64,000 nucleotides of DNA from Acidimicrobiaceae bacterium (lineage in GTDB: Bacteria > Actinomycetota > Acidimicrobiia > Acidimicrobiales > RAAP-2): NCBI GenBank assembly GCA_003133325.1, contig PKXA01000024.1, positions 1-64,000 on the forward strand, in the 5' to 3' direction. Made by a program: the position numbers and the translations under genes. Below are positions 1-64,000 of this stretch, piece after piece. The stretch's first letter is position 1; each line of letters opens with the position of its first letter. Under the pieces are notes generated by a model, which searched no databases, had not been told where the DNA came from, and worked only from the letters and a program-made list of their open reading frames with translations.

Positions 1-2
1 AG

Positions 3-182
3 GCCCTGGGCCTCGAGCGGGGTCATCGGACACTCACCATCCTTCGCAAGGGCGGGAAGACCGTCACCATCCCAATGGCACCTCGTACGGCGCGGGCAGT
101 CGATCTGGCCATCGGAGAACGTGACAGTGGTCCGATCTTCATCACGGCGGACGGTCGGCGTCTTGATCGTCACGGGGCCAGC
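3..182 (+). pseudogene. tyrosine recombinase fragment, C-terminal catalytic part
   Basis: The first 60 codons read as the middle of a tyrosine recombinase catalytic domain: a GHRTLTILRKGGK strand carrying the beta-hairpin lysine, then TIPMAPRTARA and a GPIFITADGRRLDRHGA segment typical of XerC/phage-type integrases of actinobacterial mobile elements. The gene enters from beyond the left edge. The similarity stops near base 180, where the frame runs into the 3' end of the opposing integrase, so the HxxR and Tyr motifs are missing. I read it as the remnant of an older integrase cut by arrival of the neighbouring element. The family is clear from the pattern; the exact breakpoint is not. Confidence 0.55.
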
Positions 183-1392
183 CGAGCGCCCGTCCGAGCC
201 CGTCGGCGGCGTCGCGGTCCCGAGCCTCGACTGCGTGGGCGTAGACGGCCAACGTCACCGATGGGTTGGCATGCCCCAGTCGGGATGCGACCGTCTTGGG
301 GTCGAGTCCTTGCGCCACCATCTGCGTTGCAGACAGATGGCGGAGGTCGTGGAACCGGAATTGCCAAGTCTCGACCCGGGGCGGGTCAGCGGCAAGGGCC
401 TCGGACTCCATCGTCCTGCAGAGACGGTGAAAAGCGCGGGTGAGGCTATTCGGAGTCCGGGGGGCGAACCCGTCAGCCAACGTCGACCACACGAACGCAT
501 CGGCCGACAGTGGCACACAGGCAGTAGTCGCCTCGGACTCGGCCCGGGCCTTCCGGGCGGTCAACAGTGACACCGCTACCGGGTCAAGGGCGATAGCGCG
601 GACCTGGTGAGTCTTCGGGTCTTTGACTCCCCACGTCGACTTCACCTGCCAAATGGATCGGCGCACGGTGACCCTCGAGCTGGGCTAGTCGATGTCCGAC
701 CACTGGACGCCGCAGATCTCACCACGTCGCATTCCGGTGAGCATGGCGAAAAGGAGGATCGGTCCGAGGTCTGGCGAGCTGCTCTCGGCTGCTCGAAAAA
801 CAAGGGCACGCGCCTGGTCGACCGTTGGCACGTGCATCTCCGGCTTCGACACTGTTTGGAGGTCGACATCGTCGGCCGGATTCTCCGGCGTCATCTTCCA
901 CTTTGTTGCCTGGTTGAGTGCAGCGCGAATAATGCGGTGGTGGTGGAGCAGGTTGGCCGGCGACATTCCGTCTTTGAGAAGCGAGTTGTAGTAGCGGTCC
1001 AGATCAAGCGTGCTGATTTTCGCCACCTCCCTATCGCCCAACGGTCCGACCTTGATCCGAGTTGCCTTCGACCGATAGCGGTGGAGCGTGTTGGGCGATC
1101 GTCCGCGGGTCTCGCCGTGTTCGATCCATTCGTCGAGGAGCTGTGAGAGCGTCCGGATCTTTTCGGGCTCGACCTTCTCCCCGTACTTCCCAGCGGCGAT
1201 GTCGGCGACAAGTTGCGCCCGCTCCTTCTTCGCTTCGCGGATGCCCACACCCTCTTCGCGTCGCTGGCCAGGGTGCACGTACGTCTTCACTACCTACCTG
1301 CCCGTAGCGGCGTTGTACGCTCGCAACTCGTAATGACCTGGCGACCTTTCCCTGATCTCGGCAGTCGGCTTGCGGTCCTTGGCGAGTCCCAT
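142..1392 (-). pseudogene. tyrosine integrase interrupted by two in-frame TAG codons
   Basis: The reading frame is 417 codons from an ATG at 1392. It is open except for two TAG codons, one after the N-terminal ...AYNAATGR segment (about 1294-1296) and one after ...GVQWSDID (686-688). No frameshift is needed: the three open pieces line up as one integrase. The pieces contain an N-terminal arm-binding region, a SAM-like core-binding domain (RTLSQLLDEWIEHG...), the catalytic Arg in TGMRRGEICG, the HxxR box in FHDLRHLSATQM, and LGHANPSVTLAVYAH with the nucleophilic Tyr. It lies next to the att-like site at 1456, as an integrase normally does. Both TAGs could come from CAG by one C-to-T change, which favours pseudogenisation over recoding, because genes nearby end in TAG. 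Confidence 0.75.
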
Positions 1393-1400
1393 ATCCACAG

Positions 1401-1421
1401 ACTGGGGCAAAGACTAGGGCA
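1401..1421 (+). repeat. putative integrase arm-type sites, left pair
   Basis: ACTGGGGCA at 1401-1409 and ACTAGGGCA at 1413-1421 are 12 bp apart. The same pair with the same 12-bp spacing recurs at 1612-1632 and 28548-28568. Close direct repeats beside an integrase gene and an att core are the usual layout of arm-binding sites; the binding role is inferred. Confidence 0.55.
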
Positions 1422-1455
1422 GAGTGAACCTTAGAGAGACAAAAGACCAGCGTAA

Positions 1456-1496
1456 GGGGCAGTAGCTCAGTGGTTAGAGCAGGGGACTCATAATCC
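1456..1496 (+). repeat. att-like site: 5' half of a CAU tRNA gene
   Basis: These 41 bp are identical to 28610-28650, the first 41 bp of a complete CAU tRNA. Identity includes the acceptor 5' strand, the D arm and the anticodon (CAT at 1489-1491), and stops in the 3' strand of the anticodon stem. After that the sequence is unrelated and no T arm follows, so this copy cannot make a tRNA. It has arm-type repeats on both sides, so it looks like an attP-type junction, as forms between tandem elements or when an attP is carried in. Confidence 0.75.
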
Positions 1497-1564
1497 TTCT
1501 GGGAACTGGAAACGACGGAGCCGGAGTGGCCCGAACCGGACGTTTCCGCAGATGAGCGTCGGTG

Positions 1565-1594
1565 CAACCGGAAGCAACTGGAAGCAACCGGAAC
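1565..1594 (+). repeat. three 10-bp tandem repeats
   Basis: CAACCGGAAG, CAACTGGAAG and CAACCGGAAC follow each other without gaps between the att-like site and the right arm-site pair. Repeats in phase with the helix could bind an accessory factor, but no role is shown. Confidence 0.5.
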
Positions 1595-1611
1595 CTGGTG
1601 CCACAGCACGA

Positions 1612-1632
1612 ACTAGGGCAAAAACTAGGGCA
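1612..1632 (+). repeat. putative integrase arm-type sites, right pair
   Basis: Two exact copies of ACTAGGGCA (1612-1620 and 1624-1632), 12 bp apart, match the pair at 28548-28568. Together with 1401-1421 they place arm-type repeats on both flanks of the 1456 core. Confidence 0.55.
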
Positions 1633-1894
1633 GGATTAGGCGCACGGGGTCGGGGATCCGGACATCCCGCGGCTTGGGGCTTGGACACCACAAGCCGCGG
1701 GAGGGGACCACCCTCGGTGGTGGACCTTCAGCTCACCAGGGGGTTCAGGTGGGGAATTTCAATGAGCAGGTCTGGAGAGAGTTACGCGAGCGTGGTCACA
1801 GGCGCAGAACTACGCGGCCGGACTTTCGAACGGCCGCCCGAGGCCGCGCGCCCGAGCGGCTCGGTGCGCATCGGGCCCGCTGCGGCCAGCCGCC

Positions 1895-2096
1895 GCTCCA
1901 TACGTGCCGTTATGCGCTGAGGTTCGGGGGGCGGCGCCCGTCGTTCTGGCGCGTTGTTCGGCGCCCGAGCGGAGCGCTCGATCGCCGACTCGGGTGCGGT
2001 CGGCGGCACCCACAGCACCGGCTGCCGAGAGCGGTTCTCTAATGCTTTGCAGTCGGGGCAGCCTCCGTGCTCGCTCCGGTTGCTGCGCCCGGAACG
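1895..2096 (+). repeat. dispersed repeat family, copy A
   Basis: This copy shares blocks with copies at 3791, 5681, 9474, 11970, 17862 and (inverted) 56128. Key blocks are GTCGTTCTGGCGCGTTGTTC, then CACCCACAGCACCGGCTG, then a pyrimidine-rich tail ending CTGCGCCCGGAACG. It has short dyads, for example CCCGAG...CTCGGG across the middle. It lies in a gene-free stretch between the att-like site and the 3' end of the DUF402 gene. No long frame is conserved between copies, so it is treated as noncoding. Confidence 0.65.
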
Positions 2097-2163
2097 AAAC
2101 ACATAGGTGACGGTGCGGACACGAATCTGGGCCGGTGGTTGGGGGGCGCTCTTTAGTGGCGGG

Positions 2164-2757
2164 CTACTGCGCTACCGGAGGGGTCCAGGCGTGCCAGCTA
2201 CGGTCCCACGGCACGACCCCGCGGGTGAGGCTCTCTTCGACCATCGCACAGGTGTCGTAGAGGCGCAGCGCGTCGGCTTGGTCGTAGACACCCATCGCCA
2301 CGGCCATCTCGAGCTCATCCTCGTCTCGTCGGTTCCAGCTCGAGAAGTCAGCGGCGACGATGAGGTCGAGGGTCTCGTCCATCGTGTCAAACCCGTGCGG
2401 TCCGCGACGTAGAGGCTCTTGGAAGTTCACGTACCACGATGCGACGCCACCCTCCTCGAGGACCGTGGCAAAGACCTCGAAGGGCTGGCCGTGGGGCGCG
2501 ATGCGCAGCATCCCGGGCGGCAAGAACTCCTTCTTGTGGAGGTCCCATTCGCCTGAGAGCCACATCGAGAAGCATCTCTCGCCGTGCTCGACATCGACGG
2601 GGTAGTCGACGAGGGTCCCCGGTGCCAGATACGACACGAGGTGCTCGTCGGTGTCTTCGACCACGGTCACCGGGCGCACCGTCCACACCTTGCCGCGGAG
2701 AACCTCTCGAATGGCAATCCGATCGCCGGGTTGGAAGCGTCGCGAGCCGTTGGCCAT
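2164..2757 (-). CDS. DUF402 domain protein (FomD / nucleoside-diphosphatase-like fold)
   Basis: The 197-residue protein has the DUF402 pattern: an N-terminal strand region with RGKVWTVRPVTVVEDTDEHLVSYLAPGT, a WYVNFQEPLRR segment, and the signature FDTMDETLDLIVAADFSSW followed by KDEDELE-like NRRDEDELEMAVAMG. Characterised relatives (Ntdp, FomD, SC4828) are cytosolic metal-dependent nucleotide phosphatases. The acidic residues of the D-x-x-D and DEDELE segments would hold the metal. Its substrate here cannot be read from sequence. The gene stands alone, and its 3' end faces repeat copy A. The start at 2757 is the only good ATG and has no strong ribosome site. Confidence 0.8.
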   Translation of the reverse strand: MANGSRRFQPGDRIAIREVLRGKVWTVRPVTVVEDTDEHLVSYLAPGTLVDYPVDVEHGERCFSMWLSGEWDLHKKEFLPPGMLRIAPHGQPFEVFATVLEEGGVASWYVNFQEPLRRGPHGFDTMDETLDLIVAADFSSWNRRDEDELEMAVAMGVYDQADALRLYDTCAMVEESLTRGVVPWDRSWHAWTPPVAQ

Positions 2758-3115
2758 TCCGACACGCTAATGGTGTTGAAGTGAGAAGTCCGGGGACCGC
2801 TGGCTGGCTCAGGCCCTGGCCGCTATTGGGAAGTGGCAGCGAGATGGATACCCCTCTTTCATAATCAGGAGGCCCTTGTCTTCCGTGAGGCCCTACCCCC
2901 AACCGCTCAATACACGTGTGATCCACAATGCATCCCCGCGTCTTTCACACCGCGCTGCTGAGAGGGCGTCGCTGGTCGCCCTCATCGGTCACCTGCCCCA
3001 CATCGCCTGTGTTGCGCGGCGATTATCGAAGGGGCTTGCTGCACTTTGCGAATGCCCATCTCAGAGACCGCAGGTGGTGGACTGAAACGCGAGTGCCCTG
3101 CGGGCGTCTTCCATA
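2758..3115. other. intergenic region, no gene seen
   Basis: About 360 bases lie between the divergent starts of the DUF402 and HAD genes. I see no coding frame with family-like content, no RNA gene and no clear operator. It must hold both promoters. Confidence 0.4.
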
Positions 3116-3769
3116 ATGGGGGTAGTGACCTTGCTTGCCCTTTTCGATCTCGACAACACCTTGCTGGACCGAGAGAAGGCGTTTGGCTTATGGGCCGACC
3201 GCTTCATCGCTTCACACGGTCTGGGTCAGGGTGCCCGGGCGATGATCGATCGAGCCGATGTCGACGGTGCAACTCCTCGTGACGAGTTTTTCGCACGGAT
3301 CCGACAGGAGCTGAATATCACCACCGAGGTGGACGAGCTGGTCGCGAACTACCGCGTGGTCTACCCATCCCTCTACTCCGCCGAACCGGAGATGATCAAA
3401 GGAGTCCGATTGCTTCGATCATCAGGCTTCAAGGTGGGAGTCGTCACCAACGGCCCTCCATCGCAACAGGCCAAGCTCGAGGCTGCAGGCGTCGCGGTGG
3501 AGTTCGATGCCGTCTGCATTTCCGCATTGGTGGGCTCACGGAAGCCGGACATTGCGATCTTCAGAGAAGCAGCCCGAGTCTGCAACCTCCCGCTGGATGG
3601 CTGGATGGTAGGCGACTCGGCCGAAGCTGACATCGGCAGCGGAGCCAATGCTGGGCTCAAGACCATCTGGATGGCTCGTGGTCGGGATTGGCCATCAGAT
3701 GACTTCGTGCCGGACCACATTGTTGACTCGATCCCCCAGGCGGTTGACGTGATCCTCGCGTCAACGTAG
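3116..3769 (+). CDS. HAD-superfamily hydrolase, subfamily IA
   Basis: The 217-residue protein has the four HAD motifs in order: FDLDNTLLD near residue 10 (nucleophile and acid Asp), VVTNGP near 115, a Lys in GSRKPD near 145, and GDSAEADIGSGANAG near 165. The helical cap between motifs I and II is of C1 type. Relatives hydrolyse small phosphate esters such as phosphoglycolate or sugar phosphates in the cytosol. The substrate is not predictable. It is monocistronic, and its stop precedes repeat copy B. The start at 3116 places two residues before the first hydrophobic strand; an internal start a few codons later is possible. Confidence 0.85.
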   Translation: MGVVTLLALFDLDNTLLDREKAFGLWADRFIASHGLGQGARAMIDRADVDGATPRDEFFARIRQELNITTEVDELVANYRVVYPSLYSAEPEMIKGVRLLRSSGFKVGVVTNGPPSQQAKLEAAGVAVEFDAVCISALVGSRKPDIAIFREAARVCNLPLDGWMVGDSAEADIGSGANAGLKTIWMARGRDWPSDDFVPDHIVDSIPQAVDVILAST

Positions 3770-3790
3770 AAGTATCCCCGAACGCTACCG

Positions 3791-3984
3791 GTTCGCAGCG
3801 TGGCCAAAGCCGGCCGACACCGAGCATGCTTGTCATTCGCGAGCACACCCGACGTGCCTGATTCGTTCGGCGCTGCCCTTCGGTGTCCGGCCGTCGTCGT
3901 TCTGGCGCGTTGTTCGGCGCCCGGGCCGGTGAGCTTGATCGCTGACTCGGGTGCGGTCGGCGGCACGCACAGCACTGGCAGCTG
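3791..3984 (+). repeat. dispersed repeat family, copy B
   Basis: This copy opens with GTTCGCAGCGTGGCCAAAGC and CGAGCATGCTTGTC, then CGAGCACACCCGACGTGCC. The core TTCTGGCGCGTTGTTCGGCG and the block GTGCGGTCGGCGGCAC follow, and it ends at AGCACTGGCAGCTGA. It sits between the convergent 3' ends of the HAD and SDR genes. Confidence 0.65.
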
Positions 3985-4170
3985 AATGTGGCTCGATGGG
4001 CTCCGGTCCAGGGCCCGTGGATCACCCGGGTAACGCCGGATCAGCAGCTCCCAGTCGCTTACAGTTCCACTATGCCTGCAAGAAGAGCTGCGCCGGGAGA
4101 CCAGAGGCGCGAAATACCAGTATCTCGAGTTCTCAGAAAGGCACTTCCGAATGCCCATCGCTGCCTCAGG

Positions 4171-5538
4171 TTAGGAGGTACTTACACGTCTCACTCGATA
4201 GTGAACCAAGGCTCGGAAGACCTTGCGGTGCACGGGCTGGAGGATTTTCCAATAGACGAAGCCCGGAACTCCTAGCGGGCGAAATGCCCCAACCTGAACA
4301 AGCGCACGCTCGTCGCACTGATAGCCGAACCAGGCTTCTCCGAAGAACCAGGAAGTGGCGCGCAATACCAGCATCCCAGGGTCGCGTCGCGTCACGTACC
4401 ACCAGTCGACCGTCTGGCCCTCGAGGAGCGCAGGCGGGCAACTGAGGGTCCATCGTTCCCCGACGAGGCGACCGAGCATGGCTCGCACCTTCCAGGCGAA
4501 CGCGAGGCCGTACCAGCTATAGCTGCCACCCATACGGTCGAGGTCCGCATCGAGCCGCAGAGACGTTTCGTCCGAAAGGGGTGCCGATACACGGACGGTG
4601 TAGACACCATCGCAGAGTCCGCTCTCGCGGCTCAAAAGGTCGTGGTCGAGGGCTTTCGCCTGGTCGTCCAGGGCGGCCGAAAGCGCGTCCGCCAACCCGG
4701 CTGGCTCGAAAGCGAAGGCAACATCGGTTCGGGCCCGGTCGTGGACGACCACTTCGGTCACAAGACTTTCGATGAGTGCGTGACTGACTCGGCGATCGAC
4801 CGGCGTGACCAGATCCAACCAGTATGACGATAGTCGCGGAGTGAGATAAGGGACGTCGACGATGCGTCGACGGTGAAGACCACGAGCGGTCGCGTAGGCG
4901 CCGATCATCTCTCGGTATGAGGTGACCTCAGCACCACCAATCTCATAGACCCCCGGCTCGACCTCGAGTGCCCCTATCAAATAACGGACCACGTCGGCAG
5001 AGGCGATCGGTTGGATCCTCGTGCGGACCCAGCGCGGGCAGACCATGAACGGAAGCCGCTCAGTAAGGTACCTGAGCATCTCGAAGGAGATACTCCCCGC
5101 TCCCAAGACGACCGCGGCTCGCAGCTCAACGACCGGAACGTGCCCACTGGCTAGCGCGACGCCGACCTCCTGGCGGCTCGACAAATGCTCGGACTCCGGT
5201 TCATGCCCGAGGCCGCCGAGATAGATGATGCGCTCGACGGCGGCTGCTGCTGCCGTTCTGCCAAAGTTTTCGGCCAGCTGGCGGTCGCGAGCGCGGAAGT
5301 CCCCAGCGCTCAGCGAGTGCACAAGGTAAAAGGCGCTCTCGCATCCCGCCAAGGCGTCGAGCATCGCTGCCTCGTCCGCCACGTCGACGGCCCGTCCTTC
5401 AGCACCGGGGATCTCGGGACGGTGACGTGAGAGGCCGATCACCTCGTGTCCCGCCGCGACGAGCTCTACAGAGAGCGCCCGGCCCACGAAGCCACTTGCT
5501 CCAATCACCGCGACTCGCACCGCCCCACGATGCACCAA
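4171..5538 (-). CDS. NAD(P)-binding SDR protein with C-terminal DUF2867 domain
   Basis: The 455-residue protein has two parts. Residues 1-290 form an atypical SDR/NmrA-like Rossmann fold: VRVAVIGASGFVGRAL (GxxGxxG), the acidic strand end, YLVHSLSAGDF, IIYLGGLGHEPESEHLSSR, and RTRIQPIASADVV. Residues 310-455 match DUF2867, with YTVRVSAPLS and ERWTLSCPPALLEGQTVDWWYV and the closing GALVHYRVRR-like end (KVFRALVHYRVRR). The same fusion is known from YbjT-like proteins, which have no firmly assigned substrate. Its 5' end is near repeat copy C and its 3' end faces copy B. A GTG at the VRVAVIG position is an alternative start. Confidence 0.8.
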   Translation of the reverse strand: MVHRGAVRVAVIGASGFVGRALSVELVAAGHEVIGLSRHRPEIPGAEGRAVDVADEAAMLDALAGCESAFYLVHSLSAGDFRARDRQLAENFGRTAAAAAVERIIYLGGLGHEPESEHLSSRQEVGVALASGHVPVVELRAAVVLGAGSISFEMLRYLTERLPFMVCPRWVRTRIQPIASADVVRYLIGALEVEPGVYEIGGAEVTSYREMIGAYATARGLHRRRIVDVPYLTPRLSSYWLDLVTPVDRRVSHALIESLVTEVVVHDRARTDVAFAFEPAGLADALSAALDDQAKALDHDLLSRESGLCDGVYTVRVSAPLSDETSLRLDADLDRMGGSYSWYGLAFAWKVRAMLGRLVGERWTLSCPPALLEGQTVDWWYVTRRDPGMLVLRATSWFFGEAWFGYQCDERALVQVGAFRPLGVPGFVYWKILQPVHRKVFRALVHYRVRRVSTS

Positions 5539-5680
5539 AACCAGACAACAATGCGAGCCGTGTCATTCGTTGCCCGAAATCCGTAAGACGGACCGTGTCG
5601 GGGACGGCAAGCGGAACAATGTCCGAGAATAATTACGATCGCGCGGGCCAAGCCTCCGTTGAGGGTGACGCCGATCGCCG

Positions 5681-5940
5681 GTTCGCGGCGTGGCCCAAGC
5701 CCTCCCACCCCCAAGTAAGCTTGCAACACGCGAGCGCACGCGTAGGTGCCGTTCTGCACTGCGCCCAGGGTGGCAACGGCCGTCGTTATGGCGCGTCGTT
5801 CTGTAGTCGGTCGGAGACGCGAGATCGCCGACTCAGGTGCGTTCCGCGGCACCCACAGCACCGGCTGCCGAGCGCGGTTCTGAGTGCGTTGCGGTCCGCA
5901 GGCGGCCGCCGTGCGCTCCTGTTGCTGCGCCCGGAACGGC
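5681..5940 (+). repeat. dispersed repeat family, copy C
   Basis: This is one of the longest copies. GTTCGCGGCGTGGCCCAAGC is followed by CGAGCGCACGCGTAGGTGCC, the core GGCGCGTCGTTCTGTAGTCG, GACTCAGGTGCGTTCCGCGG, CACCCACAGCACCGGCTG, and the tail CTGCGCCCGGAACG. In this subtype and in copy E, AGTCGG and CCGACT can pair across the middle. It lies between the SDR start and the APC permease start. Confidence 0.7.
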
Positions 5941-6078
5941 ACTTTCGGGCGTGTGGAATACTTCGGAGACAGGTCGCAGTTCGACTGAAGACCAGCAATC
6001 CCGGTGCGTGGCCCGCCGAAGCCGGCTGTCTCGCCGATGAGATGCGAATACGTTCATCGACAGAGGTAGGTTCGTTTG

Positions 6079-7425
6079 GTGCCGGAAGCTGCGCCGGAAG
6101 CTACTGCCTCGACAGTGCCACCCGATCGGCCGCGGCGGACGCTCGGCTTAGCGAGCACGGTCGCGATCGGGATCGGCGGAATGGTCGGTGGCGGCATCTT
6201 CGCCGTTCTCGGATTGTCCATTGAGCTGGCCCGCGGTGCAGCTCCGATCGCGTTTCTCATCGCCGGAGGCGTGGCCCTCCTCACCGCGACCTCCTATGCC
6301 CGGCTTTCGGTCGCCTACCCGAGCCGCGGCGGAACCGTCACCTTTCTCAACGAGACGTTCGGGTCGGGTATCTTCGTTGGTGGACTCAATGTCCTGTTGT
6401 GGCTCAGCTACGTCGTGATGATCTCCCTGTACGCCGCTGCCTTTGCCGGATATGCGGACAGTCTCCTCCCAGGGCCCCCGTCGGCCGTGGTCGATCATCT
6501 CCTCCTCAGCGGCGTCATCATCGTGATCGCCGTCCTCAACATCGCCCGGGCCTCCGTCGTGGGTCGCGCCGAGGAATGGATTGTCGCGGCCAAGGTGGCC
6601 ATCCTGCTCCTCGTCGTGGCCGCGGCCTTTCACGGTGTGCACCCGTCCCACCTGTCCCCACATGCGTGGCCTGATCCTCTGGCCATCGTCGGAGGAGGCA
6701 TGGTGATCTTCGTCGCCTACGAGGGTTTCGAGCTCATCTCCAATGCCGCCGAGGACGTGCGCAATCCCCGTCGCACGCTCCCGCTGGCGCTCTATATCTC
6801 CGTCGGGTTCACGATCGCCTTGTACGTGCTGGTGTCCATCGTGACCGTTGGCACCCTCACCATCACTCAGGTGCGTGGCGCAAGCTCCTACGTCCTCGCC
6901 GTGGCGGCTCGTCCGAGCCTCGGTCAGGTCGGATTCGTGCTTGTGGCGGTCGCTGCTCTGCTCTCGACAACGTCGGCCATCAATGCCACCCTCTATGGCT
7001 CCGCCCGACTTTCGTGGACGATCGCCCGTTCCGGTGAGCTTCCAGAGGCGTTCGACAAGAAGGTCTGGGACCGACCCGTCGAGGGTCTACTGGTCACCAC
7101 TGGTCTCACTCTCGTCGTCGCCAATGCCTTCAACCTCAACAGCATCGCCCTCACCGGCAGTGCAGCGTTCTTGATCATTTTCGCCGCAGTGAACATCGCC
7201 GCTGCTCGCCTGGCCAAACGCAGAACACAGCGCGCACTGGCTGTGGCCGCAGCTGTGGCATGCGCCGCCTCGCTCGTTGCCTTGATCCTGGAGGAGCGGA
7301 GCCGCAACCTCTGGGGCGTGGTCATCGTTGGTGGGCTCGTCGGCGGATCGTTCGCCATGGAAGCCCTCTATCGGAAGGTCACGCATCGGGTGATACCTGC
7401 CCACATCGCCACAGCCAGACGCTAA
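6079..7425 (+). CDS. APC-superfamily amino-acid permease
   Basis: The 448-residue protein has about 12 membrane segments. The first carries the APC substrate loop signature IGIGGMVGGGIFAVLG, and the sixth carries the expected FVAYEGFELISNAAEDVRNP motif that follows the unwound helix. NPRRTLPLALYISV and SRSGELP-like SIARSGELPEAF segments also fit. Such carriers move amino acids or polyamines across the cell membrane by proton or exchange coupling; specificity is not predictable. The GTG at 6079 has AGGTAGG 8 bp upstream and is preferred over the TTG at 6076. The heliorhodopsin gene follows 190 bp downstream on the same strand, too far to assume an operon. Confidence 0.88.
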   Translation: MPEAAPEATASTVPPDRPRRTLGLASTVAIGIGGMVGGGIFAVLGLSIELARGAAPIAFLIAGGVALLTATSYARLSVAYPSRGGTVTFLNETFGSGIFVGGLNVLLWLSYVVMISLYAAAFAGYADSLLPGPPSAVVDHLLLSGVIIVIAVLNIARASVVGRAEEWIVAAKVAILLLVVAAAFHGVHPSHLSPHAWPDPLAIVGGGMVIFVAYEGFELISNAAEDVRNPRRTLPLALYISVGFTIALYVLVSIVTVGTLTITQVRGASSYVLAVAARPSLGQVGFVLVAVAALLSTTSAINATLYGSARLSWTIARSGELPEAFDKKVWDRPVEGLLVTTGLTLVVANAFNLNSIALTGSAAFLIIFAAVNIAAARLAKRRTQRALAVAAAVACAASLVALILEERSRNLWGVVIVGGLVGGSFAMEALYRKVTHRVIPAHIATARR

Positions 7426-7616
7426 TCCCGATCCAGTTGCTGAGTGACCCACATCGCCGGCCTTGGGACGCTGGGCGATTCGACCCCCCTTCGGGGCCCA
7501 GCCCGGGGCGCCAGGCTATGAGGCGACTGTCCCGTCAGCTAAACCAGTTGGGCCTCGACCTCCGTGAACTGCGGCCCGGCGGCAACCATGGACGGCATGA
7601 CCAATAGCATGCTGAT

Positions 7617-8384
7617 GTGACCGACAAGGAGACTTCAACCGCCCGGCTCCGGCCCTACAACGCTGCCGCAGGGTGCCTGCACCTCGTCCAGGCGGTTCTC
7701 ATCGTCATCCTGGCCAACAGCTTTTCGCTGCCAGTGCGCGCCACCTACATGACGGGGCCACCGGGCCCCGGCGTTGGGCACCAGTCGGTCGTCCTGTTCA
7801 ACGTCGGGTTCGCAGCTGCGATCGGCGCCTTCTTCTTGCTCTCGGCCGTGGCCCACTTCTACGTGGTCGGACCGGGCTGGGCGAAATACCAGGCCGAACT
7901 GCTGATCGAACGCAACCCCTTTCGCTGGATCGAGTACTCACTCAGCTCATCGATCATGGTCGTTCTCATCGCCATGCTGGTCGGTATCAGCGACATCGCA
8001 GCGCTGATCGCGCTCATCGGCGTCAACGCGTCGATGATCGGCTTCGGCTGGATGCAAGAGCGATACGAGCGTCCAGGCACCGGGCTCGGGCCATTCTGGA
8101 TCGGATGCCTGGCCGGCATCGTCCCGTGGATCGCCATCGGGATCTACCTGGTTGGCCCCGGGGCCAACCAGCACCCGCCCGGGTTCGTCTACGCGATCTT
8201 CTTCTCGCTGTTCGTCTTCTTCAACTGCTTCGCCATCAACCAGTGGCTGCAATACAAGAAGGTCGGTCGGTGGGCCGACTACCTCTTCGGCGAGCGGGTC
8301 TACGTAACCCTCTCGCTTGTCGCCAAGAGCCTCCTCGCCTGGCAGATCTTCGCTTCCACATTGGCGTCTTCTGTCGCCCATTGA
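7617..8384 (+). CDS. heliorhodopsin (retinal-binding seven-helix photoreceptor)
   Basis: The 255-residue protein has seven membrane segments and the diagnostic heliorhodopsin motifs: FRWIEYSLSSSIMVV (counterion Glu106), GVNASMIGFGWMQERY, WIGCLAGIVPWIAIGIYLV, and SLVAKSLLAWQIF with the Schiff-base Lys237. His22 and His80, which line the inner cavity in known members, are present. Heliorhodopsins are inserted with the N terminus inside the cell, have slow photocycles and do not pump ions. Proposed roles are signalling or modulation of partner enzymes. No retinal-synthesis gene (carotenoid oxygenase) is visible nearby, so retinal would come from elsewhere. The start is GTG at 7617 without a clear ribosome site. 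The neighbours are an APC permease upstream and an Abi-alpha-like gene downstream. Confidence 0.95.
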   Translation: MTDKETSTARLRPYNAAAGCLHLVQAVLIVILANSFSLPVRATYMTGPPGPGVGHQSVVLFNVGFAAAIGAFFLLSAVAHFYVVGPGWAKYQAELLIERNPFRWIEYSLSSSIMVVLIAMLVGISDIAALIALIGVNASMIGFGWMQERYERPGTGLGPFWIGCLAGIVPWIAIGIYLVGPGANQHPPGFVYAIFFSLFVFFNCFAINQWLQYKKVGRWADYLFGERVYVTLSLVAKSLLAWQIFASTLASSVAH

Positions 8385-8583
8385 TCGTAGCGGCGCTTGC
8401 TCGCGCACGTCACCACCACAAGACCCATGTCACTGCGAAGTTCGCTGGAGCTGACCCACCTTGGCGGGCACGTCGAGTGCGCCCGGATAGGTGTCCCATA
8501 CCACCGGTTAAGCGCCCGACAACGGAAACCACCACCGCCAGTTCGAATTCGGCTTGGTCCTCCGGGATACGTAGCATAAGAAG

Positions 8584-9408
8584 GTGACCGCTGAGCTAGA
8601 CCTGATCGTGTCGGGAGTCACCGGGGCGATGGCTGGCGGTGTGGTTCGCCCGTTGCTCGCTCCGTTTGACGCGGTATCAGACGTGTGGAAGGCGGCCATT
8701 GCGAAACGGTTAACCACAACCGGGGAGAGGATCGCTCGGAAGCGTGGGCAACGAACGTTGGAGATCAGCGAACGAACAGCGGTCAATGCCCTTGCTGCCT
8801 CTGCACTAACGGATGATGCGGTTGTCCAGGAGTACCTTGCCGGCGTCGTGGCATCGGCAACTTTGGAAAATGACAATGCCCACATGCTCGCACTGGTCGG
8901 GCGCTTGACTCCGCTCCAGATGAGGTTGCACTACGGGCTCTACCTGGGAGCAGCTATGTATACCCGGAGAGAGGTAGCCGCTTTCGAAGACGCCCTCCAA
9001 CGATGGGAGGAAGCCAACGATTATGACGGCGCTAGAGAGATGGTCACTCTCATCACCGATCCGGGACTGCCTCGGGCAGACGATTGGGACCGGGCAGAGA
9101 GAGCATTGGACAACCTTCGGCGTGAGGGTTTGGTCGACTCGCGAGCGACGTACTGGGACTCGACGGAACAAGGGATTGTTTCATTCAAGATGACACCCTT
9201 TGGCATCGATCTGTTTGCAGCAGCCTTAGGAGTCGAGATCGTCGCTTTCGGGGATCTCTGCGAGTGCGAGTTGGGCGTGCTGCAACTCGACCCCGTGATC
9301 CCTGCCATGGATACGGAATCGATGGCGCGATTTGAGGACGTGTACGGCAATACGGATCAAGTCAACGCCTGGAAACGCATGATCGAAGTCAGCGACGCGG
9401 ACGTCTGA
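8584..9408 (+). CDS. Abi-alpha-like (DUF4393-type) protein
   Basis: The 274-residue soluble protein begins with a Gly/Ala-rich segment (GVTGAMAGGVVRPLLAPFDAV). A long helical region follows, with LEISERTAVNALAASALTDDAVVQEYLAGVVASAT, which fits the Abi-alpha/DUF4393 pattern of a paired-helix 'damage' segment. The C-terminal third has PGLPRADDWDRAERALDNLRREGLV and a winged-helix-like beta region. DUF4393 members are listed as abortive-infection proteins, but their mechanism is unsettled. The assignment rests on pattern only. AGAAG-type purines just before the GTG at 8584 may serve as ribosome site. Confidence 0.4.
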   Translation: MTAELDLIVSGVTGAMAGGVVRPLLAPFDAVSDVWKAAIAKRLTTTGERIARKRGQRTLEISERTAVNALAASALTDDAVVQEYLAGVVASATLENDNAHMLALVGRLTPLQMRLHYGLYLGAAMYTRREVAAFEDALQRWEEANDYDGAREMVTLITDPGLPRADDWDRAERALDNLRREGLVDSRATYWDSTEQGIVSFKMTPFGIDLFAAALGVEIVAFGDLCECELGVLQLDPVIPAMDTESMARFEDVYGNTDQVNAWKRMIEVSDADV

Positions 9409-9473
9409 GACTCGGAAGCTTGGGGAAGAGTCGAGACTCCGACCCCTGACCGGGTTGATAGCCCAGAACACCG

Positions 9474-9600
9474 GTTCGCGGCGTGGCCCAAGCCCTCCCA
9501 CCCCCAAGCATGCTTACCGCACGCGAGCACACCCGAGGTGCCGATATGCGCTGCGGCCAGGATGGCGACGGTCGTCGTTCTGGAGCGGCGTTCTGTGCTC
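9474..9600 (+). repeat. dispersed repeat family, copy D (short)
   Basis: This copy shares its opening with copy C (GGTTCGCGGCGTGGCCCAAG, CCCTCCCACCCCCAAG), then GCGAGCACACCCGAGGTGCC and GTCGTCGTTCTGGAGCGGCG. It ends early and lacks the CACCCACAGCACCGGCTG block. Confidence 0.6.
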
Positions 9601-9624
9601 GTCGGCTGCCCGTGAACGCCGAAC

Positions 9625-10065
9625 ATGTGGCCGGCCTTGCAACGCTCTTGCGGCCGGGAAGTTGGAGTATATTGGGCCGGTCGACAGTCTCCGGGTTGGA
9701 GGTGCATACTCACATTCGAGAGTGCAGTTCCGAATCGCCTCAACATCCCAGACACCAGAGGTCATGGGGCATCGCTAAGGGTCACCAGGCACGCAGATCA
9801 GCGCAGAGTGGTGCTGAGCCACTGGCGAGATGGAATCTGCGTAGCGTCAACACCCATTGATCTGTCCGAGGTTCCCGCTTTGATCGGCCTGCTGGCGGAA
9901 GCCCTTGGCGACGCTGTAGCAACTTCAGATTCGCAGCCCACCAACGCACCCTTGCGAGCTTCGCCGTGGTCCAAGATCAGAAACTTCTTTCGTCCAACCC
10001 TTGCGAAGGTTGTCGACTTTCCTGACATACGAGGGATTCGGCGGGAGCAAACGAACGTCCGGTAG
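9625..10065 (+). CDS. hypothetical protein, start uncertain
   Basis: The open frame is 146 codons, but only the part after about 9780 looks protein-like: RRVVLSHWRDGICVASTPIDL followed by SEVPALIGLLAEALGDAV, an amphipathic helix. This strand-turn-helix pattern occurs in short actinobacterial proteins of unknown role. The first 50 codons overlap repeat-derived DNA and are probably not translated. No clear ATG begins the credible part; a GTG near 9808 is possible. The tail is basic (WSKIRNFFRPTLAKVV). I do not recognise a function. Confidence 0.3.
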   Translation: MWPALQRSCGREVGVYWAGRQSPGWRCILTFESAVPNRLNIPDTRGHGASLRVTRHADQRRVVLSHWRDGICVASTPIDLSEVPALIGLLAEALGDAVATSDSQPTNAPLRASPWSKIRNFFRPTLAKVVDFPDIRGIRREQTNVR

Positions 10066-10130
10066 GTCAGGTCGAACCGATTCTCAACCTGCCCCTGATC
10101 AATGGCTGTGGGCGCGTTATCGACATTCGG

Positions 10131-10553
10131 GTGCTTGCCGTCCGCGAACTGCCACCGACTGGCACTTTGATGGCAGTGAGATGCCTGAACACGATGCATA
10201 TGCTTCGTGGCATGGACAGAGTGCAGCAGTGGCGGCTCAGTGGGAATGTCACAATTTTGCGTGACGCTCTCGTGAACGCTGCCATGGCCAATCCCCGGAT
10301 GCGGTCTGCCAAATGGGACTCCAAGTCCGAGAAGCTGGTGGCAAAAACTCGTTGGAACTTTCTGGCATTCTTCAGCGTCCTTCCTCAGGAGATCACTGCA
10401 CGGGTGGATCAGCGAACACCGGACTTCTGGGACGTCACCGTATGCAGTGAAACCCTTCAGCTGCTGGACTATGGAAAGAACGCTGAAAACCTCGAGGTCT
10501 TCGCTCGTTCAATCTGTGCTGCCGGATTCCAGCTTCAATCGACCACCATCTGA
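10131..10553 (+). CDS. hypothetical protein, weakly DUF1499-like
   Basis: The open frame is 140 residues from GTG 10131; internal ATGs at 10170 and 10188 are alternatives. The middle, LRDALVNAAMANPRMRSAKWDSKSEKLVAKTRW, and the end, LQLLDYGKNAENLEVFARSI, recall the DUF1499 layout (helix, two strands, then a Gly-x-Asn-x-x-x-Asn-hydrophobic helix). I could not see the DUF1499 active-looking residues, so this is only a resemblance. It has no membrane segment. The gene stands alone downstream of a doubtful small ORF. Confidence 0.45.
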   Translation: MLAVRELPPTGTLMAVRCLNTMHMLRGMDRVQQWRLSGNVTILRDALVNAAMANPRMRSAKWDSKSEKLVAKTRWNFLAFFSVLPQEITARVDQRTPDFWDVTVCSETLQLLDYGKNAENLEVFARSICAAGFQLQSTTI

Positions 10554-10867
10554 ACTTCATGGAGCCGCCGATCGCGCCCTTAGCGAGGTGCCCGACTACG
10601 CCACATAACCGAGGCCACATTGCAAAGTCATCTAGGTGTCCCCGAACGGCAGCCTTCGCATGGCACCGCCCAAAAGAATCTAACGGATACCTTTTCACCC
10701 GGAATGCTCACACCACTTCAGCGCCCACTCAGGAACGTTCACCGTGGCGCCCCGAACGCTCGGAACCACACCGTCCGCCGTCGCGAACGCCGCCATCCGG
10801 CGGCAAGATCCTGAGGCAATCTCGCAGCTCAGCGGCCATGTCACACCCCCTCCGTAGCGTGCCATCC

Positions 10868-11194
10868 ATGACCACTCCCTCCGCCCACCCGAACCACCTG
10901 ATGAGTGTCGACCCGGTTCGGCACCATTCTCCCCGCCATCACTTCATGGTGGTGGCGTCGTGTTTGGCGCTGTTGGCCCTGGCCATCGCCCCCCGGGCGT
11001 TCGCGGCGGTCATCGGCGCGCTGTTCTGTATAGGAGCCGTGTTTGGGTTCGTTGCCATCCGTGGCGTCTGGCGCACGCTGCGCCGCCCGCTCGGTTCCCT
11101 GTCGGTGGGCGATGCCCTGCTCGGCGCCTTCGCCCTGCGCTGGTGGAACCGGCGCCATCCCGGCCGGCGAACTGCTCCACGTCGACTGCCATGA
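10868..11194 (+). CDS. small membrane protein, possibly DUF4395-related
   Basis: The open frame could run from 10559, but that extension is low-complexity. The ATG at 10868 begins a 108-residue protein with a short polar head (MTTPSAHPNHLMSVDP), two adjacent membrane helices (VVASCLALLALAIAPRAFAAVIGALFCIGAVFGFVAI) and a basic tail. The DP...F...ALLALAI...F.IGA..G pattern resembles the start of DUF4395 proteins. Those are small two- to four-helix membrane proteins of unknown role. It precedes a DUF427 gene by about 55 bp on the same strand. Confidence 0.45.
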   Translation: MTTPSAHPNHLMSVDPVRHHSPRHHFMVVASCLALLALAIAPRAFAAVIGALFCIGAVFGFVAIRGVWRTLRRPLGSLSVGDALLGAFALRWWNRRHPGRRTAPRRLP

Positions 11195-11223
11195 GCCAAG
11201 GCCTGCCGACGAAAGGAATAGCG

Positions 11224-11253
11224 ATGTCGCCGGAGCCGTTGAACCAGTCATGA
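11224..11253 (+). CDS. nine-codon ORF coupled to the DUF427 gene
   Basis: ATG at 11224 follows GAAAGGA with good spacing and encodes MSPEPLNQS. Its TGA (11251-11253) overlaps the ATG of the DUF427 gene in an ATGA. The only good ribosome site here belongs to this mini-ORF, so the next gene may depend on coupled re-initiation. Whether the peptide matters is unknown. Confidence 0.35.
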   Translation: MSPEPLNQS

Positions 11254-11615
11254 CGCCAGGCCACTCGATCAGCATCGTCCCCACCCTCGCTCACGTAGAA
11301 GTCCGGCTGGGCGGCCGGATGCTCGCCACCACCGACCGGGCCATGAAGCTCGACGAGACCGGGCTGCCCACCCGCTATTACCTGCCGCGGGACGACGTGC
11401 AGATGGATCTCCTGCGGCCCACGACGTTCCAGACCAATTGCCCGTTCAAGGGTGAGGCGTCCTATTGGTCTCTCGACATCGGCGGGGAAACGCATGACGG
11501 CATCGTGTGGAGCTACGAGACGCCGACGGCTCAGGCCGCCGAAGTGAGAGGGATGTTGTCCTTCTACCCCGACCGTACCGAGGTGACGGTCGACGGTCAG
11601 TCGCTTCCAGACTGA
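11250..11615 (+). CDS. DUF427 domain protein
   Basis: The 121-residue cytosolic protein matches the DUF427 fold (a small Mss4/cereblon-like beta domain). VEVRLGGRMLATTDRAMKLDETGLPTRYYLPRDDV is followed by the signature TNCPFKGEASYWSLDIGGETHDGIVWSYETP and a closing MLSFYPDRTEVTVDG. Cys and His positions of the signature are kept. Family members have no agreed biochemical role. The start at 11250 matches family length and is joined to an upstream nine-codon ORF by an ATGA overlap. Confidence 0.88.
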   Translation: MTPGHSISIVPTLAHVEVRLGGRMLATTDRAMKLDETGLPTRYYLPRDDVQMDLLRPTTFQTNCPFKGEASYWSLDIGGETHDGIVWSYETPTAQAAEVRGMLSFYPDRTEVTVDGQSLPD

Positions 11616-11969
11616 CCTACCTGTCGGGCTCAACCTCCGGCTCATCAGCCTGGCGACTCGCAGGCAGTGAGGGGTGCCGAAGCCCCAAACTCCAAGCGCC
11701 AAGGGGTCGCCCAGAATGGTCCGCCGCCGTGCCCCGGAAGCCCGAGGGACACTGGCCCCGAAACGCTGCCGGACAGGGGGACCAGACCGCCTGCGCGGAG
11801 GGTCCAGGCCTTCTAGCTTCGGCGAGCTGCTGCAACGTGCGGACGATGAGACCGGTGGCGATGTCGTCATTCTGTCGTATCGTTCTTAGCTCGGCCGGAT
11901 ATGCGAGTTAACTCGAATCTGCATTACCGAACACGAGTCCTACGGCGCAGCGTCGTTCAGTGCGGCATC

Positions 11970-12231
11970 GGCGATGCGCCGTGCCCCAAGTCGCCCGATC
12001 CCGAGCGTGCTTGCCGTCCGCCGGCACACCCGACGCGCCGTTCTGCGCTGCTGGTTGGATGGCGATGCCGTCGTTCTGGCGCGTCGTTCTGTAGTCGGTC
12101 GGAGACGCGAGATCGCCGACTCAGGTGCGTTCGGCGGCACCCACAGCACCGGCTGCCGAATGCGGATCTGTGTCCTCTGGGGCCAGGCCTGGCGGTGTCC
12201 GTGTTTGCTTGAGTTGCATGCCCCCAACAAC
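11970..12231 (+). repeat. dispersed repeat family, copy E
   Basis: This copy is very close to copy C over GGCGCGTCGTTCTGTAGTCG, GGAGACGCGAGATCGCCGAC and CACCCACAGCACCGGCTG. The left part has CGAGCGTGCTTGCCGTCCGC, and the tail ends near TTGAGTTGCATGCCCCCAAC. It lies between the DUF427 gene and the 3' end of the H+-ATPase gene. The rest of the gap (11616-11969 and 12232-12489) shows no gene. Confidence 0.7.
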
Positions 12232-12489
12232 TGAGGCACCTCTGGAGCCCTGGCCACCGAATATTTGGGGGCAGCTAAAGGGCCCAGAATGACGGTCCGC
12301 AAGGATCGCCATACGGGACGCATCACCGGCCCCACTCGGCGGACTTGAACACGCGTTACCGATGCCGATCCCGAGTCCCCGGCCAACGACATATGCCGAT
12401 ACGGAAGCCGGCGACCAATCCAATATCCGCCTCCCTTGTTGTGCCTGCCGACGGCTCGCCACGTTGCACGCTCTTGCCGTCGATGCTGA

Positions 12490-15009
12490 TCATCGGCTCA
12501 CTTTGGCGAGCTGCGGTGTCACATTGGACGGTGTCTTGGTCTTCATTGGATCGAGAATCCGATACGCGAGCAGCTTCACCCGATCCGTTACGAGGAACCA
12601 TGCCAGGGCATATCCCCATACGAAGGCTGCATATCCCCACCCGATCGGAGTCATAAAGATCCCAAAGACCGCAATGAGGGTGGCCAGCATCTGCGTGCCC
12701 AATACAGCCAGCAGGAGAACACGGGCGGGGCGTATCGACCAGAAGGGGCCGCGTGTCCGGGCGAGGAAGACGGTCAGATGTCCAGCAACAGACAGCGTCA
12801 GGTACATGAGGGTCCGCAGATGCGCATGGTCGAGGTGGAATACCTGCTTGCCTAGATAGAACAGGCCAAAGGCAGCAATCGGTCCGACGATGCCGAGCAC
12901 CGTGGCGACCCCCAGTACGAGACGCATGTTCCAGGCCTCGGGCTGATCCTTGTAGCGAACGTTGTCGTAGGCGATGGACAGGATCGCACCGTCGTTGAGC
13001 AACGCCAGCATGACGATCTGTATCGCCGTCACAGGAAAGAAATTGAAGATCAGGATGACGGCTGTGATGAACACCAGCACCCGGAGCGTCTCAGCGATTC
13101 GGTAAATCGCGTAGCTGTTCATCCGCTGGAAGATTCTCCGGCTCTCTTTGATCGCTTCGATGATCACTGCAAGGCCGGGTGTCGTCAGCACGATGGAAGC
13201 CGCTGCACGAGCGGCGTCGGTCGCGTCCGAGACAGCGATACCGCAGTCAGCCTTCTTCAGCGCTGGGGCATCGTTCACCCCGTCTCCCGTCATGCCGACG
13301 ATGTGCCCCCCCTTCTGCAGGACGTCAACAATGTGGAATTTGTGTTCGGGGAACACCTGGGCAAAGCCATCGGCCTTTTCGATCGACTCAGCCGTCGCTG
13401 CCGTCTCTTCGTGCTTGACATCGCCGAGGCCCGCAGCATCGAGAATGTCGGAACCCATCCCAAGCGTCTTGGCAGTTTCCTGGGCGATGGCCAGTGCGTC
13501 GCCGGTGACCATCTTGACGTCGACGCCCATCTGTCGCGCAGTAGCGATGGTGGCCTTGGCATCTTCGCGTGGCGGGTCGAATAGGGGTAGCACGCCAAGG
13601 AACTGCCATGGACCGTCTCCCTCGGCCCGGGCCACGCCCAACGAACGAAAGCCCCGTGCAGCGAAGTCGTTGACGGCCTTATCAACCTCTGGCTTCACAG
13701 TCGACGCATTGGCCGACAGCTCCAGGATGACCTGGGGAGCGCCTTTCGTGACCTTGAAGGAGGCTCCATCAGCACCTGTGACCGTCGCCTCTGTGCACTT
13801 GCGCACGGCATCGAAGGGTTGGAAGTGGACCACCTCATAACCCTGTAATGCAGTTTCGCTCTTCAGACCACCGAGAACAGCCAGATCGATGGCATCGGCA
13901 TTGTCCGCACGGGAGGCGAGCGCAGCATTGAGGATGAGCTGTTCGGCGGGGAGATCGTTGACGGAGTATGGATCGCCGAGCGTCAGCTTGTTCTGGGTCA
14001 GGGTGCCGGTCTTGTCGGTGCACAATACGTCCACCCCAGCCAGTTCCTCGATCGCCACCAAACGGCTCACGATCGCCTTCTTCGTGGCGAGCAGTCGAGC
14101 ACCGACCGCCATCGTCACTGACAGCACCGTCGGCATCGCCACGGGGATCGCGGCCACGGTCAGAACCAGGGCGAACTGCAGCGTGGTGAAGATCGCATCG
14201 CCGCGGATGATCGAGACGACGGTGATGACGCTCACCATCGCCACTGCGAGGATGATCAAGAAGGTGCCGATCTTCAGCACTGCCCGTTGAAAGTGGCTGA
14301 CGGTCTGCGCTTCCTGCACCAACTCCGCCGTCTTACCGAAGTAGGTGTTGGTGCCGGTGGCATAGACCAGGGCGCCGATCTCACCCTGCCGGATGATCGA
14401 GGCGGAGAAGACTGCCTCACCGGACGTGCGGGAGGCGGGCAGCGATTCTCCGGTCAGAGCGGACTGATCCACTTCGACCGGGTCGCCTGCCAGCAGGCGC
14501 GCGTCGGCCGGCACGATGTCACCGAGGCGAAGGCGAATGACGTCACCTGGCACCAGCTCACGGGACGGCGGGGTGATCCACTTGCCGTCACGGAGCACCC
14601 GGGCCTTGATGGCGAGTTCGGCCTTGAGGGCAGCAATGGCTTTGCCTGCCTGGTGTTCTTCCCAGAACCCGATTCCGGCGTTGGCCAAGAGCAGGACGAG
14701 GATGATGAAGAAGTCCGGCCAGTGCTTCAGCACGCCGGACAGGATCACTGCAGCCTCGATCATCCAGGGGATGGGACCCCAGAAGTAGGTGAGGAACTTC
14801 AGGAGCGGGTTGTCCGGCTTCTCTTCGATCTCGTTCGGCCCGTACTGGATCAGCCGCTTCTCTGCCTCTGCCTGGGTGAGGCCCTCCGGTGAGGACGCCA
14901 AGCGCTTCTCCACCTCGACCAGGGACAGGTCTTTCAGATCGTCGTTCGCATCTGGCTTCGATCCCGGCTTCAAGTCGGGAGCCTCGGGCGAGATGCCATC
15001 AGATTCCAT
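12490..15009 (-). CDS. plasma-membrane H+-translocating P-type ATPase (P3A)
   Basis: The 839-residue protein has the full P-type order: LTQAEAEKRLIQYGPNEI at the cytosolic N terminus, TGES (residues 186-189) in the actuator domain, PVAMPT in M4, DKTGTLT with phospho-Asp332, the KGAP nucleotide-binding motif, and MTGDGVNDAPALKKADCGIAV. About ten membrane helices are predicted. The P3A pattern (IPWMIEAA, VLTVAAIPVAMPTVLSVTM, NSYAIYRIAET) points to proton export, giving membrane potential and pH control. A TTG at 15024 extends the frame five codons. The ATG at 15009 has GGAAG at proper spacing and is preferred. It is divergent from the MarR-CLC operon. Confidence 0.92.
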   Translation of the reverse strand: MESDGISPEAPDLKPGSKPDANDDLKDLSLVEVEKRLASSPEGLTQAEAEKRLIQYGPNEIEEKPDNPLLKFLTYFWGPIPWMIEAAVILSGVLKHWPDFFIILVLLLANAGIGFWEEHQAGKAIAALKAELAIKARVLRDGKWITPPSRELVPGDVIRLRLGDIVPADARLLAGDPVEVDQSALTGESLPASRTSGEAVFSASIIRQGEIGALVYATGTNTYFGKTAELVQEAQTVSHFQRAVLKIGTFLIILAVAMVSVITVVSIIRGDAIFTTLQFALVLTVAAIPVAMPTVLSVTMAVGARLLATKKAIVSRLVAIEELAGVDVLCTDKTGTLTQNKLTLGDPYSVNDLPAEQLILNAALASRADNADAIDLAVLGGLKSETALQGYEVVHFQPFDAVRKCTEATVTGADGASFKVTKGAPQVILELSANASTVKPEVDKAVNDFAARGFRSLGVARAEGDGPWQFLGVLPLFDPPREDAKATIATARQMGVDVKMVTGDALAIAQETAKTLGMGSDILDAAGLGDVKHEETAATAESIEKADGFAQVFPEHKFHIVDVLQKGGHIVGMTGDGVNDAPALKKADCGIAVSDATDAARAAASIVLTTPGLAVIIEAIKESRRIFQRMNSYAIYRIAETLRVLVFITAVILIFNFFPVTAIQIVMLALLNDGAILSIAYDNVRYKDQPEAWNMRLVLGVATVLGIVGPIAAFGLFYLGKQVFHLDHAHLRTLMYLTLSVAGHLTVFLARTRGPFWSIRPARVLLLAVLGTQMLATLIAVFGIFMTPIGWGYAAFVWGYALAWFLVTDRVKLLAYRILDPMKTKTPSNVTPQLAKVSR

Positions 15010-15063
15010 ATGGGTATCTTCCAACCTTTCGTGTGCCGCACGCGTTGGCCGGACCGCTCAGCG

Positions 15064-15089
15064 TTAGTATATGCAATGATTAGTGTATG
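15064..15089. promoter_or_regulatory. candidate operator: two 10-bp direct repeats
   Basis: TTAGTATATG (15064-15073) and TTAGTGTATG (15080-15089) are 16 bp apart in the gap between the divergent ATPase and MarR genes. The second covers the MarR start codon. TAGTAT at 15066-15071 would serve as a -10 box and give a nearly leaderless MarR transcript, which fits the absence of a ribosome site. Autoregulation by the MarR protein is inferred. Confidence 0.4.
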
Positions 15090-15575
15090 AATCCTAGTGA
15101 CTCTGGTCCATCTACGTCGCTTGACTCGGTGATCGATGCTGTGCTGTCGGCCAGCCGGGTGCTCGTGGCGGTGGCGGCACGGTCTCTCGCCGATGTCGCC
15201 GAGGAGGTCACCCTCACGCAGTACCGGACGCTCGTCGTGCTCGCGTCCCGCGGACCTCAGAACCTTGCGGGGCTCGCTGAGGCAGTGGGAGTGACACCGG
15301 CAACAGCGACCCGGATGTGCGACCGCCTGGTGCGAAAGGACCTCATTCGTCGAAGGACAGAACGAGACGATCGCCGCCACCTCCGGGTCATGCTGACGGA
15401 GAAGGGACGGGCACTCGTCGATGCCGTCACAGATCGTCGGCGTCGGGAGATCGAACGCATCATGAACGAGATTCCGCCCGAGGAGCAGGTTGTCCTTATT
15501 CAAGCGCTCGGACGGCTCGCCACCGCTGCGGGCGAGGTGCCAGAGCAGGACTGGAGTTCGGGCTGGGACCTATGA
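15087..15575 (+). CDS. MarR-family transcription regulator
   Basis: The 162-residue protein has the MarR winged helix. VTLTQYRTLVVLASRGPQNLAGLAEAVG is followed by the recognition helix region VTPATATRMCDRLVRKDLIRRRTERDDRRHLRVMLTEKG, with the wing DDRRHLRV. Flanking helices would form the dimer interface. No cysteine pair for redox sensing is seen apart from the one in the recognition helix, so a small-molecule ligand is more likely. The stop overlaps the CLC start (ATGA), and the divergent gene is an H+-ATPase, so control of both is plausible. Confidence 0.88.
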   Translation: MNPSDSGPSTSLDSVIDAVLSASRVLVAVAARSLADVAEEVTLTQYRTLVVLASRGPQNLAGLAEAVGVTPATATRMCDRLVRKDLIRRRTERDDRRHLRVMLTEKGRALVDAVTDRRRREIERIMNEIPPEEQVVLIQALGRLATAAGEVPEQDWSSGWDL

Positions 15576-17677
15576 CCGAGGAAGTTATTCCAGATTCCGG
15601 TCGCGCCGTGTGGGTGCGGTCCCTCTCGGCCCGAGCGGCCCGGTGGGTGGCCTCAGCCTCGTACCTCAAGAAGTGGACCGTGCTCGGAGTTGTCATCGGA
15701 GCGGTAGCCGGGCTCGGCGCCATCGTCTTTTACGAGGCCTTGGTCGCCTGCACCCATCTCTTTTTGGGCGTGCTCGCCGGCTACCGGGTGCCAACCCCAG
15801 TTGGCGAAGGTGCTCACGTCGCGTCCGTCTCAGCGGCACGTCCGTGGTCGCTCCCCCTCATTGCAGGACTCGGAGCACTGCTTGGGGCGATACTCGTATT
15901 CCGCTTCGCACCCGAAGCCGAAGGCCACGGCACCGATGCGGCGATCTCCGCGGTGCATCACAACCCCCGGGGCGTCCGGTTCCGTGCGGTGATCGTCAAG
16001 ATCGTGGCCTCGGCCCTCACTATTGGTTCTGGGGGCTCAGGTGGGAGAGAGGGGCCGACCGGGCAGATCAGTGCGGGCTTCGGTTCTCTGCTCGCCAGGG
16101 TGCTCGAACTCGAACCGGCCGACGGTCGCATAGCGGTGGCGACCGGTATCGGGTCGGGCATCGGGGCCATCTTCGGAGCGCCTTTGGGTGGTGCGGTGTT
16201 GGCTTCGGAGATCCTCTACCGCGACGATTTCGAACCGGCGGCACTTCTGCCGTGCTTCATCGCATCAGCCGTCAGCTATGTCGTCTTCAGCTCGGTCGAG
16301 GGGTTCTCCCCCCTGTTCGGCTACGTGGCGAGCTACCACTTCACCGACCCAGTCCAGTTGGTCTGGTTCGCGCTCATCGGCGTGCTGGCTGGTCTGATCG
16401 GACTTTTCTACGCCAAGGGCTTCTATGGGATGGCCGACCTCTTTCACCGACTGCCCTGGCCCCGTTGGGTCAATCCAGCCCTCGGCGGAATCCTGGTTGG
16501 CGCAATCGGTATCGCCATCCCCGAGGTGCTCGGCACCGGGTACGGCTGGGTGCAAACGAGCCTCGGTCACGGTTTGCTCTCGATTCCGCTCTGGATCGTC
16601 CTGATCCTTCCTTTCGCCCGGATCCTGGCCACTGGGCTCTCCATTGGCTCGGGAGGGTCGGGGGGGATCTTCGGGCCGGGCATGGTGATCGGAGCCTTTC
16701 TGGGGGCGTCGGTGTGGCGGCTCTTTGAACCCATGTTCCCTTCCATGGGCCACAGCCCGGCGCCCTATGTGATCGTCGGCATGATGAGCTGCTTCGGCGG
16801 CATCTCACGGGCACCGCTGGCCGTCATGCTCATGGTGGCCGAAATGACAGGAAGCCTGTCCATCATCACTCCGGCCATGGTCGCAGTTGGCATCTCGTGG
16901 CTCATCGTGCGGCGCAACGACGACACCATTTACCGCAGTCAGCTCAAGAGTCGGGCCGACGCACCTGCTCAGCGCCTTCTCGCCGGCCTCCCTCTTCTCG
17001 CTGCCATCCCGACTACTCGGGCCATGGTGAAGCCAAGTTTGGTGATCTCCACTGAACTCAGCACCGATGCGGTCAAAGAGAGAATGGATCTGGACGGACT
17101 CAATGGAGCACCGGTTGTGGATCCCGCCGGTCGTTTCGAAGGCATCTTGGCTCGGGCAGCGCTCGCCTCGAAAACTGAACACCACCGAACGGTGAGTGAT
17201 CTCATCGATGCGGGAGCTCCCATCGTCTCGGCGTCGAGCAGGCTCGATGTGGCGTTGGAGAGTTTGACCGAAGCGCCATTGTCATGGGTGCCCGTCCTCG
17301 ATGGTGACCGACGGGTCGTCGGCACGTTGTCGATCTCAGACGTCGTGCGCGCCTACCGTCAAGAACTGGTGGCAAGTGCAGAGCGGGTGAGTGAACTCGG
17401 TGAAATTACCGGAGCCTCGCAGATGACAATCACTGCTGATTCACCCATCACCAACAAGACCCTTCGCCAGGCCGGACTGCCCAAGGGCCTCCTGATCACC
17501 TCGATCACGCGAGGGGATCAGGTCTTCGTACCCAATGGTGACACCGTATTGGCCGTCGGCGATCACCTCTCGGTACTCGGGCAACCGAGCGACCTGAAAA
17601 GCATCGGCCAGGTTGATCCACTTGGCACCCATTCATTGCAACCCCACAAACGCTGGCCAGTTCGGCACCGGGAATAG
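15572..17677 (+). CDS. CLC-family chloride channel/transporter with CBS pair and TrkA-C-like tail
   Basis: The 701-residue protein has a CLC membrane core (residues about 30-450). It includes GSGGSGGREGPTGQ with gating Glu160 and the second anion-binding loop GSGGSGGIFGPGMVIGA. The cytosolic part holds two CBS domains (about 475-600; LNGAPVVDPAGRFEGIL and LSWVPVLDGDRRVVGTLSISD) and a final RCK_C/TrkA-C-like domain (ITADSPITNKTLRQAGLP...FVPNGDTVLAVGDHLSVLG). CLC proteins conduct or exchange chloride for protons. Together with the divergent H+-ATPase this suggests acid or membrane-potential control. It is translationally coupled to the MarR gene by ATGA. Confidence 0.92.
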   Translation: MTEEVIPDSGRAVWVRSLSARAARWVASASYLKKWTVLGVVIGAVAGLGAIVFYEALVACTHLFLGVLAGYRVPTPVGEGAHVASVSAARPWSLPLIAGLGALLGAILVFRFAPEAEGHGTDAAISAVHHNPRGVRFRAVIVKIVASALTIGSGGSGGREGPTGQISAGFGSLLARVLELEPADGRIAVATGIGSGIGAIFGAPLGGAVLASEILYRDDFEPAALLPCFIASAVSYVVFSSVEGFSPLFGYVASYHFTDPVQLVWFALIGVLAGLIGLFYAKGFYGMADLFHRLPWPRWVNPALGGILVGAIGIAIPEVLGTGYGWVQTSLGHGLLSIPLWIVLILPFARILATGLSIGSGGSGGIFGPGMVIGAFLGASVWRLFEPMFPSMGHSPAPYVIVGMMSCFGGISRAPLAVMLMVAEMTGSLSIITPAMVAVGISWLIVRRNDDTIYRSQLKSRADAPAQRLLAGLPLLAAIPTTRAMVKPSLVISTELSTDAVKERMDLDGLNGAPVVDPAGRFEGILARAALASKTEHHRTVSDLIDAGAPIVSASSRLDVALESLTEAPLSWVPVLDGDRRVVGTLSISDVVRAYRQELVASAERVSELGEITGASQMTITADSPITNKTLRQAGLPKGLLITSITRGDQVFVPNGDTVLAVGDHLSVLGQPSDLKSIGQVDPLGTHSLQPHKRWPVRHRE

Positions 17678-17861
17678 CTTTTAGCATGGAGAGTGGTTCC
17701 CTTGCCGTTGTCTCAGAACGACGAGTCCCGGAGTAGATTCCCGCACAGGTACGTCATGCGGGACATCCGGAGGCACGGTTCGTTCGCTGTTCATCCGCCG
17801 ATCCGGATGCCCCAGCACGCGCGGCTCTTTCCCCCCCCGCTGCATCCCATGCCGGTTGGAC

Positions 17862-18090
17862 GGCGTAGCCCGCATCACCTGACGCCGAGCCTGCTTGCCA
17901 TAGGCGAGCGCGCCTGACGTGCCTGCGCTGTGGCGGGGATTGTGGTGACCGTCGTTCCGGCACGTTGTTCGGGGCCCGAGCGGGTCCGGTTGGCGGTACC
18001 CACAGCACCGGGTGCCGAGCGCGGTTCTCTATGCTTTCCAGTCGGGGCAGGCGGCCTCTGTGCTTGCTCCTGTTGCATGCGCCCAGAACG
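17862..18090 (+). repeat. dispersed repeat family, copy F
   Basis: GACGCCGAGCCTGCTTGCC is followed by GGCGAGCGCGCCTGACGTGC, GTCGTTCCGGCACGTTGTTC, TACCCACAGCACCGGGTGCC, and a tail like copy A (TTTCCAGTCGGGGCAGGCGG, TTGCATGCGCCCAGAACG). It follows the CLC gene. The rest of 17678-18208 shows no gene. Confidence 0.65.
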
Positions 18091-18208
18091 TCGGGGATAC
18101 CCTTCGTCGACCGTGTGACCCTCTCGTTCGTGCATTGCTGCGCTGGGTGTAGGGTCATACCTAAGCAGTACGCATGGTGCGTGAAAGACGCGTTGTCGTG
18201 AGCCAGAC

Positions 18209-18349
18209 ATGGCTGCGACGCTCGGCTCAGCACAATTCCCCAGCATTGATGTCTTTGATGCAGCGGCAGAGGTCACCGGTTCTATGGCGACCATCCCTGA
18301 TGCGGTGCTGGCCAAGAGCCATTCACGTGAGTGCCCTCGATGCAGTTGA
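18209..18349 (+). CDS. possible 46-residue protein
   Basis: ATG 18209 opens a short frame with acceptable composition (FPSIDVFDAAAEVTGSMATI) that ends in a CPRC motif. There is no clear ribosome site and I recognise no family. It may be chance, or the start of a longer decayed gene. Confidence 0.15.
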   Translation: MAATLGSAQFPSIDVFDAAAEVTGSMATIPDAVLAKSHSRECPRCS

Positions 18350-18502
18350 TCTGCTGGCACGAGCTGAGTATCTCTAACCGTGGAACTCGTTGGTAGCCAG
18401 GCACCGAATCCGTCAATGGCGAGGTGCTAGGGCCACAGCGTGCCGGGAGAACCTGGACCCACGTTCTTGACAGACTCATCAACCCAGATAGGAAAGTTGT
18501 TC

Positions 18503-18706
18503 ATGAATCACCAATCAGAAATGCTCACAGCCATCGGTCGAAGCCATGCCCGGCGCCTCGATGCAGAAACTCAATTGCGCTCGCTTCGCGGGACTGCTCT
18601 CAGCGCCCCTCTTGCCGAACTCGACAGCCTGCTCGTCTATGAGTTGCAATTGGAGATCCGCCTGGCGGAACTTCTGAATCGCGGTCACGCAATGGCGGTC
18701 TGCTAG
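18503..18706 (+). CDS. small helical hypothetical protein
   Basis: ATG 18503 follows AGGAAAG with normal spacing and encodes 67 residues predicted to be almost all helix (QSEMLTAIGRSHARRLDAET then APLAELDSLLVYELQLEIRLAELLN). Its charge pattern suggests a short coiled coil or dimer. It is not a recognised family. It lies upstream of the cation-efflux fragment on the same strand. Confidence 0.45.
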   Translation: MNHQSEMLTAIGRSHARRLDAETQLRSLRGTALSAPLAELDSLLVYELQLEIRLAELLNRGHAMAVC

Positions 18707-18814
18707 TCGACCTCTGATGAGAGGGTCAGAGGTAGTTATTCAGGTACTCGTGGCCACCGGCGTGTAGCCATGAAGGCTCACTCAGGTCCGTTGCCCGTAT
18801 GCAAAACTGTCCAG

Positions 18815-19390
18815 ATGTCGCCCGGTCAGCGTGAAGAGGGTCCGAATCGACATGACATGCTGAAGAGGGCCATCCTGCTCTCTTACATCTCGATCTGCTG
18901 GGGTGTACTGGCAGGAGCTGTGGCGATCACGTCGGGCCTGCTCGCAGGGAGCTTGGGTGTCCTCGGATTGGGATTGAATGTCCTGGCTGATGTCGGGGGT
19001 TCGATCGGCCTCGTATGGCGCTTTCGGGTTGAAAGAGGTGATCCCGAGAGGGGACACCGGGCGGAGGCTCGAGCCTCCATGATTGTTGCAGCCGCGTTGG
19101 GCATCGTTGCTGTGACGTTGACGGTGGCTGCAGCCGATGAGTTGAGGGTAGGGTCGGCACCAAAGCAGTCCCTCCTAGCGATGATCACGGCAGGAGTTGC
19201 TGCCGTGGCTCTCGTTCCTCTGGGCATCGCCAAGCACAGGACTGGCGATGCGCTGAAGAGTCACGCGTTGAAGGGCGATGGAACCTTGAGTGGCATTGGA
19301 GCCGGCCTCGGAGTTATCGCGTTATTCGGGCTACTGGCGAACGAGTTCCTTGGCTGGTGGTGGGCTGATCGCGTTGCCGCCCTCCCCTCT
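18815..19390 (+). pseudogene. cation-efflux (CDF-like) membrane protein, split by the IS3-family element
   Basis: The frame encodes about five membrane helices of the cation-transporter type: LLSYISICWGVLAGAVAITSG, LGLGLNVLADVGGSIGLVWRFR (substrate helix), a polar stretch, then FLGWWWADRVAAL, which in relatives precedes the last helix. The frame breaks at the inserted element after ...RVAALPS. If bases 19391-20950 are removed, it continues in the same frame as APLGIAAIAGAEAVRVLRER, a convincing end of the last helix. Relatives export divalent metals. The frame is open upstream to 18770; 18815 or 18857 are better starts. Confidence 0.6.
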
Positions 19391-19461
19391 GTGTCAACCT
19401 TGAGTGAGACGGTTTGCCTTGACAAATCAATGAGCTGAAGGGCGGAGAAGGAACTTCTCCC

Positions 19462-19911
19462 ATGACCACGACAATCAACCACCTTGACCACGCGCGCCGC
19501 CATGCTGGTGCGATGGTCGACACAGCTCCACCGGACCCCGAGGTCCCCGAACGTTCTTCGGGACGCCGGCAGTTCTCAGCCAAGTACAAGGCCAAGGTCC
19601 TGGCTGAATACGACGCCCTGCCCCGATCGGCCCGGGGGGCGATGCTGCGCCGTGAGGGCCTGTACTCGTCGTTGATCACGACGTGGCGCCGCCAACGCGA
19701 CCAAGGCGCCGATGCGGCCCTGGCCCGACCGGCAGGACGAGGGAAGGCCGATCCCCGAGATCGTGAGATCGTCCGCCTGAAGCACAAGGTCGACCGACTG
19801 GCCGGCGAACTCGACAAGTCCAGACAGGTCGTCGAGATCCAGAAAAAACTCTCCGCGCTGCTCGAGCAACTCGCCACGGACAGCACAGCGGAGAACGGCG
19901 AGAGGACATGA
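19462..19911 (+). CDS. IS3-family transposase OrfA
   Basis: The 149-residue protein has the OrfA layout: an N-terminal DNA-binding region (RRQFSAKYKAKVLAEYDALP, SARGAMLRREGLYSSLITTWRRQRD) of transposase_8/HTH type, then a leucine-zipper-like helix (DREIVRLKHKVDRLAGELDKSRQVVEIQKKL) for multimerisation. The stop overlaps the OrfB start as ATGA. OrfB may therefore be made by coupled re-initiation rather than the -1 frameshift usual in IS3. Confidence 0.88.
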   Translation: MTTTINHLDHARRHAGAMVDTAPPDPEVPERSSGRRQFSAKYKAKVLAEYDALPRSARGAMLRREGLYSSLITTWRRQRDQGADAALARPAGRGKADPRDREIVRLKHKVDRLAGELDKSRQVVEIQKKLSALLEQLATDSTAENGERT

Positions 19912-20924
19912 TCGAAGAAGCCATCGGCCAGCTCACCCCGATCGTGGGGACGACCAAGGCGTTGGCGAGCGTGGGAGCGGACCGGGCCACCTGGTATCGA
20001 AAGCACCGCCAGAGCCCAGTACCCGAACGGCCCGAACGGATCGCCACGCCCCAGCCCCGAGCCCTCACTCCTGTCGAGCGCAAGGAGATCAAGAGAACCC
20101 TCGAATCGAACGAGTTCGTCGACGAGGCACCGGCAAGCGTCTACGCCAAACTGCTCGACCAGGGGACTTACCTGGCCTCGGTGTCCACCATGTACCGGGT
20201 CCTGCACGAGCACGACGAGGTGCGTGAACGCCGGCGCCAGGCCACCCACCCGGCGCATAAGAAACCCGAGCTCATCGCCACGGAGCCCAATTCCGTGTGG
20301 TCCTGGGACATCACGAAACTGCACGGCCCCGAGAAGTGGACGTACTTCTACCTCTACGTGATCCTCGACATCTACAGCCGCTACGCGGTCGGCTGGATGC
20401 TGGCCCGGGCCGAACGAGCCGAGCTCTCCAAGCGACTAATCGGCGAGTCGATCGCCAAGCAGGGCGTCACCAAGGATCAACTCACGATTCATTCGGACCG
20501 AGGGTCACCCATGATCGCCAAAGGAGTGGCTCACCTCTTGGCCGATCTGGGGGTGACCAAGTCGCTCAGCCGGCCCCATGTCAGTAATGACAATCCGTTC
20601 AGTGAATCGCAATTCCGAACCTTCAAGTACCGACCTGATTTCCCCGACCGCTTCGGCAGCTTCGAAGACGCCCAGGCCCACTGCGCCAGATTTTTCACTT
20701 GGTATAACGACGATCATCGCCACTCGGGCATTGGACTTCATACCCCCGCCGACGTCCACTACGGCCGGGCCGAAGCGATCCGAGAACAACGCGGAGTCGT
20801 CCTGCTCGACGCCTATGCCAAACACCCCGAACGATTCGTCCGCAAGATCCCCTCGGCACCGGCCCTTCCAGCCGTCGCGTGGATCAACCAACCAGAGGAG
20901 GCCGCCAACTCACTAAATCAATGA
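19908..20924 (+). CDS. IS3-family transposase OrfB (DDE integrase)
   Basis: The 338-residue protein has an HTH_21-like region followed by an rve core. The three acidic residues are in NSVWSWDITKL (first Asp), IHSDRGSPM (second Asp) and SNDNPFSESQFRTFK (Glu). The closing WYNDDHRHSGIGLHTPADVHYGR is the usual IS3 end. It appears intact, so the element may still be active. It cuts and joins the IS ends as part of the transpososome. Confidence 0.93.
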   Translation: MIEEAIGQLTPIVGTTKALASVGADRATWYRKHRQSPVPERPERIATPQPRALTPVERKEIKRTLESNEFVDEAPASVYAKLLDQGTYLASVSTMYRVLHEHDEVRERRRQATHPAHKKPELIATEPNSVWSWDITKLHGPEKWTYFYLYVILDIYSRYAVGWMLARAERAELSKRLIGESIAKQGVTKDQLTIHSDRGSPMIAKGVAHLLADLGVTKSLSRPHVSNDNPFSESQFRTFKYRPDFPDRFGSFEDAQAHCARFFTWYNDDHRHSGIGLHTPADVHYGRAEAIREQRGVVLLDAYAKHPERFVRKIPSAPALPAVAWINQPEEAANSLNQ

Positions 20925-20950
20925 AGAAACCGTCTCAAAAGGGTTGACAC

Positions 20951-21424
20951 GCACCGCTCGGCATCGCCGCCATTGCCGGAGCCGAGGCTGTTCGAGTCCT
21001 GCGAGAGCGACCGAGGGTGGTTTCGTCCGCGTTGACGCGGTCCACGCTTCTCAAGCGTCTTTTCAGCCAGGACCTTTCTCGATCCGATCAAGAGACATCG
21101 CCCTGGGGTCTCACTGCGAATCAATTCTGTGTAATCGCGCTCATGCTCTGTCTGGCGGTCTCAATTGCAGATGCACTTCTTGGCCACCGCATCATCTTGA
21201 TCGGCCTTCTGATCGTGGGACCGTGTTGTGTCATCTTCGGAGGCAGATGGTTCCAGACGGGTATCGTTGGAGTCGCAGCCGTCGGTCTGGGCGTCGTCCT
21301 CAGTATCCCCGATGGCATCTGGGGATCCGCCGCCCAACTTGAGCTTGTTGGCGCCGTGTTCCTAGTGGCGCTGGTCTCCACGTTCGGAGCGGCCATCGTT
21401 GAGGCACGCGGTCCATCTCACTGA
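20951..21424 (+). pseudogene. continuation of the split frame: CDF last helix plus four-helix membrane segment
   Basis: After the IS the frame reads GIAAIAGAEAVRVLRER and stays open to a stop at 21422-21424. From about 21140 it encodes four membrane helices (FCVIALMLCLAVSIADALLG, ILIGLLIVGPCCVIFGGRWF, GVAAVGLGVVLSIPDG, LVGAVFLVALVSTFGAAIVE). These resemble the N-terminal membrane part of SpoIIE/PP2C phosphatases, but no phosphatase domain follows. It may be a separate truncated gene from the GTG at 21017 or part of an unusual fusion. I cannot decide. Confidence 0.4.
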
Positions 21425-21621
21425 TCCTGCACGACGTGGGACATCTGCTCAGCTTTCAACTGCACACGGTAGCCAGACGTGACCCTCGAAAGAAGCCGAA
21501 GGTCGCCGAGTGTCCCGATCCACAACACCGGCTCGGGGATCGATATCTTGCACGGCGCCGGGCTGCCTGCTCACTCCAGCAAGCGGTTCAGATCGCTCCA
21601 TCCGAGCGGTCGGGCCGCAAA

Positions 21622-21828
21622 TCAAGATCGGCACCTGAGTGCAATCAGACGGTTCCGGGAAACTCCGCATGGTCCCTGGTCCGTGAGTGAGACCGACCCG
21701 GCCGGGCCGAACGCGCACAAAAGTCCGGCGACGGACTCCAAGTACCGATCCAACAGCGGATGGCCGAGCGAGTAACGGTCTTCGCCGGACGGCGAGGAGA
21801 AGCGAACGAGGGTCGGGGTGGTGGTCAT
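21622..21828 (-). pseudogene. N-terminal fragment of a tyrosine recombinase
   Basis: The minus-strand frame begins MTTTPTLVRFSS and then LGHPLLDRYLESVAG, which is how a common actinobacterial integrase family starts (there LGHPLLDRYLEFVAGR.RPNTLRA). After VAG the sequence degenerates and no core-binding or catalytic domain follows. It appears to be the stub of an integrase lost when the IS21 region formed. The rest of 21425-22106 shows no intact gene. Confidence 0.4.
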
Positions 21829-22264
21829 CCCCGGACCCTTTCACCGACGTGTGAAAGACACTGAGATGCTAAATGGATCACCCGTATATTTAGCGTTCGG
21901 CACCCCTGTCAATGACAGCGGACTGTCCCAGAACGCGCGCCTTCAAGCCCGCTCGCGCACGCCGGCATGTGCCGTTCGTGGGCGGCAACTACCTCGACCA
22001 CGGCCGAGGTCGGGACCACACCCCGCTCAGACCCGAAGTGCCGACCATCGCCGGGCCTCGCTTCCTCCCCTTCCATGCATCTTGAATAGGAAGAACGCGG
22101 CAAGGGTGTCAGCGTTCAAGTAATCCCGCAGTTCAGCGGGATGGCGTTCAAGTTATCCAGCACCCCGACGTTCACGTAATCCCGCACTTTTGAGTCGGGG
22201 GATCCACCACTCGGGCTCCTTGTTGCAGTAGCCGCGACCTCGTCAACCGAGACGGGGAGCGCCC

Positions 22265-23833
22265 ATGACAAGGAGAACATTCAAAGTGGTAAATATCGTC
22301 GAAATCCTGATCCACTGGAAGGCGGGCCGCAAGAAAGCCGAAGTGGCCCGGAGCCTCGGAGTCGATCGGGGAACGGTGGCCAAGTACACCGCCAAGGCGC
22401 TGTCCGAGGGCTACATGCCCGGAGGCGATCAGCTCTCGGCCCAAGAGTGGGGAGTGCTCGTTGACGGCTGGTTCCCCGAACTGGTCGACCCCCGCCGCCG
22501 CAGTCTCACCCACGACGCCGTTGAGGTCCACCGGGGCTCCATCGAAGAGATGCTCAAGACCAACACCGCCACGACGGTGCACCAACGTCTGCGTGACGAG
22601 CATGGGCTCACGGTTGGTCTCACGAGCTTTCGCCGCTATGTCTGGCGTGAGTTCCCCGAAGAGAACCTTCGCAATATCGCCACGCCATCTCGACCCGACG
22701 TGCCCGCCGGTGAAGAGGGACAGGTCGACTACGGCTACTTGGGCCAGTGGCTCGATCCGGTGACCGAAAAGATGCGCCGGGTGTGGGCCTTCGTCCTCGT
22801 GCTGGCGTGCAGTCGCTACATGTTCGTGCGCCCGGTGCTGACCATGGACCAACGCGCATGGACAGCGTGCCATGTCGAGGCCTTCCAGTTCTTTGCCGGC
22901 GTCCCCCGTCGGCTGGTGAGCGACAATTTGAAGACCGGAGTGATCAAGCCCGACATCTACGACCCGTTGCTCAACCGATCCTACGGCGAGCTGGCCGCCC
23001 ACTACGGCTGTCTGATCGACCCCGCTCGTGCCCTCAAACCCAAAGACAAACCAAGGGTCGAACGGATGATGCCCTATGTCCGAGATTCGATGTGGCGAGG
23101 ACGCGAGTGGATCGATCTGGCGACCATGCAAGCAGGAGCACTCACCTGGTGCACCGACGTCGCCAATGTGCGTTCGCACCGCTCGCTCGAGGGTGCCTCG
23201 CCGCTCTCGATGTTCATCTCCACCGAGCGAACGGCACTGATCGCGCTGCCGGCTGCGCCCTTCGAGCTGACCACGTGGAGCCGTCCCAAAGTCGGTCCCG
23301 ATTGCTACGCCAAGGCGGGCAAGGCGCTGTACACAGTCCCATGGCGTTTCATCGGCAGCCACCTCGACGCCCGCATCGGTGAGCGCACCGTGGAGTTCTA
23401 CGTCGATGCCAAGGTCATCAAGACCTGGGCCAGAGTCGAGAAGGGCAAGCAGACCGACTGGGCCGACTTCCCGCCCGAGAAGGTGGCGTTCTTCATGAGC
23501 ACGCCGGCCTGGTGCCGCAAGCAGGCCACCGGGCTCGGAGAGCACGTCGAATCCCTGGTGGGGAGGCTCTTGGAGCCCCACGCCCTCTACCGGCTCCGCC
23601 AAGCTCAAGGAGTGCTCAAACTGGCCGACAAGTACGGCCAAGAACGCCTCGATGCGGCGTGCCGGCGGGCCATCGAGATTGGGGATCCCGAGTACAAGAC
23701 GGTCAAGGGCATCTTGGTCGCCGGCACCGAGAACGAAGGAGAACCTGAACCCATCACGCCCGATGTGCCAGCACACCTTCACGGCCCCGACAGCCTGTTC
23801 GATCACCTGAGTGCAGAGGCGGCCGGACAATGA
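22265..23833 (+). CDS. istA: IS21 transposase IstA
   Basis: The 522-residue protein has an N-terminal HTH (RKKAEVARSLGVDRGTVAKY), an rve catalytic core with Asp in GQVDYGYLGQW, Asp in LVSDNLKTGV and Glu in PKDKPRVERMMPYV, and the C-terminal Mu-type beta domain (KVGPDCYAKAGKALYTVPWRFIG). Length and order match IstA. The stop overlaps istB by ATGA. It performs strand cleavage and joining with IstB as target selector. Confidence 0.95.
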   Translation: MTRRTFKVVNIVEILIHWKAGRKKAEVARSLGVDRGTVAKYTAKALSEGYMPGGDQLSAQEWGVLVDGWFPELVDPRRRSLTHDAVEVHRGSIEEMLKTNTATTVHQRLRDEHGLTVGLTSFRRYVWREFPEENLRNIATPSRPDVPAGEEGQVDYGYLGQWLDPVTEKMRRVWAFVLVLACSRYMFVRPVLTMDQRAWTACHVEAFQFFAGVPRRLVSDNLKTGVIKPDIYDPLLNRSYGELAAHYGCLIDPARALKPKDKPRVERMMPYVRDSMWRGREWIDLATMQAGALTWCTDVANVRSHRSLEGASPLSMFISTERTALIALPAAPFELTTWSRPKVGPDCYAKAGKALYTVPWRFIGSHLDARIGERTVEFYVDAKVIKTWARVEKGKQTDWADFPPEKVAFFMSTPAWCRKQATGLGEHVESLVGRLLEPHALYRLRQAQGVLKLADKYGQERLDAACRRAIEIGDPEYKTVKGILVAGTENEGEPEPITPDVPAHLHGPDSLFDHLSAEAAGQ

Positions 23834-24579
23834 GAACCCACCAGCTGGAATCAACGCTGCGCTCGTTGTCTCTCTCGGGGATGCTCGACACCTTGGAAGC
23901 TCGCCTGGCCCAGGCCGACGCCGGTGAGCTGGGCCACATCGAGTTCCTCCAGTCGTTGTGCGAGGACGAGTTGTCGAGGCGTGACGCCGCCGGCATCGCT
24001 CGTCGCGTCAAGGCGGCGCGCTTCGAAGGCGTCTGTGCCATCGAGGATTACGACTTCAACTACAACTCCAAGGTTCCGACCGCACGCATCCGCGACCTGG
24101 CCACGTTGCGCTTCATCGAAGCCGGCGAATCGGTGGTCCTCCACGGACCGGTCGGTGTCGGAAAGACGATGATCGCACAAGCGCTCGGACACCTCGCCTG
24201 TCGCCGTGGTTACACCGTGGCCTTCACCAAGGCGTCACGTCTGCTGGCCGATCTCGCCGGTGGCCATGCCGATCGGACGTGGGAGACACGCCTTCGTCGC
24301 TGGGCCCGGCCGGCCGTCCTCATAGTCGACGATTTTGCCATGAGATCCTTTACCCCGACACAATCGGACGACCTCTATGAGCTCGTCACCGAGAGAGCGG
24401 GCAAGAGCCTTATCACGACGGCGAACCGAGCGGCAACGGACTGGTACTCCTTGTTTCCAAATGCGGTCGTCGCAGAATCGATACTCGACCGCGTCGTCAA
24501 TAGTGCTCATCACATTCACATGGACGGAAAGTCCTACCGACCCAACAAGCGGCCCGGCGCTCCGGCGAACAAGTCATGA
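23830..24579 (+). CDS. istB: IS21 helper ATPase IstB
   Basis: The 249-residue AAA+ protein has the IstB N-terminal helical domain (LESTLRSLSLSGMLDTLEAR, EFLQSLCEDELSRRDA), Walker A GPVGVGKTM, Walker B VLIVDDFAM, a sensor at LITTANRA, and the C-terminal segment around DWYSLFPNAVVAESILDRVV. It binds target DNA as a DnaA-like oligomer and stimulates IstA. It is coupled to istA upstream and to a third ORF downstream by ATGA overlaps. Confidence 0.95.
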   Translation: MRTHQLESTLRSLSLSGMLDTLEARLAQADAGELGHIEFLQSLCEDELSRRDAAGIARRVKAARFEGVCAIEDYDFNYNSKVPTARIRDLATLRFIEAGESVVLHGPVGVGKTMIAQALGHLACRRGYTVAFTKASRLLADLAGGHADRTWETRLRRWARPAVLIVDDFAMRSFTPTQSDDLYELVTERAGKSLITTANRAATDWYSLFPNAVVAESILDRVVNSAHHIHMDGKSYRPNKRPGAPANKS

Positions 24580-24917
24580 GCGCGTCAATCAATCCGCCGA
24601 AGGTGTGCGCCACCCAAGGGTGCAGCGAGCTGTTGCCTGCACCCACCGGCCGAGGGCGCCCGCGCCTGTACTGCTCACCCAAATGCCGGAGCACCGGTGT
24701 CGCTCGAAGCGGTGCGCTCAGCATCGAGGTCGACCACGATGGCGATGACAGCAACGGCAGGCCGACCGGTCGGGTGTGGCTCGTCAGAATGCGGCGAGGG
24801 AGCAACGACGTGGTCGTGGCCAGCGAGCTCGGACGGCCCTCGGCTGACCACTTGGCCGGCCAGATCTCACAGCTCATCGGTGGGCGTCGACGGGCACAAA
24901 GAGGTGCGATGGAGTAG
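24576..24917 (+). CDS. third ORF of the IS21 element with a CGNR-like zinc-binding motif
   Basis: The 113-residue protein starts inside the istB stop (ATGA) and ends 68 bp before the IS right end, so it is carried by the element. Residues 11-40 read CATQGCSELLPAPTGRGRP then RLYCSPKCRS, giving a C-x4-C...C-x3-C set. This resembles the treble-clef motif seen at the end of CGNR proteins and in some transposon-borne ORFs. The rest is a short alpha/beta region (GRVWLVRMRRGSNDVVVASE). Canonical IS21 elements have only istA and istB. Likely roles are DNA binding or control of transposition; this is inference. Confidence 0.6.
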   Translation: MSASINPPKVCATQGCSELLPAPTGRGRPRLYCSPKCRSTGVARSGALSIEVDHDGDDSNGRPTGRVWLVRMRRGSNDVVVASELGRPSADHLAGQISQLIGGRRRAQRGAME

Positions 24918-25084
24918 ACAGGATCCTCGGGGCCCAGTGGTGGATAACTTGAACGTTGGGCTGCGGGATAACGCGAACGCCGACAAAGGGGGCAGATTGC
25001 GACCGCGGAACGTTTGGCCTGCCAGTGGCTGCTCGGCAAGCACAACGGTCTGCGAGTTCCCAAGTCCGAGGTCGCCCTCGAATG

Positions 25085-26140
25085 TCACTCCGAGCCGTTG
25101 GACCCAGAGGTGGGCCCCGTTGGCGCACTGTCGTTCCCCGGAGCACCGTTGTTGATCGTGGCCTCGAGTACGCCCACGCGGTCCATCACCCAATCGAAAT
25201 CCGGTGGCTCAGCCCGGAACATCCCCGCGCTCGCCATCTCGGCATAGTCGGCCCGCAGCGCATCGAGTCCGATCTGGTCGGGAACCAGACGGATCCTGCC
25301 GGTCGTGCAGTCTTCGTAGCGCGAGGTGCTCCTGTAGAAATGGATGTTCTTCACGTACACAACGTCAGCGAGGAGGTCGCGGTCCCTGAGCGCAGCTTTT
25401 CCGACCTCGTGCTCGGACAGCCGGGCCAGGTCGTACCAGTGACGGGAGATCCGATCGGCTCCCCGGTCCCACTGCCCGCGGTTGCACTCATCATGGGCCA
25501 GGGTCGCCTTCTCCCAGAAGGTCCGTGCAGCCGAGAGCACGTCGACGGTGGCAAGAGGAAGCCCGACCTCCTCGGCAATGAGGAAGTCGGTCACGTACGG
25601 AGTGATCACGCGGGACTCCCTCGGAACGACACGGTTGCGGGCCCCGAACTCCACCTTGACCCGCTCGGTGAGGTAGCCGCCTTCCTTGGCAAAGCAGCTC
25701 GGGTAGTCGAGGACGACGGTCTCGTCGTCGAGCATGGTGACGCATTCGGTCGGGTCGTCGACGTACGGAGCAAGGGCAGAACTGATCAGTGGCACCACCA
25801 CCTCTTCGAGGTAGCTCTTCAGCTCGGTGCCGAGCAGTTCCCGGACCTTCTTTGCCGCACTCCTCGATGCGGGGAGTGCGGCGTTCCCATCAGGATCGAG
25901 AGCGACCGTGATGTCGATGTCTTCGGAGAACCGGTCGATGACCCTGTAGACCTTCGAGAGCGAGGTGCCGCCCTTGAAGGCCATTTGCGGACGGCCGTCC
26001 TGGCTGAAGAGCACGTCGAGGGTCCAGCAGAGCCAGACGTCCTTCTCGAGGATCTTGGGCGGTAGACCGGTGCCGGCGGCAGCCACGGCGTACACGGCGC
26101 GACGCTCGTCGGGCTCCGCGAGCAAGAACTGATCAGGCAT
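25085..26140 (-). CDS. AbiEii-type nucleotidyltransferase toxin
   Basis: The 351-residue protein has the AbiEii/COG2253 nucleotidyltransferase signature: KDVWLCWTLDVLF, then MAFKGGTSLSKVYRVIDRFSEDIDITV with GGTS (57-60) and the catalytic EDID (73-76). It continues with VKVEFGARNRVVPRESRVITPYV and the conserved C-terminal NRGQWDRGADRISRHWYDLARL. AbiEii-type toxins add nucleotides to tRNA or other acceptors and stop growth on phage infection. The start lies 8 bp inside the antitoxin gene, so the two are one transcript read leftward from 26783. Confidence 0.9.
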   Translation of the reverse strand: MPDQFLLAEPDERRAVYAVAAAGTGLPPKILEKDVWLCWTLDVLFSQDGRPQMAFKGGTSLSKVYRVIDRFSEDIDITVALDPDGNAALPASRSAAKKVRELLGTELKSYLEEVVVPLISSALAPYVDDPTECVTMLDDETVVLDYPSCFAKEGGYLTERVKVEFGARNRVVPRESRVITPYVTDFLIAEEVGLPLATVDVLSAARTFWEKATLAHDECNRGQWDRGADRISRHWYDLARLSEHEVGKAALRDRDLLADVVYVKNIHFYRSTSRYEDCTTGRIRLVPDQIGLDALRADYAEMASAGMFRAEPPDFDWVMDRVGVLEATINNGAPGNDSAPTGPTSGSNGSE

Positions 26141-26783
26141 CCGCCGGCACTCTGACCGCCTGACGCTCCGAGGATCCGGACTGAGGGTGCTCGTAACGGT
26201 AGAACTCGTCGCTCAGCCAGCCCGGCATCGCATTGGTCTCCTCGCGCAGCATCTTGAACTCCGCGACCGGCAGCGCGCCCCGCACCTGGGCGATGACCTC
26301 GGGGGTCACCTGTTTGGGCCCGAGGTAACGCAGCGCACGCAGGGCCTCGCCGGCCGGTGTGCCCGCCAGCACCAGCTCCTTGGAGGCTGCGTGCCGGAGC
26401 TGCACCCTGAGCTGACCCGACTGGACGGTCCGGCTACGGCCAGAGGTGAGGAACACCGGGGACAACGGGGCTTGGGTGCTCAGGCCGAGCCGGCGAGCGG
26501 CTTCGGCGCCATGTGCGGCGATCGACTCGCCCCGGCTCTCGGCCAGGGCCTCGGCCAGGGCCTGGGGCTCGGGAGGGACCGGTCCGGCGAGGCGGCTCGT
26601 CTTCGGCCGGTAGTAGACGCCACGAGCGGCGCGTGTGATCTCCCCAGCACGCCCTAGCCGGCTGAGCGCCTGGTCTACGGCAGCCCTCGTGCCATAGCGA
26701 AGCAGCCGCGACGTCGGGATCAGGGCCCCGGGTCCGGCCTGCTCGAACTCCTTTCGGATCGCAGTGATGGTCGACGTACTCAT
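26133..26783 (-). CDS. AbiEi/DUF6088-type antitoxin and autorepressor
   Basis: The 216-residue protein begins with a winged helix (IPTSRLLRYGTRAAVDQALSRLGRAGEITRAARGVYYRP), as in AbiEi and DUF6088 antitoxins. An alpha/beta domain follows (ESIAAHGAEAARRLGLSTQAP, LVLAGTPAGEALRALRYLG). The first gene of the pair normally represses its own promoter and counters the toxin without a tight complex (type IV). A perfect inverted repeat overlaps its start codon and is the likely operator. Confidence 0.85.
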   Translation of the reverse strand: MSTSTITAIRKEFEQAGPGALIPTSRLLRYGTRAAVDQALSRLGRAGEITRAARGVYYRPKTSRLAGPVPPEPQALAEALAESRGESIAAHGAEAARRLGLSTQAPLSPVFLTSGRSRTVQSGQLRVQLRHAASKELVLAGTPAGEALRALRYLGPKQVTPEVIAQVRGALPVAEFKMLREETNAMPGWLSDEFYRYEHPQSGSSERQAVRVPADA

Positions 26784-26811
26784 GTCAGAAATACTACATG
26801 ATTATCTGACA
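26783..26811. promoter_or_regulatory. operator-like inverted repeat of the AbiE-type pair
   Basis: TGTCAGA (26783-26789) and TCTGACA (26805-26811) are perfect inverted 7-bp arms around an AT-rich 15-bp spacer. The left arm touches the antitoxin start codon. The position fits repression by the winged-helix antitoxin. Confidence 0.6.
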
Positions 26812-27287
26812 GAGGCGAACACGCGATCCCGGCCACCTCGCTCCTTTGGTGCGCTTCAGTGGCGGCTGACCAAATCGAGGCCGGTCGGCTGTGACAAGGC
26901 ATGGAGGACCTCGTCCGTCGAGCCGAGCCGAGAGTTGGGCCGCATGCTGCCGGGACCCGTAACCAGACGGAGAAGGATGTGGTCGACGGGTCGTCAGCGC
27001 TGCGGAAACGAGTGGTCGGTGCGTTCAGGGACCGGTCATCTTCCCCGCTGAGCGCGGTTCCTCGTCCAATCTCTCGGGCGTGCTTCGTCGAGCGGGGAAG
27101 GCGACAACTGGTAGCGCCCGACCGGCATCCGATCACGAGCCGAAAGATCCTGGGCACACCGTCGCCGGAAGCTCGGTCGACACTCATTTGGCTCGCGACC
27201 ACCTGGCACCGGGAGCGGACGGCTGTGCGTCCAAGGCCGCTAGTATTCATTGTACGAGCTATTCCTCAGACGTGATATCATGGTGAT
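26812..27287. other. gap between divergent toxin-antitoxin pairs
   Basis: No convincing gene is seen in these 476 bases. Near the right end TTGTAC (about 27251) and TATCAT (about 27276-27281) would make a promoter whose transcript starts close to the GTG at 27288, giving a leaderless toxin mRNA. Confidence 0.35.
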
Positions 27288-27701
27288 GTGCCACTTCGCC
27301 TGGTTCGGGTCCCGAAGTTCGACCCTTGGCTGAGGACACTGCCGGCAATTGTTGCAGCCGACATCACCGACGGGGCGGACTATGTGTGCGAGCACGGGCG
27401 AGGGGCGGTCTTGCCCGACGTTCGGCACCGCATCCAGACCAGCCGGCACTTTCCGGATATGAGTGAGGTCCGCACCGACGACACCGTCGACGGCAAGCGA
27501 TGGGTGATGCGCGTTCTCGTCTGTTTTGTCGACCGGGACACGACACTGCTGGCATGTCTGGGAGGCAACAAGGCCGGCTACGAGGAACGGACCGGACGGG
27601 ACTGGTATGACGACCACGTACCGGTCGCCGACCAGATCGTGGATAGGTATGTCGCACAGGCAGCCGCTGCACTTACGAGGAGACCAGATCATGAGCACTG
27701 A
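27288..27701 (+). CDS. RelE/HigB-like toxin
   Basis: The 137-residue basic protein precedes an XRE-type gene with an 11-bp overlap, the toxin-first order of HigBA modules. RWVMRVLVCFVDRDTTLLACLGGNKAGY resembles the core strands of the RelE/Gp49 fold, where a Lys or Arg pair near the end of the sheet cuts mRNA. The N-terminal IVAADITDGADYVCEHGRGAVLPDVRHRIQ also fits that fold. The family call rests on layout and general pattern. The GTG start has no ribosome site. Confidence 0.65.
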   Translation: MPLRLVRVPKFDPWLRTLPAIVAADITDGADYVCEHGRGAVLPDVRHRIQTSRHFPDMSEVRTDDTVDGKRWVMRVLVCFVDRDTTLLACLGGNKAGYEERTGRDWYDDHVPVADQIVDRYVAQAAAALTRRPDHEH

Positions 27702-28071
27702 CGAGCACGACGATCCGACGCCCGAGGAATGGCTGGCGTCCGCCGACGACGATCTCGTCGTCGATGAGCCGTGGAGCCACCCCGATCCGGAGTTCGACGT
27801 ACTCCGAGACCAAGCGCGCAAGCAACGCAGGGCTGAGCACGAGATCGTCACGAGTCTCGGCGAGCTCCGCCGGGCTGCCGGCATCACTCAGGTGGACGTG
27901 GCCGAGCGGTGGGGACGGGGTCAGCCCCAGGTTTCCAAGGTCGAGCGGTCAGATCTCTCCACGGTTGAATTGACCACGCTGGCCGGCTATGTCCGGGCGA
28001 TCGGGGGTCGGCTCACCGTCACCGTCGAAGCCGGCGACCACGTCTTCTACGAAGACCTGGTGGGCTCCTGA
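27691..28071 (+). CDS. XRE-family HTH antitoxin (HigA-like)
   Basis: The 126-residue protein has an acidic N terminus (MSTDEHDDPTPEEWLASADDDL) that would cover the toxin. A C-terminal HTH_3 domain (LGELRRAAGITQVDVAERWG, QPQVSKVERSDLSTVELTTLAGYVRAIGGRL) binds DNA. GAGGAG lies 8 bp before the ATG at 27691, inside the toxin gene. It probably represses the pair together with the toxin. Confidence 0.85.
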   Translation: MSTDEHDDPTPEEWLASADDDLVVDEPWSHPDPEFDVLRDQARKQRRAEHEIVTSLGELRRAAGITQVDVAERWGRGQPQVSKVERSDLSTVELTTLAGYVRAIGGRLTVTVEAGDHVFYEDLVGS

Positions 28072-28547
28072 CTCGTTGCAGGCTGGTTTCACTTGCCCCA
28101 GTATCCGGTCAAGACACGGATATGTCAGGAGAGCCCCATTTCGTGCCCGCAGATCGAACTGTGGGCGCGATGGGGCATGGCTGCGCCAGCCTCCGGTGCG
28201 AGCGGGGGATCAGCGGTCGGTCAGGTGAGGAGCGCAATGCGCTCGTAGGCACCGAGCAGTGCGTCCGCACTCGGCCACCCGTCGATGAGCCGGACGGTCA
28301 CCTGGCGTGCACCGCGGATGACCTCGTTCGGTGATGCCCATGTTCTCGCAAGACCGGCCGGTGTCTTGTCGAACCTTCCGGTCGTCGGGGCGGCGGGGGT
28401 GTGAAGCACGCAGCTCTTGAATGCCGGTCTCATTCCGTCGCGCGCGGACGTCACCACTTCGACGCACTTGCCCCGCGCCGGGGTTGTACGCTCGGACCGC
28501 AAGGTCTGAAGTCCGGGGGTTATATAGGATCGCGGTGCCAATTACAA
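28072..28547. other. gap left of the tRNA, possible decayed gene
   Basis: A minus-strand frame (28541 to 28221) contains a few protein-like stretches, such as VTVRLIDGWPSADALLGAYE. A fragment near 28480-28520 reads VRAYNPGAG in one frame, which recalls LRAYNAATG at the N terminus of the integrase at 1392. It could be an integrase stub or chance. No intact gene is called. Confidence 0.25.
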
Positions 28548-28568
28548 ACTAGGGCAAGAACTAGGGCA
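28548..28568 (+). repeat. putative integrase arm-type sites beside the tRNA
   Basis: Two exact ACTAGGGCA copies (28548-28556 and 28560-28568), 12 bp apart, repeat the pattern at 1612-1632. They stand 42 bp left of the intact tRNA gene. There is no such pair to its right, so this looks like a hybrid attR-type site. Confidence 0.55.
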
Positions 28569-28609
28569 GGCATCGCGGGAAACTCGTAAAAGCCCTGGTC
28601 AAAGCATAC

Positions 28610-28685
28610 GGGGCAGTAGCTCAGTGGTTAGAGCAGGGGACTCATAATCCCTCGGTCGCAGGTTCGATCCCTGCCTGCCCCACCA
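28610..28685 (+). tRNA. tRNA with CAU anticodon, probably tRNA-Ile2 (lysidine type)
   Basis: A complete cloverleaf is present: acceptor GGGGCAG/CTGCCCC, D arm GCTC...GAGC, anticodon stem GGGGA/TCCCT with loop CTCATAA (CAT at 28643-28645), T arm GCAGG...CCTGC, discriminator A, and an encoded CCA. The D arm and anticodon arm closely follow bacterial Ile2 (AGCTCAGTGGTTAGAGCAGG and GACTCATAATC), so Ile2 is preferred over elongator Met. Its first 41 bp are duplicated at 1456. Confidence 0.92.
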
Positions 28686-29066
28686 TCCCAGGATCAGAGA
28701 GGTCCGCGGTTTGGCGCGAGGTTGGAATTCGGCTGAACTTTGAAATGCCCGGTCGGTGGTTCGTCGGGTCAGTACACCGGTTTCGATCCCTCATAAGTCG
28801 GTGGGGAGTGGTCGGATCGTTGGCATTCGACCTGGGGTTCTGGGATCCCGGTCACTGCGAGAGCTGCAGCCCGGTGTGTGGAAGCAGGACGTGTCACCGG
28901 AACCGTCATGAGCTCGGCGTCGTTTCGAACCCCGGAGGCCGGGGCACAGGGCCGACAGCCACTCTGCGGTGGAAGGGGATGGAGGCATTGCCAAACCGTC
29001 GGCCTTTGACCCACCGAGGCTGTTTGCGGCTGTTTGACATGGCTATCCTGACTCCCTAGATTGTTA
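28686..29066. other. intergenic region after the tRNA, no gene seen
   Basis: About 380 bases with no credible frame or RNA gene separate the island edge from the Tau-type ABC operon. Confidence 0.35.
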
Positions 29067-29087
29067 TTCCTAGTTGACTACTAGGAA
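29067..29087. promoter_or_regulatory. inverted repeat upstream of the first Tau-type ABC operon
   Basis: TTCCTAGT (29067-29074) and ACTAGGAA (29080-29087) are perfect 8-bp arms around 5 bp. TTGACT at 29074-29079 inside it could be a -35 box. The same TTCCTA/TAGGAA half-sites precede the second Tau-type operon at 56.3 kb, so a shared regulator is likely. Confidence 0.5.
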
Positions 29088-29163
29088 ACATCAGCAATAG
29101 CTGATCCCGCACTCCGCCTGACGTGAACCGACCCATCCGAATGAGAAACGAGATTCTGACCCC

Positions 29164-30246
29164 ATGCGACGCAACTCCTTTCGATCCAGTACTCCCTTGC
29201 GGGCCCTGGGCCTGATCGTGCCGCTCACCGGATTGACCCTCCTCGCCGGCGCCTGTGCCTCAAAGTCGTCGGCGTCAACCTCCACAACGTCGAACGCTCC
29301 GGTGGCCATTCACTTGGGATATCTCACCAATCTGACCCACGCGTCGGCTCTCGTTGGGGTACGTGATGGCTACTTCACCAAGGAACTCCCCAAAAACGCC
29401 ACACTGCAGTCAGCGACATTCAACGCCGGCCCAGCCGAGGTCACCGCGCTTCTGTCCGGCTCGCTCGACGTGGCTTACCTCGGACCGAGCTCGGCCATCA
29501 CCGCATTCAGCCAGTCACAGGGCAAGGGGATTCAGATCATCTCCGGTGCCACGTCCGGCGGTGCCGCCCTGGTTGTGAACGACACCATCACGACGGCAAA
29601 TCAGCTGAAGGGCAAGACACTCGCCACCCCTCAGTTGGGCAATACCCAAGATATCGCCCTGCATACTTGGCTGAAGAGCCAGCGCATCACCTTTACCGAC
29701 CCGAATGGGGGGAGTGGTGACGTCAACATTCTGCCGCAACAGAACTCCACCACGTTGACTGCATTCGAATCCGGGTCGATTGCCGGGGCCTGGGTTCCCG
29801 AACCGTGGGCGACTCGGCTGGTGGCCGAGGGCCATGGTCACGTGCTGGTCAACGAAAAGTCCCTGTGGCCCAAGGGGCAGTTCTCCACCACCGTGCTGGT
29901 GGTGACCAGCAATTTCCTCAAGAGTCATACTGATCTGGTCAACGATCTGCTGAAGGGCCAAATCGCCGCGAACAGCTATCTCAACTCATCGCCGGCTCGG
30001 GCCCAGGCTGATGCAAATGATGCGTTGGCCACCATCACCGGCAAAGCACTCAATCCGGCTGAATTGACGGCTTCGTGGTCCGAACTGAAGTTCACCGACG
30101 ACCCGATCGCGGCATCGATCGCCGCCGATGTGAAGGACGCGGCGGCGGTCGGATTCCCGACAACAAAGATCACCGGTCTCTACGACCTCGGACCGTTGAA
30201 CCAACTGTTGCAGACCGATGGACAGCCTCAGGTATCGACGTCGTGA
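29164..30246 (+). CDS. NitT/Tau-type ABC transporter substrate-binding lipoprotein
   Basis: The 360-residue protein starts with a lipoprotein signal peptide (basic MRRNSFRSS, hydrophobic core, lipobox LAGAC). The SsuA/NrtA-like binding fold follows (VAIHLGYLTNLTHASALVGVRDGYF, FNAGPAEVTALLSGSLDVAYLGPSSAI, ALHTWLKSQ, WVPEPWATRLV). Such proteins bind sulfonates, nitrate or cyanate-like anions outside the membrane and hand them to the permease. The ATPase gene starts at the overlapping GTGA, and no dioxygenase is attached to this operon. Confidence 0.88.
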   Translation: MRRNSFRSSTPLRALGLIVPLTGLTLLAGACASKSSASTSTTSNAPVAIHLGYLTNLTHASALVGVRDGYFTKELPKNATLQSATFNAGPAEVTALLSGSLDVAYLGPSSAITAFSQSQGKGIQIISGATSGGAALVVNDTITTANQLKGKTLATPQLGNTQDIALHTWLKSQRITFTDPNGGSGDVNILPQQNSTTLTAFESGSIAGAWVPEPWATRLVAEGHGHVLVNEKSLWPKGQFSTTVLVVTSNFLKSHTDLVNDLLKGQIAANSYLNSSPARAQADANDALATITGKALNPAELTASWSELKFTDDPIAASIAADVKDAAAVGFPTTKITGLYDLGPLNQLLQTDGQPQVSTS

Positions 30247-31049
30247 CGGTCACATCCATTGGGGCACCGGCGGTGTCACTCAGGGGAGTGTCGAAACGGA
30301 ACGGTGTCGGGAACGCGAGCACCACAGCGTTACAGGACATCTCCCTCGACGTGGCGGCCGGTGAGTTCGTATGTGTCGTCGGGGCATCGGGTTGTGGAAA
30401 GACGACGCTTCTCAATTTAATCGCCGGACTGGATACGCCATCTGTCGGAACGGTGCAGGTTTCCACCGCGTCCGGCGGAGGTGATGTGGCCTTCGATGGC
30501 CCGGCCGGGACAAGGGTGGCCATGATGTTTCAGGACTCGGCGCTCTTCCCGTGGTTGAGCGTGGCGGCCAATGTGGAGTTGCCCATGCGGCTGCGTGGTC
30601 TCGGGAAGGCACAGCGACGAGCGGCGGCTGCGGACCTACTCGAGCGAGTCCGCCTCGGAGGGTTCGCTCACAAGCTCCCCCACGAACTGTCGGGGGGGAT
30701 GCGCCAGCGCGTCGCTTTGGCTCGGGCCCTGGCCCAGGATGCACACCTGCTGTTGATGGACGAACCATTCGGAGCGCTCGATGCAATTTCTCGCGACCTT
30801 CTCCACGATGAGCTCGAGCGGCTTTGGGAGGAACGTCGTTTTGCGGTGATGTTCGTCACTCATAATGTGCGCGAAGCGGCTCGACTCGGTGACCGGATTG
30901 TGTTGCTGACGAGCCGGCCGGGCCGAGTTGCGGCCGTCTATCCGATCGACCTGCCCCGTCCCCGCCGTATTGCCTCCACCGAAATCGCCAATCTGGCCTC
31001 GATGGTCACGGACGAGCTCCGCTCGGAGATGCGGCGCCATGCTCGCTAG
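30243..31049 (+). CDS. NitT/Tau-type ABC transporter ATP-binding protein
   Basis: The 268-residue protein has Walker A GASGCGKTT, a Q-loop at MMFQDSALFPWLSV, the signature LSGGMRQRVALARAL, Walker B LLLMDEPFGALD and the H-loop FVTHNVREA. These are the SsuB/TauB family patterns. The GTG at 30243 overlaps the binding-protein stop; the frame is open upstream but the extension is not protein-like. It powers anion uptake with the permease that starts 11 bp inside its 3' end. Confidence 0.92.
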   Translation: MTVTSIGAPAVSLRGVSKRNGVGNASTTALQDISLDVAAGEFVCVVGASGCGKTTLLNLIAGLDTPSVGTVQVSTASGGGDVAFDGPAGTRVAMMFQDSALFPWLSVAANVELPMRLRGLGKAQRRAAAADLLERVRLGGFAHKLPHELSGGMRQRVALARALAQDAHLLLMDEPFGALDAISRDLLHDELERLWEERRFAVMFVTHNVREAARLGDRIVLLTSRPGRVAAVYPIDLPRPRRIASTEIANLASMVTDELRSEMRRHAR

Positions 31050-31935
31050 CCTCTCGCGTCCCACTCCGGGAACGCCTGGCGAAACGCTCGATGAAGATTT
31101 GGCGGGACTGGACGCGCTGGAGATACCGCTGGCGCTCGGAACCACTGGCCGGGTCCAGCGGGCGTGGGACGCGACGTGGCCCAAGTTTGGTGCCTTTGCA
31201 CTGATCCTGCTGGCATGGCAGGTCGCGGTGTGGGCACATTGGAAGCCATTCATCCTGCAAACACCGGGTACGGTTGCGCGGCAGTTGGTGGATCTGTTGG
31301 GGACATCTTCATTCTGGACCTCTGCTGGTGTGACCTTTCATCACGCCGTCATAGGGTTTGGCATCGCCATCGCCCTGGGCGCGGTTGTGGGCACTGCCGT
31401 CACCCGGGTTTCGGTCCTGCGCGCTGCCCTCGGATCACTCATCACGGGAATGCAGACCATGCCGTCGGTCCTCTGGTTCCCATTGGCGGTGATGGTGTTC
31501 GGTCTCTCGTCGAATGCCATAGTGCTCATGATCGTGCTGGGATCTTCACCGGCTATTGCCAACGGTTTCATCTCGGGTATCGACCAGGTGCCCCCGGGTC
31601 TCACCCGCGCAGGTCGAATTCTCGGGGCCCGTGGGTTCGCCCTGCAACGCCACATCGTGTTACCGGCTGCGTTGCCGGTGGTGCTCGGCAGCCTCAAACA
31701 GGGTTGGGCCTTTGCCTGGCACGCGCTCATGGCGGGCGAATTCCTCATTCAGGTGGCCGGACAGGTCGGGTTGGGTGGACGGACCGAGAACGCCCAGACT
31801 CAGGGTTACTTCGCGGTGGTCGTGGCGTTGATGACCGTGATCGTGATTGTCGGCATCGTCGTCAATACCGGTTTCAACAGGATCGATCTGGCAGTGCGCC
31901 ATCGTTACGGCCTGATCGACGCCAACGGACGCTGA
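31039..31935 (+). CDS. NitT/Tau-type ABC transporter permease
   Basis: The 298-residue protein has a long cytosolic N terminus and six membrane helices of the BPD_transp_1 family (FGAFALILLAWQVAVWAHW, FHHAVIGFGIAIALGAVVG). The coupling (EAA) loop is GRILGARGFALQRHIVLPAALP. It forms the channel of the importer encoded by the two preceding genes. ATG 31039 overlaps the ATPase stop. Confidence 0.9.
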   Translation: MLASLSRPTPGTPGETLDEDLAGLDALEIPLALGTTGRVQRAWDATWPKFGAFALILLAWQVAVWAHWKPFILQTPGTVARQLVDLLGTSSFWTSAGVTFHHAVIGFGIAIALGAVVGTAVTRVSVLRAALGSLITGMQTMPSVLWFPLAVMVFGLSSNAIVLMIVLGSSPAIANGFISGIDQVPPGLTRAGRILGARGFALQRHIVLPAALPVVLGSLKQGWAFAWHALMAGEFLIQVAGQVGLGGRTENAQTQGYFAVVVALMTVIVIVGIVVNTGFNRIDLAVRHRYGLIDANGR

Positions 31936-32023
31936 CCTCTACCTCCTCGGCGCTCACTTGTCGAAGGCTCGGGATCAGCCAGCCTGACGGCAGGGTTGAT
32001 CTGCTACCACTAGCGTCTGGCGG

Positions 32024-33220
32024 ATGGCACCCTTTCACCCCCTTCCGTTTGCCATTGTCGCCATGCTGGCGGCTGGCGTCGCGGCACCAGGGTGTTCCTC
32101 TTTTTCGTCGTCACCGACACCGTCATCTGGCAACCCGGTGCCAGGGCGCATTGCCATTGAGGGTCCGATGACCGGGCCTCAGTCGGCTACTGGTATGGAC
32201 ATGTATCGCGGCGCTCAACTTGCGATTGACCAGATCAACGCAGCCGGCGGGGTCGACGGGGTGAAGTTACGGCCGGTGCGAGCCGACGATGCGGCGCTTC
32301 CGGGTACCGGGGTCACCGTAGCCAAGCACATGGTGCAACAAGGCGTATTCGGCGTGGTGGGACCGTTCAACTCTGGAGTCGGAGTGGACAATCTCTCCAT
32401 CTACCGCTCGGTCGGCACAGCGATCGTGCGTCTCACCAGTGCCCACCAGACCCAGGGTTTCGGAGTTACCACCCAACCGATGGACGTCCAGGTGGCACCG
32501 GTGGAAGCAAAAGAGCTCACCGATCAACTCCACGCCACCCGGGTTGCCATCATCTACGACACCTCTGCCTATACGGCCAGCATCGCCACCCAGCTCGAGG
32601 GACTGTTGACGGTGGCCGGGCACGCCCCGATCACGGTCGTGCCGGTACATGAGAGCCAGACGAACTTCAACACTGTCCTGGCCACGGTCAAGGAGGCACA
32701 TCCCGACGTGCTGTATATCGCCGCCTACGGCACCGTGGCGGGCCAGATAGCCAAACAGGCAGCCCAACTCGGCGTGGGAGGCAGGTGTTTCGTGGACCTG
32801 GCTGCGCAGGGTCCCGACTTTGTCGCCGCCGCCACCGGCCCTGTGGCTCAAACATGCCTGAACAGCGGAGTACCCTCCGCTCAGCAATTTACGGGGGCGA
32901 CGGCCTACGTATCCCAGTACCAGGCCGATTTCCATGCCGCCCCAGGTACCTGGGGCACTTTTACCTATGACTCGGTGGAGCTGTTGGCGAAAGCGGTGAT
33001 GGCGGCCGGCGGCTGGAAGCAAACTGCCACTCGCGCCGCGCTCTCGCATACTGTCGATATGACTGGTATCACGGGGAAGATCACCATCGATCCGGGCACC
33101 GGGAACCGGGTCGATGCCCCGGTGGTGGTGCTCGGAATCGACCCCGCCGGCAATTACGTCATCGATCCGACGTGGGCCCTGGCCACTGGCTTCCCACTTC
33201 CCGCCAGCTCCGGTCGGTAG
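32024..33220 (+). CDS. branched-chain amino-acid type (LivJ-like) binding lipoprotein
   Basis: The 398-residue protein has a lipobox-like signal (VAAPGCSS) and a Peripla_BP_6 fold: IAIEGPMTGPQSATGMDMYRGAQLAIDQINAAGGVDG, VFGVVGPFNSGVG, RVAIIYDTSAYTASIATQLEG, DVLYIAAYGTVAGQIAKQA and TFTYDSVELLAKAV. The family binds amino acids, amides or aromatic acids outside the membrane. No Liv permease or ATPase gene is adjacent, so it must work with components encoded elsewhere or act as an orphan sensor. It lies 88 bp after the Tau-type operon. Confidence 0.85.
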   Translation: MAPFHPLPFAIVAMLAAGVAAPGCSSFSSSPTPSSGNPVPGRIAIEGPMTGPQSATGMDMYRGAQLAIDQINAAGGVDGVKLRPVRADDAALPGTGVTVAKHMVQQGVFGVVGPFNSGVGVDNLSIYRSVGTAIVRLTSAHQTQGFGVTTQPMDVQVAPVEAKELTDQLHATRVAIIYDTSAYTASIATQLEGLLTVAGHAPITVVPVHESQTNFNTVLATVKEAHPDVLYIAAYGTVAGQIAKQAAQLGVGGRCFVDLAAQGPDFVAAATGPVAQTCLNSGVPSAQQFTGATAYVSQYQADFHAAPGTWGTFTYDSVELLAKAVMAAGGWKQTATRAALSHTVDMTGITGKITIDPGTGNRVDAPVVVLGIDPAGNYVIDPTWALATGFPLPASSGR

Positions 33221-33309
33221 ACCTGGTTCGATCTTGACCTGCTCCATCACCTATCGACCAACCGACGTACCATCCAGCCACGCCGTTGCCACAATCTGAC
33301 AGGAGTCTG

Positions 33310-33687
33310 ATGAATATCGAGGAGTTTTACAGTGCCGATGAGCGGCGCCGACAGTCAGCCGAGATTGAGCTGGGGACGAACTGGTATGACGCCAGCGGAA
33401 ACCGGTACGAGCTGAGCTGGGTGGAGGACACCGGGGAGTTGTACGCCATGCTCGAGATGGTTCCCGAGGCCGGCTCGTATACGCCGTTCGGGGATGTCGA
33501 GGTGGAGAACCTCTCGGTTGACGAGGTGATTGTCACGATCATCGGCTACATCGCCACTCGCGACGAGATGGAGATCGTGCTGGCCGGATGGGAAGCCGAA
33601 ATGGCCAAACCGGACGGGATCACCTGGGTCGCAGATCGCCTCCATGAGCACGATGTGCCCGGCACCGCACCGACCTCGGCGGGCTAA
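33310..33687 (+). CDS. conserved-looking hypothetical protein
   Basis: ATG 33310 follows AGGAG at ideal spacing and encodes 125 residues, acidic and soluble, with aromatic-rich strands (GTNWYDASGNRYELSWVEDTGELYAML) and a closing helix (MEIVLAGWEAEMAKPDGITWVADRL). It looks like a well-folded alpha/beta protein, but I do not recognise the family. Its 3' end faces that of the APH-fold gene. Confidence 0.7.
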   Translation: MNIEEFYSADERRRQSAEIELGTNWYDASGNRYELSWVEDTGELYAMLEMVPEAGSYTPFGDVEVENLSVDEVIVTIIGYIATRDEMEIVLAGWEAEMAKPDGITWVADRLHEHDVPGTAPTSAG

Positions 33688-33745
33688 CTCGGTTGGCGTA
33701 CCGCCGCACCGCCATGCCGCCGCATGTCGGCGACTACCGGATCGT

Positions 33746-34834
33746 TCAGCTCCCAGGAGCGGGCAGGTCGAGCATGGTGGCCAGTAGCTGTGTGGCCAAG
33801 TTGTTGGTTTCGAAGTCCGAATCGATCGGCAGGATGTCCGAGTCCTTCAACAGGCCACCCAGCCGAGCCAAAATGAGGGCGAACCGGAAGCCGGCGAAGA
33901 CTTCGTAGTACTCGATGTTCTCCATGTCGCGTCCCAGCAGCTCGCCGTAACGGGTAATGGTGGCTTCGCGGCTGGGGAACCCCGCGGGTCGATCCAGGTT
34001 GATGGTGTCGGTGAACTGACGGTCGAAGTAGAGCCACCACCCGAGATCCATCTCCGGTTGACCCAAACAGGTCATCTCCCAATCGAGCACGGCCACACAT
34101 CTGAAATCATCGAAGATCATGTTGCCGATGCGGCTGTCTCCCCACAGCAGCGCCATCGGTGCATCTTCGGTGGGGCGGTTGGTCTCCAACCACTCGAGGG
34201 TGGCCGATGCCACAGGGATGGGTCGCCCTTCGGCGGCCCACGAGTAGAAGTTCCGGTAGTACGACAACTGTTGGTCGAGGCCGGTCGAGCCCCGGCGGGG
34301 GTTGTCGAGGAATCCGAGCCCGAGACCCCTCCAATCGGTGGCGTGCACCTTGGCCATGGCGTTCAAGCCGCTCCACCAAAGTCGTTCCTGCTCTTCTGCC
34401 GAAGCATCCACCAGCCATCCACCCGACGCATAGGGAGGATTGTCCGTTGGCACCTCCCCGTCGATGCACTCCATGACCGCGAATGGTGCTCCGAGGAGTG
34501 AGGTGTCCTCTTCGATGCCCACTACCGATGGCATGGGAACGTCGGTGTGCTCAGCCACGGTGCTCATCACCCGACACTGTCCAACAAAGTCAGGGTCGAG
34601 AAAGACCGTATAACCGGTCGGGGCCACCCGGGCCACCAGGCGATGGTGCGTAGATGCCGCTTCCGGTTCATCCCAGGTGGCGTCGAACAGGATGGTCTCG
34701 CTCGAGAATCCATTGGTCGGTGGCGACTCGAGATTGCTGACCTGAACATTGGCGATCCCGGCGATATGGGCTTCCACCCATGCCGCCAAGGTGACACCGG
34801 TCTCGGCTGGGTCGCGTTGGGTGGTCTCAGGCAT
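33746..34834 (-). CDS. APH-fold phosphotransferase family protein
   Basis: From the ATG at 34834 the protein has 362 residues and the aminoglycoside-phosphotransferase/choline-kinase fold. SSETILFDATWDE and HRLVARVAPTGY form the ATP lobe, and PFAVMECIDGEVP is the hinge. ALLWGDSRIGNMIFDD is the HGDxxxxN-type catalytic loop, here with Trp in place of His, and VLDWEMTCLGQPEMDLGWWL is the metal Asp segment. This subgroup is common beside acyl-CoA and lipid catabolism genes and probably phosphorylates a hydroxylated metabolite rather than an antibiotic. The frame is open 36 codons further upstream. Confidence 0.85.
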   Translation of the reverse strand: MPETTQRDPAETGVTLAAWVEAHIAGIANVQVSNLESPPTNGFSSETILFDATWDEPEAASTHHRLVARVAPTGYTVFLDPDFVGQCRVMSTVAEHTDVPMPSVVGIEEDTSLLGAPFAVMECIDGEVPTDNPPYASGGWLVDASAEEQERLWWSGLNAMAKVHATDWRGLGLGFLDNPRRGSTGLDQQLSYYRNFYSWAAEGRPIPVASATLEWLETNRPTEDAPMALLWGDSRIGNMIFDDFRCVAVLDWEMTCLGQPEMDLGWWLYFDRQFTDTINLDRPAGFPSREATITRYGELLGRDMENIEYYEVFAGFRFALILARLGGLLKDSDILPIDSDFETNNLATQLLATMLDLPAPGS

Positions 34835-35220
34835 GCGGAAAGTATGGCCTGTCCGAAAGGGAAGCGTCCGCTCCAGTAACCCCGGCACCACCGATGGTGG
34901 CACACGCCAACGGTCGTCAGCGGGAACTTCGGCCGGATTCAAATGCCAACCACCTCCGCCATGTCTTCGAGGCCTTCGAAATCACCGACCCGGCGGGCAT
35001 GGAGGCGGCATCCGCCCGCAGGCGGTAGCCACGCCGACGTCTACCGGGGAGTCATCGAGAGCCGCCAGTTTCGTCAGTCGACGAGCGCCGATTCTTCGGG
35101 CCATGGACCTACGATTGCACAACAACTGCAGATGATCTGTCCGAAAGGGCGAGCGCCGCGGCGGGCCAGGCGAGGTAGGGTCCCGTGGGTTGGACAGCGG
35201 ATTCGGATCGGAGGTCAGTG

Positions 35221-35595
35221 ATGGAGGTGGTGGTCGACCTGGGTACGGCGGAAGTCGCCCTCCATCAACCCGACGACCTGCAGCGGTTCGCGGTGCGGGC
35301 GGTATCCCCTCGAACCGATGGTGGTGCCTCCGTTGGACAGGCGACGACAGCCCTCGCCTCCCTGGCCGCCGCACTGCGAGAGCACGATATCGGCCGGGTG
35401 GAACCCGATGGGACAGTCTTCATCCCCCCGGACGTGGTGAGGACCTTGGCGGCGCGGGCTGCGACGAACGCAGGCGGCCAACTCCCAGCCGAGTGGGAGA
35501 CCAACTTCGCGTCGATGCTCGAGTTCGCCGTCTCCAAGGGTTGGATCGCCAGCGACGGCGCCATGGCTGCGCATATCGAATGGAGTGATGCCTGA
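35221..35595 (+). CDS. hypothetical protein coupled to an LLM oxidoreductase
   Basis: The ATG at 35221 gives 124 residues: a beta region (MEVVVDLGTAEVALHQPDDLQRFAVRAV), a helix (ATTALASLAAALREHDIG), and VEPDGTVFIPPDVVRTLAARA followed by EWETNFASMLEFAVSKGWI. It is soluble, with no recognised domain. Its TGA overlaps the next ATG (TGATG), so it is made together with the flavin/F420 oxidoreductase and may assist it. Confidence 0.7.
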   Translation: MEVVVDLGTAEVALHQPDDLQRFAVRAVSPRTDGGASVGQATTALASLAAALREHDIGRVEPDGTVFIPPDVVRTLAARAATNAGGQLPAEWETNFASMLEFAVSKGWIASDGAMAAHIEWSDA

Positions 35596-36470
35596 TGCGA
35601 TTCTCTTACGCCGAGTCGATGATCGACCCCACCATGTATCTGCCGCTGGCCCGAGCCGTCGAAGACGCCGGGTACGACGCCATGGTGGTGCCGGACAGCA
35701 TCTGCTACCCGAAGGTGTCCGATTCAACCTATCCGTTCTCGCCCGATCACACCCGCGAGTTCTTGGAGGACAAACCATTCATCGAACCGTTCTCGCTGAT
35801 CCCGGCAATGGGGGCGGTGACCGAGCGGATCCGGTTCATCACCTTTGTGCTGAAGCTCCCCATGCGCCACCCCTTGCTGGTGGCCAAGCAGGCCACCTCG
35901 GTGGCGGTGATGACCCAGAACCGATTGTCGCTGGGGGTGGGCACCAGCCCATGGCCGGAGGACTATCAGTTGTGTGGTGTGCCCTGGGAGGGACGCGGGC
36001 GCCGTATGGATGAGGCCGTCGCCATCGTGCGCGGCCTGTCAGCCGGTGGTTATTTCAGCCACCACGGCGAGGCGTACGACCTCCCCTCGGTGAAGATATC
36101 GCCCACTCCGAGCCAGCCCATCCCGATTCTCATAGGTGGGCATGCTCCCGCTGCGCTGCGCCGTGCTGCTCGAGCCGACGGATGGCTGCACGGTGGGGGT
36201 GACCCGGCCGATCTGCCTGTGCTGCTCGAAAAGCTGAGTCGGATCCGCCAGGAGGAAGGCACCGCTGATCGGCCGTTCGAGGTGCACGTGATCTCAATGG
36301 ATGCCTTCTCCATCGACGGTGTTCGCCGTCTCGAAGAGCAAGGGGTCACCGATGTGATTGTCGGCTTCCGGTGGCCGTACTCGGTCGGACCGGATGCCGA
36401 GACCCTGCAGACAAAGCTGGACAATCTTCGTCGCTTCGCCGACCAAGTGATCAGCAAAGTGGACCCATGA
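35595..36470 (+). CDS. LLM-class F420/flavin-dependent oxidoreductase
   Basis: The 291-residue TIM-barrel protein has the luciferase-like pattern: YLPLARAVEDAGYDAMVVPDS, RIRFITFVLKLPMRHPLLVAKQATSVAVMTQNRLSLGVGTSPW, ERGRRMDEAVAIVRGL-like EGRGRRMDEAVAIVRGL, and PIPILIGGHAPAALRRAARADGW. The family uses F420 or FMN to reduce or oxygenate substrates. It lies in a row with a hypothetical gene and an NTF2-like gene, all with overlapping starts and stops, which suggests one catabolic step or side pathway. Confidence 0.88.
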   Translation: MRFSYAESMIDPTMYLPLARAVEDAGYDAMVVPDSICYPKVSDSTYPFSPDHTREFLEDKPFIEPFSLIPAMGAVTERIRFITFVLKLPMRHPLLVAKQATSVAVMTQNRLSLGVGTSPWPEDYQLCGVPWEGRGRRMDEAVAIVRGLSAGGYFSHHGEAYDLPSVKISPTPSQPIPILIGGHAPAALRRAARADGWLHGGGDPADLPVLLEKLSRIRQEEGTADRPFEVHVISMDAFSIDGVRRLEEQGVTDVIVGFRWPYSVGPDAETLQTKLDNLRRFADQVISKVDP

Positions 36471-36862
36471 CGACAGCCCGGGATCTGGGGAAGGCATCCA
36501 TGGCGGCGGTGGAGGCACACGACCGGGTAGGTTGGCTCGCCCTCTTCGCCGACGACGCCGTCGTCGAGGATCCCATCGGCCCGTCGGTGTTCGACCCCGA
36601 GGGAAAGGGCCACCGTGGCCCCGAGGCCATCGCCGCCTTCTATGACAATGTGATTGCCGCCAACGAATCGATCAAGTTCACCATTCGCCAGTCATTTCTC
36701 TGTGGCGACGAAGTCGCCAATGTCGGGGTGATCCGGATCACCTTCGCCGGTGGCTCCGCGGTGGAGGTGGACGGGGTCTACACCTACCGCTGCTCGCCCA
36801 ATGGGAAGATCGCCGCGCTGCGAGCCTATTGGGAGGCCGACGCCGTCCGCTCGATCACCTAG
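36467..36862 (+). CDS. NTF2-like (SnoaL/ketosteroid-isomerase fold) protein
   Basis: The 131-residue protein has the cone-shaped NTF2 pattern: an N-terminal helix (MAAVEAHDRVGWLALFADDAVVEDPIGPS), GPEAIAAFYDNVIAANESIKF, and strands INITFAGGS-like IRITFAGGSAVEVDGVYTYRC with an end in LRAYWEAD. DPIGPS and the Asp positions are as in steroid delta-isomerase-like proteins. The ATG overlaps the LLM stop (ATGA). A role in isomerising or hydrolysing a steroid-like or polyketide-like intermediate is possible. Confidence 0.82.
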   Translation: MTTARDLGKASMAAVEAHDRVGWLALFADDAVVEDPIGPSVFDPEGKGHRGPEAIAAFYDNVIAANESIKFTIRQSFLCGDEVANVGVIRITFAGGSAVEVDGVYTYRCSPNGKIAALRAYWEADAVRSIT

Positions 36863-36890
36863 CGCCTCAGTCTCGGAGCCGGTCTCCGGG

Positions 36891-37997
36891 CTAGCTGGTG
36901 AACCCGTACTGATGGTGGGGTCCCATCACCGCACATTCGAACATCCCGTAGCCGACCTGCCCCTGGTAGGTGAACTTGGCCGCGTACTCGGTCAGGCCCC
37001 AGTCCATGTACGACGCGTCGGTGGCGGGGATCTCCTGTCCCTGGACCACCAGGTCGCCCTGGTACATCCCGTGTTTCCAATCAGGCTCGAGCCCGTATCC
37101 GGTTCCCAGTAGCAGGGGGAACGCCAGCAACGTTTCGACCTCGACTTCTGCCGTCTTCTTCCCTCGGGCGCCGAAATAGGAAAGGGTGGCGCCGATGACC
37201 TTGCGGGTGCCGGGCTCAAAGCGGAGGTCGTGCTCGGGGCGCCCCAGCCACTCGGGCTCCCGACCTGAGCCCACCGGGAAGGCTCGATGGGCGTCACTCA
37301 TGACGCGTTCTCCGTCCGGTCGCTCCTGGATGATGGTGACCAGCGCGTGGTCTTCGAATCGGACCGGTGCATAGATCCAAAAGAATCCACTGGTGGTGTC
37401 GGTCACCCGAATTCCGGGGTGCTCCGACTCTCCGACCGGCCGAATTCCCCACGAGCGGTCACGCGATCCCCACCAGCGGTCGGGGGTGAGGGTGATCTCG
37501 CGGTCGCCGACCTTCAATATCCCGGTCCACGAGCCGGTTTGCGCGAATCGGGTGGAGTCGAACGTCACCCGGCTGAACTGACGATCGAAGTGGCGTGACT
37601 CCAGGAGAGCTTCGGAGAAACCCTCGTAGACAGCATCGAGTTCGATACCGTGCCCATTGGGTTCCACCACCACCCGTACCCGCTTCAGACCCTCTTGGAC
37701 CTCCACCCGGATCGGCCCCACCGAGGCGTCCATCCGGTCGTTTCCCAGGGTCCTCGACGAGCGGATCACCCGGTGGTTGTCCCCCCACAGCACCGAAACA
37801 AAGGCGTCGGCCACGCTGAGGTTCGGGTAGTGACCGACGCCGATGACAGCAAACAGCTCCTCGTCGGTGCCGTGGACGTCGCCGGTCCCGTGGATATTGA
37901 AGTAATAGCGATCGTAGAAGTTCCGGTCCGATGTCTGCACGAAGCGCATCGGCTCGGAAATCTGGTGCACCGGATAGTCGTCAAGGGGAGAGAGCAC
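36891..37997 (-). CDS. conserved hypothetical beta-rich protein (possibly CrtC/AttH-like)
   Basis: From the GTG at 37997 the protein has 368 residues, rich in beta strands and aromatics. It contains TSDRNFYDRYYFNIHGTGD near the start, ITLTPDRWWGSRDRSWGIRP in the middle and ALVTIIQERPDGERVM later. The two-lobed beta layout with a W-G-S-R-D-R-S-W-G motif recalls the CrtC/AttH lipocalin-like family often found beside steroid or terpenoid catabolism genes. The frame is open to 38462, but that part overlaps the ALDH gene. The function is not known. Confidence 0.65.
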   Translation of the reverse strand: MLSPLDDYPVHQISEPMRFVQTSDRNFYDRYYFNIHGTGDVHGTDEELFAVIGVGHYPNLSVADAFVSVLWGDNHRVIRSSRTLGNDRMDASVGPIRVEVQEGLKRVRVVVEPNGHGIELDAVYEGFSEALLESRHFDRQFSRVTFDSTRFAQTGSWTGILKVGDREITLTPDRWWGSRDRSWGIRPVGESEHPGIRVTDTTSGFFWIYAPVRFEDHALVTIIQERPDGERVMSDAHRAFPVGSGREPEWLGRPEHDLRFEPGTRKVIGATLSYFGARGKKTAEVEVETLLAFPLLLGTGYGLEPDWKHGMYQGDLVVQGQEIPATDASYMDWGLTEYAAKFTYQGQVGYGMFECAVMGPHHQYGFTS

Positions 37998-38124
37998 AAT
38001 CGGGAGCGTACCGGCCTCGGCGAAGCCGAGTCGGGTCGGCCCGCACCCCCGGCTGTCCCTGCCGGTCCCCTCCTGGCTACGATCGGGGTATCGGAGTAGA
38101 ACCGGTTCCATCGAGGGAGGGCCC

Positions 38125-39582
38125 ATGAAGTCGTACGATCGTCTGTTCATCGGGGGGGAATGGGTCGAACCGTCCTCGTCATCCACGTTCGACGTGGTGT
38201 CGCCCTCCAACGAGGAGCTGGTGGGCCGGGTTCCCGAGGCGCAGAATGCCGACATCGACCGGGCGGTATCGGCGGCACGTGAAGCCTTTGACCACGGCCC
38301 TTGGCCGCACATGACCCCCGCTGAGCGTGCAGTGGTCCTGACCAAGGCGGCGGATGCCATCCGCAACGACATGCAAGGTATCGCCGAGCTGATCTCCAAC
38401 GAGATGGGCTCGCCGGTGGCATGGGGCACCTTGGCCCAGGTGTTTGCCCCGACCATGATCATGGATTACTACGCCGGGCTCGGTTCCACCTTCGCCTTCG
38501 ACACAGTGAAGGACGGACTTCTCGGTCCGGTGATGGTGACCAAGGAGCCGGTCGGCGTGGTGGCGGCCATCACCCCGTGGAACGTGCCGCTGTTTTTGGC
38601 CGCGGCCAAACTGTCCCCGGCGTTGCTGGCTGGTTGCGCGGTGGTATTCAAGCCGGCACCCGAGACCCCCCTCGACGCCAACGTGTTGGCCGAGATTCTG
38701 GCTGAGGCCGGGCTGCCCAAGGGGGTCCTGAGTGTGGTGCCGGCCGGCCGGGAAGTCGGCGAGTACCTGGTGAATCATCCCGGGGTGGACAAGGTGTCCT
38801 TCACCGGCTCCTCGGTTGCCGGACGCAAGATCGGCGCCGCCTGCGGGGCCAACCTCAAGCGGGTCAGCCTCGAACTCGGTGGGAAATCGGCCGCCATTCT
38901 GCTGGATGACGTGGACCTCGATGTCACGTTGCCCCTGATGATGCCCAATGCCATCATGAACAACGGCGAAGCCTGCATCTCCCTCACCCGTATCCTCGCA
39001 CCCCGCGACCGATATGCCGAGGTGAGTGAAGCGCTGGTCGAGCAGGTCCGAGCCATGAAGGTAGGGGACGCCCTCGATCCCACCACCGAGGTCGGACCGC
39101 TGGTGGCCGAACGCCAGCGCGAGCGGGTGGAGAGCTACATCCGCATCGGAGAGGAAGAGGGAGCGAAGATCGCCATCGGCGGCGGTCGCCCCGAGGGATT
39201 CGACAAGGGATGGTTCGTTGAGCCAACCGTCTTCGTCGATGTTGACAACTCCATGCGTATCGCCCGAGAGGAGATCTTCGGTCCGGTGCTGTCGCTCATC
39301 CCTTATGACGACGAGGCTGACGCCGTGCGGATCGCCAACGACTCCGACTACGGCCTGTGCGGAGCGGTCTATAGCCGCGACAATGACCGTGGTCTCGGTG
39401 TGGCCCGACAGGTTCGCACCGGCACCTACATGGTGAACTCCAACATCCCCATCGACTTCTCGTCCCCCTTCGGCGGTTACAAGGCATCAGGGGTGGGTCG
39501 TGAGTTCGGTGAGGACGGCCTCGAGTTGTTCCTCGAGAAGAAGACCATCACCCTTCCGGCGGGCTATTACCCGTCAGTCTGA
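38125..39582 (+). CDS. NAD(P)-dependent aldehyde dehydrogenase
   Basis: The 485-residue protein matches the ALDH superfamily: AAITPWNVPLFLAAAKLSPALLAGCAVVFKPAPETP for cofactor binding, VDKVSFTGSSVAGRKIG, general-base Glu in RVSLELGGKSAAI, catalytic Cys in NNGEACISLTRI, and EEIFGPVLSLIPYDDEADAV. It oxidises aldehydes to acids in the cytosol; the substrate is open. The position near LLM, NTF2-like and APH-fold genes suggests a degradative cluster. It is divergent from the beta-rich hypothetical gene. Confidence 0.93.
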   Translation: MKSYDRLFIGGEWVEPSSSSTFDVVSPSNEELVGRVPEAQNADIDRAVSAAREAFDHGPWPHMTPAERAVVLTKAADAIRNDMQGIAELISNEMGSPVAWGTLAQVFAPTMIMDYYAGLGSTFAFDTVKDGLLGPVMVTKEPVGVVAAITPWNVPLFLAAAKLSPALLAGCAVVFKPAPETPLDANVLAEILAEAGLPKGVLSVVPAGREVGEYLVNHPGVDKVSFTGSSVAGRKIGAACGANLKRVSLELGGKSAAILLDDVDLDVTLPLMMPNAIMNNGEACISLTRILAPRDRYAEVSEALVEQVRAMKVGDALDPTTEVGPLVAERQRERVESYIRIGEEEGAKIAIGGGRPEGFDKGWFVEPTVFVDVDNSMRIAREEIFGPVLSLIPYDDEADAVRIANDSDYGLCGAVYSRDNDRGLGVARQVRTGTYMVNSNIPIDFSSPFGGYKASGVGREFGEDGLELFLEKKTITLPAGYYPSV

Positions 39583-39754
39583 TCGGGACGGGATCAGCCG
39601 TGCCGGTGGCGGTGGCGACCCGCCAGCAGGTCGAGTACTGACCGCGGCGGCATGAGCCGCTCCCCGCTTCACTGGTAGGTCTGCGAAACTGTGACGGTCA
39701 ACTTGCCGGCCTGACCAGACCGGTTCTCGATCGAGTCCGGAGGCGTCTGCCAAG

Positions 39755-41914
39755 ATGAGTCCTGCTGCCTACGCGGCTGGCAACAAACCACTCAAGGATG
39801 CGGTGACCTCCACCGTGGCCCGTGGTCGAACCATCACCTTCGGATTCATTCCCGCCCTCGACGGGCTGCGGGCACTGGCTGTCCTCGGCGTGATGATGTA
39901 CCACGGGGGGGTCCCCATTCTGGGGGGTGGGTTCCTCACCATCGACGTATTCTTCGTCCTTTCGGGATTTCTGATCACGTCTCTGTTGGTCGGGGAGTGG
40001 CGGAAGAAGCTGACGATCCAGCTCGGGAAGTTCTGGGCCCGCCGGGCCCGACGTCTGCTGCCGGCCCTGTTCGTGATGTTGATCGGGGTGGCCATCTACG
40101 CCAAGGTCTTCGCACCCCTGGGAGAGTTCGCCAATCTCCGCCTCGACTCGCTGTCCGCTCTGTTCTACGTGGCGAACTGGCACTTCATATTCGCCGGAAC
40201 CAACTATTTCAACCTCACTGCTCACCCGTCACCGCTCCAGCACATGTGGTCGCTCTCGATCGAGGAGCAGTTCTACATTGTGTGGCCTCCGGTGGTGTTT
40301 GTCATGTTGTATCTGGGCAACAAACTGCAGGCCTCACGCCGGTTGTGGCCGTTGTTCGCCACCGCGGTGGTGGGGGCCATCGGATCCGCGGTCGACATGG
40401 GCCTCCTCTATCACGGGCCGGCGTCAGTCATGCGTGTCTATGAAGGTACCGACACCCGTTCCCAGGATCTCCTGGTCGGCGCGGCGTTGGCCGTTGGTAT
40501 GGCCATGTGGGCCCAGCACCGCCGAACCCTCCCCGAGGACATGCGTCCACGTGGTGGTTCGGAAGGACCGGTGGCCCCGACCCACCGGCGTGATCTCCGC
40601 CGCCAGCGAATTGCCGGGGTCACACCGATCGCGGCCTGGGAGATCACGGCCGGCCGTTGGCGTACGGCACTCGGAGTTGTCGGGTGGATGACCATCGCCG
40701 CCTTCGCCTACCTCTGGTCCCATCTTTCGGAACCCACCGCGTTTCTCTTCCGAGGGGGCTTTTTTTTGGTGGCAGTGGGGGTGGCCATCGTCATCTTTAC
40801 CGCGGTGACCAACCAGCTCGGATCGGTGTCTCGAGCGCTCGGCAACCCGGTCTTGCAGTACGTGGGAAAGATCTCCTATGGCACCTATCTGTGGCACTTC
40901 CCGCTGTTTGCGATGTTATCGGCTTCGAGCCTGCATTTGATCGGCTACCCACTCCTGGTCATCCGGATCGGGGTCACGTTGTTGGTCGCCACTATCTCGT
41001 TCTATCTGGTGGAAGAGCCCATCCGTCGGGGCAGGATGCGCTCTCTTACCGAATGGCGGGCATGGTTGATGACGTCGGGTGCCGTCCTCGGGGTGGTGGT
41101 GGTCACGATGGTGGCCACGCTGCCATCAGCGGCCGACGCCGCTCCAACTGCGATCGCCAGGCTGCCGGGGGCACAGTACAGCGGGCCTCCGGTAAAACTG
41201 GCCATCTTCGGCGATTCGGTGGCATCCCGACTGGCATCGGCTATGTCGCTCAACAATCTCCAGCAGACCTACGACGTCAATCTCGACAATGGAGCCCTCA
41301 TCGGCTGTGGCGTCGTCCGCAGTACCGAATACATCAGCCACGGGGTCCCGGATCCGATGGACGGACCGTGTAATTCAAATTCTCCCGTGTCCCAGCAATG
41401 GCCGGCTGAGTGGGCCGGGGACCTCCAGCGGTTCCAACCCAATGTGGTGGCCGTCTTGGTGGGCCGTTGGGAGATCAGCGACCGGCTCATCAACGGTCAC
41501 TGGATGCATATCGGTGAGCCGACCTTCGACGCCATTCTCAAGCAGTCATTGGAACAGGCGGTCACCGTCGGTACGTCGACCGGGGCAGCGATGATGCTGA
41601 TGACGGCTCCGTGTTTCGACTCGGGCGAACAGGGCAACGGGAAACCATGGCCTGAAGACTCGGCCATCCGATTGACGGAGTACAACACCATCCTTCGTCA
41701 GGTGGCGGCCGAACATCCCGCCACGGTAGAGGTAGACGACTTTGGAGCACAATTGTGTCCCGGTGGGCGCTTCGCCCTGTCTCTCGATGGGATTCAGATC
41801 CGCGACGCCGATGGCATTCACATCGTGCCGACCGCGGCAGCGGGGCAGTGGCTCGACGCGCGCGCGTTGCCCGAAGCTGTCAATCTGGGCCGCCTACAGA
41901 TGGAGCGCCAGTGA
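39755..41914 (+). CDS. acyltransferase-3 membrane protein with C-terminal SGNH-like domain (OafA/YrhL type)
   Basis: The 719-residue protein has about ten membrane helices of Acyl_transf_3 with IPALDGLRALAVLGVMMYHGG (catalytic His), FFVLSGFLITSLL, and LQHMWSLSIEEQFYIVWP. A short linker carries one more membrane helix (LMTSGAVLGVVVVTMVATLP). The outer domain begins VKLAIFGDSVASRLASAM (Ser of the SGNH motif). Such proteins acetylate cell-wall polysaccharides, glycolipids or secreted products. No sugar cluster is adjacent, so the acceptor is unknown. Confidence 0.9.
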   Translation: MSPAAYAAGNKPLKDAVTSTVARGRTITFGFIPALDGLRALAVLGVMMYHGGVPILGGGFLTIDVFFVLSGFLITSLLVGEWRKKLTIQLGKFWARRARRLLPALFVMLIGVAIYAKVFAPLGEFANLRLDSLSALFYVANWHFIFAGTNYFNLTAHPSPLQHMWSLSIEEQFYIVWPPVVFVMLYLGNKLQASRRLWPLFATAVVGAIGSAVDMGLLYHGPASVMRVYEGTDTRSQDLLVGAALAVGMAMWAQHRRTLPEDMRPRGGSEGPVAPTHRRDLRRQRIAGVTPIAAWEITAGRWRTALGVVGWMTIAAFAYLWSHLSEPTAFLFRGGFFLVAVGVAIVIFTAVTNQLGSVSRALGNPVLQYVGKISYGTYLWHFPLFAMLSASSLHLIGYPLLVIRIGVTLLVATISFYLVEEPIRRGRMRSLTEWRAWLMTSGAVLGVVVVTMVATLPSAADAAPTAIARLPGAQYSGPPVKLAIFGDSVASRLASAMSLNNLQQTYDVNLDNGALIGCGVVRSTEYISHGVPDPMDGPCNSNSPVSQQWPAEWAGDLQRFQPNVVAVLVGRWEISDRLINGHWMHIGEPTFDAILKQSLEQAVTVGTSTGAAMMLMTAPCFDSGEQGNGKPWPEDSAIRLTEYNTILRQVAAEHPATVEVDDFGAQLCPGGRFALSLDGIQIRDADGIHIVPTAAAGQWLDARALPEAVNLGRLQMERQ

Positions 41915-42030
41915 CAGCGATCCTCAGCGTCGTCCTCCACCCTGGCTGGGTAATCGGGTCGGGTCGATGGCCCGGTCGGGTCGGTCTTCTGCTGAATGCT
42001 TCGGGTGACCGGGCCGGGTTCAAGTTCCGC

Positions 42031-42495
42031 TTATCCGGTTGACGAGTTGCCAGGAACCGTGGCCGGTGGCGGGACGGTGGCCGGTGGCGGAATGGACGAG
42101 GGCGGGGGCGGCTGAAACGGATTGGATTGATTGGCCACGACACACTGGTCGGTCAGCGCGGAGATCAAGTCGGACTCGGGGACCCGGCTGCTCTCCGACA
42201 CCGTGGTCATCAGGGCTTGCCATTGGGCGTCCTTCCCGGCAGCCTGGGCGGCGAGTGGAAGTGAATCCCGGAGTTGGATATACGCCTGTTGCGTGAGCTC
42301 TGCTGAACGGGTGCTATCCGATTCCGATGACGCCTGTTTGTAGAGGGTGATCGATCGATCGATATGGACACACGCGGATCGCGCAAGTGATACGCCGCTG
42401 CTGCTGCATGCCGCTAGTCCGATCCCGCACCCCATGATGATGACGAGCCCAGTGGCCCGGCGGGGTAGGGCCCGACCGATTCGACGGATGCTCAC
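42031..42495 (-). CDS. small lipoprotein with proline-rich tail
   Basis: The GTG at 42495 gives 154 residues: basic start MSIRRIGRALPRR, a hydrophobic helix (GLVIIMGCGIGLA) and lipobox LAACSSS, then a helical domain (ARSACVHIDRSITLYKQASS, AELTQQAYIQLRDSLPLAAQ). The end is low-complexity Pro repeats (PPPATVPPPATVP). It probably sits on the outside of the membrane. The start overlaps the stop of the upstream gene (GTGA), so the two are coupled. The function is unknown. Confidence 0.7.
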   Translation of the reverse strand: MSIRRIGRALPRRATGLVIIMGCGIGLAACSSSGVSLARSACVHIDRSITLYKQASSESDSTRSAELTQQAYIQLRDSLPLAAQAAGKDAQWQALMTTVSESSRVPESDLISALTDQCVVANQSNPFQPPPPSSIPPPATVPPPATVPGNSSTG

Positions 42496-43049
42496 TCCAA
42501 CCAGCCGCTGGCTGAGTCGAGGAGGTAGCGGCTGACGGCCAGGCATCTGTCGAAGACATCGCACATCATCTCTTCACCAGCCAAGACCCGGGTCAACGAG
42601 ACAGGGGAGCGGGCCACGATGGTGAGCCGGCGCTCGGCGGCATCGGTGGCCGAGGCGTAGGAATCAATGGCAGACACTTCGAGTGGGAGTTCGATCTCGC
42701 CAATCCCAGCCAGGTCGATGGCCAGGCGAAGAAGATCAGGACCATGGGGAAGGGGTGGGAGGGCCCAGGTAAAGGTCAGCGGAAAGTGGAACTCATCGGG
42801 AGGATCCTCGTCCTCGGCGAGCCCGAATACGGCATCCTCGAACGAGAGCAGGGTGCGGGGGTCGACCTCAAGGGCGAGGTGAAGGTCGATAGGGCCCCCG
42901 CAACCATCCTCGGGGTGGAGGTCGACTTCCCATACTTGGCGAAGGGAGTAGGTCTCAACGAAATGGCGCTCGTCGTGAACATGGAAACCATGGTCAACGG
43001 AGTGATCCTTGAGGTCGGCCACGTATCCGGCCACATCGATAACTGCCAC
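42492..43049 (-). CDS. hypothetical protein (metal-poor beta domain)
   Basis: The 185-residue soluble acidic protein (VDLHPEDGCGGPIDLHLALEVDPRTLLSFEDAVFGL; FHFPLTFTWALPPLPHGPDLLRLAIDLAGIGEIELPLEVS) ends in a helix with MMCDVFDRCLAVSRYLLDSA. It resembles actinobacterial proteins of unknown role encoded beside a small lipoprotein, as here. It is divergent from the inositol-phosphatase family gene, 48 bp apart. Confidence 0.65.
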   Translation of the reverse strand: MAVIDVAGYVADLKDHSVDHGFHVHDERHFVETYSLRQVWEVDLHPEDGCGGPIDLHLALEVDPRTLLSFEDAVFGLAEDEDPPDEFHFPLTFTWALPPLPHGPDLLRLAIDLAGIGEIELPLEVSAIDSYASATDAAERRLTIVARSPVSLTRVLAGEEMMCDVFDRCLAVSRYLLDSASGWLE

Positions 43050-43097
43050 AGGACCGCCAGCCTACCGGTCCTGGTTCGCCTCCAGTAGCGTCGGGTT

Positions 43098-43859
43098 GTG
43101 AACGATGAAACGCTCCTGGCCGTACTCCATGACGCCGCCACTGCAGTAGCTGAGGTTTTGGCCGGGTTGGGAGACTGGGGTCTGGCCGGAACCAGAGACG
43201 GCCAGTACCTGTCGGATCTGGCCGCCGATGCCGCTGCGATGGCCGTTCTCGAAAAGGCGGGCCTGGGTGTGATGTCCGAAGAGTCGGGCCGGCATGGGGG
43301 TGATCGCGATGTCGTGGTCGTGCTGGATCCGGTGGATGGCTCGACCAACGCGTCGCGTGGGATCCCCTGGTATGCGACAAGCCTGTGCGCAGTGGATGGA
43401 GATGGGATTCGGGCGGCGGTGGTGGTGAACCAGGCGTCGGGTGTGCGTTTTGAAGCCTCCCGGGGCGGCGGAGCTCGGCGCGATGGAGATCGAATTCAAC
43501 CCTCGGGATGCAGGTCGCTGGGGGAGGCGATCATCGGGTTTTCTGGGTACCCGCCCACCTATTTCGGCTGGTCCCAGTACCGGGGCCTGGGGTCGGCCGC
43601 GCTTGATCTCTGTGCGGTGGCCGAGGGGGTTCTCGACGGTTACGCAGTCGTCGGGGGTTCTTCGCTCGGAAGTTGGGACTACCTGGGCGGCATGTTGGTG
43701 TGTGTCGAGGCGGGTGCCGTCGTTCGAGAATCGCAGGACCGGGAGTTGGTCACGCTGTCCTATGTCGATCGGCGTACTCCGCTGGCCGCAGCCACACCCG
43801 AGCTGTTGATTGAATTGGGCAAAGCTTCGGCGGGTAGCGTTGTGCCTCCGGGCGTTTAG
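43098..43859 (+). CDS. inositol monophosphatase family protein
   Basis: The 253-residue protein has the IMPase metal sites: VMSEESG (Glu of the first motif), DVVVVLDPVDGSTNASRG (DPxDGTxN type) and SWDYLGGMLVCVEAGAVV (WD motif). The family dephosphorylates inositol phosphates, PAP or fructose-1,6-bisphosphate with Mg2+. The last few codons and the TAG overlap the 5' end of tRNA-Val by 10 bp, so the C-terminal ...PPGV may be an accident of tRNA position or of a past recombination. Confidence 0.88.
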   Translation: MNDETLLAVLHDAATAVAEVLAGLGDWGLAGTRDGQYLSDLAADAAAMAVLEKAGLGVMSEESGRHGGDRDVVVVLDPVDGSTNASRGIPWYATSLCAVDGDGIRAAVVVNQASGVRFEASRGGGARRDGDRIQPSGCRSLGEAIIGFSGYPPTYFGWSQYRGLGSAALDLCAVAEGVLDGYAVVGGSSLGSWDYLGGMLVCVEAGAVVRESQDRELVTLSYVDRRTPLAAATPELLIELGKASAGSVVPPGV

Positions 43860-43923
43860 CTCAGTTGGTTAGAGCAGCTGCCTTACAAGCAGCAGGCCGT
43901 GGGTTCGAGTCCCTCAGCGCCCA
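43850..43923 (+). tRNA. tRNA-Val (anticodon TAC)
   Basis: The cloverleaf is complete: acceptor GGGCGTT/AGCGCCC, D arm GCTC...GAGC, anticodon stem GCTGC/GCAGC with TAC at 43884-43886, T arm GTGGG...CCCTC, and discriminator A. No CCA is encoded. The last bases (CTCAGCGCCCACA) are repeated directly after the gene. Confidence 0.92.
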
Positions 43924-43939
43924 CACCTCAGCGCCCACA
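43914..43939 (+). repeat. tandem copy of the tRNA-Val 3' end
   Basis: CTCAGCGCCCACA occurs at 43914-43926 and again at once, preceded by C, up to 43939. Duplication of a tRNA 3' end is what remains when an element has integrated there and been lost, though slippage is also possible. Confidence 0.5.
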
Positions 43940-43990
43940 AGATCAGCTTGCACCAACCGGATGCGGCCGACCCGTTGCCCGGCACGACCA

Positions 43991-44509
43991 TCAGACCTGC
44001 AGAGTGCCTCGGATGTCTTTCATGAGGAGCACAAGATGCAGGTCGTCGGTGGGGCTTGCCTCGAACTCGGGAACGAGGTGGAGGTAGAAGTCGCGTGCAT
44101 CGCTCGATTCGGCATGGACGAGCAGGCCTCGACATCCGATGTCCGAAGAAAGCTCGAGCAGTCGAGCAATGACGTCCTGGAGAAGGCCGATGCCGAGTCC
44201 CTGACGTTCATGGTCGGCGTCGACACCGAGTCGTGCGAGGAGTGCGACGGGTTCGGGATAACCTCCGGCACCTTTGCGGAGACGCCGAGGTGCCGCATCG
44301 GGACGGATCTGGGCCATGCACCAGGCGTAGTAAGCGACAACTTGGACACTTCGCTGTTCGGTTGCAACGAAGACACGAGTCGTTCCGGTGCTTGTCGACT
44401 GGCGGGCATAACGCTGCAACCATTCGGTCTGCCCAGGGGACCGGCATCGGAAGCCGCTCAGGTCATGGTGGGCGGCCAGCGGCTCCGGCGGCCGATAGGC
44501 GCCGCTCAC
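43991..44509 (-). CDS. GNAT-family acetyltransferase toxin (TacT-like)
   Basis: The 172-residue GNAT protein has the acetyl-CoA loop in LLARLGVDADHERQGLGIGLLQDVIARLLE and the strand RGLLVHAESSDARDFYLHLVPEFEASP. The N-terminal YARQSTSTGTTRVFVATEQ and VVAYYAWCMA are typical of TacT toxins, which acetylate aminoacyl-tRNA. It begins in the stop of a DUF1778-type gene (ATGA), the usual toxin-antitoxin order. Confidence 0.88.
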   Translation of the reverse strand: MSGAYRPPEPLAAHHDLSGFRCRSPGQTEWLQRYARQSTSTGTTRVFVATEQRSVQVVAYYAWCMAQIRPDAAPRRLRKGAGGYPEPVALLARLGVDADHERQGLGIGLLQDVIARLLELSSDIGCRGLLVHAESSDARDFYLHLVPEFEASPTDDLHLVLLMKDIRGTLQV

Positions 44510-44787
44510 TCAGTGAACGGAGAGGGGCGTTGGATCAGATGCCGGAGGCCCGCCAGATCGCGCGATGGGCGAGAGTTGAGCGACTCCCACGCGGTGAGAG
44601 CTTTGTCGTCGAGTTCGAAGACGTCACGGTCCGCGAGGACTCGCCGGGCTGCGATGCAGGCCTGCGTGACCACGAAGTCAGTCAGGTCGGTGTCACTGGC
44701 GGCGACGGCGCGGTCAATTATGTCACGCTCTTGGGGCGTGGTGCGAAGATCCATGCGCCGGCTCCGACGGCGTGATTCTGTTTGCAC
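44506..44787 (-). CDS. DUF1778 ribbon-helix-helix antitoxin (TacA-like)
   Basis: The GTG at 44787 has GAAGAGG at good spacing and gives 93 residues. RRMDLRTTPQERDIIDRAVAASDTDLTDFVVTQACIAARRVL is the RHH fold, and the tail RDVFELDDKALTAWESLNSRP is the toxin-binding helix (the conserved F-x-L-x-x-x-x-W). It neutralises the acetyltransferase and represses the operon. The longer frame to 44961 is unlikely. Confidence 0.87.
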   Translation of the reverse strand: MQTESRRRSRRMDLRTTPQERDIIDRAVAASDTDLTDFVVTQACIAARRVLADRDVFELDDKALTAWESLNSRPSRDLAGLRHLIQRPSPFTE

Positions 44788-44831
44788 GGTCAACCTCTTC
44801 GTTGGTTCGGCTTGTGTTCCGCTCTTCGTTC

Positions 44832-44852
44832 GTACGTCCAGTGTACGTCCAG
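44832..44852. promoter_or_regulatory. operator-like direct repeats upstream of the TacAT-type pair
   Basis: GTACGTCCAG occurs at 44832-44841 and 44843-44852, 11 bp apart, one helical turn, 45 bp upstream of the antitoxin start. Ribbon-helix-helix repressors usually bind such adjacent direct sites. Confidence 0.5.
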
Positions 44853-45024
44853 AAGACCGGCTAGGCAACGGATTCGAGTGCCCTGCCGAACAGAGAACGA
44901 CAGCAAGTCGATCGCCCCTGGTCACTGAGCCTCTTGGAGGCCGAATGGTCATCGACATCACACTCCACCAGCCAGATCCATGAAAGACAGGGCAGGCCAG
45001 AACGTATCTGGGACCGGGGACGAT

Positions 45025-45813
45025 TCAGTGCGCCTCGGGCCCGTTGGCTGGCTCCTGTGATCCGATACTTCGCCGGACCGCGTCGAGCAGGCGCTCTCCG
45101 CTTTGATTGGCATAACGGGTTGCGGCCTTACTGGCCGCCGCACCGTCACCGTCGCGCACTCCTTCGACAATCGGCACGAGCCCTGCCACGACCTCGTCGG
45201 GCAAGAAGAACGCGGAGACGAAGAGCGGCGCGGTAGCGCTGTACAACTCCTCCAACCATCGCATCATCACTTGGAGGGGCCGGTTGGCGGTCGCCCCGAC
45301 CAATGCGGAGAAGAAAGCGAGCTCGGCGGCCTGTAGCGCTCCGCCGTTGCGAGCGGAACGTACCGCCTCCAACCGTTCTTCGAGAGTGACCACGTCGCCC
45401 CTGGTCGATCGGCTCGCCGCGAGTCGTCCGGCCAGCGCGGCGAGCGGCTCGCGCACCTCCAGCAGCTCGTCGACGATCCGAGGCCCGACGGCCGCCAGGG
45501 CCCGAAGGACGATGCCGTTGTCGCTGGCCCGCAGCGGGTCGCACGCCACAGTCCCCACTCCTTGCCGGGATTCGACCAGTCCGACCTGCTCCATCCGGGC
45601 AATGGCCTGGCGGAGGGAGGTCCGATTGATACCCAACCGCTCGGCGAGATCGCGCTCGGGGGGCAGAGTCGTCCCGGGCGGATAGTCGCCGGCCAGCATC
45701 GCGTCGATCAGCTGGTCCGCCACCTGTGCGGGGAGGGACCGCCGTTCCGGCCGCCTCAGGGATCGGGCCTCGGACCCCGCCTGAAGTGAGGATGGTTGTT
45801 CGGTGTGCGTCAT
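45025..45813 (-). CDS. FadR-subfamily GntR transcription regulator
   Basis: From ATG 45813 the protein has 262 residues. The winged helix is QVADQLIDAMLAGDYPPGTTLPPERDLAERLGINRTSLRQAIARMEQVGLVESRQGVGT, and the all-helical FCD-like ligand domain follows (PRIVDELLEVREPLAALAGRLAA..., LAFFSALVGATANRPLQVMMRWLEELYSA). Such regulators bind acyl-CoA or organic-acid effectors. It is divergent from the GMC oxidoreductase operon and probably controls it. The frame is open to 45840, but a TATAAT box lies inside that extension. Confidence 0.88.
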   Translation of the reverse strand: MTHTEQPSSLQAGSEARSLRRPERRSLPAQVADQLIDAMLAGDYPPGTTLPPERDLAERLGINRTSLRQAIARMEQVGLVESRQGVGTVACDPLRASDNGIVLRALAAVGPRIVDELLEVREPLAALAGRLAASRSTRGDVVTLEERLEAVRSARNGGALQAAELAFFSALVGATANRPLQVMMRWLEELYSATAPLFVSAFFLPDEVVAGLVPIVEGVRDGDGAAASKAATRYANQSGERLLDAVRRSIGSQEPANGPEAH

Positions 45814-45823
45814 TGGATGAACC

Positions 45824-45829
45824 ATTATA
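45824..45829 (-). promoter_or_regulatory. -10 box of the FadR-like gene
   Basis: TATAAT on the minus strand lies 10 bp before ATG 45813, so the transcript would start at or just before the start codon. Two ACCATT repeats (45821-45826 and 45829-45834) overlap it and could be operator half-sites. Confidence 0.45.
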
Positions 45830-45911
45830 CCATTGCTCATGTCAGAAAGAGCGCACCGGCCGACTTCTGGCGGCAGGCGCGCATGTCGGTGCGAGTGATG
45901 GGAGCAAGGTG

Positions 45912-47321
45912 ATGCCGAAGGGGATGCTGTTCAAGGAAGTGATGTCGGGGACGTGGCAGCCGGTGTCGCCTGGGACGGCGACAGGCAGGGCTTGCCCGAG
46001 CGGGGGACCGTTCCGTTTCGACGTGGTGGCCGAGACAACGGAACTGTTGCGGCCTTTCGGAACGGTGTCCGGAGCATTGTCGGGGACCCTCAGCGCGGCC
46101 GGGCTGGCGGACCATGTGCCCGCAACCGGCACGATCGAGGTCTCGCCGATCGAGCACCGCCGCATCCGTTACACGGTCGACTTCCCGGGTGACGACGGCG
46201 CCTCGTACCGCTTCGACGGGTGGAAATCGATCGACTGGACCCATCTGCTGGCGACGTGGACGACATTGCCCGGCACCATCACCGGACCTGACGATCGGAT
46301 CGTGGGCACAGCGACACTGCGGTTCGCCTGGCGCGACGCGCCGTCGCTGTTGGCGAGCGTCCGCGTCCGCGGCATCCGACCACCGAAGGATCCGGTCGAA
46401 CTGGCGGGTCGCCGGTGGAACGGCCGTGCCGACCGCCTCGAGGTCTGGTACGACACCTTCACCGACATGGACACCGGAACCGGCTTCTGGCTCCACCACG
46501 AGCTCGTAGCACCGTCCGATCCGGAAACGCCGGCGTTCGCCCATGGGTGGGCGGCGGTCTTCCCGCCTGACGGTCGACCGGTGTGGGAACGGTTCGGCCC
46601 GGCACCGGTCGGCGACGGCCCCTGGTTCTCCTCCGGGGACGAGGTGCGGGCCGAGCCGGGCGTGCGGACGGGCCGGGCCGGCTCGATGCAGTGGGACCTC
46701 CGTTACGAGGACAGCTCGGCACCACTCTTCACGTTCCCCTCCGCCGCCTGGCACCGCGAACTCCTTCCGGCCGCGCAGATCGTGCCCTGCCCGACGGCGG
46801 AGTACCGGGGATCCATGGTGGCTGGCGGGCGGACCTATGAGCTGTCCGGAGCGCGAGGGGCCTCGGCCCGCATCTACGGCCACGGGAATGCCGAGCAGTG
46901 GGCGTGGCTCCATGCCGACCTCGGGGACGGGGATGTCCTCGAAGTGGTGGCGGCCACACCCCGTCGCCGTGGCCTCAACCGATTGCAGCCCCTGCCCGTC
47001 GTCCGCCTGCGTTCTGCCGGCCGCGACTGGCCGGCCTCGCCGTTGGCCACAGTGCGTTTCCGTGCCCGACTCGACCTGCCGACCTGGACGGTCGCCGGCC
47101 GGTGGGGGAACCGACGGCTGCACGTCACTGTCACCCAGCCCGAGGAACGCTGCGTCCGTGTGGGCTACACGGACCCCGACGGCGCCGCGGCGACCTGTAC
47201 CAATTCGGAACGCGCCGACGCCCACATCATCCTTGAACGTCGGTCGCCCGGTGGTTGGGTCCTCGAGCGCGAGTGGTCCCTCCACGGGACGGCGCACGCC
47301 GAGGTCGGCACGCGACCGTGA
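45912..47321 (+). CDS. beta-rich protein with an N-terminal domain like that of GMC steroid oxidases
   Basis: ATG 45912, after AGCAAGG, gives 469 residues. The N-terminal 140 residues (LFKEVMSGTWQPVSPG, then FDVVAETTELLRPFGTVSGALSGTLSAAGLADHVPATGTIEVSPIEHRRIRYTVDF) follow the pattern found attached to some GMC oxidoreductases, where it starts F-x-E-x-M-x-G. The remainder is beta-rich with GFWLHHELVAPSDPETPAFAHGWAAVFPPDG. Here it is a separate protein coupled to a GMC enzyme by GTGA. It probably partners that oxidase; the reaction is not known. Confidence 0.65.
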   Translation: MPKGMLFKEVMSGTWQPVSPGTATGRACPSGGPFRFDVVAETTELLRPFGTVSGALSGTLSAAGLADHVPATGTIEVSPIEHRRIRYTVDFPGDDGASYRFDGWKSIDWTHLLATWTTLPGTITGPDDRIVGTATLRFAWRDAPSLLASVRVRGIRPPKDPVELAGRRWNGRADRLEVWYDTFTDMDTGTGFWLHHELVAPSDPETPAFAHGWAAVFPPDGRPVWERFGPAPVGDGPWFSSGDEVRAEPGVRTGRAGSMQWDLRYEDSSAPLFTFPSAAWHRELLPAAQIVPCPTAEYRGSMVAGGRTYELSGARGASARIYGHGNAEQWAWLHADLGDGDVLEVVAATPRRRGLNRLQPLPVVRLRSAGRDWPASPLATVRFRARLDLPTWTVAGRWGNRRLHVTVTQPEERCVRVGYTDPDGAAATCTNSERADAHIILERRSPGGWVLEREWSLHGTAHAEVGTRP

Positions 47322-49183
47322 CGGCCCCGGAACGGCGCCCCCCGGCCGGTGCCCGGCCGGCCCTCGAGGGCCTCTGCGCCGCGCTGCTCGACCTTCCGCC
47401 TCACGAGGCCCGGGTGCTGGCCAACGAGGTGACCGCCATGTCGCGACGGTTCCCCTCGCATGCCCGCCTCGCCCTGAGCGCCGGGTACGCCACGACTGAC
47501 GTACTGTCACTGCTACATACTGGTTCCCGTCTCCACCGGCTTGACGCGGTACAGCGTGAAGCGCTGTTCGACCGCCTTTGCGCCGGCACCGCCACCGCCG
47601 ACCTGGTCGACGCCCTGAAGGTGCCCGTTCTCATGACGCACGGATCGTTGTCCGCCGGTCCCGAGATGATCGCCCGCCTGACCGAGCCGCCGGCTCGCCC
47701 GGATGCGCCACTCGACGTGACGCTATCGTCGTCATGGCCATCGCGTTCGCTGGCCGACGTCGTGGTGATCGGCTCGGGTGCCGGCGGAGCCATGGCGGCG
47801 CGGGTCCTCGCCCGGGCGGGGCTGGCCGTCGTGGTGATCGAAGAGGGACGCCGCTTCATGGTCGAGGAGTTCCGCAACGGTACCCCGCTCGACCGGTTCG
47901 GCGACCTGTATCGCGACGCCGGCGCCACGGTGGCCCTCGGGCGGCCGCCGGTCATCATGCCTATCGGGCGTGGAGTGGGCGGGACGACCCTTGTGAACTC
48001 CGGGACCTGCTACCGCACCCCCGACGACGTGCTGCTGCGGTGGCGCGACCAGCACGGTGTCGACGCTGCCGACCCCGTGCGATTCGCGCCATTACTCGAC
48101 GACGTGGAGGCCACATTGCAGGTGGCACCCGTACCGGACGAGGTGATGGGTGAGAACGGTCGTGTGGCATTGCGTGGTGCCGCAGCCCTCGGCTGGTCGT
48201 CACACCCACTGGCCCGCAACGCACCGGGATGCGGCGGGATGTGCCAATGCGCTATCGGTTGTCCACGCAACGCCAAGTTCGGGGTACACCTCAACGCACT
48301 ACCCGATGCGTGCGCTGCCGGAGCGGTCATCCTGAGCGAGGCGCGCGTTGAGTGTGTGCTCCATGGCGCCGGACGGGCGACCGGGGTGCGCGTGCGGCGA
48401 CCCGACGGATCCGTGCTCGAGATCCTCGCACCGAGGGTCGTCGTGGCTGCTGGAGCGACTGAGACCCCGACCCTGCTCCGACGCAGCGCCCTCGGACGCC
48501 ATCCCCATCTCGGACGCAATCTGGCCGTCCACCCGGCCGTCAGCACGGCCGGGTGGTTCGACGAACGGATCAACTCGACGCGGGGTGTCTTGCAGAGCGC
48601 CGGCATCGACGAGTTGCACCGGTCCGACGGGATCCTCATCGAAGCCACCGCCACGCCACCGGGCATGGGTTCGATGGTCCTACCGGGTGCCGGCCGGCGA
48701 TTGGCCGAACAACTCGGGCGGATCGACCATCTGGCCACGCTGGGGGCGATGATTGCGGATGCACCCTCGGGGCGGGTCGTCGGCGCACGGCGGGCGATCG
48801 TCCGCTACGACCTGGCCAAGGCTGACGCGGACCGCCTGGTGCGGGCCATCACGGCCATGGGACGGGTGCTCTTTGCCGCCGGGGCCACCGCTGTCGTGAC
48901 CGGTATCCGCGGTCACGAGACGGTCCATAGCGAGGCGGAACTGGTCGATGCGGCGACCCACGCCCGCCATGAGCGGCTCCATGTCGCGGCCTTCCACCCC
49001 ACCGGAACTGCCCGGATGGGTGCGGACGCCCAGTGCCATCCTGTTGATGCCGCCGGCCGGTTGCGGGGTGTGCGCGGGGTGTGGGTGGCCGACGCGTCTG
49101 TGCTGCCCACGTGCCCCGAGGTCAATCCACAGATGACGATCATGGCGATGGCCCAGGCGATCGCCCAGGGCATCGCCGGCTGA
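47318..49183 (+). CDS. GMC-family FAD-dependent oxidoreductase
   Basis: From GTG 47318 the protein has 621 residues. An unusual helical N terminus (residues 1-130) precedes the FAD-binding VVVIGSGAGGAMAARVLARAGLAVVVIEEG near 148. GVGGTTLVNSGTCYRTP is the second GMC signature, and CGGMCQCAIGCPRNAKFGVHLNAL is a cysteine-rich insert. The C-terminal catalytic segment includes LHVAAFHPTGTARMG and VADASVLPTCPEVNPQMTIMAMA. The family oxidises sterols, alcohols or sugars. The four-cysteine insert is typical of the cholesterol-oxidase/alcohol-oxidase branch in actinobacteria. Confidence 0.9.
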   Translation: MTAPERRPPAGARPALEGLCAALLDLPPHEARVLANEVTAMSRRFPSHARLALSAGYATTDVLSLLHTGSRLHRLDAVQREALFDRLCAGTATADLVDALKVPVLMTHGSLSAGPEMIARLTEPPARPDAPLDVTLSSSWPSRSLADVVVIGSGAGGAMAARVLARAGLAVVVIEEGRRFMVEEFRNGTPLDRFGDLYRDAGATVALGRPPVIMPIGRGVGGTTLVNSGTCYRTPDDVLLRWRDQHGVDAADPVRFAPLLDDVEATLQVAPVPDEVMGENGRVALRGAAALGWSSHPLARNAPGCGGMCQCAIGCPRNAKFGVHLNALPDACAAGAVILSEARVECVLHGAGRATGVRVRRPDGSVLEILAPRVVVAAGATETPTLLRRSALGRHPHLGRNLAVHPAVSTAGWFDERINSTRGVLQSAGIDELHRSDGILIEATATPPGMGSMVLPGAGRRLAEQLGRIDHLATLGAMIADAPSGRVVGARRAIVRYDLAKADADRLVRAITAMGRVLFAAGATAVVTGIRGHETVHSEAELVDAATHARHERLHVAAFHPTGTARMGADAQCHPVDAAGRLRGVRGVWVADASVLPTCPEVNPQMTIMAMAQAIAQGIAG

Positions 49184-49323
49184 CGACGAACGCGAGCGCA
49201 ACCTCGGACCGGGATGGGCCACCTCCAACGTGACGCCGCGTACGGGAATTTGGTCGAAGGGCACCACCACGTCGGTCAAATTGCTGAACGCCGTCATCAG
49301 GAAGTGGAGGTTGACATCCAAAC

Positions 49324-50325
49324 TCATGGAGGGGACGGGAGGAGTCGAACTTCAGCCGGCTTGCTGGCTCGCCATAGAGCCAAGCATGCGTCGGCGCCCG
49401 CTACGAGTTCCTCGATGATCTGGTGGGCTGGTTGTCGGCGACGAATGGCACCCACGGACTGTCCGGCGTAGAGGGGCATCGCCTCGATCGCGCCGGTGGT
49501 GTGGACATCGGGTGGCATAACCGAACCGCGAGGTATCGCAATGGGGGATCCAGCGACGATACCGTCCCCAACCGACTCGCCCTCGAAGCCGACGAGCGCG
49601 TCGATACAACTCGAGAGCACGCGATGCGGCGCATTGGGCCACATCACCGAGAATCCGGTGGTGAGGGTCGTGTCGCCAGGACCAGAGGCGACCAGAGCGT
49701 CAACGTAATAGGGATGGGCGGGCGATTCCTCGGCGGCCACAAAGCGAGTGCCTATCCGAACGCCGGCTGCTCCTGCCGCCAGGGCAGCGGCCATGGTGCG
49801 TCCATCACCGATCCCACCGGCGGCGATAACGGGCACGTCGACAATGTCGAGTGCTCCGGCCAGGAGGGGGAGCATCCCGATGGACCCCCGGACGTGACCC
49901 CCCGCCTCGGCCCCCTGGGTGATCACCAGGTCGCATCCTGCGTCGGCCGCGGAACGGGCTTCTTCGGGCGAGCCGACCTGCCAAGCCGCCAGCGCTCCGG
50001 CCGCATGGACGCGGTCGACGAGTGCGCGCTGGGGATCCCCATAGAAGAATTCGACGAGCCGACACCGCTCGGCAGCGAGCTCGACGGCAGACATGTCGAG
50101 GAAGGGCATCAGGAAGTTGGCACCTATCGGGCGGGTAGTCCGCTCGGCGAGATCGTCGAATACCTTGGCAATGTCGCCGCCACCCACACCCGAAAGATTT
50201 ACCATGCCCAGAGCACCGGCATTTGAAACCGCGGCCGCCAACTTCGGCGTCGACACACCGCCCATTCCGGCGAGCTGGATCGGGACCGAACAACCCACCA
50301 AGGCGGTGAATGGTGTCTGTTTCAC
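49324..50325 (-). CDS. nitronate monooxygenase family protein
   Basis: The 333-residue FMN TIM barrel has PIQLAGMGGVSTPKLAAAVSNAGALGMVNLSG, GANFLMPF, ITQGAEAGGHVRG (catalytic His) and VPVIAAGGIGDGRTMAAALAAGAAGVRIGTRFVA. Relatives oxidise nitronates or act as enoyl-ACP reductase-like enzymes in catabolic clusters. The start at 50325 faces the ALS-like gene across a gap that holds four 12-bp repeats. Confidence 0.9.
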   Translation of the reverse strand: MKQTPFTALVGCSVPIQLAGMGGVSTPKLAAAVSNAGALGMVNLSGVGGGDIAKVFDDLAERTTRPIGANFLMPFLDMSAVELAAERCRLVEFFYGDPQRALVDRVHAAGALAAWQVGSPEEARSAADAGCDLVITQGAEAGGHVRGSIGMLPLLAGALDIVDVPVIAAGGIGDGRTMAAALAAGAAGVRIGTRFVAAEESPAHPYYVDALVASGPGDTTLTTGFSVMWPNAPHRVLSSCIDALVGFEGESVGDGIVAGSPIAIPRGSVMPPDVHTTGAIEAMPLYAGQSVGAIRRRQPAHQIIEELVAGADACLALWRASKPAEVRLLPSPP

Positions 50326-50401
50326 GTTTCGTCCTTCCCGGTGAGGTCAGCTGATGACGATCGTTCCACTGCCCACCCTGACACGTCGGGCGGACAAGTA
50401 G

Positions 50402-50449
50402 ACCATCTGACCCACCATCTGACCCACCAACCGACCCACCCATCCGACC
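50402..50449 (+). repeat. four imperfect 12-bp tandem repeats
   Basis: ACCATCTGACCC (twice), ACCAACCGACCC and ACCCATCCGACC follow each other just before the ALS-like start and opposite the divergent nitronate monooxygenase gene. They could be activator sites or simple slippage. Confidence 0.6.
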
Positions 50450-50470
50450 TGACGACCTACGATCGGGTGG

Positions 50471-52132
50471 GTGAGCCTCGCTGAACCCACAGTTGCCGAT
50501 CTGCTGGTGCGCTGCCTCGAGCACGAGGGCGTGCGGTTCGTCTTCGGGCTGCCCGGCGAGGAGAACATTCTCTTCACCGACGCTGTATCGCGCTCATCAT
50601 CGATCCGGTATGTCCTGGTCCGGCATGAGCAAGCCGCATCGTTCATGGCCGAGATCTATGGCCGGATCACCGGTCAGGCCGGCGTGTGTTCATCGACGCT
50701 CGGACCCGGGGCCATCAATCTGCTGCTCGGGACAGCGGATGCCACCACCAACAGCACCCCGGTCGTGGCCATCTCGGCCCAGGTCGGTCTCAATCGGATC
50801 TACAAGGAGTCGCACCAGAGCGTTGACCTGGTTTCGATGTTCGACCCGGTTACCAAGTGGTCGGCTCTGGTCCCAAATCCGGCTGCCGTACCTGAGATGA
50901 TGCGCAAAGCCTTCAAGCTGGCCCAGACGGAACGACCTGGAGCCGTCTATCTGGCTGTACCCGAAGATGTGGAGTCGATGGCCGTCCCGGCCCAACTCGT
51001 GCCTCTTGCCGTCAATGTCCCTCGGCCCGACGAGCCATCACAATCGCAGATCGACAGGGCGGTTCAGGTTCTCCGGAGTGCCCAGCGCCCGGTGGTGCTC
51101 GCCGGCCACGGCGCAACACGAGCCGGTGCCGGCGAGGCCCTCATTCGGTTCTCCGAATGCTTGGGACTACCGGTCGCCACCACCTTCCACGGGAAGGGAG
51201 TATTTCCCGACGACCATCCGAATGCCCTGGGTGCGGTGGGCTTCATGCACCACGACTACGTCAACTTTGGTTTCGACGAGGCTGACGTGATCATCTCAGT
51301 CGGATACGAACTGCAAGAGTTCGACCCGATACGGATCAACCCCGAGGGCGACAAGCGGATTCTGCATCTGAGCCGGTTCCCAGCGGAGGTGGACAATCAC
51401 TACACCGTTGAGGTCGGTGTTCAGGCGGACCTCGGACGCACCCTCAACGCTCTTTCGAAAGGTACCGACCGGCGCTTCGACCGAGCCACCAGCGGCGAAA
51501 GGATCCGGAGCCTGTTGGCCGGCGAACTCGCGCGCGGGGCGGCCGACGACAGCTTCCCCCTCATACCGCAGCGGATTGTGGCCGACACCAGGGCAGCCCT
51601 TGAACGTCATGACATAGTTCTGGCTGACACCGGTGCAGTGAAGATGTGGATGGCCCGGTTGTATCCCACCTACGAACCCAACACGTGTCTGTTGTCGAAC
51701 GGGCTCTCCACCATGGCATTTTCGGTACCGGGGGCGATCGGGGCCAAGCTTGCCCGACCGCAGCGTCGGGTTCTGGCCGCGGTCGGGGACGGGGCCTTTC
51801 TCATGAACTCGCAAGAGATCGAGACAGCCCTTCGAGAGCATGTGCCCATCGCAATTCTGGTTTGGGTCGATGACGCCTACGGACTCATCAAGTGGAAGAT
51901 GGAGATGGAGCTTGGCCACTCAACGGCAATTGGATTCACCAATCCTGATTTCGTGGCCTACGCGGAGAGTTTCGGGGCACGCGGACACAGGATCACCGAA
52001 GCCGGCCAACTTCTCCCTGCTTTACGAGAGGCGCTGGAGGCCGACACGGTCTCGGTCATCGCCTGCCCGGTCGACTACTCGGAAAACATGCGTCTCACCG
52101 AGTCCCTGGGGGAACTGGACGGCCCATTCTGA
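50471..52132 (+). CDS. TPP-dependent acetolactate synthase-like enzyme (AlsS type)
   Basis: The 553-residue protein has the three TPP-enzyme domains. Catalytic Glu lies in LVRHEQAASFMAEIYGRITG, the middle domain contains RPVVLAGHGATRAGAGEALIRF, and the TPP-binding motif is VGDGAFLMNSQEIETAL...VWVDDAYGLI. VIACPVDYSENMRLTESLGEL matches the end of catabolic acetolactate synthases (AlsS), with no small subunit nearby. It would join two pyruvates, or pyruvate and an aldehyde. A different carboligase or oxalyl-CoA-type role cannot be excluded. The start is GTG. Confidence 0.85.
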   Translation: MSLAEPTVADLLVRCLEHEGVRFVFGLPGEENILFTDAVSRSSSIRYVLVRHEQAASFMAEIYGRITGQAGVCSSTLGPGAINLLLGTADATTNSTPVVAISAQVGLNRIYKESHQSVDLVSMFDPVTKWSALVPNPAAVPEMMRKAFKLAQTERPGAVYLAVPEDVESMAVPAQLVPLAVNVPRPDEPSQSQIDRAVQVLRSAQRPVVLAGHGATRAGAGEALIRFSECLGLPVATTFHGKGVFPDDHPNALGAVGFMHHDYVNFGFDEADVIISVGYELQEFDPIRINPEGDKRILHLSRFPAEVDNHYTVEVGVQADLGRTLNALSKGTDRRFDRATSGERIRSLLAGELARGAADDSFPLIPQRIVADTRAALERHDIVLADTGAVKMWMARLYPTYEPNTCLLSNGLSTMAFSVPGAIGAKLARPQRRVLAAVGDGAFLMNSQEIETALREHVPIAILVWVDDAYGLIKWKMEMELGHSTAIGFTNPDFVAYAESFGARGHRITEAGQLLPALREALEADTVSVIACPVDYSENMRLTESLGELDGPF

Positions 52133-52270
52133 TCGATTGGCATCAGAGAATTGCCAGCGGTTCCGTCCGTGCCCGGAACGGAAGTGGTCGACTCCTACCG
52201 CCTACGATGAGAGTCTGAAGAAGAGAGATGCTGGTTTGATGCCTTTCGACCATGGTGTCTTCCGAACCCC

Positions 52271-52343
52271 GCCCACGTAGCTCAGGGGATAGAGCGACGG
52301 TTTCCTAAACCGCAGGTCGCAGGTTCGATTCCTGCCGTGGGCG
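52271..52343 (+). tRNA. tRNA-Arg (anticodon CCT)
   Basis: Acceptor GCCCACG/CGTGGGC, D arm GCTC...GAGC, anticodon CCT at 52304-52306, and T arm GCAGG...CCTGC. The first pair of the anticodon stem is an A-C mismatch; all others pair. The integrase gene starts within 71 bp, so this gene is the likely attachment target of that element. Confidence 0.9.
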
Positions 52344-52372
52344 CTGGGAAAACGTAATTTCAGAATTGCGTC

Positions 52373-52391
52373 ATCCCTACAAAATCCCTAC
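52373..52391 (+). repeat. putative arm-type sites between tRNA-Arg and the integrase
   Basis: ATCCCTAC occurs at 52373-52380 and 52384-52391, 11 bp apart. This is the same kind of paired repeat as the ACTAGGGCA pairs of the first island. Confidence 0.4.
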
Positions 52392-52413
52392 TATCCATGC
52401 TGTGGCCGGGACG

Positions 52414-53661
52414 ATGCGGGAAAAGGCACCAGGGCGGTGGGAGCTGCGGGTGTACGTCGGGCGGGATGCCGTCACCGGCAGGCCGAAGCAGATCAGCCGG
52501 GTGTACACGGCTCCCCGGCGCGAGCCCGGTGCCGGCAAGCGCGAGGCGGCCAAGCAGCTCGCCGCGCTCGTCGCCGAGGTCGAGAGGGGAAAGCTCGGCG
52601 GGAGTAGCTCGACGCTCGGTGCACTGCTTGACGAGTACATCGCGCACATCGAACGGATGGGCCGGGCGCCCACGACGCTGTACGGGTACCGGCGGATCGT
52701 CGCCAAGCGGATCGGCCCGGCGCTCGGATCGAAGCGGCTGGACAAGCTGACGGCCCACGATCTCGACCGGTTCTACGCGGACCAGCTCGCCTCGGGGCTC
52801 GGCGGCCGGTCCGTGCACCACATCCACCGGCAGATCAGCGCGGCGCTCCGCCAAGGCCGCAAGTGGGGATGGGTGGCGACCAACGTTGCCGAGGACGCCA
52901 CGCCCCCGAAGCTCCGGCGGGCGGAGATGAACGTCCCGTCGCCGGAACAGGTCACGGCATTGATCGGCGAGGCCGCCCGGCCGGAGACGCGAGCGCCGGA
53001 GATCGCGGCCGTCATAACCGTGCTGGCACTGACCGGCATGCGCCGGGGCGAGCTGTGCGGGCTGCGATGGTCCGACGTGGACTGGCAAGGCTCCGCCGTC
53101 AACATCAACCAGGCGATCTGGCAGACAGGCGAAGGCATCGGGGCGAAGTCTCCGAAGAGCCACCAGGCGCGGCGCCTCTTGCTCGGAAAGAACGCAGTGG
53201 CAGTCCTCGCCGACCGGCACGCCCGGGCGAGTGCCGACGCGGAGATGGCGAAGGTGAGGCTTCCCGACAGCGCGTACATCTTCAGCCCGGACGTCGATGG
53301 CGCCGAACCGATCCATCCGGACTCGGTGACGCGGGCGTTCAACCGGCTGTGCCGCCGGATGGAAGAACCGGCACTGGTGAAGCTGCGTGAGAGTAATCCC
53401 AAGGCGACCCGGGCCGACCTGGCGGCGACAGATCGGTGGGACTTCCGGCTGCACGACCTTCGCCACTACACGGCGACCCAGCTGTTCGCGGCGGGGCTGA
53501 ACCCGAAGACCGTCGCCGACCGGCTCGGGCACGCCGACCCGTCGGTCACGCTGCGGGTGTACACGGCCAACACCGACGCGCAGGCGCAGGAGGCGGCCGA
53601 CTCGCTGGAGGCAGGGCTGGTGCTGCCGCCGATGGGTCGCAGGTCGCTGGGTGGGCAGTAG
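52414..53661 (+). CDS. tyrosine integrase of an element in tRNA-Arg
   Basis: ATG 52414 gives 415 residues; the frame is open to 52366 but the extra codons overlap the direct repeats. The N-terminal arm-binding domain is GRWELRVYVGRDAVTGRPKQISRVYTAP, and the core-binding SAM-like domain is TLGALLDEYIAHIERMGRAPTTLYGYRRI. The catalytic set is TGMRRGELCGLRWSDVD (Arg), HDLRHYTATQLF (HxxR), and LGHADPSVTLRVYTA (His and Tyr). It is intact and of the same family as the broken integrase at 142-1392. It would catalyse integration and excision at the adjacent tRNA gene. Confidence 0.93.
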   Translation: MREKAPGRWELRVYVGRDAVTGRPKQISRVYTAPRREPGAGKREAAKQLAALVAEVERGKLGGSSSTLGALLDEYIAHIERMGRAPTTLYGYRRIVAKRIGPALGSKRLDKLTAHDLDRFYADQLASGLGGRSVHHIHRQISAALRQGRKWGWVATNVAEDATPPKLRRAEMNVPSPEQVTALIGEAARPETRAPEIAAVITVLALTGMRRGELCGLRWSDVDWQGSAVNINQAIWQTGEGIGAKSPKSHQARRLLLGKNAVAVLADRHARASADAEMAKVRLPDSAYIFSPDVDGAEPIHPDSVTRAFNRLCRRMEEPALVKLRESNPKATRADLAATDRWDFRLHDLRHYTATQLFAAGLNPKTVADRLGHADPSVTLRVYTANTDAQAQEAADSLEAGLVLPPMGRRSLGGQ

Positions 53662-53820
53662 ATCGGCGCGGTGATCAGTCTTGATGGACCTACACCGGCG
53701 GCCAATAGATTTCTCGGCATCTGGAATCGGATTGATGTCCCGGCGAGCGCTCATGATCTTATGTTCTCACATACCAAACAGTCGTTTCATTTATGAGTGA
53801 TATGCGCTAGGGTGGACCCC

Positions 53821-54456
53821 GTGGACTTCCTCCGACCCGTCGAAGCCGTGATCCCTGGTGCCCGAGGCAAGGTCCTGGCCGTCTTCGCCGAGACGACTGC
53901 TGGGCTCAGTGTTCGCACGGCCGCCCGGCTCTCGGGTGTGAGCCTGGCCCAGACATCGCGGATCCTCCCGGAGTTGGCCACGCTGGGAGTTCTCGATCGG
54001 ACCGAGGTTCCGCCATCGACGGTGTACCGGCTTGTCGAGGAAAACGTGGCGTCGCGTGCCATTCGATTGCTGGCACGGTCCCGTGACCAAGTACTTTCAG
54101 AGCTCGGGGAATTGGCGAAGTCGATGGTGGTACCGCCGGTCAGCATCATGGTGTTCGGGTCGTTCGCCCGAGGCGAGGCGGGGCCGGAGAGTGACGTCGA
54201 CGTCATCATGGTCCAAGGAAGTTGTGTCGATGCCAGTTCTGAGTGGTCCGAGGGACTCGACGAGTGGCGTCGGGGGGCACGACGGCTGACTGGTAACGAG
54301 GTCGAGGTGATGGAAGTCGATGAGCTCGACGTCAGTTCGCGACTCCGATCACGCCGCCCCGTATGGCAGGACATCCGCCGAGACGGCATCGTCGTCTTCG
54401 GGAAGACGCTCGAAGAGCTGCAAGTCAACGAGCCGAAGGCACACCACGTTGCCTAA
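53821..54456 (+). CDS. MNT-type nucleotidyltransferase with N-terminal winged helix
   Basis: From GTG 53821 the protein has 211 residues. It begins with a winged helix (GLSVRTAARLSGVSLAQTSRILPELATLGVLDR). The minimal nucleotidyltransferase domain follows, with IMVFGSFARGEAGPESDVDVIMV (GS-x-D-x-D metal site) and later EVEVMEVDELD. MNT proteins of this kind act as antitoxins that AMPylate a HEPN partner, which here follows with an 8-bp overlap. The winged helix may give promoter control. The A+T-rich stretch at 53755-53810 probably holds the promoter. Confidence 0.85.
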   Translation: MDFLRPVEAVIPGARGKVLAVFAETTAGLSVRTAARLSGVSLAQTSRILPELATLGVLDRTEVPPSTVYRLVEENVASRAIRLLARSRDQVLSELGELAKSMVVPPVSIMVFGSFARGEAGPESDVDVIMVQGSCVDASSEWSEGLDEWRRGARRLTGNEVEVMEVDELDVSSRLRSRRPVWQDIRRDGIVVFGKTLEELQVNEPKAHHVA

Positions 54457-54859
54457 GCAGCCACCAAGGACCAAGCCTGTCACGATCGCTCAGGCAAAGC
54501 AGTACCTCGACAAGGCGGAGGAGTTCTTGGCCTCGGCGAATGACGATCTCGGCCAAAGCCGGATGATCGCCGCCACGAGCTCCGCCGTCCACGCTGCCAT
54601 CAACGCGAGCGACGTCGTGTCCGGCATTCGGTCGGGCCAGCGTTCTGCCGGCGAGTCCCATGGCCAGGCCTTGGAATTGCTGAAGAAATCGGGTGCCGAT
54701 GGTGTTGCTCTGGCCAAGGACCTTGCCCGACTAGTGGCACTCAAGCCGAAGGCCGAGTACGACCCATCCGACATCGCTCCGGGGACGGCCCGCCAGGCCG
54801 TCGAGCAGGCAGGCCGTTGCGTTGAAATCGCGCGCAGAGTACTTGCATCGCGGACGTGA
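54449..54859 (+). CDS. HEPN-domain partner of the MNT protein
   Basis: TTG 54449 gives 136 residues, nearly all helix: TIAQAKQYLDKAEEFLASANDDLGQSRMIAATSSAVHAAINASDVVSG followed by ALAKDLARLVALKPKAEYDPSDIAPGTARQAVEQAGRCVEIARRVL. The order and position fit a HEPN protein. The canonical R-x4-6-H RNase motif is absent; the place where it would lie reads LKPKAEY, a pattern seen in a non-canonical HEPN subgroup. It is coupled to the MNT gene, and toxicity is therefore unsure. Confidence 0.72.
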   Translation: MPKQPPRTKPVTIAQAKQYLDKAEEFLASANDDLGQSRMIAATSSAVHAAINASDVVSGIRSGQRSAGESHGQALELLKKSGADGVALAKDLARLVALKPKAEYDPSDIAPGTARQAVEQAGRCVEIARRVLASRT

Positions 54860-55316
54860 GTGAAGGGCTCAGCGACCGGGGCGAAACGCAAGACTGATCT
54901 TGTCTTGATTGGCTTCACCGACGCAGCGAGACGCTCCATCGCCGGGAGCCGCTCCTCGGAATAGGTTCCCATCGTCAGTCGAGGTCTTGACTCCTTGACC
55001 GCCATTGGCAGACTCAGCTCCCGCTGTTGCGTCTCATACACGCTCCCGAATGTGGCGATACCAATCGTGGCGGTCACGGATACTGTCCGGTCAAAGTCCC
55101 GAGCGGACGTTGGTACTCGATGTTGCCTCGCGTCGATGTGGCCGGTACATAGGAGCCGTGCGGGCCGGCGCCAACTCCGAACTGCGGTCGGGAAAGGGCC
55201 ATATTGGCGATGCCCCATTCCCGCCAACGTCGCGGCCAGTCACATCGGCGTCCCGTCGCGGGGCGGATCCATGGTGTCTGGGAGTGCTCCCCTCGCCCGA
55301 GGCTGTGCGTATAGGC
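54860..55316. other. gap between MNT-HEPN and VapBC pairs
   Basis: No gene is called. A minus-strand frame (about 55085 to 54860) has some protein-like stretches (IGIATFGSVYETQQRELSLP, EERLPAMERLAASVKPIKT), but it then runs into the HEPN gene without a stop, so it is more likely a remnant or chance. Confidence 0.25.
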
Positions 55317-55344
55317 GTATCACGTATGACACCGTCTGTGATAC
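55317..55344. promoter_or_regulatory. operator-like inverted repeat of the VapBC pair
   Basis: GTATCAC (55317-55323) and GTGATAC (55338-55344) are perfect inverted arms. TACAGT at 55342-55347 could be the -10 box, placing transcription start at or next to the ATG at 55354. Ribbon-helix-helix antitoxins bind such sites. Confidence 0.55.
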
Positions 55345-55353
55345 AGTAGTCGT

Positions 55354-55599
55354 ATGAGAAGCCTGCGCCTCGATCCCGATCTCGACGAGAAGGTTCAGCG
55401 AGCCGCCACGGTCAAGGGCGAGTCGGTGTCTGAGTTCATCCGGCACGCGGCCGAGGAGCGTGCCAACGCGACGCTGGCGGACCGCCCAGGCGATATCTTC
55501 GCCGATGTCGTCGGTACCATCCACGGCGGAGGCGGGCGTGCCCGGCACTCGGGAGAGGCCTTCACGAGAGTCTTGGCCGATGACCGAGCTGGACGTTGA
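55354..55599 (+). CDS. VapB-like ribbon-helix-helix antitoxin
   Basis: The 81-residue protein starts with the RHH fold (MRSLRLDPDLDEKVQRAATVKGESVSEFIRHAAEERAN). A flexible tail (GDIFADVVGTIHGGGGRARHSGEAFTRVL) of the type that inserts into a PIN toxin follows. It ends in TGA overlapping the TTG start of the toxin. Confidence 0.87.
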   Translation: MRSLRLDPDLDEKVQRAATVKGESVSEFIRHAAEERANATLADRPGDIFADVVGTIHGGGGRARHSGEAFTRVLADDRAGR

Positions 55600-56009
55600 C
55601 GCTCACCGATGCTGGACCTCTCATCGCCCTCATTGACGCCGATGAAGCGGACCACGTCGCCTGCCTGGAGGCGCTCGACGAGCTCTCTTTGCCGTTGGTG
55701 ACGACATGGCCGGCGTTCACCGAGGCGATGTACCTCCTAGCAAGGGCCGGAGGGATCCAGGGACAGCGGGCACTCTGGCGGTTAGTTCACACCGGTCGCC
55801 TGATCGTCGCTGACCTCTCAGCGTCCGCGCTCGAACGCAGCGCCCGGCTGATGGATCAATACGCTGACAGGCCCATGGACCTCGCCGATGCCACCCTGGT
55901 CGCATTCGCCGAGGAGCATGGTCACCGCAGGATCTTCACGCTCGACTCCGACTTTCACGTCTACCGCATCCGTGGCCGCCAGCGCTTTGAGGTTGTCCCC
56001 ACCCGCTGA
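55596..56009 (+). CDS. VapC-like PIN-domain ribonuclease toxin
   Basis: The 137-residue protein has the PIN acidic set: LTDAGPLIALIDADEADH (first Asp), TTWPAFTEAMYLL (Glu), DLADATLVAFAEEHG (Asp) and IFTLDSDFHVYR (last Asp). PIN toxins cut tRNA or rRNA. It is coupled to vapB by TTGA. Repeat copy G follows at once downstream. Confidence 0.9.
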   Translation: MTLTDAGPLIALIDADEADHVACLEALDELSLPLVTTWPAFTEAMYLLARAGGIQGQRALWRLVHTGRLIVADLSASALERSARLMDQYADRPMDLADATLVAFAEEHGHRRIFTLDSDFHVYRIRGRQRFEVVPTR

Positions 56010-56023
56010 CCGGGTGCCCGGCT

Positions 56024-56128
56024 GGAGCACCGAACGACGCGCCAGAATGACTGTGCTCCGGTGCCAAATGCCAGCGCAGAACGCACCTACGCGTGCGCTC
56101 GCTGTCCGCAAGCACTCTCGGCGTCGGA
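56024..56128 (-). repeat. dispersed repeat family, copy G (inverted, partial)
   Basis: On the minus strand this reads GACGCCGAGAGTGCTTGC, GCGAGCGCACGCGTAGGTGC, GTTCTGCGCTG and CATTCTGGCGCGTCGTTCGG, in the order of copies C, E and F. It lacks the CACCCACAGCACCGG block. It is the only copy outside 1.9-18.1 kb and the only one in this orientation. Confidence 0.6.
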
Positions 56129-56259
56129 AAGTACGCGGCACGCAGTAAACCATGGCTAGGGGACGCACAGTCGCGAGTGCCTCGACAGGAGCGTGGAGGG
56201 GCCGAACGCCTTTGTTTGCCGGCATTCACATAGCAGCCGGCACAATCCTGAGATGATTG

Positions 56260-56297
56260 TTGACTATTCCTATCAACTTTAGTTAAATAGTAGGAAT
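56260..56297 (+). promoter_or_regulatory. promoter and inverted repeat of the second Tau-type operon
   Basis: TTGACT (56260-56265) and TTAAAT (56283-56288) are 17 bp apart, and the ATG at 56296 lies at the expected start of transcription, so the mRNA is probably leaderless. ATTCCTA (56266-56272) and TAGGAAT (56291-56297) flank the -10 box and match the half-sites at 29067-29087. Confidence 0.55.
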
Positions 56298-57345
56298 GAG
56301 AGCCAAGACCGCCCCCATCAAGTCCGCCTTCGTGGCCCTCGCCGTGTCAGGAGCGCTGCTCTCTGCCTGCGGGACGAGCACCTCGGCCAGTCCCACCACG
56401 ACTGCGTCATCCACGAAGAGCGTCACCACCTCGACAATCCCGGCGGGCACGGTCCTGCGGGTGGGTGAGCAGTTGAAGAACCTCTCAACGATCCTTTCCA
56501 TCGCGGGCCAGGACAAGGACTTCCCGTACCAGGTCCAGTACTCGGAGTTCGTCGGCGGCCCGCCGATGCTCCAGGCGTTCCAAGGCGGCTTGATCGATGC
56601 CGGGTACGTCTTCAGCACCCCGCTGATCTTCGCCCAAGCGGCCAACCAGGCCGTCACGGCGGTCGCCGGGTTCGGGACCCAGGGCAGCGGCTACGCCCTT
56701 GTCTCTGCACCGGGGAACACGTCCATCAAGAAGTGGGCAGACCTGAAAGGCAAGAAGGTCGCCTACCAGGTGGGCACCGCAGGTGAGGCCGTGCTGCTCG
56801 AGGGGCTCAAGACCGCAGGGCTCTCGTACAGCGACATCACCACCGTCAACCTGCCCACGACCCAGGTGGCCGCAGCACTCCAAGGGGGATCGGCAGATGC
56901 CGGTATCACTGTCGAGCCGCTGCTCAGCGTCTTCCTGCAGGCGAACCCGACAGCGCGGGTGGTCACCTACTCGACGCAGATCACCGATCGGACCGGCTTC
57001 CTGATAGCGACTTCTGCTGCGCTGGCTGACACCGCGAGGTCTGCAGCCCTCGCTGACTACCTCACCCGTCTCGTGAAGGCCTACAACTACCTGCGGGCCC
57101 ACCCTGAGAAGTCGACGCAGGCGATCTTGGTGCAGCAGTACGGGCTGAGCCCGGCACGAGCGAATGAGGTGGCGACGCGGGAGGGACCCACCGCCTTCGT
57201 CATGCTGCCCGGAGCAGTCTTCGCCGCACAGCAGAACGTGGCTGACCTCTTCGCTGCAGCCGGTCAGATCCCCTCGAAGATCAACGTGGCCAAGGAGTTC
57301 GACTCGAGGTTCAATGACCTCATCACCTCGGTGCAGGACTCATGA
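56296..57345 (+). CDS. Tau/Ssu-type ABC substrate-binding lipoprotein
   Basis: The 349-residue protein has a signal peptide with lipobox LLSAC and a Thr/Ser-rich linker. The SsuA-type fold follows: GPPMLQAFQGGLIDAGYVFSTPLIFAQAANQ, LKGKKVAYQVGTAGEAVLLEGLKTAGL and GGSADAGITVEPLLSVFLQ. Because the operon ends in a TauD-type dioxygenase, the ligand is most likely an alkanesulfonate or a related sulfur ester. Confidence 0.9.
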   Translation: MRAKTAPIKSAFVALAVSGALLSACGTSTSASPTTTASSTKSVTTSTIPAGTVLRVGEQLKNLSTILSIAGQDKDFPYQVQYSEFVGGPPMLQAFQGGLIDAGYVFSTPLIFAQAANQAVTAVAGFGTQGSGYALVSAPGNTSIKKWADLKGKKVAYQVGTAGEAVLLEGLKTAGLSYSDITTVNLPTTQVAAALQGGSADAGITVEPLLSVFLQANPTARVVTYSTQITDRTGFLIATSAALADTARSAALADYLTRLVKAYNYLRAHPEKSTQAILVQQYGLSPARANEVATREGPTAFVMLPGAVFAAQQNVADLFAAAGQIPSKINVAKEFDSRFNDLITSVQDS

Positions 57346-58247
57346 CGGTGGTCGACACCGACCGTATCGTGGTCGCAGCGACCCGATCAGCCGAGTTGAA
57401 TCCGGACATAGCAGCGCTGCCACTGACAGGGGCCGCACCGGTATTCGTCAAGCTCCCGTCCGGGGTCACCGACGAGTTGGGAGGACACCGTGCCCGTCCG
57501 GGTAGGGGGCGGCAGCGACTGATCGGGGTCGCGCTGCTGTTCGTCCTCTGGGAGGCTGCCTCTTTGCTCGGGTGGATCAAGCCGCAGGATCTGGCGCCGC
57601 CCACCGCGGTTGTCACTACCGGCGCACACCTGCTCAGCAATGGGGCACTCCTCACCGCCTTGTGGGCATCACTTCAGCGGGTCTTCTGGGGCCTGTTCGT
57701 CGGGGTCCCGCTTGGTGCACTGCTGGCGCTGGCCGCGGGTCTATCGAGGACAGGAGAGAACCTGATCGACGGCAACGTCCAGATGCTCCGGTTCGTACCC
57801 ATCATCGGCCTCGAGTCGCTCTTCGTCCTCTGGCTGGGCGTCGGTGAGACGGCGAAGATAGCGATGATCACCCTCGGCGTGATGTTCCCCATCTACGTCA
57901 ACACCTATGCCGCGATCCGTTCCCTCGATCCCCGTTTCGGCGAGCTGGCCGACGTCCTCGGCCTGAGCCAGTGGGCACGCATTCGCCGGATCGTGCTTCC
58001 CGCAGCACTGCCCGGATTCCTGGTCGGCCTGAGGATGGCGATGGCGGTGGCGTGGCTGCTGCTGGTCTTCGCTGAGCAGATCAACGCTTCGAGCGGCCTC
58101 GGCTACCTCATCGTGCAGGCGCAGACCTTCTTCCAGTCCAACGTGATCGTGGTCTGCCTTGTCTGCTACGCCGTGCTCGGGTTGCTCACCGACTCCCTGG
58201 TTCGCTTCATCGAGCGAGTCACTCTTCGCTGGCAGCCGGGCCGATGA
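57342..58247 (+). CDS. Tau/Ssu-type ABC permease
   Basis: The 301-residue protein has a long polar N terminus and six membrane helices. FVPIIGLESLFVLWLGVGETAKIAMITLGVMFPIYVNTY and the coupling loop ELADVLGLSQWARIRRIVLPAALPGFLVGLR are typical of SsuC/TauC. It overlaps both neighbours by 4 bp (ATGA), so the three transport genes are one unit. Confidence 0.92.
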   Translation: MTVVDTDRIVVAATRSAELNPDIAALPLTGAAPVFVKLPSGVTDELGGHRARPGRGRQRLIGVALLFVLWEAASLLGWIKPQDLAPPTAVVTTGAHLLSNGALLTALWASLQRVFWGLFVGVPLGALLALAAGLSRTGENLIDGNVQMLRFVPIIGLESLFVLWLGVGETAKIAMITLGVMFPIYVNTYAAIRSLDPRFGELADVLGLSQWARIRRIVLPAALPGFLVGLRMAMAVAWLLLVFAEQINASSGLGYLIVQAQTFFQSNVIVVCLVCYAVLGLLTDSLVRFIERVTLRWQPGR

Positions 58248-59035
58248 GCGTGGGCATTGTGACTGCGACCGAGCCGGCGATGGAGTTCCTGGCTCCGAGT
58301 GGTGCGGTCTGGGTCCGTGATCTCCGTCGTAGCTTCGCCGACCGTGAGATCGTGCGCGGTGTCGATCTTCGGATCGCCCCCGGTGAGTTCGTCGCCCTGC
58401 TGGGTCGTAGCGGGTCGGGGAAGACCACGATCCTGAGAGCGCTGGCCGGGCTTGACGGCGGCGTGACGGGCGAGCTCTACGTGCCCGAACGTCGCTCTGT
58501 GGTTTTTCAGGATCCGAGGCTGCTTCCCTGGGCGGACGTGCTCGGCAACGTGATACTCGGCACGCAGGGATCGGCAGCGGCAGCCCGAGGCGCCGAGGCG
58601 CTCGACGAGGTCGGCCTGGCTGGCCACGAGAGCGACTGGCCCAAGACGCTCTCCGGTGGCGAGGCGCAACGGGTCGCACTCGCCCGGGCGTTGGTGCGCG
58701 AGCCACATCTGCTCTTGCTCGATGAGCCGTTCGGTGCGCTCGATGCCCTCACCCGGATCAGGATGCACTCCCTCGTCGTGAAACTTTGCGAGCGCCACCA
58801 TCCGGCCGTGCTCTTCGTGACCCATGACGTCGATGAAGCGATTCTGCTGGCTGATCGGGTGCTCGTACTCAGCGAGGGCCAGATTTCGCTCGACACGGCG
58901 GTGGAGGTCGCCCAGCCCCGTCTGCGCAGCGATCACCAATTCAGTGCATTGCGCTCGACCCTCCTGGCTGAGCTCGGCGTCGATGAGTCGACAGAGGGTT
59001 CGACCCACACAGGCGACCCCATCCAGATCCAATAG
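58244..59035 (+). CDS. Tau/Ssu-type ABC ATP-binding protein
   Basis: The 263-residue protein has Walker A GRSGSGKTT, Q-loop VVFQDPRLLPWADVLGNV, signature LSGGEAQRVALARAL, Walker B LLLLDEPFGALD and H-loop FVTHDVDEA. The Q-loop sequence is that of SsuB. It energises uptake by the preceding permease. Confidence 0.93.
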   Translation: MSVGIVTATEPAMEFLAPSGAVWVRDLRRSFADREIVRGVDLRIAPGEFVALLGRSGSGKTTILRALAGLDGGVTGELYVPERRSVVFQDPRLLPWADVLGNVILGTQGSAAAARGAEALDEVGLAGHESDWPKTLSGGEAQRVALARALVREPHLLLLDEPFGALDALTRIRMHSLVVKLCERHHPAVLFVTHDVDEAILLADRVLVLSEGQISLDTAVEVAQPRLRSDHQFSALRSTLLAELGVDESTEGSTHTGDPIQIQ

Positions 59036-59075
59036 CCCAGCAATCCCCCAACCGACTGAACAGGAGAGAAGGACA

Positions 59076-59957
59076 ATGACCATCATCGACACGAGGGTTG
59101 ACCTCGATATCACCCCACTCTCGGGGAACATAGGTGCCGAGATCCGCGGAGTAGACCTAGGGAACCTCGACGAGGAGTCCGTACGAGAGATCCGGCGCAT
59201 CTGGCTCGACCGCAAAGTCGTGTTCTTCCCCGGACAGGACCTCGACCCCGAGAGCCATCAGGCCTTCGCCGCGCATTTCGGCGAACTGACCGAGGGGCAC
59301 CCGGTGGTTCCGGGTCTCGACGGCTTCCCGAACGTCTTCGAGATCGACTACTCGAAGGCCCGCGAGCTCTACGCCTCCTACGGCGACGTCTCAACCCGGA
59401 CCCAGGGTCTGGACTGGCACACCGACGTGACTTTCGTGGAGCGCCCCCCGCTTGGGTCGATCCTGCGTGCCGTGGTCGCCCCCCCGGCGGGCGGTGACAC
59501 CGTGTTCTCCAATCAGCAGGCGGCCTTCGAGGCGTTTAGCCCCTCGTTCCAGGCTTTCCTCGAGACACTCACCGCCGTCCACGACGGGCAGAAGGCATTC
59601 CAATCCATTTTCGACAAGAATGGATCGGGGCGCTGGGAAGGTCAGGAAGTGCCGAAGCTCGATCCGGTCATACACCCCGTCGTTCGGACGCACCCCGAGA
59701 CCGGCGCCAAGGTCCTCTTCGTCAACCCTGGCTTCACCTCGCACATCGACGGGCTCGAGCGCAGTGAGAGTGACGCGCTCCTCGGGTTCCTCTACAACCA
59801 CTCCGTCAAGCCCGAGTTCACCGTGCGCTACCACTGGGCTACAGGTGACATCGCCTTCTGGGACAACCGTGCCACACAGCACTCGGTCGTCGGCGACTTC
59901 GGTGAGCAACACCGGGTCATCCAGCGGGTCACCCTCCGCGGTGATGTGCCCGTCTGA
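59076..59957 (+). CDS. TauD/TfdA-family Fe(II)/2-oxoglutarate dioxygenase
   Basis: ATG 59076 follows GGAGAGAAGG and gives 293 residues. It has the TauD pattern: TPLSGNIGAEIRGVDLGNLDE, VVFFPGQDLDPESHQAFAAHFG, iron ligands His and Asp in LDWHTDVTFVERPP, distal His in NRATQHSVVGDFG, and 2-oxoglutarate Arg in HRVIQRVTLRGD. Relatives oxidise sulfonates or sulfate esters to release sulfite or sulfate. With the ABC importer upstream, this completes a sulfur-scavenging operon. An alkylsulfatase (AtsK-like) role is equally possible. Confidence 0.92.
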   Translation: MTIIDTRVDLDITPLSGNIGAEIRGVDLGNLDEESVREIRRIWLDRKVVFFPGQDLDPESHQAFAAHFGELTEGHPVVPGLDGFPNVFEIDYSKARELYASYGDVSTRTQGLDWHTDVTFVERPPLGSILRAVVAPPAGGDTVFSNQQAAFEAFSPSFQAFLETLTAVHDGQKAFQSIFDKNGSGRWEGQEVPKLDPVIHPVVRTHPETGAKVLFVNPGFTSHIDGLERSESDALLGFLYNHSVKPEFTVRYHWATGDIAFWDNRATQHSVVGDFGEQHRVIQRVTLRGDVPV

Positions 59958-60247
59958 GCTCGTAGCAGCTCCGGCCTCCCACGTGGAACCCCCCCACACA
60001 CGGCGACCGCCGATGACGGCCACGGTGTGACCGGGCCGTGACGTCATCGCGCTGGACCCATCCGTTCTGCACGCGTCAGGTATCGCCGTGCGGGACGGAC
60101 GGGTGCCGCACATGGGAACGCCTGTCGGGGTGAGCGACGCGCTCGGATCGGCACCGTCTGACGGCTCCGACCGTGCAGCAGTCCTGCCACCGGAGCTGCG
60201 CGACCTCTGGGAGGGCCAGGTCACGGGATGGTCGGAGTCTCTCTGCG
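59958..60247. other. intergenic region, no intact gene
   Basis: This follows the dioxygenase gene. A few protein-like codons (VIALDPSVLHASGIAVRDGR) occur near 60040-60100, but nothing is complete. A terminator is expected here but I could not define one. Confidence 0.3.
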
Positions 60248-60391
60248 ATGGTCCGATCGAACGTTGCAGTCGCTCAGATGCTCCAGGAGTTCGCCGACCT
60301 GCCCGGTATATCGGGCAGCGACCCGTTCAACGTGCGGGCTTTGTTCACCCCAGCGCGGCGGACCCGGCGCGAGGTACCGCCTCGCAGGTGA
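60248..60391 (+). pseudogene. fragment like the N terminus of PolX-family DNA polymerase/exonuclease
   Basis: The frame reads SNVAVAQMLQEFADLPGISG then SDPFNVRALFTPARR, which follows the N-terminal helix-hairpin-helix of PolX (N-x-E-VA-x-x-x-x-EIADLLEI-x-G-x-NPF-x-VRAY). Only about 45 residues remain and the downstream part is lost. Confidence 0.35.
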
Positions 60392-60709
60392 GAAGGCGCC
60401 CCGGGCAACGGCTGGTTGTCAGGCAGAGATCGCAAGTTCCCGCGGTGCCTCCCTGATGAGCCTGATCGTTGACAGTGCCACACCGAATGGCCATTCTGTG
60501 GGCCCCGCTCATGTTGCTGGTTAGCCGGATACCGGTCCTTGCTGGTCCACACTTGGGCCACCAAGATCTGAAAGGCTGATCAAACGTGAGGTCTGACCTC
60601 CGGCCCCGGTGCTGATCAACGAGAGGTAATCCGACATAGCCAAGCCCCCGTCGTCAACGACTCCAAACCGCAACGGACCCTCGCTGGGCACGCGGGGACC
60701 AGCTCTTCG

Positions 60710-61828
60710 ATGACGCTCTTCACGCTGGTCCTCGAGAACATCTGGGCAAAGAAGGCTCGTTCGACCGGCATTGCGTTCGCCGTCGCACTTTCCGTCATGA
60801 CCGTGGTCACCCTGACCGTCGTCAGCAGCGGGCTCGAGAACGCCGCGGCTGCCGTGCTGACCATCGGCAAGGCGGACTTCACCGTGGCCCAGACCGGCGT
60901 GTCGGACATCCTCTACAGCAACCTCGACGACAACCAGGTCGCCCGGATCAAGTCGACCAAGGGGGTCGAAAGTTCTGTCGGCGTTCTCCTCGAGACCGAG
61001 AAGATCAACGCCGCCAACCCGCTCTTCATCGAGATCGGCATTCAGCCGGCCGACCTGAATCCGTTCGGGGTCACCATTGTCGCCGGTAGCGCCTACGGAC
61101 CGACGTCCAGCCACGAGGTAATGCTCGGATGGCGCGCTGCGCAGAACTTCGGCCTCCACGTGGGGGATCAGTTTCACGGCAATGGAACCTCGAACACGGT
61201 GGTCGGCATCTATTCGACGGGCATCTCCTACGGCGACCTCGGTGCCATGTTCCCGCTGCCTGCGCTTCAGGCCTACAACCGGGTGCCCGGCTCGGTCTCA
61301 CTCGTGTTCGTCAAGGTGGCACCCGGGTCTTCCGTAGCGCGGGTGCAGGCGGCGCTCAGCTCCGCGCAACCCGAGCTCACAACGATCCGAACTGCCTCGC
61401 AGTTCGGCCGTGTAGACCGCAATCTCGTGTTCTTGAAGGCGGCGGTGACCGGAAGCACCATTCTCGCGCTCGCGATCGGCGCGGTGATCGTGGGCAACAC
61501 GATGCTGCTCTCCCTGTTCGAACGAACACGGGAGTTCGGGTTGCTGCGAGCCATCGGCTGGGCGCGGGGCAGGGTGGTGGCCCTCGTCGTCTCCGAGAGC
61601 TTGGTCTTGGCTCTGATCGGTTCGGGGATCGGAGTAGGGCTCTCGTTCGCCGTTACCGCCGTGCTCGAGGCACTTCCCCAGTTGAATGGCGTCCTCCACT
61701 CGAGTTTCACAGCCGGGGCGTTCTGGCGCGGACTCATCGTCGGACTCGGCATGGCCGTTCTCGGCTCGCTGTATCCCGCGATTCGGGCCGCCAACCTGAC
61801 ACCAGTCAAGGCTCTCAGTAATGAGTGA
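60710..61828 (+). CDS. FtsX/MacB-type ABC transporter permease
   Basis: The 372-residue protein has an N-terminal membrane helix (ARSTGIAFAVALSVMTVVTLTVV) and an extracytoplasmic MacB_PCD-type domain (residues about 50-235). Three C-terminal helices carry the FtsX motif (LAIGAVIVGNTMLLSLFERTREFGLLRAIGWARGRVVALVVSESLVLALIGSGIGVG). Such permeases move lipids, lipoproteins or peptides out of the membrane mechanically rather than by classic transport. It overlaps the ATPase gene by 8 bp. Confidence 0.9.
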   Translation: MTLFTLVLENIWAKKARSTGIAFAVALSVMTVVTLTVVSSGLENAAAAVLTIGKADFTVAQTGVSDILYSNLDDNQVARIKSTKGVESSVGVLLETEKINAANPLFIEIGIQPADLNPFGVTIVAGSAYGPTSSHEVMLGWRAAQNFGLHVGDQFHGNGTSNTVVGIYSTGISYGDLGAMFPLPALQAYNRVPGSVSLVFVKVAPGSSVARVQAALSSAQPELTTIRTASQFGRVDRNLVFLKAAVTGSTILALAIGAVIVGNTMLLSLFERTREFGLLRAIGWARGRVVALVVSESLVLALIGSGIGVGLSFAVTAVLEALPQLNGVLHSSFTAGAFWRGLIVGLGMAVLGSLYPAIRAANLTPVKALSNE

Positions 61829-62507
61829 GGGTGAATTGGGCGGCCGCCCGATGATCGAAACCCGCGACGTGACGAAGGTCTACGCCGATGGAAAGGTACG
61901 CGCGCTCGACGGCGTAGACCTGAGCGTGGAGCCGGGCGAATTCGTCTCCATCACCGGACCGTCGGGTTGTGGGAAGTCGACCCTGCTTGGTTTGCTCGCG
62001 GCCTTGGACGTGCCGACGTCCGGCACGATCCGGGTAGGGTCCTACGACCTGCAGCACCTTCGAGACGCTAATCGCTTCCGCCGCCAGGAGGTCGGACTGG
62101 TGTTCCAGTTCCACAACCTGCTGCCGCGCCTATCTGTGCTCCGCAACGTCGAGATCGCGATGATGGGTTCGCAGCGTCCCCGTGCTGAGCGGTCACGACG
62201 GGCGCTAGGTCTGCTCGACGACGTCGGGATTGTTGGCCTCGCCGACCGCCGACCCCCGCAGCTGTCCGGAGGCGAACGCCAGAGGGTCGCAGTCGCTCGT
62301 GCGTTGGCGAATGATCCCTCGGTGCTCTTCGCCGATGAGCCGACCGGAAGCCTCGACAGCAGTTCCGTGGCGACAGTGCTCGGGCTGTTCGAGAAGCTTC
62401 GCTCCGATCGCGGGGTCACGATCGTGCTCGTGAGCCACGACGACGCAGTCGCCGCAACGGCGGATCGGATCATTCATATGCTCGACGGTAGGATTGTCGC
62501 GCCCTAG
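61821..62507 (+). CDS. LolD/MacB-type ABC transporter ATPase
   Basis: The 228-residue protein has Walker A GPSGCGKST, Q-loop GLVFQFHNLLPRLSVLRNVE, signature LSGGERQRVAVARAL, Walker B LFADEPTGSLDS and H-loop LVSHDDAVAATADRI. The FADEPTGxLD form is that of the LolD/FtsE subfamily. It pairs with the preceding permease as an exporter or membrane-lipid mover. Confidence 0.92.
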   Translation: MSEGELGGRPMIETRDVTKVYADGKVRALDGVDLSVEPGEFVSITGPSGCGKSTLLGLLAALDVPTSGTIRVGSYDLQHLRDANRFRRQEVGLVFQFHNLLPRLSVLRNVEIAMMGSQRPRAERSRRALGLLDDVGIVGLADRRPPQLSGGERQRVAVARALANDPSVLFADEPTGSLDSSSVATVLGLFEKLRSDRGVTIVLVSHDDAVAATADRIIHMLDGRIVAP

Positions 62508-62689
62508 TGTGGGCACTCACCCAAGCCAGTCCGATTCGACGGGCGGTGCCCAGCAATCGCCCGAAGGTGCCGCGATGTACTCGTGGCTTACTGGTCGAAC
62601 CGGCTGTCTCCTTGGTTGGAGAAACCGCTACCCGTTGTGGCAGCCACCAGCCGTGACCATTCACAAGCGATCGGGGAACCGGCCTGAAG

Positions 62690-62936
62690 CTATGGATCTG
62701 ACTGAGCGACGTGGCTGCCGCCGGCCGCCATCGTGTGCACCACGATGAGCACCATGTGCCCCGGCAGCGCGGCGCCGACACGGCTGGAGAGGTTGAGCGT
62801 GGCGTTGATCGGGCGTTCAAGCCCGGGTCGGTCGACCAGCGAGGGTGCACACGAGCAGCACGCCGGCGTTGGCCACCAGTTTCGACTTGCCGGGCGTCAC
62901 CTCGATTCGGTCGAGACCGTGCGATCCTGGCTTCAC
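62690..62936 (-). pseudogene. IS1380-family transposase N-terminal fragment, frameshifted
   Basis: From a GTG at 62936 the frame reads GLDRIEVTPGKSKLVANAGVLLVCTLAGRP, then shifts near 62830. It continues RPGLERPINATLNLSS and GAALPGHMVLIVVHTMAAGGSHV before a stop. This is the order of the IS1380 transposase N terminus (RLDRIEVTFDH..LVANAGLLL..TLA.RLGL.....L...PG...LTLVHAMLAGG). The catalytic part is absent. No insertion-sequence ends were found. Confidence 0.4.
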
Positions 62937-63437
62937 AGAAAGTGCCCCCTTGGTTGGTGAGAACGATGACGTCGAGCACTGTCATGTTCCCAGCCGAGGA
63001 GGCTCGTTCTGCACACACCGGATGCCCCATGGTGTCGGCCGGACGACATCGAGAGGGTATCCCAAACCGCCGATTGGATGATCCCCCGGTGTCGGTGAGA
63101 GCCACCGTGTGGTGTACCGTCGTAATGGCTCATTGAGAGCACCAGCGTCCCCGCTTACGGTGACAAGATCGAGAGTCCCGATGGGACCCACCAACATGGT
63201 CCAATTCCTCGGACCGGTTGACCAAGGACACACTCGTGGGAAGACCGGGAGAGCGCCGTTACAGGCTGCCGGACCGCCTTCTCAGTCAGAACCGATGCCC
63301 ACCCATCAGTGGGGCCGGTACAGGCAGTGCTTCCCCGTTGACTCCTCGGGATCTCCACAGGCGGAGTCGTGGGCATCTCCGGGGCGCCATCGAAGATTGT
63401 TTGGAACCGAATAGTGGGCGGGGCGTACGACACCGGT
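62937..63437. other. gap, no gene seen
   Basis: About 500 bases with no credible frame or RNA gene on either strand. Confidence 0.3.
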
Positions 63438-63683
63438 ATGGATCTCCTCATCGAGGCGGCCAAGGCACTGGACACGGCGAGTGATGCCTGTGAGGCGCCG
63501 GAGGACGCAGCCCGGTTCTCGGCACTGGCGGACCGGGTCCGCAGCTACCTGGCAGTGAGCCGTCCGACCACGACGCTTGGAATGCCCCGGATTCCGCCGG
63601 GCGGCAATAGGCTCACTGATGAGAGCGTGATCCACCGGTCAGGAGCGGTCCAGCTGTCCCACATACGCGTCCTTCCGGACTGA
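63438..63683 (+). CDS. possible small hypothetical protein
   Basis: ATG 63438 gives 81 residues. The first half (MDLLIEAAKALDTASDACEAPEDAARFSALADRVRSYLAVSRP) is a convincing acidic helix pair; the second half is polar and less protein-like. It may be a truncated gene. I do not recognise a family. Confidence 0.3.
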   Translation: MDLLIEAAKALDTASDACEAPEDAARFSALADRVRSYLAVSRPTTTLGMPRIPPGGNRLTDESVIHRSGAVQLSHIRVLPD

Positions 63684-63900
63684 ACAACGGCCGATCACCG
63701 GTTCCGAACCCATCCGATTGCGCCGGTTCCCATCAGTGGAGAGCGTGAATCGGCCCGGGAATCCTGGTGGGAAGATCGCCTGAGGGGTGAGTCCCCTGTA
63801 ATCCGGGCGACAGATGGCTTCAGTCCTGCGACCGCCCACTGGGAGGCCGAAACACGCATTCCGCTTCGCTGCTCCTCGGGATTGAACGGGGTGAGTGGGG

Positions 63901-64000
63901 ATGGTGACGGGCTCGGTTGGCCGGCGGATCGAACCCGAAAGGCTTGAACTCGCCGCTATACGGGACACCCGGGCCAGCTACCAGAAGGCCAACTCCCCGG
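63901..64000 (+). CDS. start of a gene running off the right edge
   Basis: ATG 63901, after GGGGTGAGTGGGG, opens a frame (MVTGSVGRRIEPERLELAAI, RDTRASYQKANSP) that is still open at the window end. The helix composition looks genuine, but there is too little to name it. Confidence 0.35.
   Translation, partial: MVTGSVGRRIEPERLELAAIRDTRASYQKANSP

Follow-up and report, generated by a model that had tools for sequence, protein, structure and literature searches.

The window analysed here covers the initial 64 kb of contig C127 in the source genome (G000), a 4.05-Mb draft in 133 contigs with 97% completeness and 3% contamination. A heliorhodopsin (HeR) gene is located at 7617-8384 on the plus strand as an exact open reading frame of 255 amino acids with a GTG start, and it is the single HeR copy in the genome. 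The predicted protein matched Pfam PF18761 with 325 bits (E = 2.5e-97, cut-off 26.7; model positions 1-242 of 242) and the NCBIfam HeR equivalog NF038020 with 323 bits (cut-off 100; model positions 1-244 of 244). It also gave a full-length match to 48C12 (PDB 6su3; E = 3.7e-79), the HeR of an uncultured freshwater actinobacterium (PDB 6su3, 6uh3). In the 6su3 alignment, Glu106 (counterion), Lys237 (Schiff-base lysine), and His22 and His80 (inner histidine pair) correspond to Glu107, Lys241, His23, and His80 of 48C12, respectively. An earlier note had read a 255-residue HeR with these four residues from the DNA, and the profile matches and the alignment confirmed it. Judged by its sequence, the product is almost certainly a full-length, canonical heliorhodopsin. 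The gene itself thus belongs to a known family, and it is the genomic context that carries the interest. Unlike 48C12, which shares the counterion, the Schiff-base lysine, and both inner histidines, the HeR described here is located on a tRNA-linked island of a host in which the test used found no phytoene synthase.

The genes to the left of HeR encode a DUF402 protein (2164-2757, minus strand; PF04167, 37.5 bits), a HAD hydrolase (3116-3769, plus strand; PF00702, 64.6 bits), an NAD(P)-binding SDR with a C-terminal DUF2867 domain (4171-5538, minus strand; PF11066, 40.8 bits; PF13460, 36.1 bits), and an APC-type amino acid permease (6076-7425, plus strand; PF13520, 135.6 bits), the last lying between SDR and HeR and 191 bp from HeR. 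To the right of HeR is a gene for a 274-aa protein (8584-9408, plus strand) with a sub-threshold match to Abi_alpha (15.9 bits, cut-off 29). Of the two HeR neighbours named in the earlier note, the APC permease therefore stands and the Abi-alpha-like assignment does not. Further genes encode a DUF427 protein (11043-11615, plus strand; PF04248, 113 bits), a plasma-membrane-type H+-exporting P-type ATPase of type IIIA (12490-15024, minus strand; TIGR01647, 1038 bits, cut-off 615.5), and a CLC chloride channel/exchanger with CBS and TrkA_C domains (15317-17677, plus strand; PF00654, 308.6 bits), so that the H+-ATPase and CLC genes reported previously are real. They are followed by an IS3-like transposase pair (19462-20924, plus strand; rve and rve_3), istA and istB of an IS21 element (22265-24579, plus strand), and an AbiEii/AbiEi type IV toxin-antitoxin pair (25085-26783, minus strand; PF08843, 141.6 bits; PADLOC AbiEii 302 bits and AbiEi 189 bits).

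An intact tRNA-Met(CAT) gene predicted by ARAGORN (28610-28685, plus strand) forms the right edge of this gene set and the start of the conserved core. At the left edge lies a copy of the 5' half of this tRNA with a few leader bases (1449-1496, plus strand; 95.8% identity over 48 bp to 28603-28650), which is probably an att-type remnant. The two are about 27.15 kb apart, and both edges bear tRNA sequence as a direct repeat, in agreement with the proposed 27-kb stretch between a tRNA and its partial copy. Homology to the congener G004 starts at window position 28609 and extends to 43928, mostly with 91-95% identity and weaker in some stretches near 30-31 kb. In G004 (contig C67), the left core flank is found 120 bp from tRNA-Met(CAT) and consists of one gene, tRNA-Asn, and a pair of long genes, which by eye we take to be rpoD and dnaG. 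The same left flank is present in G000 on another contig (C74:4537-10227) with 94-95% identity, after which C74 enters other sequence. Because the left flank is on C74 and the G004 homology begins only at 28609, window positions 1-28609, and more, are inserted relative to G004. The earlier view of HeR as island cargo rather than a gene kept at one locus by all close relatives was upheld, since HeR is absent from all four congeners and the G004 site lacks the island. It is very likely that HeR sits on an island inserted at tRNA-Met and missing at the G004 site. The base composition of the island gave no sign of foreignness, its GC content being like that of the rest, and compositional foreignness was rejected.

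A tyrosine integrase gene (142-1290, minus strand; PF00589, 44 bits) is broken by an in-frame TAG at 685-687. It lies left of the partial tRNA, beyond the 27-kb interval, and likely belongs to a tandem neighbour element. No tyrosine integrase was seen between 1497 and 28609, so the interval has no intact integrase of its own. The integrase linked to the island in the earlier note, the sole one nearby, is thus interrupted and outside the interval, and we read the element as a decayed or composite island whose current mobility is putative. Like tRNA-targeted integrative islands, it has a tRNA at one edge with a partial tRNA copy opposite, insertion sequences, a toxin-antitoxin pair, and an empty site in a relative. 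It differs from them in that the partial copy is a 5' half, the integrase lies outside and is interrupted, and several att-like ends exist in G000. A third copy of the tRNA-Met 5' half was found at C23:339-386. The start of that contig (L150, C23:1-480) holds the N-terminal end of a related integrase and this 5' half, with 83% identity to window 1131-1591; a Phd-like/PIN-like pair comes next. In G001, the 11 bp present upstream of tRNA-Met match the C23-type end. On the basis of the integrase/tRNA end of C23 and the 11-bp match in G001, these sequences suggest that elements may have integrated repeatedly at tRNA-Met. Elsewhere on the window contig, an apparently intact tyrosine integrase lies 22 bp beyond tRNA-Arg(CCT) (window 52271-53661), possibly marking a second tRNA-linked element. 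Four other contigs of G000 (C63, C105, C27, and C16) each carry several adjacent tyrosine recombinase genes, reminiscent of recombinase-in-trio elements.

Six copies of a modular repeat with a consensus of about 270 bp are located on the island between 1.9 and 18.1 kb, all on the plus strand: 1881-2100, 3786-4009, 5671-5945 (between SDR and the APC permease), 9466-9622 (after the HeR unit), 11970-12226, and 17851-18095. Another copy is found on the core side (55997-56151), and a genome-wide search of G000 gave 30 matches, the repeat occurring about 35 times in all. One repeat family thus does dot the island, as previously noted, and it is not specific to the island. The repeats also occur at loci L106-L118 (contigs C55, C27, C54, C33, C120, C99, C90, C19, C66, C124, C101, C103, and C16), often clustered at a spacing of 1-2 kb and oriented alike within a cluster; the accessory genes between which they lie include toxin-antitoxin-like pairs. 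An integron/attC reading was rejected: the best match to IntI (TIGR02249) in G000 reached 67.7 bits against a cut-off of 265, GTTRRRY/RYYYAAC boxes were not seen by eye at the repeat ends, and attC sites are 57-141 bp in size versus about 270 bp for the repeat. A simple MITE reading was unsupported, as target-site duplications were not found and terminal inverted repeats were weak. A search for the repeat in plasmids gave no match.

The closest relatives of the window HeR, with up to 87% identity, come from uncultured metagenome-assembled genomes (MAGs) whose titles mostly read Acidimicrobiaceae or actinobacterium, several of them from bogs or lakes. In the HeR tree, the window HeR falls within a clade of 37 sequences that is well supported and, going by the labels, almost entirely actinobacterial; there, it forms a group of four with L021-L023. 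Two HeRs with 87% and 64% identity to the window HeR (L021 and L069) are found in the MAG 'Acidobacteria bacterium G2_25'. Both group with actinobacterial sequences, and the Acidobacteria label or the binning looks doubtful. In the relative G025 (contig C247), the HeR has an in-frame stop and is represented by overlapping pieces (L019/L020).

Two other explanations of how HeR came to this locus have to be weighed. Assembly or binning could have wrongly fused the island with the core at the tRNA, as the genome is a draft of 133 contigs with 3% contamination and the junction tRNA has its 5' half repeated. Repeated tRNA halves are a known weak point of assembly. However, the repeat family of the island also occurs on numerous other contigs of G000 as well as in the core part of this one, a homologous int/att end starts C23, and the base composition of the island matches that of the core, which makes such a chimera highly improbable. 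Alternatively, HeR could be ancestral in the family and lost in the congeners, with the island having merely captured or surrounded an old gene. The wider family commonly has HeR (14 of 37 genomes), loss does happen, as the relative with a stop codon in its HeR indicates, and the tree position inside an Acidimicrobiia clade points to no distant donor. Yet the G004 site is empty with the core intact on both sides, and the nearest HeRs were found in other genomes and not in the sampled congeners. We regard ancestry with loss as quite unlikely, and insertion of HeR with the island at tRNA-Met as the preferred account.

Genome-wide, no phytoene synthase was detected in G000 in a search with a working control. 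This goes beyond the earlier observation that no retinal-synthesis gene is visible near HeR, which was itself correct. A check of the host for a carotenoid oxygenase, proposed at the same time, returned one RPE65-type oxygenase, which is common to the congeners. The Blh profile (PF15461) had no match in 61 genomes, and the control was equally silent. Since phytoene synthase was not found, retinal would have to come from uptake or from cleavage of scavenged apocarotenoids. Other HeR hosts are known to lack retinal synthesis, among them Ca. Actinomarinales (PMC7771536). The island indicates that a cell without phytoene synthase can gain HeR as accessory DNA, which bears on the question of the retinal source.

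In a comparison of the proteins of the window with about 97 further HeR loci, SDR-DUF2867 was the only island gene to recur close to HeR. The gene at 30075-31049, outside the island, also often matched at other HeR loci and is presumably, as read from its sequence, of a widespread ABC-transporter type. Neither the APC permease nor the Abi-alpha-like gene recurred, and both were rejected as conserved partners; the H+-ATPase and the CLC channel were rejected as HeR partners because they showed no specific recurrence near other HeRs. The light- or stress-linked role suggested for HeR earlier is plausible, but the H+-ATPase and CLC genes that had been taken as pointers to it are not the useful evidence for it. 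SDR-DUF2867 is the sole PF11066 match in G000, and the congeners G001, G003, and G004 have none. In the window, SDR is divergent from HeR at a distance of about 2.1 kb and the HeR-APC gap is 191 bp, so there is no tight operon. Besides the window, five loci within the 37-sequence clade have an SDR relative less than 2 kb from HeR, at distances of 36 bp (L040), 58 bp (L032), 496 bp (L025), and 1969 and 1986 bp (L027 and L033). These five loci compare with 0.15 expected when one copy per 2.4 Mb is assumed (P about 5e-7, Poisson, assuming independence, with L027 and L033 being sisters in the tree). The SDR gene is divergent from HeR in L025, L027, L032, L033, and the window and directly downstream in L040. 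It should be noted that the L025 protein matches the SDR part only, with no match to Pfam DUF2867.

The association extended to whole genomes. Among 61 relatives, DUF2867 was present in 18 of 19 HeR-positive versus 16 of 42 HeR-negative genomes, and the sole HeR-positive genome without it was G025, whose HeR has the stop codon. Across 248 genomes of the order, the SDR fusion type, judged by open-frame length, was found in 40 of 73 HeR-positive versus 32 of 175 HeR-negative genomes (Fisher test, 3e-8, kinship ignored). In G033, HeR and the SDR gene are on different contigs. HeR is probably co-inherited with the SDR-DUF2867 gene. A functional coupling of the two is a more tentative proposition, and coupling by direct protein contact is unlikely. 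HeRs with an SDR-family neighbour make up one of ten operon groups described previously (PMC11109279), and in that group, too, the conserved neighbour is an SDR-type NAD(P)-binding gene. However, the text of that paper mentions neither DUF2867 nor a B12 regulator, and the pair described here is divergent, about 2.1 kb apart, and located on an island.

In L025 and L027, the HeR-SDR gene group includes a protein with HTH_17, B12-binding_2, and B12-binding domains, and L033 has a frame homologous to this B12 regulator. The proteins of these three of the five SDR-HeR loci contain a W-x9-EH motif, which we take to be the CarH cap motif. The L025 protein scored 69.9 bits against the NCBIfam CarH model NF052513 (cut-off 400), and we therefore call it CarH-like rather than CarH. 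The domains and motif are those of the CarH/LitR B12-dependent light regulators, but the score is far below the model cut-off and no such regulator was found in the window. A photolyase gene adjoins HeR at L033, and genes for an amine oxidase and DUF1365 are found at L025. Bacterial photo-oxidative stress sets typically contain CarH-like, photolyase, amine oxidase, and DUF1365-type genes. The window and a further 166 kb of G000 that were checked held neither a CarH-like nor a photolyase gene. The L033 arrangement resembles the HeR-photolyase pair of Trichococcus flocculiformis (PMC9769723), which has no counterpart in the window. In Vibrio cholerae, blue light induces CFA synthase and photolyases (PMC5241685). 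HeR has been linked to photolyase, MerR regulators, and SDRs (PMC11109279, PMC9769723) and to stress (PMC8612252), and precedents for sensory or regulatory HeRs have been published (PMC8612252, PMC9769723, PMC11109279). We found no co-mention of heliorhodopsin and CarH, nor a link between HeR and a B12 regulator, in the literature searched, which excluded most subscription papers and all preprints.

On the strength of SDR-DUF2867 and of the CarH-like, photolyase, and DUF1365 genes of the relatives, the best reading of these sequences is a sensory-type HeR in a light-stress gene set, with SDR-DUF2867 as its most likely partner. In full, this proposal states that a conventional HeR, cargo of an integrative island upstream of tRNA-Met(CAT) in an Acidimicrobiia-type genome with HeR-free sampled congeners, arrived with SDR-DUF2867 and modulates a light-stress set, and we consider the chances that it is right to be about even. 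Against it stand the loose spacing of HeR from APC and SDR, the missing CarH-like and photolyase genes in the G000 sequence checked, the 33 of 73 HeR genomes of the order that lack the SDR fusion together with the phylogenetically uncorrected association, the L025 protein without a DUF2867 match, and the separate contigs in G033. From homology, HeR would be expected to adopt the inverted membrane topology of heliorhodopsins, in which it may take scavenged retinal at Lys237 and then undergo a slow, non-pumping photocycle. Its light state could modulate the co-inherited photo-oxidative-stress genes, most plausibly the SDR-DUF2867 oxidoreductase. What is new here is the recurrence beside HeR of the SDR-DUF2867 gene, which the earlier note did not name, and this pattern hints at a possible shared light-stress role.

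A less probable explanation, which still deserves serious weight, is that HeR is passive island cargo with a function of its own, its closeness to SDR-DUF2867 reflecting the commonness of both in light-exposed lineages of the order. The 33 of 73 HeR genomes of the order without the SDR fusion, the otherwise very diverse HeR neighbourhoods, and the APC gene and repeat copy lying between SDR and HeR in the window are consistent with it. However, adjacency in separate loci (L040, L032, and L025) is far above chance, and the single SDR-DUF2867 copy of G000 lies on the same island as HeR. HeR might instead act on the flanking APC permease, or on the 274-aa protein, in the manner of the OmrDE or glutamine synthetase partners of other HeRs. 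Both genes are immediate same-strand neighbours of HeR in the window, and HeR regulation of an adjacent transporter has been published (PMC11109279). The gaps of 191 and 199 bp and the failure of either gene to recur beside HeR in the other loci argue against such a partnership, as does the repeat copy between SDR and APC, since APC may accordingly have been inserted later. We consider it very unlikely.

There is still no agreement on what HeR does, and genes found beside it repeatedly, in separate loci, offer some of the best clues. With SDR-DUF2867 as the favoured partner, its link to HeR and the CarH-like regulators provide one specific partner and one specific input to test. A bolder extension, which we think improbable, is that HeR and SDR-DUF2867 form a transferable two-gene light-response module in Acidimicrobiia. 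A CarH-like B12 photoreceptor would originally have governed this module, HeR would control the oxidoreductase by light, and the island would be the module in transit. If this is true, B12 and retinal, photoreceptors of different chemistry, would be linked by the module in a single regulon.

A viral or phage origin of the window HeR was rejected, as no relative was found in INPHARED or IMG/VR. HeR on mobile DNA already has precedents, since plasmids of Lactococcus petauri (NZ_CP141705.1) and of a member of the Chloroflexota (CP069395.1) likewise carry HeR as mobile or extrachromosomal cargo, but these HeRs are 40-47% identical to the window HeR and the vehicles differ. The HeR of L. petauri (L156, NZ_CP141705.1 4146-4922) is located near an IS6 transposase on a mobilizable 10.5-kb plasmid from catfish.
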